Source: Arenicola marina (taxonomy: Eukaryota > Annelida > Polychaeta > Arenicolidae). From it: DNA of 64,000 nucleotides. Location of the stretch: assembly GCA_964019135.1 (NCBI GenBank), contig OZ025263.1, positions 37,736,133 to 37,800,132 on the forward strand, in the 5' to 3' direction. Position 1 is the first letter of the stretch; each line of letters starts with the position of its first letter. Position numbers and translations under genes: made by a program. Shown here piece after piece: positions 1 to 64,000 of this stretch. The notes under the pieces are model-generated. The model saw nothing but the letters and a program-made list of their open reading frames with translations. It was not told the DNA's origin and did no database searches.

Positions 1-2386
1 CTAATGCTCACTGTCCCAGACTAGTTCAGTCTACCTTCATGGCCACATTCAATGTTCAATGCTCACTGTCCCAGACTAGTTCAGTCTACCTTCATAGCCT
101 CATTCAATGTCCAATGCTCACTGTCCCAGACTAGTTCACTCCACCTTCATGGCCTCATTCAATGTCCAATGCTCACAGTCCCAGACTAGTTTACTCCACC
201 TTCATGGCCTCCTTCAATGTCCAATGCTCACTCTCCCAGACTAGTTCACTCCACCTTCGTGGCCTCATTCAATGTCCAATGCTCACTGTCACAGACTATT
301 GAGCACACAGACTCCTTCAATGTTCAGTGCTCACTGTCGCAGACTAGTTCACTCCACCTTCATGGCCTAATTCAATGTCCAATGCTCACTGTCCCAGACT
401 AGTTCACTCTACCATCATGGCCTCCCTCAATGTCCAATGCTCACTGTCCCAGACTAGTTTAGTCTACCTTCATGGCCTCATTCAATGTCCAGTGCTCACT
501 TTCCCAGACTAGTTCACTCCTCCTTCATGGCCTCATTCAATGTCCAGTGCTTACTTTCCCAGACTAGTTCACTCCTCCTTCATGGCCTAATTCAATGTCC
601 AATGCTCACTGTCCCAGACTAGTCCACTCCACCTTCATGGCCTCCTTCAATGTCCAATACTCACTGTCCCAGACTAGTTCACTCTACCTTCATGGCCTCC
701 TTCAATGTCCATTGCTCACGGTCCCAGACTAGTTCACTCCACCTTGATGGCCTCATTCAATGTCCAATGCTCACTGTCCCAGACTAGTTCACTCCACCTT
801 CATGGCCTCCTTCAATGTCCAATGCTCACTCTCCCAGACTAGTTCACTCCACCTTCGTGGCCTCATTCAATGTCCAATGCTCACTGTCACAGACTAGTGA
901 GCACACAGACTCCTTCAATGTCCAATGCTCACTGTCCTAGACTAGTTCAGTCTACCTTCATGGCCTGATTCAATGTCCAATGCTCACTGTCCCAGACTAG
1001 TTCACTCCACCTTCATGGCCTCCTTCAATGTCCAATGCTCACTGTCCCAGACTAGTTCACTCTACCATCATGGCCTCATTCAATGTCCAATGATCACTGT
1101 CCCAGACTAGTTCACTCTACCATCATGGCCTCCTTCAATGTCCAATGCTCACTGTCCGAGACTAGATCACTCTCCCTTCATGGCCTCATTCTATGTCCAA
1201 TGCTCAGTCTCAGATTAGTCCACGCCACCTTCATGGCCTCATTCAATGTCCAATGTCCACTCTCCCAAACTAGTCCACTCCACTTCCATGGCCCCCTTCA
1301 ATGTCCAATGCTCACTGTCCCAGACTAGTTCACTCCACCTTGATGACCTCATTCAATGTACAATGTTCACAGTCACACACTAGTTTAGTCTACCTTCATG
1401 GCCTCATTCAATGTCTAATGCTCACTGTCCCAGACTAGTTCTCTCCACCTTCATGGCCTCCTCCAATGTCCAATGCTCACTGTCACACACTAGTTTACTC
1501 TACCTTCATGGCCTCATTCAATGTCCAATGCTCACTGTCCCAGACTAGTTCACTCCACCTTGATGGCCTCATTCAATGTCTAATGCTCACTGTCCCAGAC
1601 TAGTTCAGTCTACCTTCATGGCCACATTCAATGTTCAATGCTCACTGTCCCAGACTAGTTCAGTCTACCTTCATAGCCTCATTCAATGTCCAATGCTCAC
1701 TGTCCCAGACTAGTTCACTCCACCTTCATGGCCTCATTCAATGTCCAATGCTCACAGTCCCAGACTAGTTTACTCCACCTTCATGGCCTCCTTCAATGTC
1801 CAATGCTCACTCTCCCAGACTAGTTCACTCCACCTTCGTGGCCTCATTCAATGTCCAATGCTCACTGTCACAGACTATTGAGCACACAGACTCCTTCAAT
1901 GTTCAGTGCTCACTGTCGCAGACTAGTTCACTCCACCTTCATGGCCTAATTCAATGTCCAATGCTCACTGTCCCAGACTAGTTCACTCTACCATCATGGC
2001 CTCCCTCAATGTCCAATGCTCACTGTCCCAGACTAGTTTAGTCTACCTTCATGGCCTCATTCAATGTCCAGTGCTCACTTTCCCAGACTAGTTCACTCCT
2101 CCTTCATGGCCTCATTCAATGTCCAGTGCTTACTTTCCCAGACTAGTTCACTCCTCCTTCATGGCCTAATTCAATGTCCAATGCTCACTGTCCCAGACTA
2201 GTCCACTCCACCTTCATGGCCTCCTTCAATGTCCAATACTCACTGTCCCAGACTAGTTCACTCTACCTTCATGGCCTCCTTCAATGTCCATTGCTCACGG
2301 TCCCAGACTAGTTCACTCCACCTTGATGGCCTCATTCAATGTCCAATGCTCACTGTCCCAGACTAGTTCACTCCACCTTCATGGCC
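1..2386. repeat. 1,579-bp direct duplication inside the 55-bp array
   Basis: Positions 1 to about 807 recur at 1580 to about 2386 with the same order of variant units. This includes the gttcagtgctcactgtcgcag variant (ORF starts 217 and 1796) and the TTTCCCAGACTAGTTCACTC units. The copies part where 808 reads CTCC and 2387 reads CATT. The near identity points to a recent duplication of about 29 units. Confidence 0.8.
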
Positions 2387-5300
2387 TCATTCAATTTCCA
2401 ATGCTCATAGTCCCAGACTAGTTCACTCCACCTTCATGGCCTCCTTCAATGTCCAATGCTCACTGTCTCATACTAGTTTAGTCTACTTTCATGGTCTCCT
2501 TCAATGTCCAGAACTCACTGTCCAAACTAGTTCACTCCACCTTCATGGCCTCTTTCAATGTCCAATGCTCACTGTCCCAGACTAGTTCACTCCATCTTCA
2601 TGGGCTCATTCAATGTCCAATGCTCACTGTCCCAGACTAGTTCACTCCACCTTCATGGCCTCAGTCAATGTCCAATGCTCACTGTCCCAGACTAGTTCAC
2701 TCCACCTTCATGGCCTCATTCAATGTCCAATGCTCACTGTCCCAGACTAGTTCTCTCCACCTTCATGGTCTCATTCAATGTCCAATGCTCACTGTCCCAG
2801 CCCAGTTCACTCCACCTTCATGGCCTCCTTCAATGTCCAATGCTCACTGTCCCAGACTAGTTTAGTCTACCTTCATGGCCTCATTCAATGTCCAATGCTC
2901 ACTGTCCCAGACTAGTTTAGTCTACCTTCATGGCCCCCTTTAATGTCCAAAGCTCACTGTCCCAGACTAGTTCACTCCACCTTCATGGCCTCCTTCAATG
3001 TCCAATGCTCAATGTCCCAGACTAGTTTAGTCTACCTTCATGGCCTCTTTCAATGTCCAATGCTCACTGTCCCAGACTAGTTCAGTCTACCTTCATGGCC
3101 AGATTCAATGTCCAATGCTCACTGTCCCAGACTAGTTCACTCCACCTTCATGGCCTCATTCAATGTCCAATGCTCATAGTCCCAGACTAGTTCACTCCAC
3201 CTTCATGGCCTCCTTCAATGTCCAATGCTCACTGTCCCATACTAGTTTAGTCTACCTTCATGGCCTCATTCAATGTCCAATGCTCACTGTCCCATACTAG
3301 TTTAGTCTACCTTCATGGCCTCATTCAATGTCTAATGCTCATAGTATAATCCCAGACTAGTTCACTCCACCTTGATGGCCTCATTCAATGTCTAATGCTC
3401 ACTGTCCCAGACTAGTTCAGTCTACCTTCATGGCCACATTCAATGTCCAATGCTCACTGTCCCAGACTAGTTCAGTCTACCTTCATAGCCTCATTCAATG
3501 TCTAATGCTCACTGTCCTAGACTAGTTCAGTCTACCTTCATAGCCTCATTCAATGTCCAATGCTCACTGTCCCAGACTAGTTCACTCCACCTTCATGGCC
3601 TCATTCAATGTCCAATGCTGACAGTCCCAGACTAGTTCACTCCACCTTCATGGCCTCCTTCAATGTCCAATGCTCACTCTCCCAGACTAGTTCACTCCAC
3701 CTTCGTGGCCTCATTCAATGTCCAATGCTCACGGTCACAGACTATTGAGCACACAGACTCCTTCAATGTCCAATGCTCACTGTCCCAGACTAGTTCACTC
3801 CACCTTCATAGCCTCATTCAATGTCCAATGCTCACTGTCCTAGACTAGTTCAGTCTACCTTCATGGCCTCATTCAATGTCCAATGCTCCCTGTCCCAGAC
3901 TAGTTCACTCCACCTTCATGGCCTCATTCAATGTCCAATGCTCACTGTCCCAGACTAGTTCACTCCACCTTCATGGCCTCATTCAATGTCCAATGATCAC
4001 TGTCCTAGACTAGTTCACTCTACCATCATGGCCTCCTTCAATGTCCAATGCTCACTGTCCCAGACCAGTTCACTCTACCTTCATGGCCTCTTTCAATGTC
4101 CAATGCTCACTGTCCCAGACTAGTTCACTCCACCTTCATGGCCTCATTCAATGTCAATTGCTCACTGTCCCAGACTAGTTCACTCCACCTTCATGGCCTC
4201 ATTCAATGTCCAATGCTCACTGTCCCGGACTAGTTCACTCTACCATCATGGCCTCCTTCAATGTCCAGTGCTCAATGTCCCAGACTAGTTTAGTCTACCT
4301 TCATGGCCTCCTTCAATGTCCAATGCTCACTGTCCCAGACTAGTTCACTCTACCATCATGGCCTCCTTCAATGTCCAATGCTCACTGTCCCAGACTAGTT
4401 CACTCTCCCTTCATGGCCTCATTCTATGTCCAATGCTCAGTCCCAGCTTAGTCCACGCCACCTTCATGGCCTCATTCAATGTCCAATGTCCACTCTCCCA
4501 GACTAGTCCACTCCACTTCCATGGCCCCCTTCAATGTACAATGCTCACTGTCCCAGACTAGTTCACTCCACCTTGATGACCTCATTCAATGTACAATGCT
4601 CACAGTCCCAGACTAGTCCACTCCACCTTCATGGCCTCCTTCAATGTCCAATGCTCACTGTCCCAGACTAGTTCACTCTACCATCAAGGCCTCCTTCAAT
4701 GTCCAATGCTCACTGTCCCAGGCTAGTTCACTCTACCTTAATGGCCTCCTTCAATGTCCATTGCTCACGGTCCCAGACTAGTTCACTCCACCTTGATGGC
4801 CTCATTCAATGTCCAATGCTCACTGTTCCAGACTAGTTCACTCCACCTTCATGGCCTCATTCAATGTTCAATGCTCACTGTCCCAGACTAGTTTAGTCTA
4901 CCTTCATGGCCTCATTCAATGTCTAATGCTCATTGTCCCAGACTAGTTCACTCCACCTTCATGGCCTCATTCAATGTCCAATGCTCACTGTCCCAGACTA
5001 GTTCACTTCACGTTCATGGCCTCATTCAATGTCCAATGCTCACTGTCCCAGACTAGTTCACTCTACCATCATGGCCTCATTCAATGTCCAATGATCACTG
5101 TCCCAGACTAGTTCACTCTACCATCATGGCCTCCTTCAATGTCCAATGCTCACTGTCCGAGACTAGATCACTCTCCCTTCATGGCCTCATTCTATGTCCA
5201 ATGCTCAGTCCCAGATTAGTCCACGCCAGCTTCATGGCCTCATTCAATGTCCAATGTCCACTCTCCCAGACTAGTCCACTCCACTTCCATGGCCCCCTTC

Positions 5301-7079
5301 AATGTCCAATGCTCACTGTCCCAGACTAGTTCACTCCACCTTGATGACCTCATTCAATGTACAATGTTCACAGTCCCAGACTAGTCCACTCCACATTCAT
5401 GGCCTCCTTCAATGTCCAATGCTCACTGTCCCAGACTAGTTCACTCTACCATCATGGCCTCCTTCAATGTCCAATGCTCACTGTCCCAGGCTAGTTCACT
5501 CTACCTTAATGGCCTTCTTCAATGTCCATTGCTCACGGTCCCAGACTAGTTCACTCCACCTTGATGGCCTCATTCAATGTCCAATGCTCACTGTCCCAGA
5601 CTAGTTCACTCCACCTTGATGGCCTCATTCAATGTCCAATGCTCACTGTCCCAGACTAGTTGGAGTGTCTACCTTCATGGCCTCATTCAATGTCTAATGC
5701 TCACTGTCCCAGACTAGTTCACTCCACTATCATGGCCTCCTCCAATGTCCAATGCTCACTGTCACACACTAGTTTACTCTACCTTCATGGCCTCATTCAA
5801 TGTCCAATGCTCACTGTCCCAGACTAGTTCACTCCACCTTCATGGCCTCCTCCAATGTCCAATGCTCACTGTCACACACTAGTTCACTCCACCTTGATGG
5901 CCTCATTCAATGTCCAATGCTCACTGTCCCAGACTAGTTCAGTCTACCTTCATGGCCTCATTCAATGTCCAATGCTCACTGTCCCAGACTAGTTCAGTCT
6001 ACCTTCATAGCCTCATTCAATGTCCAATGCTCACAGTCCCAGACTAGTTCACTCCACCTTCATGGCCTCCTTCAATGTCCAATGCTCACTCTCCCAGACT
6101 AGTTCACTCCACCTTCGTGGCCTCATTCAATGTCCAATGCTCACTGTCACAGACTAGTGAGCACACAGACTCCTTCAATGTCCAATGCTCACTGTCCTAG
6201 ACTAGTTCAGTCTACCTTCATGGCCTGATTCAATGTCCAATGCTCACTGTCCCAGACTAGTTCACTCCACCTTCATGGCCTCCTTCAATGTCCAATGCTC
6301 ACTGTCCCAGACTAGTTCACTCTACCATCATGGCCTCATTCAATGTCCAATGATCACTGTCCCAGACTAGTTCACTCTACCATCATGGCCTCCTTCAATG
6401 TCCAATGCTCACTGTCCGAGACTAGATCACTCTCCCTTCATGGCCTCATTCTATGTCCAATGCTCAGTCTCAGATTAGTCCACGCCACCTTCATGGCCTC
6501 ATTCAATGTCCAATGTCCACTCTCCCAGACTAGTCCACTCCACTTCCATGGCCCCCTTCAATGTCCAATGCTCACTGTCCCAGACTAGTTCACTCCACCT
6601 TGATGACCTCATTCAATGTACAATGTTCACAGTCACACACTAGTTTAGTCTACCTTCATGGCCTCATTCAATGTCTAATGCTCACTGTCCCAGACTAGTT
6701 CTCTCCACCTTCATGGCCTCCTCCAATGTCCAATGCTCACTGTCACACACTAGTTTACTCTACCTTCATGGCCTCATTCAATGTCCAATGCTCACTGTCC
6801 CAGACTAGTTCACTCCACCTTCATGGCCTCCTCCAATGTCCAATGCTCACTGTCACACACTAGTTTACTCTACCTTCATGGCCTCATTCAATGTCCAATG
6901 CTCACTGTCCCAGACTAGTTTACTCCACCTTCATGGTCTCATTCAATGTCCAATGCTCACTGTCCCAGACTAGTTCACTCCACCTTCATGGCCTCCTTCA
7001 ATGTCCAATGCTCACTGTCCCAGACTAGTTTAGTCTACCTTCATGGCCTCATTCAATGTCCAATGCTCACTGTCCCAGA

Positions 7080-10000
7080 CTAGTTCACTCCACCTTCATG
7101 GCCTCATTCAATGTCCAATGCTCACAGTCCCAGACTAGTTTACTCCACCTTCATGGCCTCCTTCAATGTCCAATGCTCACTCTCCAAGACTAGTTCACTC
7201 CACCTTCGTGGCCTCATTCAATGTCCAATGCTCACTGTCACAGACTATTGAGCACACAGACTCCTTCAATGTTCAGTGCTCACTGTCGCAGACTAGTTCA
7301 CTCCACCTTCATGGCCTAATTCAATGTCCAATGCTCACTGTCCCAGACTAGTTCACTCTACCATCATGGCCTCCCTCAATGTCCAATGCTCACTGTCCCA
7401 GACTAGTTTAGTCTACCTTCATGGCCTCATTCAATGTCCAGTGCTCACTTTCCCAGACTAGTTCACTCCTCCTTCATGGCCTCATTCAATGTCCAGTGCT
7501 CACTTTCCCAGACTAGTTCACTCCTCCTTCATGGCCTAATTCAATGTCCAATGCTCACTGTCCCAGACTAGTCCACTCCACCTTCATGCCCTCCTCCAAT
7601 GTCCAATGCTCACTGTCCCAGACTAGTTCACTCTACCATCATGGACTCCTTCAATGTCCAATGCTCACTGTCCCAGACTAGTTCACTCCACCTTGATGGC
7701 CTCATTCAATGTCCAATGCTCACTGTCCCAGACTAGTTCACTCCACCTTGGTGGCCTCATTCAATGTCCAATGCTCACTGTCCCAGACTAGTTTAGTCTA
7801 CCTTCATGGCCTCATTCAATGTCTAATGCTCACTGTCCCAGACTAGTTCTCTCCACCTTCATGGCCTCCTCCAATGTCCAATGCTCACTGTCACACACTA
7901 GTTTACTCTACCTTCATGGCCTCATTCAATGTCCAATGCTCACTGTCCCAGACTAGTTTACTCCACCTTCATGGTCTCATTCAATGTCCAATGCTCACTG
8001 TCCCAGACTAGTTCACTCCACCTTCATGGCCTCCTTCAATGTCCAATGCTCACTGTCCCAGACTAGTTTAGTCTACCTTCATGGCCTCATTCAATGTCCA
8101 ATGCTCACTGTCCCAGACTAGTTTAGTCTACCTTCATGGCCCCCTTTAATGTCCAATGCTCACTGTCCCAGACTAGTTCACTCCACCTTCATGGCCTCCT
8201 TCAATGTCAAATGCTCACTGTCCCAGACTAGTTTAGTCTACCTTGATGGCCAGATTCAATGTCCAATGCTTACTGTCCCAGACTAGTTCACTCCACCTTC
8301 ATGGCCTCATTCAATGTCCAATGCTCATAGTCCCAGACTAGTTCACTCCCACCTTCAGGCCTCCTTCAATGTCCAATGCTCACTGTCCCATACTAGTTTA
8401 GTCTACCTTCATGGCCTCCTTCAATGTCCAGAACTCACTGTCCAGACTAGTTCACTCCACCTACATGGCCTCTTTCAAAGTCCAATGCTCACTGTCCCAG
8501 ACTAGTTCACTCCACCTTCATGGCCTCATTCAATGTCCAATGCTCACTGTCCCAGACTAGTTCACTCCACCTTCATGGCCTCCTTCAATGTCCAATGCTC
8601 ACTGTCCCAGACTAGTTCACTCCACCTTCATGGCCTCATTCAATTTCCAATGCTCATAGTCCCAGACTAGTTCACTCCACCTTCATGGCCTCCTTCAATG
8701 TCCAATGCTCACTGTCTCATACTAGTTTAGTCTACTTTCATGGTCTCCTTCAATGTCCAGAACTCACTGTCCAAACTAGTTCACTCCACCTTCATGGCCT
8801 CTTTCAATGTCCAATGCTCACTGTCCCAGACTAGTTCACTCCATCTTCATGGGCTCATTCAATGTCCAATGCTCACTGTCCCAGACTAGTTCACTCCACC
8901 TTCATGGCCTCAGTCAATGTCCAATGCTCACTGTCCCAGACTAGTTCACTCCACCTTCATGGCCTCATTCAATGTCCAATGCTCACTGTCCCAGACTAGT
9001 TCTCTCCACCTTCATGGTCTCATTCAATGTCCAATGCTCACTGTCCCAGCCCAGTTCACTCCACCTTCATGGCCTCCTTCAATGTCCAATGCTCACTGTC
9101 CCAGACTAGTTTAGTCTACCTTAATGGCCTCATTCAATGTCCAATGCTCACTGTCCCAGACTAGTTTAGTCTACCTTCATGGCCCCCTTTAATGTCCAAA
9201 GCTCACTGTCCCAGACTAGTTCACTCCACCTTCATGGCCTCCTTCAATGTCCAATGCTCAATGTCCCAGACTAGTTTAGTCTACCTTCATGGCCTCTTTC
9301 AATGTCCAATGCTCACTGTCCCAGACTAGTTCAGTCTACCTTCATGGCCAGATTCAATGTCCAATGCTCACTGTCCCAGACTAGTTCACTCCACCTTCAT
9401 GGCCTCATTCAATGTCCAATGCTCACAGTCCCAGACTAGTTCACTCCACCTTCATGGCCTCCTTCAATGTCCAATGCTCACTGTCCCATACTAGTTTAGT
9501 CTTCCTTCATGGCCTCATTCAATGTCCAATGCTCACTGTCCCATACTAGTTTAGTCTACCTTCATGGCCTCATTCAATGTCTAATGCTCATAGTATAGTC
9601 CCAGACTAGTTCACTCCACCTTGATGGCCTCATTCAATGTCTAATGCTCACTGTCCCAGACTAGTTCAGTCTACCTTCATGGCCACATTCAATGTCCAAT
9701 GCTCACTGTCCCAGACTAGTTCAGTCTACCTTCATAGCCTCATTCAATGTCCAATGCTCACTGTCCCAGACTAGTTCACTCCACTTTCATGGCCTCATTC
9801 AATGTCCAATGCTGACAGTCCCAGACTAGTTCACTCCACCTTCACGGCCTCCTTCAATGTCCAATGCTCACTCTCCCAGACTAGTTCACTCCACCTTCGT
9901 GGCCTCATTCAATGTCCAATGCTCACGGTCACAGACTAGTTCAGTCTACCTTCATGGCCTCATTCAATGTCCAATGCTCCCTGTCCCAGACTAGTTCACT

Positions 10001-13000
10001 CCACCTTCATGGCCTCATTCAATGTCCAATGCTCACTGTCCCAGACTAGTTCACTCCACCTTCATGGCCTCATTCAATGTCCAATGATCACTGTCCTAGA
10101 CTAGTTCACTCTACCATCATGGCCTCCTTCAATGTCCAATGCTCACTGTCCCAGACCAGTTCACTCTACCTTCATGGCCTCTTTCAATGTCCAATGCTCA
10201 CTGTCCCAGACTAGTTCACTCCACCTTCATGGCCTCATTCAATGTCAATTGCTCACTGTCCCAGACTAGTTCACTCCACTATCATGGCCTCATTCAATGT
10301 CCAATGCTCACTGTCCCAGACTAGTTCACTCTACCATCATGGCCTCCTTCAATGTCCAGTGCTCAATGTCCCAGACTAGTTTAGTCTACCTTCATGGCCT
10401 CCTTCAATGTCCAATGCTCACTGTCCCAGACTAGTTCACTCTACCATCATGGCCTCCTTCAATGTCCAATGCTCACTGTCCCAGACTAGTTCACTCTCCC
10501 TTCATGGCCTCATTCTATGTCCAATGCTCAGTCCCAGCTTAGTCCACGCCACCTTCATGGCCTCATTCAATGTCCAATGTCCACTCTCCCAGACTAGTCC
10601 ACTCCACTTCCATGGCCCCCTTCAATGTCCAATGCTCACTGTCCCAGACTAGTTCACTCCACCTTGATGACCTCATTCAATGTACAATGCTCACAGTCCC
10701 AGACTAGTCCACTCCACCTTCATGGCCTCCTTCAATGTCCAATGCTCACTGTCCCAGACTAGTTCACTCTACCATCAAGGCCTCCTTCAATGTCCAATGC
10801 TCACTGTCCCAGGCTAGTTCACTCTACCTTAATGGCCTCCTTCAATGTCCATTGCTCACGGTCCCAGACTAGTTCACTCCACCTTGATGGCCTCATTCAA
10901 TGTCCAATGCTCACTGTTCCAGACTAGTTCACTCCACCTTCATGGCCTCATTCAATGTTCAATGCTCACTGTCCCAGACTAGTTTAGTCTACCTTCATGG
11001 CCTCATTCAATGTCTAATGCTCATTGTCCCAGACTAGTTCACTCCACCTTCATGGCCTCATTCAATGTCCAATGCTCACTGTCCCAGACTAGTTCACTCC
11101 ACGTTCATGGCCTCATTCAATGTCCAATGCTCACTGTCCCAGACTAGTTCACTCTACCATCATGGCCTCATTCAATGTCCAATGATCACTGTCCCAGACT
11201 AGTTCACTCTACCATCATGGCCTCCTTCAATGTCCAATGCTCACTGTCCGAGACTAGATCACTCTCCCTTCATGGCCTCATTCTATGTCCAATGCTCAGT
11301 CCCAGATTAGTCCACGCCACCTTCATGGCCTCATTCAATGTCCAATGTCCACTCTCCCAGACTAGTCCACTCCACTTCCATGGCCCCCTTCAATGTCCAA
11401 TGCTCACTGTCCCAGACTAGTTCACTCCACCTTGATGACCTCATTCAATGTACAATGTTCACAGTCCCAGACTAGTCCACTCCACCTTCATGGCCTCCTT
11501 CAATGTCCAATGCTCACTGTCCCAGACTAGTTCACTCTACCATCATGGCCTCCTTCAATGTCCAATGCTCACTGTCCCAGGCTAGTTCCCTCTACCTTAA
11601 TGGCCTTCTTCAATGTCCATTGCTCACGGTCCCAGACTAGTTCACTCCACCTTGATGGCCTCATTCAATGTCCAATGCTCACTGTCCCAGACTAGTTCAC
11701 TCCACCTTGATGGCCTCATTCAATGTCCAATGCTCACTGTCCCAGACTAGTTGGAGTGTCTACCTTCATGGCCTCATTCAATGTCTAATGCTCACTGTCC
11801 CAGACTAGTTCACTCCACCTTCATGGCCTCCTCCAATGTCCAATGCTCACTGTCACACACTAGTTTACTCTACCTTCATGGCCTCATTCAATGTCCAATG
11901 CTCACTGTCCCAGACTAGTTCACTCCACCTTGATGGCCTCATTCAATGTCTAATGCTCACTGTCCCAGACTAGTTCAGTCTACCTTCATGGCCTCATTCA
12001 ATGTCCAATGCTCACTGTCCCAGACTAGTTCACTCCACCTTCATGGCCTCATTCAATGTCCAATGCTCACAGTCCCAGACTAGTTCACTCCACCTTCATG
12101 GCCTCCTTCAATGTCCAATGCTCACTCTCCCAGACTAGTTCACTCCACCTTCGTGGCCTCATTCAATGTCCAATGCTCACTGTCACAGACTAGTGAGCAC
12201 ACAGACTCCTTCAATGTCCAATGCTCACTGTCCTAGACTAGTTCAGTCTACCTTCATGGCCTCATTCAATGTCTAATGCTCACTGTCCCAGACTAGTTCA
12301 GTCTACCTTCATGGCCACATTCAATGTCCAATGCTCACTGTCCCAGACTAGTTCAGTCTACCTTCATAGCCTCATTCAATGTCCAATGCTCACTGTCCCA
12401 GACTAGTTCACTCCACCTTCATGGCCTCATTCAATGTCCAATGCTCACAGTCCCAGACTAGTTTACTCCACCTTCATGGCCTCCTTCAATGTCCAATGCT
12501 CACTCTCCAAGACTAGTTCACTCCACCTTCGTGGCCTCATTCAATGTCCAATGCTCACTGTCACAGACTATTGTGCACACAGACTCCTTCAATGTTCAGT
12601 GCTCACTGTCGCAGACTAGTTCACTCCACCTTCATGGCCTAATTCAATGTCCAATGCTCACTGTCCGAGACTAGTTCACTCTACCATCATGGCCTCCCTC
12701 AATGTCCAATGCTCACTGTCCCAGACTAGTTTAGTCTACCTTCATGGCCTCATTCAATGTCCAGTGCTCACTTTCCCAGACTAGTTCACTCCTCCTTCAT
12801 GGCCTCATTCAATGTCCAGTGCTCACTTTCCCAGACTAGTTCACTCCTCCTTCATGGCCTAATTCAATGTCCAATGCTCACTGTCCCAGACTAGTCCACT
12901 CCACCTTCATGCCCTCCTCCAATGTCCAATGCTCACTGTCCCAGACGAGTTCACTCTACCATCATGGACTCCTTCAATGTCCAATGCTCACTGTCCCAGA

Positions 13001-16000
13001 CTAGTTCACTCCACCTTGATGGCCTCATTCAATGTCCAATGCTCACTGTCCCAGACTAGTTCACTCCACCTTGGTGGCCTCATTCAATGTCCAATGCTCA
13101 CTGTCCCAGACTAGTTTAGTCTACCTTCATGGCCTCATTCAATGTCTAATGCTCACTGTCCCAGACTAGTTCTCTCCACCTTCATGGCCTCCTCCAATGT
13201 CCAATGCTCACTGTCACACACTAGTTTACTCTACCTTCATGGCCTCATTCAATGTCCAATGCTCACTGTCCCAGACTAGTTTACTCCACCTTCATGGTCT
13301 CATTCAATGTCCAATGCTCACTGTCCCAGACTAGTTCACTCCACCTTCATGGCCTCCTTCAATGTCCAATGCTCACTGTCCCAGACTAGTTTAGTCTACC
13401 TTCATGGCCTCATTCAATGTCCAATGCTCACTGTCCCAGACTAGTTTAGTCTACCTTCATGGCCCCCTTTAATGTCCAATGCTCACTGTCCCAGACTAGT
13501 TCACTCCACCTTCATGGCCTCCTTCAATGTCAAATGCTCACTGTCCCAGACTAGTTTAGTCTACCTTGATGGCCAGATTCAATGTCCAATGCTTACTGTC
13601 CCAGACTAGTTCACTCCACCTTCATGGCCTCATTCAATGTCCAATGCTCATAGTCCCAGACTAGTTCACTCCCACCTTCAGGCCTCCTTCAATGTCCAAT
13701 GCTCACTGTCCCATACTAGTTTAGTCTACCTTCATGGCCTCCTTCAATGTCCAGAACTCACTGTCCAGACTAGTTCACTCCACCTACATGGCCTCTTTCA
13801 AAGTCCAATGCTCACTGTCCCAGACTAGTTCACTCCACCTTCATGGCCTCATTCAATGTCCAATGCTCACTGTCCCAGACTAGTTCACTCCACCTTCATG
13901 GCCTCCTTCAATGTCCAATGCTCACTGTCCCAGACTAGTTCACTCCACCTTCATGGCCTCATTCAATTTCCAATGCTCATAGTCCCAGACTAGTTCACTC
14001 CACCTTCATGGCCTCTTTCAATGTCCAATGCTCACTGTCCCAGACTAGTTCACTCCATCTTCATGGGCTCATTCAATGTCCAATGCTCACTGTCCCAGAC
14101 TAGTTCACTCCACCTTCATGGCCTCAGTCAATGTCCAATGCTCACTGTCCCAGACTAGTTCACTCCACCTTCATGGCCTCATTCAATGTCCAATGCTCAC
14201 TGTCCCAGACTAGTTCTCTCCACCTTCATGGTCTCATTCAATGTCCAATGCTCACTGTCCCAGCCCAGTTCACTCCACCTTCATGGCCTCCTTCAATGTC
14301 CAATGCTCACTGTCCCAGACTAGTTTAGTCTACCTTCATGGCCTCATTCAATGTCCAATGCTCACTGTCCCAGACTAGTTTAGTCTACCTTCATGGCCCC
14401 CTTTAATGTCCAAAGCTCACTGTCCCAGACTAGTTCACTCCACCTTCATGGCCTCCTTCAATGTCCAATGCTCAATGTCCCAGACTAGTTTAGTCTACCT
14501 TCATGGCCTCTTTCAATGTCCAATGCTCACTGTCCCAGACTAGTTCAGTCTACCTTCATGGCCAGATTCAATGTCCAATGCTCACTGTCCCAGACTAGTT
14601 CACTCCACCTTCATGGCCTCATTCAATGTCCAATGCTCACAGTCCCAGACTAGTTCACTCCACCTTCATGGCCTCCTTCAATGTCCAATGCTCACTGTCC
14701 CATACTAGTTTAGTCTTCCTTCATGGCCTCATTCAATGTCCAATGCTCACTGTCCCATACTAGTTTAGTCTACCTTCATGGCCTCATTCAATGTCTAATG
14801 CTCATAGTATAGTCCCAGACTAGTTCACTCCACCTTGATGGCCTCATTCAATGTCTAATGCTCACTGTCCCAGACTAGTTCAGTCTACCTTCATGGCCAC
14901 ATTCAATGTCCAATGCTCACTGTCCCAGACTAGTTCAGTCTACCTTCATAGCCTCATTCAATGTCCAATGCTCACTGTCCCAGACTAGTTCACTCCACTT
15001 TCATGGCCTCATTCAATGTCCAATGCTGACAGTCCCAGACTAGTTCACTCCACCTTCATGGCCTCCTTCAATGTCCAATGCTCACTCTCCCAGACTAGTT
15101 CACTCCACCTTCGTGGCCTCATTCAATGTCCAATGCTCACGGTCACAGACTAGTTCAGTCTACCTTCATGGCCTCATTCAATGTCCAATGCTCCCTGTCC
15201 CAGACTAGTTCACTCCACCTTCATGGCCTCATTCAATGTCCAATGCTCACTGTCCCAGACTAGTTCACTCCACCTTCATGGCCTCATTCAATGTCCAATG
15301 ATCACTGTCCTAGACTAGTTCACTCTACCATCATGGCCTCCTTCAATGTCCAATGCTCACTGTCCCAGACCAGTTCACTCTACCTTCATGGCCTCTTTCA
15401 ATGTCCAATGCTCACTGTCCCAGACTAGTTCACTCCACCTTCATGGCCTCATTCAATGTCAATTGCTCACTGTCCCAGACTAGTTCACTCCACTATCATG
15501 GCCTCATTCAATGTCCAATGCTCACTGTCCCAGACTAGTTCACTCTACCATCATGGCCTCCTTCAATGTCCAGTGCTCAATGTCCCAGACTAGTTTAGTC
15601 TACCTTCATGGCCTCCTTCAATGTCCAATGCTCACTGTCCCAGACTAGTTCACTCTACCATCATGGCCTCCTTCAATGTCCAATGCTCACTGTCCCAGAC
15701 TAGTTCACTCTCCCTTCATGGCCTCATTCTATGTCCAATGCTCAGTCCCAGCTTAGTCCACGCCACCTTCATGGCCTCATTCAATGTCCAATGTCCACTC
15801 TCCCAGACTAGTCCACTCCACTTCCATGGCCCCCTTCAATGTCCAATGCTCACTGTCCCAGACTAGTTCACTCCACCTTGATGACCTCATTCAATGTACA
15901 ATGCTCACAGTCCCAGACTAGTCCACTCCACCTTCATGGCCTCCTTCAATGTCCAATGCTCACTGTCCCAGACTAGTTCACTCTACCATCAAGGCCTCCT

Positions 16001-19000
16001 TCAATGTCCAATGCTCACTGTCCCAGGCTAGTTCACTCTACCTTAATGGCCTCCTTCAATGTCCATTGCTCACGGTCCCAGACTAGTTCACTCCACCTTG
16101 ATGGCCTCATTCAATGTCCAATGCTCACTGTTCCAGACTAGTTCACTCCACCTTCATGGCCTCATTCAATGTTCAATGCTCACTGTCCCAGACTAGTTTA
16201 GTCTACCTTCATGGCCTCATTCAATGTCTAATGCTCATTGTCCCAGACTAGTTCACTCCACCTTCATGGCCTCATTCAATGTCCAATGCTCACTGTCCCA
16301 GACTAGTTCACTCCACGTTCATGGCCTCATTCAATGTCCAATGCTCACTGTCCCAGACTAGTTCACTCTACCATCATGGCCTCATTCAATGTCCAATGAT
16401 CACTGTCCCAGACTAGTTCACTCTACCATCATGGCCTCCTTCAATGTCCAATGCTCACTGTCCGAGACTAGATCACTCTCCCTTCATGGCCTCATTCTAT
16501 GTCCAATGCTCAGTCCCAGATTAGTCCACGCCACCTTCATGGCCTCATTCAATGTCCAATGTCCACTCTCCCAGACTAGTCCACTCCACTTCCATGGCCC
16601 CCTTCAATGTCCAATGCTCACTGTCCCAGACTAGTTCACTCCACCTTGATGACCTCATTCAATGTACAATGTTCACAGTCCCAGACTAGTCCACTCCACC
16701 TTCATGGCCTCCTTCAATGTCCAATGCTCACTGTCCCAGACTAGTTCACTCTACCATCATGGCCTCCTTCAATGTCCAATGCTCACTGTCCCAGGCTAGT
16801 TCACTCTACCTTAATGGCCTTCTTCAATGTCCATTGCTCACGGTCCCAGACTAGTTCACTCCACCTTGATGGCCTCATTCAATGTCCAATGCTCACTGTC
16901 CCAGACTAGTTCACTCCACCTTGATGGCCTCATTCAATGTCCAATGCTCACTGTCCCAGACTAGTTGGAGTGTCTACCTTCATGGCCTCATTCAATGTCT
17001 AATGCTCACTGTCCCAGACTAGTTCACTCCACCTTCATGGCCTCCTCCAATGTCCAATGCTCACTGTCACACACTAGTTTACTCTACCTTCATGGCCTCA
17101 TTCAATGTCCAATGCTCACTGTCCCAGACTAGTTCACTCCACCTTGATGGCCTCATTCAATGTCTAATGCTCACTGTCCCAGACTAGTTCAGTCTACCTT
17201 CATGGCCTCATTCAATGTCCAATGCTCACTGTCCCAGACTAGTTCACTCCACCTTCATGGCCTCATTCAATGTCCAATGCTCACAGTCCCAGACTAGTTC
17301 ACTCCACCTTCATGGCCTCCTTCAATGTCCAATGCTCACTCTCCCAGACTAGTTCACTCCACCTTCGTGGCCTCATTCAATGTCCAATGCTCACTGTCAC
17401 AGACTAGTGAGCACACAGACTCCTTCAATGTCCAATGCTCACTGTCCTAGACTAGTTCAGTCTACCTTCATGGCCTCATTCAATGTCTAATGCTCACTGT
17501 CCCAGACTAGTTCAGTCTACCTTCATGGCCACATTCAATGTCCAATGCTCACTGTCCCAGACTAGTTCAGTCTACCTTCATAGCCTCATTCAATGTCCAA
17601 TGCTCACTGTCCCAGACTAGTTCACTCCACCTTCATGGCCTCATTCAATGTCCAATGCTCACAGTCCCAGACTAGTTTACTCCACCTTCATGGCCTCCTT
17701 CAATGTCCAATGCTCACTCTCCAAGACTAGTTCACTCCACCTTCGTGGCCTCATTCAATGTCCAATGCTCACTGTCACAGACTATTGAGCACACAGACTC
17801 CTTCAATGTTCAGTGCTCACTGTCGCAGACTAGTTCACTCCACCTTCATGGCCTAATTCAATGTCCAATGCTCACTGTCCCAGACTAGTTCACTCTACCA
17901 TCATGGCCTCCCTCAATGTCCAATGCTCACTGTCCCAGACTAGATTAGTCTACCTTCATGGCCTCATTCAATGTCCAGTGCTCACTTTCCCAGACTAGTT
18001 CACTCCTCCTTCATGGCCTCATTCAATGTCCAGTGCTCACTTTCCCAGACTAGTTCACTCCTCCTTCATGGCCTAATTCAATGTCCAATGCTCACTGTCC
18101 CAGACTAGTCCACTCCACCTTCATGCCCTCCTCCAATGTCCAATGCTCACTGTCCCAGACTAGTTCACTCTACCATCATGGACTCCTTCAATGTCCAATG
18201 CTCACTGTCCCAGACTAGTTCACTCCACCTTGATGGCCTCATTCAATGTCCAATGCTCACTGTCCCAGACTAGTTCACTCCACCTTGGTGGCCTCATTCA
18301 ATGTCCAATGCTCACTGTCCCAGACTAGTTTAGTCTACCTTCATGGCCTCATTCAATGTCTAATGCTCACTGTCCCAGACTAGTTCTCTCCACCTTCATG
18401 GCCTCCTCCAATGTCCAATGCTCACTGTCACACACTAGTTTACTCTACCTTCATGGCCTCATTCAATGTCCAATGCTCACTGTCCCAGACTAGTTTACTC
18501 CACCTTCATGGTCTCATTCAATGTCCAATGCTCACTGTCCCAGACTAGTTCACTCCACCTTCATGGCCTCCTTCAATGTCCAATGCTCACTGTCCCAGAC
18601 TAGTTTAGTCTACCTTCATGGCCTCATTCAATGTCCAATGCTCACTGTCCCAGACTAGTTTAGTCTACCTTCATGGCCCCCTTTAATGTCCAATGCTCAC
18701 TGTCCCAGACTAGTTCACTCCACCTTCATGGCCTCCTTCAATGTCAAATGCTCACTGTCCCAGACTAGTTTAGTCTACCTTGATGGCCAGATTCAATGTC
18801 CAATGCTTACTGTCCCAGACTAGTTCACTCCACCTTCATGGCCTCATTCAATGTCCAATGCTCATAGTCCCAGACTAGTTCACTCCCACCTTCAGGCCTC
18901 CTTCAATGTCCAATGCTCACTGTCCCATACTAGTTTAGTCTACCTTCATGGCCTCCTTCAATGTCCAGAACTCACTGTCCAGACTAGTTCACTCCACCTA

Positions 19001-22000
19001 CATGGCCTCTTTCAAAGTCCAATGCTCACTGTCCCAGACTAGTTCACTCCACCTTCATGGCCTCATTCAATGTCCAATGCTCACTGTCCCAGACTAGTTC
19101 ACTCCACCTTCATGGCCTCCTTCAATGTCCAATGCTCACTGTCCCAGACTAGTTCACTCCACCTTCATGGCCTCATTCAATTTCCAATGCTCATAGTCCC
19201 AGACTAGTTCACTCCACCTTCATGGCCTCTTTCAATGTCCAATGCTCACTGTCCCAGACTAGTTCACTCCATCTTCATGGGCTCATTCAATGTCCAATGC
19301 TCACTGTCCCAGACTAGTTCACTCCACCTTCATGGTCTCAGTCAATGTCCAATGCTCACTGTCCAAGACTAGTTCACTCCACCTTCATGGCCTCATTCAA
19401 TGTCCAATGCTCACTGTCCCAGACTAGTTCTCTCCACCTTCATGGTCTCATTCAATGTCCAATGCTCACTGTCCCAGCCCAGTTCACTCCACCTTCATGG
19501 CCTCCTTCAATGTCCAATGCTCACTGTCCCAGACTAGTTTAGTCTACCTTCATGGCCTCATTCAATGTCCAATGCTCACTGTCCCAGACTAGTTTAGTCT
19601 ACCTTCATGGCCCCCTTTAATGTCCAAAGCTCACTGTCCCAGACTAGTTCACTCCACCTTCATGGCCTCCTTCAATGTCCAATGCTCAATGTCCCAGACT
19701 AGTTTAGTCTACCTTCATGGCCTCTTTCAATGTCCAATGCTCACTGTCCCAGACTAGTTCAGTCTACCTTCATGGCCAGATTCAATGTCCAATGCTCACT
19801 GTCCCAGACTAGTTCACTCCACCTTCATGGCCTCATTCAATGTCCAATGCTCACAGTCCCAGACTAGTTCACTCCACCTTCATGGCCTCCTTCAATGTCC
19901 AATGCTCACTGTCCCATACTAGTTTAGTCTTCCTTCATGGCCTCATTCAATGTCCAATGCTCACTGTCCCATACTAGTTTAGTCTACCTTCATGGCCTCA
20001 TTCAATGTCTAATGCTCATAGTATAGTCCCAGACTAGTTCACTCCACCTTGATGGCCTCATTCAATGTCTAATGCTCACTGTCCCAGACTAGTTCAGTCT
20101 ACCTTCATGGCCACATTCAATGTCCAATGCTCACTGTCCCAGACTAGTTCAGTCTACCTTCATAGCCTCATTCAATGTCCAATGCTCACTGTCCCAGACT
20201 AGTTCACTCCACTTTCATGGCCTCATTCAATGTCCAATGCTGACAGTCCCAGACTAGTTCACTCCACCTTCATGGCCTCCTTCAATGTCCAATGCTCACT
20301 CTCCCAGACTAGTTCACTCCACCTTCGTGGCCTCATTCAATGTCCAATGCTCACGGTCACAGACTAGTTCAGTCTACCTTCATGGCCTCATTCAATGTCC
20401 AATGCTCCCTGTCCCAGACTAGTTCACTCCACCTTCATGGCCTCATTCAATGTCCAATGCTCACTGTCCCAGACTAGTTCACTCCACTCTCATGGCCTCA
20501 TTCAATGTCCAATGATCACTGTCCTAGACTAGTTCACTCTACCATCATGGCCTCCTTCAATGTCCAATGCTCACTGTCCCAGACCAGTTCACTCTACCTT
20601 CATGGCCTCTTTCAATGTCCAATGCTCACTGTCCCAGACTAGTTCACTCCACCTTCATGGCCTCATTCAATGTCAATTGCTCACTGTCCCAGACTAGTTC
20701 ACTCCACTATCATGGCCTCATTCAATGTCCAATGCTCACTGTCCCAGACTAGTTCACTCTACCATCATGGCCTCCTTCAATGTCCAGTGCTCAATGTCCC
20801 AGACTAGTTTAGTCTACCTTCATGGCCTCCTTCAATGTCCAATGCTCACTGTCCCAGACTAGTTCACTCTACCATCATGGCCTCCTTCAATGTCCAATGC
20901 TCACTGTCCCAGACTAGTTCACTCTCCCTTCATGGCCTCATTCTATGTCCAATGCTCAGTCCCAGCTTAGTCCACGCCACCTTCATGGCCTCATTCAATG
21001 TCCAATGTCCACTCTCCCAGACTAGTCAACTCCACTTCCATGGCCCCCTTCAATGTCCAATGCTCACTGTCCCAGACTAGTTCACTCCACCTTGATGACC
21101 TCATTCAATGTACAATGCTCACAGTCCCAGACTAGTCCACTCCACCTTCATGGCCTCCTTCAATGTCCAATGCTCACTGTCCCAGACTAGTTCACTCTAC
21201 CATCAAGGCCTCCTTCAATGTCCAATGCTCACTGTCCCAGGCTAGTTCACTCTACCTTAATGGCCTCCTTCAATGTCCATTGCTCACGGTCCCAGACTAG
21301 TTCACTCCACCTTGATGGCCTCATTCAATGTCCAATGCTCACTGTTCCAGACTAGTTCACTCCACCTTCATGGCCTCATTCAATGTTCAATGCTCACTGT
21401 CCCAGACTAGTTTAGTCTACCTTCATGGCCTCATTCAATGTCTAATGCTCATTGTCCCAGACTAGTTCACTCCACCTTCATGGCCTCATTCAATGTCCAA
21501 TGCTCACTGTCCCAGACTAGTTCACTCCACGTTCATGGCCTCATTCAATGTCCAATGCTCACTGTCCCAGACTAGTTCACTCTACCATCATGGCCTCATT
21601 CAATGTCCAATGATCACTGTCCCAGACTAGTTCACTCTACCATCATGGCCTCCTTCAATGTCCAATGCTCACTGTCCGAGACTAGATCACTCTCCCTTCA
21701 TGGCCTCATTCTATGTCCAATGCTCAGTCCCAGATTAGTCCACGCCACCTTCATGGCCTCATTCAATGTCCAATGTCCACTCTCCCAGACTAGTCCACTC
21801 CACTTCCATGGCCCCCTTCAATGTCCAATGCTCACTGTCCCAGACTAGTTCACTCCACCTTGATGACCTCATTCAATGTACAATGTTCACAGTCCCAGAC
21901 TAGTCCACTCCACCTTCATGGCCTCCTTCAATGTCCAATGCTCACTGTCCCAGACTAGTTCACTCTACCATCATGGCCTCCTTCAATGTCCAATGCTCAC

Positions 22001-22440
22001 TGTCCCAGGCTAGTTCACTCTACCTTAATGGCCTTCTTCAATGTCCATTGCTCACGGTCCCAGACTAGTTCACTCCACCTTGATGGCCTCATTCAATGTC
22101 CAATGCTCACTGTCCCAGACTAGTTCACTCCACCTTGATGGCCTCATTCAATGTCCAATGCTCACTGTCCCAGACTAGTTGGAGTGTCTACCTTCATGGC
22201 CTCATTCAATGTCTAATGCTCACTGTCCCAGACTAGTTCACTCCACCTTCATGGCCTCCTCCAATGTCCAATGCTCACTGTCACACACTAGTTTACTCTA
22301 CCTTCATGGCCTCATTCAATGTCCAATGCTCACTGTCCCAGACTAGTTCACTCCACCTTGATGGCCTCATTCAATGTCTAATGCTCACTGTCCCAGACTA
22401 GTTCAGTCTACCTTCATGGCCTCATTCAATGTCCAATGCT
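7080..22440. repeat. 5.2-kb higher-order repeat, three consecutive copies
   Basis: Distinctive variants recur at 5,214-bp spacing: 8917/14131/19345, 10139/15353/20567, 10407/15621/20835, 11175/16389/21603 and 12489/17703. In the first part of copy 1 the spacing to copy 2 is 5,323 (7166 to 12489, 8314 to 13637). Copies 2 and 3 lack a 109-bp (two-unit) segment present near 8700-8810. Boundaries are approximate and were read from variant anchors. A looser relative with 6,091-bp spacing (4316/10407) extends the pattern leftward. Confidence 0.82.
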
Positions 22441-25400
22441 CACTGTCCCAGACTAGTTCAGTCTACCTTCATAGCCTCATTCAATGTCCAATGCTCACTG
22501 TCCCAGACTAGTTCACTCCACCTTCATGGCCTCATTCAATGTCCAATGCTCACAGTCCCAGACTAGTTCACTCCACCTTCATGGCCTCCTTCAATGTCCA
22601 ATGCTCACTCTCCCAGACTAGTTCACTCCACCTTCGTGGCCTCATTCAATGTCCAATGCTCACTGTCACAGACTAGTGAGCACACAGACTCCTTCAATGT
22701 CCAATGCTCACTGTCCTAGACTAGTTCAGTCTACCTTCATGGCCTGATTCAATGTCCAATGCTCACTGTCCCAGACTAGTTCACTCCACCTTCATGGCCT
22801 CCTTCAATGTCCAATGCTCACTGTCCCAGACTAGTTCACTCTACCATCATGGCCTCATTCAATGTCCAATGATCACTGTCCCAGACTAGTTCACTCTACC
22901 ATCATGGCCTCCTTCAATGTCCAATGCTCACTGTCCGAGACTAGATCACTCTCCCTTCATGGCCTCATTCTATGTCCAATGCTCAGTCTCAGATTAGTCC
23001 ACGCCACCTTCATGGCCTCATTCAATGTCCAATGTCCACTCTCCCAGACTAGTCCACTCCACTTCCATGGCCCCCTTCAATGTCCAATGCTCACTGTCCC
23101 AGACTAGTTCACTCCACCTTGATGACCTCATTCAATGTACAATGTTCACAGTCCCAGACTAGTCCACTCCACCTTCATGGCCTCCTTCAATGTCCAATGC
23201 TCACTGTCCCAGACTAGTTCACTCTACCATCATGGCCTCCTTCAATGTCCAATGCTCACTGTCCCAGGCTAGTTCACTCTACCTTAATGGCCTTCTTCAA
23301 TGTCCATTGCTCACGGTCCCAGACTAGTTCACTCCACCTTGATGGCCTCATTCAATGTCCAATGCTCACTGTCCCAGACTAGTTCACTCCACCTTGATGG
23401 CCTCATTCAATGTCCAATGCTCACTGTCCCAGACTAGTTGGAGTGTCTACCTTCATGGCCTCATTCAATGTCTAATGCTCACTGTCCCAGACTAGTTCAC
23501 TCCACCTTCATGGCCTCCTCCAATGTCCAATGCTCACTGTCACACACTAGTTTACTCTACCTTCATGGCCTCATTCAATGTCCAATGCTCACTGTCCCAG
23601 ACTAGTTCACTCCACCTTGATGGCCTCATTCAATGTCTAATGCTCACTGTCCCAGACTAGTTCAGTCTACCTTCATGGCCTCATTCAATGTCCAATGCTC
23701 ACTGTCCCAGACTAGTTCAGTCTACCTTCATAGCCTCATTCAATGTCCAATGCTCACTGTCCCAGACTAGTTCACTCCACCTTCATGGCCTCATTCAATG
23801 TCCAATGCTCACAGTCCCAGACTAGTTCACTCCACCTTCATGGCCTCCTTCAATGTCCAATGCTCACTCTCCCAGACTAGTTCACTCCACCTTCGTGGCC
23901 TCGTTCAATGTCCAATGCTCACTGTCACAGACTAGTGAGCACACAGACTCCTTCAATGTCCAATGCTCACTGTCCTAGACTAGTTCAGTCTACCTTCATG
24001 GCCTGATTCAATGTCCAATGCTCACTGTCCCAGACTAGTTCACTCCACCTTCATGGCCTCCTTCAATGTCCAATGCTCACTGTCCTAGACTAGTTCAGTC
24101 TACCTTCATGGCCTGATTCAATGTCCAATGCTCACTGTCCCAGACTAGTTCACTCCACCTTCACGGCCTCATTCAATGTCCAATGCTCACTGTCCCAGAC
24201 TAGTTCACTCCACCTTCATGGTCTCATTCAATGTCCAATGCTCACTGTCCCAGACTAGTTCACTCCACCTTCATGGCCTCCTTCAATGTCCAATGCTCAC
24301 TGTCCCAGACTAGTTTAGTCTACCTTCATGGCCTCATTCAATGTCCAGTGCTCAGTGTCCGAGACTAGTTTATTCTACCTTCATGGCCCCCTTTAATATC
24401 CAATGCTCACTGTCCCAGACTAGTTCACTCCACCTTGATGGCCTCCTTCAATGTCCAATGCTCACTGTCCCAGACTAGTTTAGTCTACCTTCATGGCCAG
24501 ATTCAATGTCCAATGCTCACTGTCCCAGACTAGTTCAGTCTACCTTCATGGCCAGATTCAATGTCCAATGCTCACTGTCCCAGACTAGTTCACTCCACCT
24601 TCATGGCCTCATTCAATGTCCAATGCTCACTGTCCCAGACTAGTTCACTCCACCTTGATGGCCTCCTTCAATGTCCAATGCTCACTGTCCCAGACTAGTT
24701 TAGTCTACCTTCATGGCCTCTTTCAATGTCCAATGCTCACTGTCCCAGACTAGTTCAGTCTACCTTCATGGCCAGATTCAATGTCCAATGCTCACTGTCC
24801 CAGACTAGTTCACTCCACCTTCATGGCCTCATTCAATGTCCAATGCTCATAGTCCCAGACTAGTTCACTCCACCTTCATGGCCTCTTTCAATGTCCAATG
24901 CTCACTGTCCCAGACTAGTTCACTCCACCTTCATGGCCTCATTCAATGTCCAATGCTCACTGTCCCATACTAGTTTAGTCTACCTTCATGGCCTCATTCA
25001 GTGTCCAATGCTCATAGTCCCAGACTAGTTCACTCCACCTTCATGGCCTCCTTCAATGTCCAATGCTCACTGTACCAGACTAGTTCACTCCACCTTCATG
25101 GCCTCCTACAAATGTCCAATGCTCACTGTCCCAGACTAGTTCACTCCACCTTCATGGCCTCCTTCAATGTCCAATGCTCACTGTCCCAGACTAGTTCACT
25201 CCACCTTCATGGTCTCATTCAATGTCCAATGCTCACTGTCCCAGACTAGTTCACTCCACCTTCATGGCCTCCTTCAATGTCCAATGCTCACTGTCCCAGA
25301 CTAGTTTAGTCTACCTTCATGGCCTCATTCAATGTCCAGTGCTCAGTGTCCCAGACTAGTTTAGTCTACCTTCATGGCCCCCTTTAATATCCAATGCTCA

Positions 25401-28400
25401 CTGTCCCAGACTAGTTCACTCCACCTTGATGGCCTCCTTCAATGTCCAATGCTCTCTGTCCCAGACTAGTTTAGTCTACCTTCATGGCCTCTTTCAATGT
25501 CCAATGCTCACTGTCCCAGACTAGTTCAGTCTACCTTCATGGCCAGATTCAATGTCCAATGCTCACTGTCCCAGACTAGTTCACTCCACCTTCATGGCCT
25601 CATTCAATGTCCAATGCTCACTGTCCAAGACTAGTTCACTCCACCTTGATGGCCTCCTTCAATGTCCAATGCTCACTGTCCCAGACTAGTTTAGTCTACC
25701 TTCATGGCCGCTTTCAATGTCCAATGCTCACTGTCCCAGACTAGTTCAGTCTACCTTCATGGCCAGATTCAATGTCCAATGCTCACTGTCCCAGACTAGT
25801 TCACTCCACCTTCATGGCCTCATTCAATGTCCAATGCTCATAGTCCCAGACTAGTTCACTCCACCTTCATGGCCTCTTTCAATGTCCAATGCACACTCTC
25901 CCAGACTAGTTCACTCCACCTTCATGGCCTCATTCAATGTCCAATGCTCACTGTCCCATACTAGTTTAGTCTACCTTCATGGCCTCATTCAATGTCCAAT
26001 GCTCATAGTCCCAGACTAGTTCACTCCACCTTCATGGCCTCCTTCAATGTCCAATGCTCACTGTCCCAGACTAGTTCACTCCACCTTCATGGCCTCCTAC
26101 AAATGTCCAATGCTCACTGTCCCAGACTAGTTCACTCCACCTTCATGGCCTCCTTCAATGTCCAATGCTCACTGTCCCAGACTAGTTCACTCCACCTTCA
26201 TGGCCTCCTTCAATGTCCAATGCTCACTGTCCCAGACTAGTTCACTCCACCTTCATGGCCTCATTCAATGTCCAATGCTCACTGTCCCAGACTAGTTCAC
26301 TCCACCTTGATGGCCTCATTCAATGTCTAATGCTCACTGTCCCAGACTAGTTCAGTCTACCTTCATGGCCTCATTCAATGTCCAATGCTCACTGTCCCAG
26401 ACTAGTTCAGTCTACCTTCATAGCCTCATTCAATGTCCAATGCTCACTGTCCCAGACTAGTTCACTCCACCTTCATGGCCTCATTCAATGTCCAATGCTC
26501 ACAGTCCCAGACTAGTTCACTCCACCTTCATGGCCTCCTTCAATGTCCAATGCTCACTCTCCCAGACTAGTTCACTCCACCTTCGTGGCCTCATTCAATG
26601 TCCAATGCTCACTGTCACAGACTAGTGAGCACACAGACTCCTTCAATGTCCAATGCTCACTGTCCTAGACTAGTTCAGTCTACCTTCATGGCCTGATTCA
26701 ATGTCCAATGCTCACTGTCCCAGACTAGTTCACTCCACCTTCATGGCCTCCTTCAATGTCCAATGCTCACTGTCCCAGACTAGTTCACTCTACCATCATG
26801 GCCTCATTCAATGTCCAATGATCACTGTCCCAGACTAGTTCACTCTACCATCATGGCCTCCTTCAATGTCCAATGCTCACTGTCCGAGACTAGATCACTC
26901 TCCCTTCATGGCCTCATTCTATGTCCAATGCTCAGTCTCAGATTAGTCCACGCCACCTTCATGGCCTCATTCAATGTCCAATGTCCACTCTCCCAGACTA
27001 GTCCACTCCACTTCCATGGCCCCCTTCAATGTCCAATGCTCACTGTCCCAGACTAGTTCACTCCACCTTGATGACCTCATTCAATGTACAATGTTCACAG
27101 TCCCAGACTAGTCCACTCCACCTTCATGGCCTCCTTCAATGTCCAATGCTCACTGTCCCAGACTAGTTCACTCTACCATCATGGCCTCCTTCAATGTCCA
27201 ATGCTCACTGTCCCAGGCTAGTTCACTCTACCTTAATGGCCTTCTTCAATGTCCATTGCTCACGGTCCCAGACTAGTTCACTCCACCTTGATGGCCTCAT
27301 TCAATGTCCAATGCTCACTGTCCCAGACTAGTTCACTCCACCTTGATGGCCTCATTCAATGTCCAATGCTCACTGTCCCAGACTAGTTGGAGTGTCTACC
27401 TTCATGGCCTCATTCAATGTCTAATGCTCACTGTCCCAGACTAGTTCACTCCACCTTCATGGCCTCCTCCAATGTCCAATGCTCACTGTCACACACTAGT
27501 TTACTCTACCTTCATGGCCTCATTCAATGTCCAATGCTCACTGTCCCAGACTAGTTCACTCCACCTTGATGGCCTCATTCAATGTCTAATGCTCACTGTC
27601 CCAGACTAGTTCAGTCTACCTTCATGGCCTCATTCAATGTCCAATGCTCACTGTCCCAGACTAGTTCAGTCTACATTCATAGCCTCATTCAATGTCCAAT
27701 GCTCACTGTCCCAGACTAGTTCACTCCACCTTCATGGCCTCATTCAATTTCCAATGCTCATAGTCCCAGACTAGTTCACTCCACCTTCATGGCCTCCTTC
27801 AATGTCCAATGCTCACTGTCTCATACTAGTTTAGTCTACTTTCATGGTCTCCTTCAATGTCCAGAACTCACTGTCCAAACTAGTTCACTCCACCTTCATG
27901 GCCTCTTTCAATGTCCAATGCTCACTGTCCCAGACTAGTTCACTCCATCTTCATGGGCTCATTCAATGTCCAATGCTCACTGTCCCAGACTAGTTCACTC
28001 CACCTTCATGGCCTCAGTCAATGTCCAATGCTCACTGTCCCAGACTAGTTCACTCCACCTTCATGGCCTCATTCAATGTCCAATGCTCACTGTCCCAGAC
28101 TAGTTCTCTCCACCTTCATGGTCTCATTCAATGTCCAATGCTCACTGTCCCAGCCCAGTTCACTCCACCTTCATGGCCTCCTTCAATGTCCAATGCTCAC
28201 TGTCCCAGACTAGTTTAGTCTACCTTCATGGCCTCATTCAATGTCCAATGCTCACTGTCCCAGACTAGTTTAGTCTACCTTCATGGCCCCCTTTAATGTC
28301 CAAAGCTCACTGTCCCAGACTAGTTCACTCCACCTTCATGGCCTCCTTCAATGTCCAATGCTCAATGTCCCAGACTAGTTTAGTCTACCTTCATGGCCTC

Positions 28401-31400
28401 TTTCAATGTCCAATGCTCACTGTCCCAGACTAGTTCAGTCTACCTTCATGGCCAGATTCAATGTCCAATGCTCACTGTCCCAGACTAGTTCACTCCACCT
28501 TCATGGCCTCATTCAATGTCCAATGCTCACAGTCCCAGACTAGTTCACTCCACCTTCATGGCCTCCTTCAATGTCCAATGCTCACTGTCCCATACTAGTT
28601 TAGTCTTCCTTCATGGCCTCATTCAATGTCCAATGCTCACTGTCCCATACTAGTTTAGTCTACCTTCATGGCCTCATTCAATGTCTAATGCTCATAGTAT
28701 AGTCCCAGACTAGTTCACTCCACCTTGATGGCCTCATTCAATGTCTAATGCTCACTGTCCCAGACTAGTTCAGTCTATCTTCATGGCCACATTCAATGTC
28801 CAATGCTCACTGTCCCAGACTAGTTCAGTCTACCTTCATAGCCTCATTCAATGTCCAATGCTCACTGTCCCAGACTAGTTCACTCCACTTTCATGGCCTC
28901 ATTCAATGTCCAATGCTGACAGTCCCAGACTAGTTCACTCCACCTTCATGGCCTCCTTCAATGTCCAATGCTCACTCTCCCAGACTAGTTCACTCCACCT
29001 TCGTGGCCTCATTCAATGTCCAATGCTCACGGTCACAGACTAGTTCAGTCTACCTTCATGGCCTCATTCAATGTCCAATGCTCCCTGTCCCAGACTAGTT
29101 CACTCCACCTTCATGGCCTCATTCAATGTCCAATGCTCACTGTCCCAGACTAGTTCACTCCACCTTCATGGCCTCATTCAATGTCCAATGATCACTGTCC
29201 TAGACTAGTTCACTCTACCATCATGGCCTCCTTCAATGTCCAATGCTCACTGTCCCAGACCAGTTCACTCTACCTTCATGGCCTCTTTCAATGTCCAATG
29301 CTCACTGTCCCAGACTAGTTCACTCCACCTTCATGGCCTCATTCAATGTCAATTGCTCACTGTCCCAGACTAGTTCACTCCACCTTCATGGCCTCATTCA
29401 ATGTCCAATGCTCACTGTCCCAGACTAGTTCACTCTACCATCATGGCCTCCTTCAATGTCCAGTGCTCAATGTCCCAGACTAGTTTAGTCTACCTTCATG
29501 GCCTCCTTCAATGTCCAATGCTCACTGTCCCAGACTAGTTCACTCTACCATCATGGCCTCCTTCAATGTCCAATGCTCACTGTCCCAGACTAGTTCACTC
29601 TCCCTTCATGGCCTCATTCTATGTCCAATGCTCAGTCCCAGCTTAGTCCACGCCACCTTCATGGCCTCATTCAATGTCCAATGTCCACTCTCCCAGACTA
29701 GTCCACTCCACTTCCATGGCCCCCTTCAATGTCCAATGCTCACTGTCCCAGACTAGTTCACTCCACCTTGATGACCTCATTCAATGTACAATGCTCACAG
29801 TCCCAGACTAGTCCACTCCACCTTCATGGCCTCCTTCAATGTCCAATGCTCACTGTCCCAGACTAGTTCACTCTACCATCAAGGCCTCCTTCAATGTCCA
29901 ATGCTCACTGTCCCAGGCTAGTTCACTCTACCTTAATGGCCTCCTTCAATGTCCATTGCTCACGGTCCCAGACTAGTTCACTCCACCTTGATGGCCTCAT
30001 TCAATGTCCAATGCTCACTGTTCCAGACTAGTTCACTCCACCTTCATGGCCTCATTCAATGTTCAATGCTCACTGTCCCAGACTAGTTTAGTCTACCTTC
30101 ATGGCCTCATTCAATGTCTAATGCTCATTGTCCCAGACTAGTTCACTCCACCTTCATGGCCTCATTCAATGTCCAATGCTCACTGTCCCAGACTAGTTCA
30201 CTCCACGTTCATGGCCTCATTCAATGTCCAATGCTCACTGTCCCAGACTAGTTCACTCTACCATCATGGCCTCATTCAATGTCCAATGATCACTGTCCCA
30301 GACTAGTTCACTCTACCATCATGGCCTCCTTCAATGTCCAATGCTCACTGTCCGAGACTAGATCACTCTCCCTTCATGGCCTCATTCTATGTCCAATGCT
30401 CAGTCCCAGATTAGTCCACGCCACCTTCATGGCCTCATTCAATGTCCAATGTCCACTCTCCCAGACTAGTCCACTCCACTTCCATGGCCCCCTTCAATGT
30501 CCAATGCTCACTGTCCCAGACTAGTTCACTCCACCTTGATGACCTCATTCAATGTACAATGTTCACAGTCCCAGACTAGTCCACTCCACCTTCATGGCCT
30601 CCTTCAATGTCCAATGCTCACTGTCCCAGACTAGTTCACTCTACCATCATGGCCTCCTTCAATGTCCAATGCTCACTGTCCCAGGCTAGTTCACTCTACC
30701 TTAATGGCCTTCTTCAATGTCCATTGCTCACGGTCCCAGACTAGTTCACTCCACCTTGATGGCCTCATTCAATGTCCAATGCTCACTGTCCCAGACTAGT
30801 TCACTCCACCTTGATGGCCTCATTCAATGTCCAATGCTCACTGTCCCAGACTAGTTGGAGTGTCTACCTTCATGGCCTCATTCAATGTCTAATGCTCACT
30901 GTCCCAGACTAGTTCACTCCACCTTCATGGCCTCCTCCAATGTCCAATGCTCACTGTCACACACTAGTTTACTCTACCTTCATGGCCTCATTCAATGTCC
31001 AATGCTCACTGTCCCAGACTAGTTCACTCCACCTTGATGGCCTCATTCAATGTCTAATGCTCACTGTCCCAGACTAGTTCAGTCTACTCTCATGGCCTCA
31101 TTCAATGTCCAATGCTCACTGTCCCAGACTAGTTCAGTCTACCTTCATAGCCTCATTCAATGTCCAATGCTCACTGTCCCAGACTAGTTCACTCCACCTT
31201 CATGGCCTCATTCAATGTCCAATGCTCACAGTCCCAGACTAGTTCACTCCACCTTCATGGCCTCCTTCAATGTCCAATGCTCACTCTCCCAGACTAGTTC
31301 ACTCCACCTTCGTGGCCTCATTCAATGTCCAATGCTCACTGTCACAGACTAGTGAGCACACAGACTCCTTCAATGTCCAATGCTCACTGTCCTAGACTAG

Positions 31401-34400
31401 TTCAGTCTACCTTCATGGCCTGATTCAATGTCCAATGCTCACTGTCCCAGACTAGTTCACTCCACCTTCATGGCCTCCTTCAATGTCCAATGCTCACTGT
31501 CCCAGACTAGTTCACTCTACCATCATGGCCTCATTCAATGTCCAATGATCACTGTCCCAGACTAGTTCACTCTACCATCATGGCCTCCTTCAATGTCCAA
31601 TGCTCACTGTCCGAGACTAGATCACTCTCCCTTCATGGCCTCATTCTATGTCCAATGCTCAGTCTCAGATTAGTCCACGCCACCTTCATGGCCTCATTCA
31701 ATGTCCAATGTCCACTCTCCCAGACTAGTCCACTCCACTTCCATGGCCCCCTTCAATGTCCAATGCTCACTGTCCCAGACTAGTTCACTCCACCTTGATG
31801 ACCTCATTCAATGTACAATGTTCACAGTCCCAGACTAGTCCACTCCACCTTCATGGCCTCCTTCAATGTCCAATGCTCACTGTCCCAGACTAGTTCACTC
31901 TACCATCATGGCCTCCTTCAATGTCCAATGCTCACTGTCCCAGGCTAGTTCACTCTACCTTAATGGCCTTCTTCAATGTCCATTGCTCACGGTCCCAGAC
32001 TAGTTCACTCCACCTTGATGGCCTCATTCAATGTCCAATGCTCACTGTCCCAGACTAGTTCACTCCACCTTGATGGCCTCATTCAATGTCCAATGCTCAC
32101 TGTCCCAGACTAGTTGGAGTGTCTACCTTCATGGCCTCATTCAATGTCTAATGCTCACTGTCCCAGACTAGTTCACTCCACCTTCATGGCCTCCTCCAAT
32201 GTCCAATGCTCACTGTCACACACTAGTTTACTCTACCTTCATGGCCTCATTCAATGTCCAATGCTCACTGTCCCAGACTAGTTCACTCCACCTTGATGGC
32301 CTCATTCAATGTCTAATGCTCACTGTCCCAGACTAGTTCAGTCTACCTTCATGGCCTCATTCAATGTCCAATGCTCACTGTCCCAGACTAGTTCAGTCTA
32401 CCTTCATAGCCTCATTCAATGTCCAATGCTCACTGTCCCAGACTAGTTCACTCCACCTTCATGGCCTCATTCAATGTCCAATGCTCACAGTCCCAGACTA
32501 GTTCACTCCACCTTCATGGCCTCCTTCAATGTCCAATGCTCACTCTCCCAGACTAGTTCACTCCACCTTCGTGGCCTCATTCAATGTCCAATGCTCACTG
32601 TCACAGACTAGTGAGCACACAGACTCCTTCAATGTCCAATGCTCACTGTCCTAGACTAGTTCAGTCTACCTTCATGGCCTGATTCAATGTCCAATGCTCA
32701 CTGTCCCAGACTAGTTCACTCCACCTTCATGGCCTCCTTCAATGTCCAATGCTCACTGTCCTAGACTAGTTCAGTCTACCTTCATGGCCTGATTCAATGT
32801 CCAATGCTCACTGTCCCAGACTAGTTCACTCCACCTTCACGGCCTCATTCAATGTCCAATGCTCACTGTCCCAGACTAGTTCACTCCACCTTCATGGTCT
32901 CATTCAATGTCCAATGCTCACTGTCCCAGACTAGTTCACTCCACCTTCATGGCCTCCTTCAATGTCCAATGCTCACTGTCCCAGACTAGTTTAGTCTACC
33001 TTCATGGCCTCATTCAATGTCCAGTGCTCAGTGTCCGAGACTAGTTTATTCTACCTTTATGGCCCCCTTTAATATCCAATGCTCACTGTCCCAGACTAGT
33101 TCACTCCACCTTGATGGCCTCCTTCAATGTCCAATGCTCACTGTCCCAGACTAGTTTAGTCTACCTTCATGGCCAGATTCAATGTCCAATGCTCACTGTC
33201 CCAGACTAGTTCACTCCACCTTCATGGCCTCATTCAATGTCCAATGCTCACTGTCCCAGACTAGTTCACTCCACCTTGATGGCCTCCTTCAATGTCCAAT
33301 GCTCACTGTCCCAGACTAGTTTAGTCTACCTTCATGGCCTCTTTCAATGTCCAATGCTCACTGTCCCAGACTAGTTCAGTCTACCTTCATGGCCAGATTC
33401 AATGTCCAATGCTCACTGTCCCAGACTAGTTCACTCCACCTTCATGGCCTCATTCAATGTCCAATGCTCACTGTCCCAGACTAGTTCAGTCTACCTTCAT
33501 GGCCAGATTCAATGTCCAATGCTCACTGTCCCAGACTAGTTCACTCCACCTTCATGGCCTCATTCAATGTCCAATGCTCACTGTCCCATACTAGTTTAGT
33601 CTACCTTCATGGCCTCATTCAGTGTCCAATGCTCATAGTCCCAGACTAGTTCACTCCACCTTCATGGTCTCCTTCAATGTCCAATGCTCACTGTACCAGA
33701 CTAGTTCACTCCACCTTCATGGCCTCCTACAAATGTCCAATGCTCACTGTCCCAGACTAGTTCACTCCACCTTCATGGCCTCCTTCAATGTCCAATGCTC
33801 ACTGTCCCAGACTAGTTCACTCCACCTTCATGGTCTCATTCAATGTCCAATGCTCACTGTCCCAGACTAGTTCACTCCACCTTCATGGCCTCCTTCAATG
33901 TCCAATGCTCACTGTCCCAGACTAGTTTAGTCTACCTTCATGGCCTCATTCAATGTCCAGTGCTCAGTGTCCCAGACTAGTTTAGTCTACCTTCATGGCC
34001 CCCTTTAATATCCAATGCTCACTGTCCCAGACTAGTTCACTCCACCTTGATGGCCTCCTTCAATGTCCAATGCTCTCTGTCCCAGACTAGTTTAGTCTAC
34101 CTTCATGGCCTCTTTCAATGTCCAATGCTCACTGTCCCAGACTAGTTCAGTCTACCTTCATGGCCAGATTCAATGTCCAATGCTCACTGTCCCAGACTAG
34201 TTCACTCCACCTTCATGGCCTCATTCAATGTCCAATGCTCACTGTCCAAGACTAGTTCACTCCACCTTGATGGCCTCCTTCAATGTCCAATGCTCACTGT
34301 CCCAGACTAGTTTAGTCTACCTTCATGGCCGCTTTCAATGTCCAATGCTCACTGTCCCAGACTAGTTCAGTCTACCTTCATGGCCAGATTCAATGTCCAA

Positions 34401-36350
34401 TGCTCACTGTCCCAGACTAGTTCACTCCACCTTCATGGCCTCATTCAATGTCCAATGCTCATAGTCCCAGACTAGTTCACTCCACCTTCATGGCCTCTTT
34501 CAATGTCCAATGCACACTGTCCCAGACTAGTTCACTCCACCTTCATGGCCTCATTCAATGTCCAATGCTCACTTTCCCATACTAGTTTAGTCTACCTTCA
34601 TGGCCTCATTCAATGTCCAATGCTCATAGTCCCAGACTAGTTCACTCCACCTTCATGGCCTCCTTCAATGTCCAATGCTCACTGTCCCAGACTAGTTCAC
34701 TCCACCTTCATGGCCTCCTACAAATGTCCAATGCTCACTGTCCCAGACTAGTTCACTCCACCTTCATGGCCTCCTTCAATGTCCAATGCTCACTGTCCCA
34801 GACTAGTTCACTCCACCTTCATGGCCTCCTTCAATGTCCAATGCTCACTGTCCCAGACTAGTTCACTCCACCTTCATGGCCTCATTCAATGTCCAATGCT
34901 CACTGTCCCAGACTAGTTCACTCCACCTTGATGGCCTCATTCAATGTCTAATGCTCACTGTCCCAGACTAGTTCAGTCTACCTTCATGGCCTCATTCAAT
35001 GTCCAATGCTCACTGTCCCAGACTAGTTCAGTCTACCTTCATAGCCTCATTCAATGTCCAATGCTCACTGTCCCAGACTAGTTCACTCCACCTTCATGGC
35101 CTCATTCAATGTCCAATGCTCACAGTCCCAGACTAGTTCACTCCACCTTCATGGCCTCCTTCAATGTCCAATGCTCACTCTCCCAGACTAGTTCACTCCA
35201 CCTTCGTGGCCTCATTCAATGTCCAATGCTCACTGTCACAGACTAGTGAGCACACAGACTCCTTCAATGTCCAATGCTCACTGTCCTAGACTAGTTCAGT
35301 CTACCTTCATGGCCTGATTCAATGTCCAATGCTCACTGTCCCAGACTAGTTCACTCCACCTTCATGGCCTCCTTCAATGTCCAATGCTCACTGTCCCAGA
35401 CTAGTTCACTCTACCATCATGGCCTCATTCAATGTCCAATGATCACTGTCCCAGACTAGTTCACTCTACCATCATGGCCTCCTTCAATGTCCAATGCTCA
35501 CTGTCCGAGACTAGATCACTCTCCCTTCATGGCCTCATTCTATGTCCAATGCTCAGTCTCAGATTAGTCCACGCCACCTTCATGGCCTCATTCAATGTCC
35601 AATGTCCACTCTCCCAGACTAGTCCACTCCACTTCCATGGCCCCCTTCAATGTCCAATGCTCACTGTCCCAGACTAGTTCACTCCACCTTGATGACCTCA
35701 TTCAATGTACAATGTTCACAGTCCCAGACTAGTCCACTCCACCTTCATGGCCTCCTTCAATGTCCAATGCTCACTGTCCCAGACTAGTTCACTCTACCAT
35801 CATGGCCTCCTTCAATGTCCAATGCTCACTGTCCCAGGCTAGTTCACTCTACCTTAATGGCCTTCTTCAATGTCCATTGCTCACGGTCCCAGACTAGTTC
35901 ACTCCACCTTGATGGCCTCATTCAATGTCCAATGCTCACTGTCCCAGACTAGTTCACTCCACCTTGATGGCCTCATTCAATGTCCAATGCTCACTGTCCC
36001 AGACTAGTTGGAGTGTCTACCTTCATGGCCTCATTCAATGTCTAATGCTCACTGTCCCAGACTAGTTCACTCCACCTTCATGGCCTCCTCCAATGTCCAA
36101 TGCTCACTGTCACACACTAGTTTACTCTACCTTCATGGCCTCATTCAATGTCCAATGCTCACTGTCCCAGACTAGTTCACTCCACCTTGATGGCCTCATT
36201 CAATGTCTAATGCTCACTGTCCCAGACTAGTTCAGTCTACCTTCATGGCCTCATTCAATGTCCAATGCTCACTGTCCCAGACTAGTTCAGTCTACCTTCA
36301 TAGCCTCATTCAATGTCCAATGCTCACTGTCCCAGACTAGTTCACTCCAC
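19150..36350. repeat. 8.7-kb higher-order duplication, two copies
   Basis: Variant anchors recur at 8,676 bp (19345/28021, 20567/29243, 21603/30279, 22862/31538) and then at 8,621 bp (25001/33622, 25992/34613, 26811/35432), so one 55-bp unit was lost midway. The second copy keeps, near 27750-27900, the 109-bp segment found in the first 5.2-kb copy but missing in the third. It is therefore not a simple copy of its immediate left neighbour. Ends are approximate. Confidence 0.78.
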
Positions 36351-38590
36351 CTTCATGGCCTCATTCAATGTCCAATGCTCACAGTCCCAGACTAGTTCAC
36401 TCCACCTTCATGGCCTCCTTCAATGTCCAATGCTCACTCTCCCAGACTAGTTCACTCCACCTTCGTGGCCTCATTCAATGTCCAATGCTCACTGTCACAG
36501 ACTAGTGAGCACACAGACTCCTTCAATGTCCAATGCTCACTGTCCTAGACTAGTTCAGTCTACCTTCATGGCCTGATTCAATGTCCAATGCTCACTGTCC
36601 CAGACTAGTTCACTCCACCTTCATGGCCTCCTTCAATGTCCAATGCTCACTGTCCTAGACTAGTTCAGTCTACCTTCATGGCCTGATTCAATGTCCAATG
36701 CTCACTGTCCCAGACTAGTTCACTCCACCTTCACGGCCTCATTCAATGTCCAATGCTCACTGTCCCAGACTAGTTCACTCCACCTTCATGGTCTCATTCA
36801 ATGTCCAATGCTCACTGTCCCAGACTAGTTCACTCCACCTTCATGGCCTCCTTCAATGTCCAATGCTCACTGTCCCAGACTAGTTTAGTCTACCTTCATG
36901 GCCTCATTCAATGTCCAGTGCTCAGTGTCCGAGACTAGTTTATTCTACCTTCATGGCCCCCTTTAATATCCAATGCTCACTGTCCCAGACTAGTTCACTC
37001 CACCTTGATGGCCTCCTTCAATGTCCAATGCTCACTGTCCCAGACTAGTTTAGTCTACCTTCATGGCCAGATTCAATGTCCAATGCTCACTGTCCCAGAC
37101 TAGTTCAGTCTACCTTCATGGCCAGATTCAATGTCCAATGCTCACTGTCCCAGACTAGTTCACTCCACCTTCATGGCCTCATTCAATGTCCAATGCTCAC
37201 TGTCCCAGACTAGTTCACTCCACCTTGATGGCCTCCTTCAATGTCCAATGCTCACTGTCCCAGACTAGTTTAGTCTACCTTCATGGCCTCTTTCAATGTC
37301 CAATGCTCACTGTCCCAGACTAGTTCAGTCTACCTTCATGGCCAGATTCAATGTCCAATGCTCACTGTCCCAGACTAGTTCACTCCACCTTCATGGCCTC
37401 ATTCAATGTCCAATGCTCATAGTCCCAGACTAGTTCACTCCACCTTCATGGCCTCTTTCAATGTCCAATGCTCACTGTCCCAGACTAGTTCACTCCACCT
37501 TCATGGCCTCATTCAATGTCCAATGCTCACTGTCCCATACTAGTTTAGTCTACCTTCATGGCCTCATTCAGTGTCCAATGCTCATAGTCCCAGACTAGTT
37601 CACTCCACCTTCATGGCCTCCTTCAATGTCCAATGCTCACTGTACCAGACTAGTTCACTCCACCTTCATGGCCTCCTACAAATGTCCAATGCTCACTGTC
37701 CCAGACTAGTTCACTCCACCTTCATGGCCTCATTCAATGTCCAATGCTCACTGTCCCAGACTAGTTCACTCCACCTTCATGGTCTCATTCAATGTCCAAT
37801 GCTCACTGTCCCAGACTAGTTCACTCCACCTTCATGGCCTCCTTCAATGTCCAATGCTCACTGTCCCAGACTAGTTTAGTCTACCTTCATGGCCTCATTC
37901 AATGTCCAGTGCTCAGTGTCCCAGACTAGTTTAGTCTACCTTCATGGCCCCCTTTAATATCCAATGCTCACTGTCCCAGACTAGTTCACTCCACCTTGAT
38001 GGCCTCCTTCAATGTCCAATGCTCTCTGTCCCAGACTAGTTTAGTCTACCTTCATGGCCTCTTTCAATGTCCAATGCTCACTGTCCCAGACTAGTTCAGT
38101 CTACCTTCATGGCCAGATTCAATGTCCAATGCTCACTGTCCCAGACTAGTTCACTCCACCTTCATGGCCTCATTCAATGTCCAATGCTCACTGTCCAAGA
38201 CTAGTTCACTCCACCTTGATGGCCTCCTTCAATGTCCAATGCTCACTGTCCCAGACTAGTTTAGTCTACCTTCATGGCCGCTTTCAATGTCCAATGCTCA
38301 CTGTCCCATACTAGTTTAGTCTACCTTCATGGCCTCATTCAATGTCCAATGCTCATAGTCCCAGACTAGTTCACTCCACCTTCATGGCCTCCTTCAATGT
38401 CCAATGCTCACTGTCCCAGACTAGTTCACTCCACCTTCATGGCCTCCTACAAATGTCCAATGCTCACTGTCCCAGACTAGTTCACTCCACCTTCATGGCC
38501 TCCTTCAATGTCCAATGCTCACTGTCCCAGACTAGTTCACTCCACCTTCATGGCCTCCTTCAATGTCCAATGCTCACTGTCCCAGACTAG
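22440..38590. repeat. 3.9-kb higher-order repeat in the 55-bp array
   Basis: Anchors recur at 3,949 bp (22862/26811, 33622/37571) and at 3,894 bp (31538/35432), a difference of one unit. The block includes an 82-codon look-alike ORF in which GGCCTCCTACAAATGTCC adds one base and fuses two frames (25001, 25992, 33622, 34613, 37571, 38342). It is nested within the 8.7-kb duplication. Confidence 0.75.
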
Positions 38591-38829
38591 TTCACTCCAC
38601 CTTCATGGCCTCCTTCAATGTCCAATGCTCACTGTCCCAGACTAGTTCACTCCACCTCCATGGCCTCATTCAATGTCCAATGCTCACTGTCCCAGACTAG
38701 TTCACTCCACCTTCATGGCCTCCTTCAATGTCCAATGTTCACTGTCCCATACTAGTTTAGTCTACCTTCATGGCCGCTTTCAATGTCCAATGCTCACTGT
38801 CCCAGACTAGTTCACTCCACCTTCATGGC

Positions 38830-39806
38830 CTCTTTCAATGTCCAATGCTCACTGTCCCAGACTAGTTCACTCCACCTTCATGGCCTCATTCAATGTCCAA
38901 TGCTCACTGTCCCAGACTAGTTCACTCCACCTTCATGGCCTCCTTCAATGTCCAGAACTCACTGTCCAGACTAGTTCACTCCACTTTAATGGCATCCTTC
39001 AATGTCCAATGCTCACTGTCCCATACTAGTTTAGCCTACCTTCATGGCCTCTTTCAATGTCCAATGCTCACTGTCCCAGACTAGTTCACTCCACCTTCAT
39101 GGCCTCTTTCAATGTCCAATGCTCACTGTCCCAGACTACTTCACTCCACCTTCATGGCCTCATTCAATGTCCAATGCTCACTGTCCCAGACTAGTTCACT
39201 CTACCTTCATGGCCTCATTCAATGTCCAATGCTCACTGTCCCATACTAGTTTAGCCTACCTTCATGGCCTCTTTCAATGTCCAATGCTCACTGTCCCAGA
39301 CTAGTTCACTCCACCTTCATGGCCTCTTTCAATGTCCAATGCTCACTGTCCCAGACTACTTCACTCCACCTTCATGGCCTCATTCAATGTCCAATGCTCA
39401 CTGTCCCAGACTAGTTCACTCCACCTTCATGGCCTCTTTCAATGTCCAATGCTCACTGTCCCAGACTAGTTCACTCCACCTTCATGGCCTCATTCAATGT
39501 CCAATGCTCACTGTCCCAGACTAGTTCACTCCACCTTCATGGCCTCCTTCAATGTCCAGAACTCACTGTCCAGACTAGTTCACTCCACTTTAATGGCATC
39601 CTTCAATGTCCAATGCTCACTGTCCCATACTAGTTTAGCCTACCTTCATGGCCTCTTTCAATGTCCAATGCTCACTGTCCCAGACTAGTTCACTCCACCT
39701 TCATGGCCTCTTTCAATGTCCAATGCTCACTGTCCCAGACTACTTCACTCCACCTTCATGGCCTCATTCAATGTCCAATGCTCACTGTCCCAGACTAGTT
39801 CACTCT
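38830..39806. repeat. 604-bp and 220-bp duplications at the exon-proximal end
   Basis: Anchors at 38838/39442, 38893/39497 and 39044/39648 are 604 bp apart. Inside, a 220-bp (four-unit) block repeats at 39044/39264. The units here share the rare TTTAGCCTACC and AGACTACTTC variants that are not seen elsewhere in the array. This suggests the newest expansions lie next to exon E. Confidence 0.8.
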
Positions 39807-39808
39807 AC

Positions 39809-39875
39809 CTTCATGGCTAGCTTGCATGACTTCTGCAGTTTGTCGACGAGGTCCGCGTGTTGCTCGGGTCCTCCC
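39809..39875 (-). CDS. AARSD1: AARSD1 exon E: HADLVDKLQKS helix; source of the 55-bp array
   Basis: This 67-bp exon has one base finishing Lys, then 22 codons. The acceptor is tctag (AG at 39877-39876) and the donor is AAG|gtagag (GT at 39808-39807). The peptide begins GGPEQHADLVDKLQKS and ends CKLAMK, matching the family helix with KKLQNSTK in human (recalled). The acceptor has a weak pyrimidine tract, but the phase (AA+G) and the alignment both support it. The last nine bases (codons for A, M, K) plus the donor are reiterated in every unit of the 55-bp array that begins here. Read-through would give K-V-E-stop. Confidence 0.87.
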
Positions 39876-42800
39876 CTAGACGAGACATAGTTCGGCGCTT
39901 AGTGTGTGTAATGTAGTATTGCATTCATATGGGTTTCTGACCAATAGTACATAATACAAGACCAGAATATCAAAGAGAAAACTTGCAATTTAACCATAAT
40001 TGATCATCCACATTATATCGATAGAGTAGGTCCAAGAGTGAATTTCAGTTATCAAAAGAGTATGGAAGTTGCATACATTTTTAATATATTTTTCCCATCC
40101 ATTCTAATTTTGTCTATACCTTTGCGATGCATGGCCTTTGGCAATAGTCAAGATGCAGTGTATACGCAGTGCTATACATATAGTAATCACTGATGCGTAT
40201 TTTAATGTGCATACAAATGGTTTGATATAATCTAGTGTATTTTTGGCCAAATGCTCACCAACAATGTTTTGCTCTTTTAGAAGAAAAATATCACCTATTA
40301 AATTTGCTGCTTCTTCAGCCATATTTGAGACACATTTGAGAACAAACAGAATTACTAAGAAGATTTACTTCAAGAAGCCTGTGAGCACCCGCTCCCGCTG
40401 GAGGCACTCGCCCAGGTGCGACAAGACCCGGTCTCCGGCCACGAACACCAAGTTGGCCTTTCCCTTTTTGCCCTTGTCCACAGCCAGCAGCTTCACGCAC
40501 TGGGGAAGAAAACAGGCGCTTTGCAGAACTGCTTTTGTCTTCACGATGTGTAACTGTACGAATATTAGTTTACCTTACGCACTTTAGTATTGTACCACGC
40601 AACAACAAAACATTTCTCATCAAAGGGGTCAAAGACTTTTATACAACAATCGATTACGTATTTGTAAACTATGGCCCACAATATGAGCCACTCTAAGCAA
40701 TTGTTCCAGCGTCAGCAGCGAGAATACACATAAACCTTAATCTAATCCCTACCTGCAGATGAGCCAGATTGGATACGTGAGTGCCACAGCACATGTTACA
40801 CTCAATGTCCTGGATGGTGACCACTCTAACGGGACCCACATGGTCGTCCGGCAACCCACGCGTCCGCACCTAAGCCAAAGACAACCAGAGCTCAGCACCG
40901 GATACCAAAGTCATGTGCACAGTTTACACGTCGTGTGGGGTCAAACGAGAGGGTCAACGCAGGATGGGGTGACATACCGCACCTCACCCAGCCCGGGGTC
41001 ATCGACGGCGTCGTACAGACTGATGGACAGGCCCTGTCTGATCCGTCCGATGACCCACCTCACCCAGCCCGGGGTCATCGACGGCGTCGTACAGACTGAT
41101 GGACAGGCCCTGTCTGATCCGTCCGATGACCCACCTCACCCAGCCCGGGGTCATCGACGGCGTCGTACAGACTGGGGTAGACAGACAGGCCCTGTCTGAT
41201 CCGTCCGATGACCCACCTCACCCAGCCAGGGGTCGTCGACGGCGTCGTACAGACTGATGGACAGGCCCTGTCTGATCCGTCCGATGACCCACCTCACCCA
41301 GCCCGGGGTCATCGACGGCGTCGTACAGACTGATGGACAGGCCCTGTCTGATCCGTCCGATGACCCACCTCACCCAGCCCGGGGTCATCGACGGCGTCGT
41401 ACAGACTGGGGTACACAGACAGGCCCTGTCTGATCCGTCCAATGACCCACCTCACCCAGCCCGGGGTCGTCGACGGCGTCGTACAGACTGGGGTACACAG
41501 ACAGGCCCTGTCTGATCCGTCCAGTGACCAACCTCACTCAGCCCGGGGTCATCGACGCCGTCGTACAGACTAGGGTACACAGACAGGCCCTGTCTGATCC
41601 GTCCGATGACCCACCTCACTCAGCCCGGGGTCATCGACGCCGTCGTACAGACTAGGGTACACAGACAGGCCCTGTCTGATCCGTCCGATGACCCACCTCA
41701 CTCAGCCCGGGGTCATCGACGCCGTCGTACAGACTAGGGTACACAGACAGGCCCTGTCTGATCCGTCCGATGACCCACCTCACTCAGCACGGGGTCATCG
41801 ACGCCGTCGTACAGACAAGGGTACACAGACAGGCCCTGTCTGATCCGTCCAGTGACCCACCTCACCCAGCCCGGGGTCATCGACGGCGTCGTACAGACTG
41901 ATGGACAGGCCCTGTCTGATCCGTCCGATGACCCACCTCACCGAGCCCGGGGTCATCGACGGCGTCGTACAGACTGGGGTACACAGACAGGCCCTGTCTG
42001 ATCCGTCCAATGACCCACCTCACCCAGCCCGGGGTCGTCGACGGCGTCGTACAGACTGGGGTACACAGACAGGCCCTGTCTGATCCGTCCAGTGACCAAC
42101 CTCACTCAGCCCGGGGTCATCGACGCCGTCGTACAGACTAGGGTACACAGACAGGCCCTGTCTGATCCGCTCATTGACCCACCTCACTCAGCCCGGGGTC
42201 ATCGACGCCGTCGTACAGACTAGGGTACACAGACAGGCCTTGTCTGATCCGCTCATTGAACCACCTCACTCAGCCCGGGGTCATCGACGCCGTCGTACAG
42301 ACTAGGGTACACAGACAGGCCCTGTCTGATCCGCTCATTGACCCACCTCACTCAGACCGGGGTCATCGACGCCGTCGTACAGACTGGGGTACACAGACAG
42401 GCCCTGTCTGATCCGTCCGATGACCCACCTCACTCAGCCCGGGGTCATCGACGCCGTCGTACAGACAGGGGTACACAGAGAGGCCCTGTCCGATCCGTCC
42501 AGTGACCCACCTCACTCAGCCCGGGGTCATCGACGCCGTCGTACAGACAGGGGTACACAGAGAGGCCCTGTCCGATCCGTCCAGTGACCCACCTCACTCA
42601 GCCCGGGGTCATCGACGCCGTCGTACAGACTGATGGACAGGCCCTGTCTGATCTGTCCAGTGACCCACCTCACTCAGCGCCGGGGTCATCGACGCCGTCG
42701 TACAGACTGGGGTAGACAGACAGGCCCTGCCTGATCCGCTCATTGACCCACCTCACTCAGCCCGGGGTCATCGACGCCGTCGTACAGACTGGGGTACACA

Positions 42801-45800
42801 GACAGGCCCTGTCTGATCCGTCCGATGACCCTCCTCACTCAGCCCGGGGTCATCGACGCCGTCGTACAGACTGGGGTACACAGACAGGCCCTGTCTGATC
42901 CGTCCGATGACCCACCTCACTCAGCCCGGGGTCATCGACGCCGTCGTACAGACAGGGGTACACAGAGAGGCCCTGTCCGATCCGTCCAGTGACCCACCTC
43001 ACTCAGCCCGGGGTCATCGACGCCGTCGTACAGACAGGGGTACACAGAGAGGCCCTGTCCGATCCGTCCAGTGACCCACCTCACTCAGCCCGGGGTCATC
43101 GACGCCGTCGTACAGACTGATGGACAGGCCCTGTCTGATCTGTCCAGTGACCCACCTCACTCAGCGCCGGGGTCATCGACGCCGTCGTACAGACTGGGGT
43201 AGACAGACAGGCCCTGCCTGATCCGCTCATTGACCCACCTCACTCAGCCCGGGGTCATCGACGCCGTCGTACAGACTAGGGTACACAGAGAGGCCCTGTC
43301 CGATCCGTCCAGTGACCCACCTCACTCAGCCCGGGGTCATCGACGCCGTCGTACAGACTAGGGTACACAGACAGGCCTTGTCTGATCCGCTCATTGAACC
43401 ACCTCACTCAGCCCGGGGTCATCGACGCCGTCGTACAGACTGGGGTACACAGACAGGCCCTGTCTGATCCGTCCAGTGACCAACCTCACTCAGCCCGGGG
43501 TCATCGACGCCGTCGTACAGACTAGGGTACACAGACAGGCCCTGTCTGATCCGTCCGATGACCCACCTCACTCAGCCCGGGGTCATCGACGCCGTCGTAC
43601 AGACTGGGGTACACAGACAGGCCCTGTCTGATCCGCTCATTGACCCACCTCACTCAGCCCGGGGTCATCGACGCCGTCGTACAGACAGGGTTACACAGAC
43701 AGGCCCTGTCTGATCTGTCCGATGACCCACCTCACTCAGCCCGGTGTCATCGACGCCGTCGTACAGACTAGGGTACACAGACAGGCCCTGTCTGATCCGC
43801 TCATTGACCCACCTCACTCAGCCCGGGGTCATCGACGCCGTCGTACAGACTAGGGTACACAGACAGGCCCTGTCTGATCCGCTCATTGACCCACCTCACC
43901 CAGCCCGGGGTCATCGACGCCGTCGTACAGACAGGGGTACACAGACAGGCCCTGTCTGATCCGCTCATTGACCCACCTCACTCAGCCCGGGGTCATCGAC
44001 GCCGTCGTACAGACAGGGTTACATAGACAGGCCCTGTCTGATCTGTCCGATGACCCACCTCACTCAGCCCGGGGTCATCGACGCCGTCGTACAGACTAGG
44101 GTACACAGACAGGCCCTGTCTGATCCGCTCATTGACCCACCTCACTCAGCCCGGGGTCATCGACGCCGTCGTACAGACTAGGGTACACAGACAGGCCCTG
44201 TCTGATCCGCTCATTGAACCACCTCACTCAGCCCGGGGTCATCGACGCCGTCGTACAGACTAGGGTACACAGACAGGCCCTGTCTGATCCGCTCATTGAC
44301 CCACCTCACTCAGCCCGGGGTCATCGACGCCGTCGTACAGACTAGGGTACACAGACAGGCCCTGTCTGATCCGCTCATTGACCCACCTCACCCAGCCCGG
44401 GGTCATCGACGCCGTCGTACAGACAGGGGTACACAGACAGGCCCTGTCTGATCCGCTCATTGACCCACCTCACTCAGCCCGGGGTCATCGACGCCGTCGT
44501 ACAGACAGGGTTACATAGACAGGCCCTGTCTGATCTGTCCGATGACCCACCTCACTCAGCCCGGGGTCATCGACGCCGTCGTACAGACTAGGGTACACAG
44601 ACAGGCCCTGTCTGATCCGCTCATTGACCCACCTCACTCAGCCCGGGGTCATCGACGCCGTCGTACAGACTAGGGTACACAGACAGGCCCTGTCTGATCC
44701 GCTCATTGAACCACCTCACTCAGCCCGGGGTCATCGACGCCGTCGTACAGACTAGGGTACACAGACAGGCCCTGTCTGATCCGCTCATTGACCCACCTCA
44801 CTCAGCCCGGGGTCATCGACGCCGTCGTACAGACAGGGTTACATAGACAGGCCCTGTCTGATCTGTCCGATGACCCACCTCACTCAGCCCGGGGTCATCG
44901 ACGCCGTCGTACAGACTAGGGTACACAGACAGGCCCTGTCTGATCCGCTCATTGACCCACCTCACTCAGCCCGGGGTCATCGACGCCGTCGTACAGACTA
45001 GGGTACACAGACAGGCCCTGTCTGATCCGCTCATTGAACCACCTCACTCAGCCCGGGGTCATCGACGCCGTCGTACAGACTGGGGTACACAGACAGGCCC
45101 TGTCTGATCCGTCCAGTGACCAACCTCACCCAGCCCGGGGTCATCGACGCCGTCGTACAGACAGGGGTACACAGACAGGCCCTGTCTGATCCGCTCATTG
45201 ACCCACCTCACTCAGCCCGGGGTCATCGACGCCGTCGTACAGACAGGGTTACATAGACAGGCCCTGTCTGATCTGTCCGATGACCCACCTCACTCAGCCC
45301 GGGGTCATCGACGCCGTCGTACAGACTAGGGTACACAGACAGGCCCTGTCTGATCCGCTCATTGACCCACCTCACTCAGCCCGGGGTCATCGACGCCGTC
45401 GTACAGACTAGGGTACACAGACAGGCCCTGTCTGATCCGCTCATTGAACCACCTCACTCAGCCCGGGGTCATCGACGCCGTCGTACAGACTGGGGTACAC
45501 AGACAGGCCCTGTCTGATCCGTCCAGTGACCAACCTCACTCAGCCCGGGGTCATCGACGCCGTCGTACAGACTGGGGTACACAGACAGGCCCAGTCTGAT
45601 CCGTCCGATGACCCACCTCACTCAGCCCGGGGTCATCGACGCCGTCGTACAGACTGGGGTACACAGACAGGCCCTGTCTGATCCGTCCAGTGACCCACCT
45701 CACTCAGCCCGGGGTCGTCGACGCCGTCGTACAGACTGGGGTACACAGACAGGCCCTGTCTGATCCGTCCAGTGACCCACCTCACTCAGCCCGGGGTCGT

Positions 45801-48800
45801 CGACGCCGTCGTACAGACTGGGGTACACAGACAGGCCCTGTCTGATCCGTCCAGTGACCCACCTCACTCAGCCCGGGGTCATCGACGCCGTCGTACAGAC
45901 AGGGGTACACAGACAGGCCCTGTCTGATCCGTCCAGTGACCCACCTCACTCAGCCCGGGGTCATCGACGCCGTCGTACAGACTGGGGTACACAGACAGGC
46001 CCTGTCTGATCCGTCCAGTGACCCACCTCACTCAGTCCGGGGTCATCGACGCCGTCGTACAGACTAGGGTACACAGACAGGCCCTGTCTGATCCGTCCGA
46101 TGACCCACCTCACTCAGCTCGGTGTCATCGACGCCGTCGTACAGACTGGGGTACACAGACAGGCCCTGTCTGATCCGTCCGATGACCCACCTCACTCAGC
46201 CCGGGGTCATCGACGCCGTCGTACAGACAGGGGTACACAGACAGGCCCTGTCTGATCCGCCCAGTGACCCACCTCACTCAGCCCGGTGTCATCGACGCCG
46301 TCGTACAGACAGGGGTACACAGACAGGCCCTGTCTGATCCGCCCAGTGACCCACCTCACCCAGCCCGGGGTCATCAACGCCGTCGTACAGACTGGGGTAC
46401 ACAGACAGGCCCTGTCTGATCCGTCCGATGACCCACCTCACTCAGCTCGGTGTCATCGACGCCGTCGTACAGACTGGGGTACACAGACAGGCCCTGTCTG
46501 ATCCGTCCGATGACCCACCTCACTCAGCCCGGGGTCATCGACGCCGTCGTACAGACAGGGGTACACAGAGAGGCCCTGTCTGATCCGTCCAGTGACCCAC
46601 CTCACTCAGCTCGGGGTCATCGACGCCGTCGTACAGACTGGGGTACACAGACAGGCCCTGTCTGATCCGTCCGATGACCCACCTCACTCAGCTCGGTGTC
46701 ATCGACGCCGTCGTACAGACTAGGGTACACAGACAGGCCCTGTCTGATCCGTCCGATGACCCACCTCACTCAGTCCGGGGTCATCGACGCCGTCGTACAG
46801 ACTGGGGTACACAGACAGGCCCTGTCTGATCCGTCCGATGACCCACCTCACTCAGTCCGGGGTCATCGACGCCGTCGTACAGACTGGGGTACACAGACAG
46901 GCCCTGTCTGATCCGTCCGATGACCCACCTCACTCAGCTCGGTGTCATCGACGCCGTCGTACAGACTGGGGTACACAGACAGGCCCTGTCTGATCCGTCC
47001 GATGACCCACCTCACTCAGTCCGGGGTCATCGACGCCGTCGTACAGACTGGGGTACACAGACAGGCCCTGTCTGATCCGCCCAGTGACCCACCTCACTCA
47101 GCCCGGGGTCATCGACGCCGTCGTACAGACTGGGGTACACAGACAGGCCCTGTCTGATCCGCCCAGTGACCCACCTCACTCAGCCCGGGGTCATCGACGC
47201 CGTCGTACAGACTGGGGTACACAGACAGGCCCTGTCTGATCCGTCCGATGACCCACCTCACTCAGCCCGGGGTCATCGACGCCGTCGTACAGACTAGGGT
47301 ACACAGACAGGCCCTGTCTGATCCGTCCGATGACCCACCTCACTCAGTCCGGGGTCATCGACGCCGTCGTACAGACTGGGGTACACAGACAGGCCCTGTC
47401 TGATCCGTCCGATGACCCACCTCACTCAGCCCGGGGTCATCGACGCCGTCGTACAGACTAGGGTACACAGACAGGCCCTGTCTGATCCGTCCGATGACCC
47501 ACCTCACTCAGTCCGGGGTCATCGACGCCGTCGTACAGACTGGGGTACACAGACAGGCCCTGTCTGATCCGTCCGATGACCCACCTCACTCAGTCCGGGG
47601 TCATCGACGCCGTCGTACAGACTGGGGTACACAGACAGGCCCTGTCTGATCCGTCCGATGACCCACCTCACTCAGTCCGGGGTCATCGACGCCGTCGTAC
47701 AGACTGGGGTACACAGACAGGCCCTGTCTGATCCGTCCGATGACCCACCTCACTCAGTCCGGGGTCATCGACGCCGTCGTACAGACTGGGGTACACAGAC
47801 AGGCCCTGTCTGATCCGCCCAGTGACCCACCTCACTCAGCCCGGGGTCATCGACGCCGTCGTACAGACTGGGGTACACAGACAGGCCCTGTCTGATCCGC
47901 CCAGTGACCCACCTCACTCAGCCCGGGGTCATCGACGCCGTCGTACAGACTGGGGTACACAGACAGGCCCTGTCTGATCCGCCCAGTGACCCACCTCACT
48001 CAGCCCGGGGTCATCGACGCCGTCGTACAGACTGGGGTACACAGACAGGCCCTGTCTGATCTGTCCGATGACCCACCTCACTCAGCCCGGGGTCATCGAC
48101 GCCGTCGTACAGACTGGGGTACACAGACAGGCCCTGTCTGATCCGTCCAGTGACCCACCTCACTCAGCCCGGGGTCATCAACGCCGTCGTACAGACTGGG
48201 GTACACAGACAGGCCCTGTCTGATCTGTCCGATGACCCACCTCACTCAGCCCGGGGTTATCGACGCCGTCGTACAGACTGGGGTACACAGACAGGCCCTG
48301 TCTGATCCGTCCGATGACCCACCTCACTCAGCCCGGGGTCATCGACGCCGTCGTACAGACTGGGGTACACAGACAGGCCTTGTCTGATCCGTCCGATGAC
48401 CCACCTCACTCAGCTCGGGGTTATCGACGCCGTCGTACAGACTGGGGTACACAGACAGGCCCTGTCTGATCCGCTCATTGACCCACCTCACTCAGCCCGG
48501 TGTCATCAACGCCGTCGTACAGACTGGGGTACACAGACAGGCCCTGTCTGATCCGTCCGATGACCCACCTCACTCAGCCCGGGGTCATCGACGCCGTCGT
48601 ACAGACTGGGGTACACAGACAGGCCTTGTCTGATCCGTCCGATGACCCACCTCACTCAGCCCGGGGTTATCGACGCCGTCGTACAGACAGGGGGACACAG
48701 ACAGGCCCTGTCTGATCCGTCCGATGACCCACCTCACTCAGCCCGGGGTCATCGACGCCGTCGCACAGACTGGGGTACACAGACAGGCCCTGTCTGATCT

Positions 48801-51800
48801 GTCCGATGACGCACCTCACTCAGCCCGGGGTCATCGACGCCGTCGTACAGACTGGGGTACACAGACAGGCCCTGTCTGATCCGCCCAGTGACCCACCTCA
48901 CTCAGCCCGGGGTCATCAACGCCGTCGTACAGACTGGGGTACACAGACAGGCCCTGTCTGATCCGTCCGATGACCCACCTCACTCAGCCCGGGGTCATCG
49001 ACGCCGTCGTACAGACTAGGGTACACAGACAGGCCCTGTCTGATCCGTCCGATGACCCACCTCACTCAGTCCGGGGTCATCGACGCCGTCGTACAGACAG
49101 GGGTACACAGACAGGCCCTGTCTGATCCGTCCGATGACCCACCTCACTCAGCTCGGTGTCATCGACGCCGTCGTACAGACTGGGGTACACAGACAGGCCC
49201 TGTCTGATCCGCCCAGTGACCCACCTCACTCAGCCCGGGGTCATCAACGCCGTCGTACAGACTGGGGTACACAGACAGGCCCTGTCTGATCCGTCCGATG
49301 ACCCACCTCACTCAGCCCGGGGTCATCGACGCCGTCGTACAGACTAGGGTACACAGACAGGCCCTGTCTGATCCGTCCGATGACCCACCTCACTCAGTCC
49401 GGGGTCATCGACGCCGTCGTACAGACTGGGGTACACAGACAGGCCCTGTCTGATCCGTCCGATGACCCACCTCACTCAGTCCGGGGTCATCGACGCCGTC
49501 GTACAGACTGGGGTACACAGACAGGCCCTGTCTGATCCGTCCGATGACCCACCTCACTCAGCCCGGGGTCATCGACGCCGTCGTACAGACTGGGGTACAC
49601 AGACAGGCCCTGTCTGATCCGCCCAGTGACCCACCTCACTCAGCCCGGGGTCATCGACGCCGTCGTACAGACTGGGGTACACAGACAGGCCCTGTCTGAT
49701 CCGCCCAGTGACCCACCTCACTCAGCCCGGGGTCATCGACGCCGTTGTACAGACTGGGGTACACAGACAGGCCCTGTCTGATCCGTCCAGTGACCCACCT
49801 CACTCAGTCCGGGGTCATCGACGCCGTCGTACAGACTGGGGTACACAGACAGGCCCTGTCTGATCCGCTCATTGACCCACCTCACTCAGCCCGGGGTCAT
49901 CGACGCCGTCGTACAGACAGGGGTACACAGACAGGCCCTGTCTGATCCGCCCAGTGACCCACCTCACTCAGCCCGGGGTCATCAACGCCGTCGTACAGAC
50001 TGGGGTACACAGACAGGCCCTGTCTGATCCGTCCAGTGACCCACCTCACTCAGTCCGGGGTCATCGACGCCGTCGTACAGACTGGGGTACACAGACAGGC
50101 CCTGTCTGATCCGCCCAGTGACCCACCTCACTCAGCCCGGGGTCATCAACGCCGTCGTACAGACTGGGGTACACAGACAGGCCCTGTCTGATCCGTCCGA
50201 TGACCCACCTCACTCAGCCCGGGGTCATCGACGCCGTCGTACAGACTAGGGTACACAGACAGGCCCTGTCTGATCCGTCCGATGACCCACCTCACTCAGT
50301 CCGGGGTCATCGACGCCGTCGTACAGACTGGGGTACACAGACAGGCCCTGTCTGATCCGTCCGATGACCCACCTCACTCAGTCCGGGGTCATCGACGCCG
50401 TCGTACAGACTAGGGTACACAGACAGGCCCTGTCTGATCCGTCCAGTGACCCACCTCACTCAGCCCAGGGTCATCGACGCCGTCGTACAGACTAGGGTAC
50501 ACAGACAGGCCCTGTCTGATCCGTCCAGTGACCCACCTCACTCAGCCCAGGGTCATCGACGCCGTCGTACAGACTGGGGTACACAGACAGGCCCTGTCTG
50601 ATCCGCCCAGTGACCCACCTCACTCAGCCCGGTGTCATCGACGCCGTCGTACAGACTGGGGTACACAGACAGGCCCTGTCTGATCCGTCCGATGACCCAC
50701 CTCACTCAGCTCGGTGTCATCGACGCCGTCGTACAGACAGGGGTACACAGACAGGCCCTGTCTGATCCGCCCAGTGACCCACCTCACTCAGCCCGGGGTC
50801 ATCGACGCCGTCGTACAGACTGGGGTACACAGACAGGCCCTGTCTGATCCGCCCAGTGACCCACCTCACTCAGCCCGGGGTCATCGACGCCGTCGTACAG
50901 ACTGGGGTACACAGACAGGCCCTGTCTGATCCGCCCAGTGACCCACCTCACTCAGCCCGGGGTCATCGACGCCGTTGTACAGACTGGGGTACACAGACAG
51001 GCCCTGTCTGATCCGTCCAGTGACCCACCTCACTCAGTCCGGGGTCATCGACGCCGTTGTACAGACTTCGGTACACAGACAGGCCCAGTCTGATCCGTCC
51101 GATGACCCACCTCACTCAGCCCGGGGTCATCGACGCCGTCGTACAGACTGGGGTACACAGACAGGCCTTGTCTGATCCGCTCATTGACCCACCTCACTCA
51201 GCCCGGGGTCATCGACGCCGTCGTACAGACTGGGGTACACAGACAGGCCTTGTCTGATCCGCTCATTGACCCACCTCACTCAGCCCGGGGTCATCGACGC
51301 CGTCGTACAGACTAGGGTACACAGACAGGCCCTGTCTGATCCGTCCGATGACCCACCTCACTCAGCCCGGGGTCATCGACGCCGTCGTACAGACTAGGGT
51401 ACACAGACAGGCCTTGTCTGATCCGCTCATTGACCCACCTCACTCAGCCCGGGGTCATCGACGCCGTCGTACAGACTGGGGTACACAGACAGGCCTTGTC
51501 TGATCCGCTCATTGACCCACCTCACTCAGCCCGGGGTCATCGACGCCGTCGTACAGACTGGGGTACACAGACAGGCCCTGTCTGATCCGTCCAGTGACCC
51601 ACCTCACTCAGCCCGGGGTCATCGACGCCGTCGTACAGACTGGGGTACACAGACAGGCCCTGTCTGATCCGTCCAGTGACCCACCTCACTCAGCGCCGGG
51701 GTCATCGACGCCGTCGTACAGACAGGGGTACACAGACAGGCCTTGTCTGATCCGCTCATTGACCCACCTCACTCAGCCCGGGGTCATCGACGCCGTCGTA

Positions 51801-54800
51801 CAGACTGGGGTACACAGACAGGCCCTGTCTGATCCGCTCATTGACCCACCTCACTCAGCCCGGGGTCATCGACGCCGTCGTACAGACTGGGGTACACAGA
51901 CAGGCCCTGTCTGATCCGTCCGATGACCCACCTCAATCAGCCCGGTGTCATCGACGCCGTCGTACAGACTGGGGTACACAGACCGGCCTTGTCTGATCCG
52001 TCCGATGACCCACCTCACTCAGCCCGGGGTCATCAACGCCGTCGTACAGACTGGGGTACACAGACAGGCCCTGTCTGATCCGTCCAGTGACCCACCTCAC
52101 TCAGCCCGGGGTCATCGACGCCGTCGTACAGACTAGGGTACACAGACAGGCCCTGCCTGATCCGCTCATTGACCATGTCGTCCAACCGACGTAGCTCCTC
52201 CTCGGACATGGATGGGGCGTCCAACTCGATGAAGGAGGTTTTGGCTCCTAAACTCCTGTTGTCAAAACAAGAAAATACAAAGAGGTCAGATATATAACTG
52301 AAACGATTCTATTCATATACACCACACAATCAGCACCAGTGGCCTACCTACATCGACTGTCTTCTACGTCTTCAAATACAACACCAAGAGGCGGACACCA
52401 GTGGGCCTACCCCATACCACAACTACTGTCTTCAAATACACCAAGAGGCGGAGACCAGCGGGCCTACCGTATACCACAACTACTGTCTTCAAATACACCA
52501 AGAGGTGGACACCAGTGGGCCTACCCCACACCACAACTACTGTCTTCAAATACACCAAGAGGTGAGAACCAGTGGGCCTACCCTATACCACAACTACTGT
52601 CTTCAAATACACCAAGACGTAAGAACCAGTGGGCCTACCCCGTACCACAACTACTGTCTTCAAATACACCAAGAGGTGAGAACCAGTGGGCCTACCCTAT
52701 ACCACAACTACTGTCTTCAAATACACCAAGAAGTAAGAACCAGTGGGCCTACCGTATACCACAACTACTGTCTTCAAATACACCAAGAGGTGGACACCAG
52801 TGGGCCTACCCTATACCACAACTACTGTCTTCAAATACACCAAGAGGTGAGAACCAGTGGGCCTACCCTATACCACAACTACTGTCTTCAAATACACCAA
52901 GAGGTGGACACCAGTGGGCCTACCCTATACCACAACTACTGTCTTCAAATACACCAAGAAGTAAGAACCAGTGGGCCTACCCTATACCACAACTACTGTC
53001 TTCAAATACACCAAGAGGTGGACACCAGTGGACCTACCCTATACCACAACTACTGTCTTCAAATACACCAAGAGGTGGACACCAGTGGGCCTACCCTATA
53101 CCACAACTACTGTCTTCAAATACACAAAGAGGTGAGAACCAGTGGGCCTACCCCATACCACAACTACTGTCTTCAAATACACCAAGAGGCGGAAACCAGT
53201 GGGCCTACCCCATACCACAACTACTGTCTTCAAATACACCAAGAGGCGGACACCAGTGGGCCTACCCTATACCACAACTACTGTCTTCAAATACACCAAG
53301 AGGTGGACACCAGTGGGCCTACCCTATACCACAACTACTGTCTTCAAATACACCAAGAGGTGGACACCAGTGGACCTACCCTATACCACAACTACTGTCT
53401 TCAAATACACCCAGAGGCGGACACCAGTGGGCCTACCCTATACCACAACTACTGTCTTCAAATACACCAAGAGGTGGACACCAGTGGACCTACCCTATAC
53501 CACAACTACTGTCTTCAAATACACAAAGAGGTGAGAACCAGTGGGCCTACCCCATACCACAACTACTGTCTTCAAATACACCAAGAGGCGGAAACCAGTG
53601 GGCCTACCCCATACCACAACTACTGTCTTCAAATACACCAAGAGGCGGACACCAGAGGGCCTACCCTATACCACAACTACTGTCTTCAAATACACCAAGA
53701 GGTGGACACCAGTGGGCCTACCCTATACCACAACTACTGTCTTCAAATACACCAAGAGGTGGACACCAGTGGGCCTACCCTATACCACAACTACTGTCTT
53801 CAAATACACGAAGAGGTGGACACCAGTGGGCCTACCCCATACCACAACTACTGTCTTCAAATACACAAAGAGGTGAGAACCAGTGGGCCTACCCCATACC
53901 ACAACTACTGTCTTCAAATACACCAAGAGGCGGAAACCAGTGGGCCTACCCTATACCACAACTACTGTCTTCAAATACACCAAGAGGTGGACACCAGTGG
54001 ACCTACCCTATACCACAACTACTGTCTTCAAATACACCCAGAGGCGGACACCAGTGGGCCTACCCTATACCACAACTACTGTCTTCAAATACACCAAGAG
54101 GTGGACACCAGTGGACCTACCCTATACCACAACTACTGTCTTCAAATACACAAAGAGGTGAGAACCAGTGGGCCTACCCCATACCACAACTACTGTCTTC
54201 AAATACACCAAGAGGCGGAAACCAGTGGGCCTACCCCATACCACAACTACTGTCTTCAAATACACCAAGAGGCGGACACCAGTGGGCCTACCCTATACCA
54301 CAACTACTGTCTTCAAATACACCAAGAGGTGGACACCAGTGGGCCTACCCTATACCACAACTACTGTCTTCAAATACACCAAAAGGTGAGAACCAGTGGG
54401 CCTACCCTATACCACAACTACTGTCTTCAAATACACCAAGAGGCGGAAACCAGTGGGCCTACCCTATACCACAACTACTGTCTTCAAATACACCAAGAGG
54501 TGGACACCAGTGGGCCTACCCTATACCACAACTACTGTCTTCAAATACACCAAGAGGTGAGAACCAGTGGGCCTACCCCATACCACAACTACTGTCTTCA
54601 AATACACCAAGAGGCGGAAACCAGTAGGCCTACCCTATACCACAACTACTGTCTTCAAATACACCAAGAGGCGGAAACCAGTGGGCCTACCTTATACCAC
54701 AACTACTGTCTTCAAATACACCAAGAGGTGGACACCAGTGGGCCTACCCTATACCACAACTACTGTCTTCAAATACACCAAGAGGTGGACACCAGTGGGC

Positions 54801-56551
54801 CTACCCTATACCACAACTACTGTCTTCAAATATACAAAGAGGTGAGAACCAGTGGACCTACCCTATACCACAACTACTGTCTTCAAATACACCAAGAGGT
54901 GAGAACCAGTGGGCCTACTCCATACCACAACTACTGTCTTCAAATACACCAAGAGGTGGACACCAGCGGGCCTACCCTATACCACAACTACTGTCTTCAA
55001 ATACACCCAGAGGTGGACACCAGTGGGCCTACCCTATACCACAACTACTGTCTTCAAATACACAAAGAGGTGGACACCAGTGGGCCTACGCTATACCACA
55101 ACTACTGTCTTTAAATACACCAAGAGGTGGACACCAGTGGGCCTACCCTATATCACAACTACTGTCTTCAAATACACCAAGAGGTGGACACCAGTGGGCC
55201 TACCCTATACCACAACTAGTGCCTTCAAATACACCAAGAGGTGGACACCAGTGGGCCTACCCTATACCACAACTGTCTTCAAATACACCAAGAGGTGGAC
55301 ACCAGTGGGCCTACCCTATACCACAACTACTGTCTTCAAATACACCAAGAAGTAAGAACCAGTGGGCCTACCCCGTACCACAACTACTGTCTTCAAATAC
55401 ACCAAGAGGTGGACACCAGTGGACCTACCCTATACCACAACCACTGTCTTCAAATACACCAAGAGGTGGGCAACAGTGGGCCTACCCTATACCACAACTA
55501 CTGTCTTCAAATACACCAAGAGGTGGACACCAGTGGGCCTACCCTATACCACAACTACTGTCTTCAAATACACCAAGAGGTGGACACCAGTGGGCCTACC
55601 CTATACCACAACTACTGTCTTCAAATACACCAAGAGGTGGACACCAGTGGACCTACCCTATACCACAACTACTGTCTTCAAATACACCAAGAGGTGGGCA
55701 ACAGTGGGCCTACCCCATACCACAACTACTGTCTTCAAATACACCAAGAGGTGGACACCAGCGGGCCTACCCTGTACCACAACTTCTGTCTTCAAATACA
55801 CCCAGAGGTGGACACCAGTGGGCCTACCCTATACCACAACTACTGTCTTCAAATACACAAAGAGGTGGACACCAGTGGGCCTACCCTATACCACAACTAC
55901 TGTCTTTAAATACACCAAGAGGTGGACACCAGTGGGCCTACCCTATACCACAACTACTGTCGTCAAATACACCAAGAGGTGGACACCAGTGGGCCTACCC
56001 TATACCACAACCACTGTCTTCAAATACACCAAGAGGTGGACACCAGTGGACCTACCCTATACCACAACTACTGTCTTCAAATACACCAACAGGTGGGCAA
56101 CAGTGGGCCTACCCTACACCACAACTACTGTCTTCAAATACACCAAGAGGTGGACACCAGTGGGCCTACCCTATACCACAACTACTGTCTTCAAATACAC
56201 CAAGAAGTGGGCAACAGTGGGCCTACCCTATACCACAACTACTGTCTTCAAATACACCAAGAAGTGGGCAACAGTGGGCCTACCCTATACCACAACTACT
56301 GTCTTCAAATACACCAAGAAGTGGGCAACAGTGGGCCTACCAGTGGGCCTACGAAATAATAACTGTAGATGCAACCGGGCAAAAACAATTACATCCAATA
56401 CCCATGTCTCGCTCAACAATGAAATAAATTAATGTGAAGTGAATTCAAGTTAGCTTAGGCAATGACAAGGTATGACAAGAAAGCAAAACTTACCACGAAG
56501 TAGTTACATAACCAAAAGTTGCATCCGCAATTGCAGTCACCAAATGCTGGC
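39809..56551 (-). CDS. AARSD1: AARSD1 alanyl-tRNA editing protein, internal part (five exons)
   Basis: Five minus-strand exons (56551-56494, 52255-52096, 40869-40753, 40499-40369, 39875-39809) join in one frame into about 177 codons. The product aligns in order with the middle of animal AARSD1, which is about 410 residues in human as I recall. Seen in sequence: QHLVTA followed by TTSW, IELDAPSM, RGLPDDHVGPVRVV, the zinc motif CCGTH, then VKLLAVDKGKK and NLVFVAGDRVL. Known for the family: AlaX-type proteins hydrolyse mischarged Ser- or Gly-tRNA(Ala) in trans, using a zinc held by HxxxH and CxxxH motifs, and act outside the synthetase. All borders are GT-AG and the phases agree at all four joins. 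The 5' exons (start codon, first zinc His) lie beyond 64000 and the 3' exons lie left of 1. Apart from the window truncation, no frameshift or stop is seen, so the gene looks intact. The oddity is the introns, which are filled with minisatellites. Confidence 0.93.
39876..40368 (-). other. Intron between exons D and E, unique sequence
   Basis: This 493-bp AT-rich stretch contains no tandem repeat. It starts gtaaat after exon D and ends tctag before exon E. It holds one minus-strand open frame of 72 codons (40322-40104), described separately. I see no other recognisable element. Confidence 0.85.
40104..40322 (-). other. 72-codon open frame in the exon D-E intron, doubtful
   Basis: The frame starts MAEEAANLIGDIFLLKEQ and ends at a stop after GHASQRYRQN. 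The middle (VITICIALRIHCILTIA) is hydrophobic enough to be a membrane segment. I do not recognise a family. It lies wholly inside the intron and on the gene's strand. It could be chance in AT-rich DNA, a cryptic exon, or a relic of a transposon protein. Nothing else supports translation. Confidence 0.12.
40369..40499 (-). CDS. AARSD1: AARSD1 exon D: KGKK...NLVFVAGDRVL
   Basis: This exon is 131 bp: 43 codons plus two bases (AA) of a Lys codon finished by exon E. The acceptor is a strong pyrimidine tract, ttttcttccccag (AG at 40501-40500), and the donor is AA|gtaaat (GT at 40368-40367). The peptide runs CVKLLAVDKGKKGKANLVF, then VAGDRVL, and ends RVLTGFL. It corresponds to the human segment around IKILGTEKGKK and NLIFLSGNRVL (recalled). 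The exon is GC-rich against AT-rich flanking introns. An overlapping minus-strand frame (MREAAG...) is only a shadow of this exon. Confidence 0.93.
40500..40752 (-). other. Intron between exons C and D, unique sequence
   Basis: This 253-bp intron has donor gtaggg, a possible branch site in aaactaatatt (around 40570), and a strong terminal pyrimidine tract before ccccag. It is one of only two introns in the window free of minisatellite, and so shows the likely ancestral intron size. Confidence 0.88.
40753..40869 (-). CDS. AARSD1: AARSD1 exon C: second zinc motif CCGTH
   Basis: This exon has exactly 39 codons and is phase 0 at both ends. The acceptor is cttag (AG at 40871-40870), preceded by the pyrimidine-rich ctctggttgtctttgg; the donor is CAG|gtaggg (GT at 40752-40751). 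The protein opens with VRTRGLPDDHVGPVRVV and ends HVSNLAHLQ. The CxxxH zinc ligands are Cys at 40791-40789 and His at 40779-40777, within CCGTH. It is the most strongly conserved block of AARSD1 and the surest identification in the window. It lies 112 bp from the edge of the 82-bp array. Confidence 0.95.
40870..40981 (-). other. Unique 3' end of the exon B-C intron
   Basis: About 112 bp lie between the 82-bp array and the exon C acceptor. They contain the pyrimidine-rich run ending ttggcttag. This short unique tail holds the only acceptor of the intron that leads to exon C. Confidence 0.8.
40982..42120. repeat. Diverged distal end of the 82-bp array with 76-bp units
   Basis: Units farthest from exon B differ together from the rest. 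On the plus strand they have CTCACCCAGCCC (elsewhere CTCACTCAG) and gacggcgtc (elsewhere gacgccgtc). Several have the six-base-shorter form ACAGACTGATGGACAGG (about 41025, 41095, 41257, 41331, 41899; also 42629 and 43118). Roughly 41218-41520 repeats again near 41800-42090. These look like the oldest or a separately homogenised group. Confidence 0.75.
40982..52173. repeat. 82-bp minisatellite (about 136 units) derived from the 3' end of exon B
   Basis: On the minus strand the unit starts GTCAATGAGCGGATCAG, passes through GGGCCTGTCTGTGTAC and CGTCGATGACCCCGGG, and ends CTGAGTGAGgtgg. Its first 78 bases equal the last 26 codons of exon B (VNERIRQGLSV to DDPGLSE) and the last four are the start of the intron. 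Exon B positions 52173-52096 are thus unit one. Every unit repeats the donor GAG|gtgggt. Variants: GTCATCGGAC or GTCACTGGAC in place of GTCAATGAGC, and 76-bp units missing six bases. The plus-strand ORFs of 60-106 codons here (SSTPSYRLGYTDRPC...) are antisense of the exon copy. Confidence 0.97.
52096..52255 (-). CDS. AARSD1: AARSD1 exon B: IELDAPSM helix region; source of the 82-bp array
   Basis: This exon is 160 bp: one base finishing Trp plus 53 codons. The acceptor is aacag (AG at 52257-52256) and the donor is gtgggt, following codon GAG at 52098-52096. The protein starts SLGAKTSFIELDAPSM, continues MVNERIRQGLSV and ends DDPGLSE, matching the family stretch between the two zinc motifs. The last 78 bases (52173-52096, 26 codons from VNER to LSE) are themselves the first unit of the 82-bp tandem array that fills the next intron. 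If splicing skips this donor, reading runs on through VGH and hits TGA about 22 codons later, so use of the first donor is needed for a functional protein. Confidence 0.92.
52251..56352. repeat. 57-bp minisatellite (about 70 units) in the exon A-B intron
   Basis: The plus-strand unit is made of ACTACTGTCTTCAAATACAC, CAAGAGGTGGACACCAGTGG and GCCTACCCTATACCACA, 57 bp. Regular units run from about 52370; 52251-52370 holds diverged units that reach exon B. Near the exon, AACTCCTGTTGTC followed by AAAATACAAAGAGGTC resembles the unit's AACTACTGTCTTC then AAATACACCAAGAGGT. The unit therefore appears to carry a copy of the exon B acceptor (minus: TTTGAAGACAG|TAGTT beside TTTGACAACAG|GAGTT). Since 57 is 19 codons, all frames stay open; ORFs up to 869 codons on the plus strand are a by-product. 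Confidence 0.93.
56353..56493 (-). other. Unique 5' end of the exon A-B intron
   Basis: About 140 bp of AT-rich intron lie between the exon A donor gtaagt and the last 57-bp unit. I see no repeat or gene in it. It shows that the 57-bp array is separated from the 5' splice site, in contrast to the 55-bp and 82-bp arrays. Confidence 0.8.
56494..56551 (-). CDS. AARSD1: AARSD1 exon A: second zinc His, QHL...TTSW
   Basis: This 58-bp exon starts after acceptor cgcag (AG at 56553-56552) and ends before donor gtaagt (GT at 56493-56492). It begins with two bases that complete a glycine codon, then has 18 full codons, starting QHLVTAIAD and ending VTTS. It ends with TG, which joins the first G of exon B to make the Trp of the TTSW signature. 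The His codon at 56546-56544 is the second ligand of the HxxxH zinc motif (HSGQH in relatives), so the first His must lie in the upstream exon outside the window. The 39-bp minisatellite starts 33 bp upstream of the acceptor. Confidence 0.93.
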
Positions 56552-56584
56552 CTGCGATTAGAGGAAAACACGAAAAAGAAAATG

Positions 56585-57214
56585 AAATTTCATGTAACGG
56601 TGTATAACCCTGTGAGGGGTTTAGAACTTCATGTAACGGTGCATAATGCTGTGAGGGGTTTAGAACTTCATGTAACGGTGTATAACCCTGTGAGGGGTTT
56701 AGAACTTCATGTAACGATGCATAATGCTGTGAGGGGTTTAGAACTTCATGTAACGGTGTATAACCCTGTGAGGGATTTAGAACTTCATGTAACGGTGTAT
56801 AACCCTGTGAGGGATTTAGAACTTCATGTAACGGTGTATAACCCTGTGAGGGATTTAGAACTTCATGTAACGGTGTATCACCCTGTGAAGGATTTAGAAC
56901 TTCATGTAACGGTGTATAACCCTGTGAGGGATTTAGAACTTCATGTAACGGTGTATAACCCTGTGAGGGGTTTAGAACTTCATGTAACGGTGTATCACCC
57001 TGTGAAGGATTTAGAACTTCATGTAACGGTGTATAACCCTGTGAGGGATTTAGAACTTCATGTAACGGTGTATAACCCTGTGAGGGGTTTAGAACTTCAT
57101 GTAACGGTGCATAATGCTGTGAGGGGTTTAGAACTTCATGTAACGGTGTATAACCCTGTGAGGGATTTAGAACTTCATGTAACGGTGTATAATGCTGTGA
57201 GGGGTTTAGAACTT
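56585..57214. repeat. 39-bp minisatellite, 16 units, beside the exon A acceptor
   Basis: The plus-strand unit joins AACTTCATGTAACGGTGTAT to AACCCTGTGAGGGATTTAG, 39 bp. There are sixteen units with few variants (CATAATGCTGTG, TATCACCCTGTGAAGG). On the minus strand it reads CTAAATCCCTCACAG|GG, similar to the exon A acceptor CTAATCGCAG|GC. The stretch between array and exon ends ATTTCATGTAACGG, the start of the first unit. As 39 is 13 codons, an open frame of 305 codons (56519-57436, ELHVTVYNPVRDL repeats) results; I do not consider it a gene. Confidence 0.95.
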
Positions 57215-57486
57215 TGCGGTATATTTGCCGGTGTAACTCTGGTTAAGTGTTGTGTGTTACCGGTCGTTGACCACCCGGAGCGTCGTCCTACCTGCGCAGC
57301 CATTGTCTGTCAATATCACTGGCGCTACTACTTACGTATACCGACATTAAATGGAGCTTCAAATTACGAGCAGACTTCTCAAAATTCAGAAACGAAAATT
57401 TCATTCGCTCTACAGACACTAATTTACAATACATAGCACGTAAAAACCACACTAAATATCTAGGTATTTTTTCTGAAAGCAGTACT
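57215..57486. other. Unique intron island between the 39-bp and 16-bp arrays
   Basis: About 270 bp of non-repeated sequence separate two minisatellites. It contains no HSG-coding sequence, so the AARSD1 exon upstream of exon A is not here. The one notable item is a minus-strand ATG with a good donor 12 bases on, listed separately. Confidence 0.8.
57292..57303 (-). other. Possible start-codon micro-exon (MAAQ), doubtful
   Basis: The minus strand reads gacaATGGCTGCGCAG|gtagga: an ATG in fair translation context followed by four codons and a consensus-like donor. Without splicing the frame runs 42 codons to a TGA at 57177-57175, inside the 39-bp array. Joining the donor to exon A gives the wrong frame (next codons A, S, I, W, then TGA). 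It would therefore not make AARSD1. It could be a relic or a chance match. Confidence 0.15.
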
Positions 57487-57999
57487 ACCTGTGTGTGGCC
57501 CTGCCTGTGTGTGACCCTGCCTGTGTGTGACCCTGCCTGTGTGTGACCCTGTCTGTGTGTGGCCCTGCCTGTGTGTGACCCTGCCTGTGCGTGACCCTGC
57601 CTGTGTGTGACCCTGTCTGTGTGTGGCCCTGCCTGTGTGTGACCCTGCCTGTGTGTGGCCCTGCCTGTGTGTGACCCTGCCTGTGCGTGACCCTGCCTGT
57701 GTGTGACCCTGTCTGTGTGTGGCCCTGCCTGTGTGTGACCCTGCCTGTGTGTGGCCCTGCCTGTGTGTGACCCTGCCTGTGTGTGGCCCTGACTGTGTGT
57801 GGCCCTGCCTGTGTGTGGCCCTGCCTGTGTGTGACCCTGCCTGTGTGTGGCCCTGCCTGTGTGTGGCCCTGCCAGTGTGTGACCCTGCCTGTGTGCGGCC
57901 CTGCCTGTGTGTGACCCTGCCAGTGTGTGGCCCTGCCTGTGTGTGACCCTGCCTGTGTGTGACCCTGCCTGTGTGTGACCCTGCCTGTGCGTTGCACTG

Positions 58000-58830
58000 C
58001 TTGTGTGTGGCCCTGCCTGTGTGTGGCCCTGCCTGTGTGGCCCTGCCTGTGTGTGGCCCCACCTGTGTGCGGTCCTGCCAGTGTGTGGCCCTGCCTGTGA
58101 GTGCCCCTGCCTGTGTGTGGCCCTACTTGTGGGTTGCCCTGCCTGTGTGTGGCCCTGCCTGTGTGTGGCCCTGCCTGTGTGTGACCCTGCCTGTGTGTGG
58201 CCCTGCCTGTGTGTGGCCCTGCCTGTGTGTGACCCTGCCTGTGTGTGGCCCTGTCTGTGTGTGGCCCTGCCTGTGTGTGGCCCTGCCTGTGCGTTGCCCT
58301 GCCTGTGTGTGGCCCTGCCTGTGTGTGGCCCTGCTTGTGTGTGGCCCTACCTGTGTGGCCCTGCCTGTGTGCGGCCCTGCTTGTGTGTGGCCCTGCCTGT
58401 GTGTGGCCCTGCCTGTGTGTGGCCCTGCCTGTGTGTGGTCCTGCCTGTGTGTGGTCCTGCCTGTGTGTGGCCCTGCCTGTGTGTGGCCCTGCCTGTGTGT
58501 GACCCTGCTATTGTGTGGCCCTGCCTGTGTGTGACCCTGCCTGTGTGTGACCCTGCCTGTGTGTGACCCTGCCTGTGCGTTGCCCTGCCTGTGTGTGGCC
58601 CTGTCTGTGTGTGGCCCTGCCTGTGTGTGGCCCTGCCTGTGTGGCCCTGCCTGTGTGTGGCCCTACCTGTGTGCGGCCCTGCCTGTGTGTGGCCCTGCCT
58701 GTGTGTGGCCCTGGCTGTGTGTGGCCCTGCCTGTGTGTGGCCCCACCTGTGTGCGGCCCTGCCAGTGTGTGGCCCTGCCTGTGAGTGCCCCTGCCTGTGT
58801 GTGGCCCTGCTTGTGGGTTGCCCTGCCTGT
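58000..58830. repeat. 684-bp duplication in the 16-bp array
   Basis: The rare unit pair gtgagtgcccc then gtgggttgccctg occurs at 58097/58131 and again at 58781/58815, both 684 bp apart. The variants GTGGCCCCACCTGTGTGCGG and CCAGTGTGTGG stand just before them in both places. Only this anchor region was compared; other units nearby differ, so the copies have since diverged. Confidence 0.65.
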
Positions 58831-60099
58831 GTGTGGCCCTGCCTGTGTGTGGCCCTGCATGTGTTTGGCCCTGCCTGTGTGTGGCCCTGCCTGTGTGTGG
58901 CCCTGCATGTGTTTGGCCCTGCCTGTGTGTGGCCCTGCCTGTGTGTGCCCCTGCCTGTGTGTGGCCCTACCTGTGTGTGGCCCTGCCTGTGTGTGGCCCT
59001 GCTTGTGCGTTGCCCTGCCTGTGTGTGGCCCTGCCTGTGTGTGGCCCTACCTGTGTGTTGCCCTGCCTGTGTGTGGCCCTACCTGTGTGTGGCCCTACCT
59101 GTGTGTGGCCCTGCCTGTGTGTGACCCTGCCTGTGTGTGGCCTGCCTGTGTGCGGCCCTGCATGTGTGTGGCCCTGCCTGTGTGTGACCCTGCCTGTGTG
59201 TGGCCCTACCTGTGTGCGGCCCTGCCTGTGTGTGGCCCTGCCTGTGTGTGGCCTGCCTGTGTGTGACCCTGCCTGTGTGTGGCCTGCCTGTGTGCGGCCC
59301 TGCATGTGTGTGGCCCTGCCTGTGTGTGACCCTGCCTGTGTGTGGCCCTACCTGTGTGCGGCCCTGCCTGTGTGTGGCCCTGCCTGTGTGTGGCCTGCCT
59401 GTGTGTGGCCCTGCCTGTGTGTGGCCCTGCCTGTGTGTGACCTGCCTGTGTGTGGCCTGCCTGTGTGTAGCCTGCCTGTGTGTGGCCCTGCCTGTGTGTG
59501 GCCCTGCCTGTGTGCGGCCCTGCCTGTGTGCGGCCCTGCCTGTGTGTGGCCTGCCTGTGTGTGGCCCTGCCTGTGTGTGGCCTGCCTGTGTGTGGCCCTG
59601 CCTGTGTGCGGCCCTGCCTGTGTGTGGCCCTGCCTGTGTGTGGCCCTGCCTGTGTGTGGCCCTGCCTGTGTGTGGCCTGCCTGTGTGTGGCCTGCCTGTG
59701 TGTGGCCTGCCTGTGTGTGGCCTGCCTGTGTGTGGCCCTGCCTGTGTGTGGCCTGCCTGTGTGTGGCCCTGCCTGTGTGTGGCCCTGCCTGTGTGTGGCC
59801 TGCCTGTGTGTGGCCCTGCCTGTGTGTGGCCTGCCTGTGTGTGGCCCTGCCTGTGTGTGGCCTTGCCTGTGTGCGGCCCTGCCTGTGTGTGGCCCTGCCT
59901 GTGTGTGGCCCTGCCTGTGTGTGGCCTGCCTGTGTGTGGCCCTGCCTGTGTTTGGCCTGCCTGTGTGTGGCCTGCCTGTGTGTGGCCCTGCCTGTGTGCG
60001 GCCCTGCCTGTGTGTGGCCTGCCTGTGTGTGGCCCTGCCTGTGTGTGGCCCTGCCTGTGTGTGGCCCTGCCTGTGTGCGGCCCTGCCTGTGTGTGGCCC

Positions 60100-63000
60100 T
60101 GCCTGTGTGTGGCCTGCCTGTGTGTGGCCTGCCTGTATGTGGCCTGCCTGTGTGTGGCCCTGCCTGTGTGTGGCCTGCCTGTGTGTGGCCCTACCTGTGT
60201 GTGGCCCTGCCTGTGTGTGGCCTGCCTGTGTGTGGCCCTGCCTGTGTGTGGCCTGCCTGTGTGTGGCCCTGCCTGTGTGTGGCCCTGCCTGTGTGCGGCC
60301 CTGCCTGTGTGTGGCCTGCCTGTGTGTGGCCTGCCTGTGTGTGGCCTGCCTGTGTGTGGCCTGCCTGTGTGTGGCCCTGCCTGTGTGTGGCCTGCCTGTG
60401 TGTGGCCTGCCTGTGTGTGGCCTGCCTGTGTGTGGCCTGCCTGTGTGTGGCCTGCCTGTGTGTGGCCCTGCCTGTGTGTGGCCCTGCCTGTGTGTTACCC
60501 TACCTGTGTGTGGCCTGCCTGTATGTGGCCTGCCTGTGTGTGGCCCTGCCTGTGTGTGGCCTGCCTGTGTGTGGCCCTACCTGTGTGTGGCCCTGCCTGT
60601 GTGTGGCCTGCCTGTGTGTGGCCCTGCCTGTGTGCGGCCCTGCTTGTGTGTGGCCTGCCTGTGTGTGGCCTGCCTGTGTGTGGCCTGCCTGTGTGTGGCC
60701 TGCCTGTGTGTGGCCTGCCTGTGTGTGGCCCTGCCTGTGTGTGACCTGCCTGTGTGTGGCCCTGCCTGTGTGTGGCCCTGCCTGTGTGCGGCCCTGCTTG
60801 TGTGTGGCCTGCCTGTGTGTGGCCTGCCTGTGTGTGGCCTGCCTGTGTGTGGCCTGCCTGTGTGTGGCCTGCCTGTGTGTGGCCCTGCCTGTGTGTGACC
60901 TACCTGTGTGTGGCCTGCCTGTGTGTGGCCTGCCTGTGTGTGGCCCTGCCTGTGTGTGGCCTGCCTGTGTGTGGCCTGCCTGTGTGTGGCCCTGCCTGTG
61001 TGTGGCCCTGCCTGTGTGTGGCCCTGTCTGTGTGTGGCCCTGCCTGTGTGTGGCCCTGCCTGTGTGTGGCCCTGCCTGTGTGTGGCCCTGCCTGTGTGTG
61101 GCCCTGCCTGTGTGTGGCCCTGCCTGTGTGTGGCCCTGCCTGTGTGTGGCCCTGTCTGTGTGTGGCCCTGCCTGTGTGTGGCCCTGCCTGTGTGTGGCCC
61201 TGTCTGTGTGTGGCCCTGCCTGTGTGTGGCCCTGCCTGTGTGCGGCCCTGCCTGTGTGTGGCCTGCCTGTGTGTGGCCTGCCTGTGTGTGGCCTGCCTGT
61301 GTGTGGCCTGCCTGTGTGTGGCCCTGCCTGTGTGTGGCCTGCCTGTGTGTGGCCCTGCCTGTGTGTGGCCCTGCCTGTGTGTGGCCTGCCTGTGTGTGGC
61401 CCTGCCTGTGTGTGGCCTGCCTGTGTGTGGCCCTGCCTGTGTGTGGCCTTGCCTGTGTGCGGCCCTGCCTGTGTGTGGCCCTGCCTGTGTGTGGCCCTGC
61501 CTGTGTGTGGCCTGCCTGTGTGTGGCCCTGCCTGTGTTTGGCCTGCCTGTGTGTGGCCTGCCTGTGTGTGGCCCTGCCTGTGTGCGGCCCTGCCTGTGTG
61601 TGGCCTGCCTGTGTGTGGCCCTGCCTGTGTGTGGCCCTGCCTGTGTGTGGCCCTGCCTGTGTGCGGCCCTGCCTGTGTGTGGCCCTGCCTGTGTGTGGCC
61701 TGCCTGTGTGTGGCCTGCCTGTATGTGGCCTGCCTGTGTGTGGCCCTGCCTGTGTGTGGCCTGCCTGTGTGTGGCCCTACCTGTGTGTGGCCCTGCCTGT
61801 GTGTGGCCTGCCTGTGTGTGGCCCTGCCTGTGTGTGGCCTGCCTGTGTGTGGCCCTGCCTGTGTGTGGCCCTGCCTGTGTGCGGCCCTGCCTGTGTGTGG
61901 CCTGCCTGTGTGTGGCCTGCCTGTGTGTGGCCTGCCTGTGTGTGGCCTGCCTGTGTGTGGCCCTGCCTGTGTGTGGCCTGCCTGTGTGTGGCCTGCCTGT
62001 GTGTGGCCTGCCTGTGTGTGGCCTGCCTGTGTGTGGCCTGCCTGTGTGTGGCCCTGCCTGTGTGTGGCCCTGCCTGTGTGTTACCCTACCTGTGTGTGGC
62101 CTGCCTGTATGTGGCCTGCCTGTGTGTGGCCCTGCCTGTGTGTGGCCTGCCTGTGTGTGGCCCTACCTGTGTGTGGCCCTGCCTGTGTGTGGCCTGCCTG
62201 TGTGTGGCCCTGCCTGTGTGCGGCCCTGCTTGTGTGTGGCCTGCCTGTGTGTGGCCTGCCTGTGTGTGGCCTGCCTGTGTGTGGCCTGCCTGTGTGTGGC
62301 CTGCCTGTGTGTGGCCCTGCCTGTGTGTGACCTGCCTGTGTGTGGCCCTGCCTGTGTGTGGCCCTGCCTGTGTGCGGCCCTGCTTGTGTGTGGCCTGCCT
62401 GTGTGTGGCCTGCCTGTGTGTGGCCTGCCTGTGTGTGGCCTGCCTGTGTGTGGCCTGCCTGTGTGTGGCCCTGCCTGTGTGTGACCTACCTGTGTGTGGC
62501 CTGCCTGTGTGTGGCCTGCCTGTGTGTGGCCCTGCCTGTGTGTGGCCTGCCTGTGTGTGGCCTGCCTGTGTGTGGCCCTGCCTGTGTGTGGCCCTGCCTG
62601 TGTGTGGCCCTGTCTGTGTGTGGCCCTGCCTGTGTGTGGCCCTGCCTGTGTGTGGCCCTGCCTGTGTGTGGCCCTGCCTGTGTGTGGCCCTGCCTGTGTG
62701 TGGCCCTGCCTGTGTGTGGCCCTGCCTGTGTGTGGCCCTGTCTGTGTGTGGCCCTGCCTGTGTGTGGCCCTGCCTGTGTGTGGCCCTGTCTGTGTGTGGC
62801 CCTGCCTGTGTGTGGCCCTGTCTGTGTGTGGCCCTGCCTGTGTGTGGCCCTGCCTGTGTGTGGCCCTGCCTGTGTGTGGCCCTGCCTGTGTGTGGCCCTG
62901 CCTGTGTGTGGCCCTGCCTGTGTGTGGCCCTGCCTGTGTGTGGCCCTGCCTGTGTGTGGCCCTGTCTGTGTGTGGCCCTGCCTGTGTGTGGCCCTGTCTG

Positions 63001-63900
63001 TGTGTGGCCCTGCCTGTGTGTGGCCCTGTCTGTGTGTGGCCCTGCCTGTGTGTGGCCCTGCCTGTGTGTGGCCCTGCCTGTGTGTGGCCCTGCCTGTGTG
63101 TGGCCCTGCCTGTGTGTGGCCCTGCCTGTGTGTGGCCCTGCCTGTGTGTGGCCCTGCCTGTGTGTGGCCCTGTCTGTGTGTGGCCCTGCCTGTGTGTGGC
63201 CCTGCCTGTGTGTGGCCTGCCTGTGTGTGGCCCTGCCTGTGTGTGGCCTGCCTGTGTGTGGCCCTGCCTGTGTGTGGCCCTGCCTGTGTGCGGCCCTGCC
63301 TGTGTGTGGCCTGCCTGTGTGTGGCCTGCCTGTGTGTGGCCTGCCTGTGTGTGGCCTGCCTGTGTGTGGCCCTGCCTGTGTGTGGCCTGCCTGTGTGTGG
63401 CCTGCCTGTGTGTGGCCTGCCTGTGTGTGGCCTGCCTGTGTGTGGCCTGCCTGTGTGTGGCCCTGCCTGTGTGTGGCCCTGCCTGTGTGTTACCCTACCT
63501 GTGTGTGGCCTGCCTGTATGTGGCCTGCCTGTGTGTGGCCCTGCCTGTGTGTGGCCTGCCTGTGTGTGGCCCTACCTGTGTGTGGCCCTGCCTGTGTGTG
63601 GCCTGCCTGTGTGTGGCCCTGCCTGTGTGCGGCCCTGCTTGTGTGTGGCCTGCCTGTGTGTGGCCTGCCTGTGTGTGGCCTGCCTGTGTGTGGCCTGCCT
63701 GTGTGTGGCCTGCCTGTGTGTGGCCCTGCCTGTGTGTGACCTGCCTGTGTGTGGCCCTGCCTGTGTGTGGCCCTGCCTGTGTGCGGCCCTGCTTGTGTGT
63801 GGCCTGCCTGTGTGTGGCCTGCCTGTGTGTGGCCTGCCTGTGTGTGGCCTGCCTGTGTGTGGCCTGCCTGTGTGTGGCCCTGCCTGTGTGTGACCTACCT
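60100..63900. repeat. 1,586-bp and 1,409-bp higher-order copies in the 15/16-bp array
   Basis: The rare variant GTGTTACCCTACCTGTG occurs near 60495, 62081 and 63490, giving spacings of 1,586 and 1,409 bp. GCCTGTATGTGG pairs follow it in each copy. Look-alike ORF ends show the same spacings (60744/62330/63739 and 60898/62484/63893). Unit order between anchors agrees, so these are recent block duplications, the last one about 177 bp shorter. Confidence 0.8.
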
Positions 63901-64000
63901 GTGTGTGGCCTGCCTGTGTGTGGCCCTGCCTGTGTGTGGCCTGCCTGTGTGTGGCCTGCCTGTGTGTGGCCCTGCCTGTGTGTGGCCCTGCCTGTGTGTG

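Follow-up and report, generated by a model that had tools for sequence, protein, structure and literature searches.

Copies of an exon tail and its splice donor form a 136-unit tandem array in an AARSD1 intron of an annelid

Tandem repeats that span the border of an exon and an intron were named 'mirages' in the Adh3 gene of lancelets (PMC3087553). In lancelet globin genes they are found at both 5' and 3' exon-intron borders, and haplotypes of BflGb6 carry six and three units with splicing undisturbed as far as tested there (PMC3087553). Further mirages are described in lancelet PGBD5 and troponin C (PMC3902484), and in the sections of both reports compared here the edges of the repeat clusters escape homogenisation (PMC3087553, PMC3902484). 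Two other systems come close. Intron gain by tandem duplication of an exon, as in the Rogers model and later cases, also involves the duplication of coding sequence beside a splice signal (discussed in PMC3087553), and intron 1 of an earthworm metallothionein gene contains a long intronic minisatellite (PMC12783039).

Judged by its anatomy, the array at exon B of the annelid AARSD1 gene is of the same kind as the lancelet mirages. Its tandem units are of minisatellite length (82 bp, 136 copies), and each spans an exon-intron boundary, with 78 nt of exon tail and 4 nt of intron and with the true exon as the unit at the edge. Lancelets are the sole hosts in the sections of the mirage reports compared (PMC3087553, PMC3902484), whereas the present host is an annelid, a difference of taxon and not of mechanism; COX1 of the mitochondrial contig (C762) has Pilargis wolfi as its closest named match (91%), and the next named matches are annelids, so that the host lies near Pilargidae and probably belongs to Phyllodocida. 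A lancelet host, initially considered in view of the mirage reports, was rejected on COX1, the AARSD1 protein matches and the AARSD1 tree. The scale also differs, as the AARSD1 arrays have 136, about 1037 and about 480 copies, compared with three and six units in the part of the BflGb6 account considered (PMC3087553), and they lie at several boundaries of one gene. Unlike Rogers-model intron gain as outlined in the same report, in which a new intron lies between the copies, an existing intron has here grown through the copying of its own edge (PMC3087553), and the earthworm metallothionein minisatellite differs in that no copying of an exon or splice site is described in the sections compared (PMC12783039). 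No description of boundary-spanning minisatellites in annelids was found in the open-licence literature, and PMC11371463 makes no mention of satellites or intron length. The kind of repeat is thus already known, the host and the scale are new to us, and boundary-spanning minisatellites are not confined to lancelets.

The window, which is the whole stretch of 64,000 nucleotides analysed (C18:37736133-37800132), is part of an assembly of 867 Mb in 762 contigs. The gene lying between its arrays on the minus strand is AARSD1, which encodes an alanyl-tRNA editing protein with a role in tRNA proofreading. The gene extends from 94409 to -30933 in window coordinates, about 125 kb, and its 13 exons join into an open frame of 415 amino acids with GT-AG at 12/12 introns. 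Most exons were found by tblastn with an approximate human AARSD1 probe; exon E and one exon of 18 nt were placed by eye and both stand in the open join. Among named AARSD1 proteins from many animals that match the joined protein, the best are those of Lineus (61%) and Lingula (60%). The protein contains tRNA_SAD, together with a match to tRNA-synt_2c below the family cut-off. It grouped with Capitella (96/87) in a one-gene tree in which Annelida was not recovered as a clade. A genome search with the AARSD1 protein gave 132 matches, all of them on C18 in the interval 37705202-37813358. Most were array units, and no second copy of AARSD1 was present among these 132 (101 of 147 first-look candidates scored, genome-wide).

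The protein sequence at the junction of exons B and C reads VDDPGLSE/VRTRGLPDDH (splice boundaries are marked by a slash throughout), and 24/24 orthologues, chosen from at least 120, pass this junction without a gap. The initial annotation had named orthologues in which exon B ends elsewhere as evidence that would count against it; none of the 24 is of this type, and these alignments, together with the 13-exon open join, fix the end of exon B and support the proposal that the true exon is the outermost unit. Exon B is the old part, because its protein sequence is common to orthologues from across the animals; the exon is therefore the source and the array units are the copies. The locations of the exons and arrays are given in Table 1.

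In intron B/C Tandem Repeats Finder detected an 82-bp period with 136.9 copies (40980-52164). When the array was cut at its donors, from the exon donor (52096/52095) to the last donor (40983/40982), exon B proved to lead straight into 136 tandem units, of which 126 measure 82 bp, seven 76 bp and three 83 bp. These units cover 11,113 of the 11,226 nt of the intron and leave 113 nt (lengths summed by hand). An 82-bp unit is made up of GTGG and a copy of the last 78 nt of exon B, which bears out the proposals that an exon tail was copied ~136 times into its own intron and that coding sequence was amplified together with its donor site. The unit had been described as exactly the last 26 codons plus GTGG; this structure holds, but 'exactly' is off by one base, as site 22 is A in 126/126 units of 82 bp and G in exon B, and consequently no 82-bp unit is identical to the exon tail. 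Alignment of the 126 units to exon B, a check that the annotation had suggested, gave a mean identity of 72.5/78 (best 77/78, worst 68/78). The 22 nt upstream of the exon tail match the array at 6/22 positions, and the similarity between exon and array thus stops at the unit edge. A 30-nt tail of exon B has 133 copies at ≥80% identity in intron B/C, the best being 30/30, and the best match obtained with 30 shuffled tails was 18/30.

Table 1. Exons and arrays of AARSD1 (window coordinates) and boundary arrays of a CCT gene
Feature	Position	Strand	Particulars	Basis
Exon 2	65015-65156 (right of window)	-	ends CAACACACAG/GTAGGG	
16-bp array	57488..64000 in window, on to 65022	-	starts inside exon 2 tail; exon link less firm	
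Exon A	56494..56551	-	no boundary array	human probe, open join
57-bp array	52364..56341	-	within intron A-B; exon copies not detected	Tandem Repeats Finder, tail-copy search
Exon B	52096..52255	-	160 nt; acceptor ACAACAG; donor GAG/GTGGGT at 52096/52095	open join, GT-AG, orthologue alignment
Exon B, last 26 codons	52096..52173	-	repeated part	unit splitting, alignment
82-bp array	40983..52095	-	136 units, each exon tail + donor	Tandem Repeats Finder, unit splitting, exon join
Non-repeated remainder of intron B/C	40870..40982	-	begins GTGCGGTATG after last GAG	
Exon C	40753..40869	-		human probe, open join, orthologue alignment
Exon D	40369..40499	-		human probe, open join
Exon E	39809..39875	-	ends GCCATGAAG/GTAGAG; missed by tblastn probe	by eye, orthologue alignment
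55-bp array	3..39817	-	starts inside exon E tail; extends left of window to -17053	
CCT donor array, 66 bp			24 nt exon tail; at least 21.5 copies; GAG/GTGAGT in 19/19 matched copies, exon counted	
CCT donor array, 82-90 bp			43 nt exon tail; 7 copies, exon counted	
CCT acceptor array, 68 bp			7 copies of TTCCAG/AGACATG..., exon counted	
CCT 34-bp array			about 5 copies; ends at acceptor; copies stretch of exon interior	

The array very probably originated as a mirage-type repeat, by a tandem duplication across the exon B donor which then expanded to 136 units. A short duplication would once have spanned the 5' splice site of exon B, with 79 nt from the end of the exon and 3 nt from the start of the intron. 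As the outermost copy would still have been the whole exon with a good donor, the mRNA would have been unchanged and the duplication tolerated. Growth by slippage or unequal exchange could then have generated 136 freely drifting units, the exon copy at the array edge staying under protein selection and splicing being expected at the first donor. The far end of the array reads GAG/GTGCGGTATGTC, in a donor context that differs from that of the unit donors, as expected if the original start of the intron had been pushed there by the array; the 113-nt remainder is probably this original start. Joining GAGGTG of the far-end sequence to GGTCAATG of exon B reproduces the unit junction letter for letter, and a single 82-bp duplication across the donor, followed by expansion, appears to be the simplest route.

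Units differ slightly more the farther apart they lie (4.41 differences at lag 1, 6.94 at lag 100, 5.75 overall), and 63/136 are distinct, which is the pattern that tandem turnover gives; a tree of the units was set aside, as few sites vary. Counting against the proposed origin, the unit nearest exon B (72/78) is not the most exon-like. The ten most exon-like units are located at 45370-42182, the best of them at 45370, far from exon B, and an exon-like block (AATGAGCGG) is found in 31/136 units. That the units beside the exon are not those most like it suggests that the exon is held by selection while the units turn over, a process for which we infer the same slippage or unequal exchange.

Two further donors of AARSD1 lie at the start of an array. 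The 55-bp array at exon E comprises about 1037 copies over 57 kb, its commonest donor copy reading AAG/GTGGAG, and 929 places match the 9-nt tail of exon E at 8 or 9 of 9 positions. The 16-bp array at exon 2 has about 480 copies, the commonest being CACACACAG/GCAGGG and the last, at the far end, CACACAG/GTAGTACTG; CAGGCA occurs at 403 places and CAGGTA at 24, and most 16-bp copies are therefore without GT. The repeated share of the exon tail is about 9 nt in both arrays. The best intron match of the exon E tail exceeded that of shuffled tails by one base (11 vs 10 over 12 nt, 13 vs 12 over 15 nt), and for exon 2 the values were 11 vs 11 and 12 vs 13. As many intron copies as for the exon E tail were found for 4/1240 coding 9-mers and 18/1237 coding 12-mers, and as many as for the exon 2 tail for 6/1240 and 5/1237 respectively. 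Because the copy counts stand out and the array edge falls inside both exon tails, it is probable that the 55-bp array carries copies of the exon E donor tail, and the data are suggestive of copies of the exon 2 donor tail in the 16-bp array. Tail-copy and coding k-mer comparisons detected no exon-tail copies at the other nine AARSD1 donors, and the equivalent head-copy comparisons detected exon-head copies at 0/12 acceptors. A candidate acceptor array at exon 2, with 38-bp units ending 5 nt before the exon, was rejected as it has no exon-head copies.

Boundary arrays were also found in a second gene. A family search identified coding stretches of TCP1/CCT, and 24 HMM-matched stretches were viewed (1, 4, 6, 6, 4 and 3 at loci L027 and L029 to L033 respectively), neighbours of which may share an exon. 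Four boundary arrays were present around these stretches, two of them at acceptors and all in one gene, which we take to be CCT7; the loci were picked by place and size, and this count gives no estimate of frequency. The exon ends were read by eye. The 68-bp array is adjoined by a 36-bp array (31 copies) that contains TTCTAGAGACATCTTG and has the look of an earlier copy, now eroded, of the 68-bp array's acceptor.

A wider reading, which can be held only tentatively and which we would sooner doubt than accept, is that boundary-spanning arrays are one of the main ways in which introns of this annelid lineage have grown. Such arrays would arise across both donors and acceptors, and their exonic part would erode with age. 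The 82-bp unit with its 78 nt of exon would come first in such a series, followed by the 55-bp and 16-bp units with about 9 nt. If this were true, introns would end as stacks of decayed splice-site copies, many introns would each carry near-equal splice sites in the tens to hundreds, and the use of the first donor would be a strong and measurable property of splicing.

It is unlikely that arrays in this genome arise preferentially at exon boundaries, as they might through breaks at structures linked to transcription or splicing. Up to 3/12 arrays in AARSD1 introns cross a donor, and the four boundary arrays of the CCT gene, one beside a seemingly older acceptor array, point in the same direction. 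However, a rough null of random seeds on the non-array remainder of the introns, which used Tandem Repeats Finder edges and trimmed the 82-bp array slightly short, predicts 1.39 donor-crossing arrays of 12, with a Poisson chance of three or more of about 0.16 (by hand). Exon heads are copied at none of the AARSD1 acceptors, and the CCT arrays all fall in one gene within a non-random set of loci. With three (or two) donor-crossing arrays of 12 against 1.39 predicted, a targeting mechanism is unneeded.

The donors within the 82-bp array are largely intact. The unit ends read GAGGTGGGT (GAG/GTGGGT, the donor of exon B itself) in 122/136 cases; the claim that each unit presents this same donor is correct for these and fails for the other 14, which comprise six GTGGTT, five GTTGGT, one GTGCGT, one GTGCGG (the last unit) and one without GT. 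Many copies thus carry a splice signal, as in mirages, with GT kept at 135/136 unit ends. The commonest unit donor has the same score as that of exon B (4.9), calculated with approximate human donor frequencies. The 9-nt donor window does not stand out for its uniformity, as 32/82 circular 9-nt windows of the unit are at least as uniform, and the unit donors are therefore read as neither purged nor specially kept. Splicing at any inner donor would generate a longer exon B with an in-frame stop (136/136), and so the productive donor must be the outermost one. The open frame across the B/C junction is consistent with normal mRNA splicing despite the copies, and we infer that splicing chooses the first donor.

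These observations also bear on whether the array is itself functional, with inner donors or units that serve recursive (stepwise) splicing or are included as regulated micro-exons, which we consider very improbable. On this reading each unit would offer an acceptor-like CCCCAG 36-37 nt before its donor; AG stands at sites 44-45 in 105/126 units of 82 bp behind 10-12 pyrimidines of 17, and the donors are intact in the 122 units noted above. However, the uniformity of the donor window gives no sign of selection keeping the donors, a micro-exon of this type would read TGA in frame after exon B, and every longer exon B contains a stop. An assembly artefact, in which a short duplication was expanded by misassembly, is scarcely credible: long arrays are hard to assemble and the copy numbers come from one assembly, but 63/136 units are distinct, 76- and 83-bp variants occur, and quite different units form the arrays at other boundaries of two genes.

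With the array read as a duplicated and expanded exon tail, one pre-mRNA offers 137 donors. Of these, 123 share the same nine bases (the exon's own counted), and the protein stays intact only with the outermost. One rule of splice-site choice favours donors nearer the 3' splice site. The locus is a natural competition among 137 donors, which bears on the choice of one splice site from many equivalent ones and may serve as a test of exon definition against rules of that type.

The window consists almost wholly of tandem arrays, with units of 55 bp (726 copies), 82 bp (137), 57 bp (70), 39 bp (16) and 16 bp (416). Tandem arrays make up 85% of the whole AARSD1 gene and 95% of the part bounded by exons 1 and H. 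Compared with the lancelet hosts of mirages, this annelid genome is rich in minisatellites: across fourteen 10-kb stretches, with positions fixed before looking (15 were asked for, one of which was nonexistent), 57,065 of 140,000 bases, about 41%, fell within Tandem Repeats Finder arrays.

The CCT gene, a second gene of the same genome that lies outside the window and is taken to be CCT7, carries four more boundary arrays, two at donors and two at acceptors. A 36-bp array of 31 copies, with TTCTAGAGACATCTTG, adjoins the 68-bp acceptor array and appears to copy the acceptor seen there in an older, eroded form.

Coordinates of the arrays and related features in fetched stretches (L) and in the window
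Feature	Location
CCT-gene boundary array	L033 1987-2201, with L034
CCT-gene boundary array	L029 1-449
CCT-gene boundary array	L029 873-1039
CCT-gene boundary array	L029 2179-2750
36-bp array	L035 1-1112
16-bp array	window 57488-64000, extending to 65022 (L003)
Interruption of 38-bp array	L003 ~2754-2907
AARSD1 exon G end	L006 near 3188

Unlike those of the 82-bp array, the donor copies in the 16-bp array are mostly GC (CAGGCA at 403 places, CAGGTA at 24), while the exon itself keeps GT. The 38-bp array is broken by sequence that carries a tRNA-like GGGTTCGAATCC box and was judged by eye to be probably a tRNA-derived SINE. AARSD1 exon G ends in GAG|GTGGGTCAC; these 12 nt also form the unit junction of exon B's 82-bp array, probably by chance.

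By hand count, 70 kinase matches in the list of 122 fall on chromosome C3 alone; most of these have an unbroken frame of ~280-340 aa, and together the 70 would form a large family, local or retrocopied. Kinase matches on contigs C443, C465, C504, C330 and C652 contain in-frame TAA/TAG and no in-frame TGA; these appear to be contaminating contigs from a species, possibly a ciliate, whose stop codons have been reassigned.
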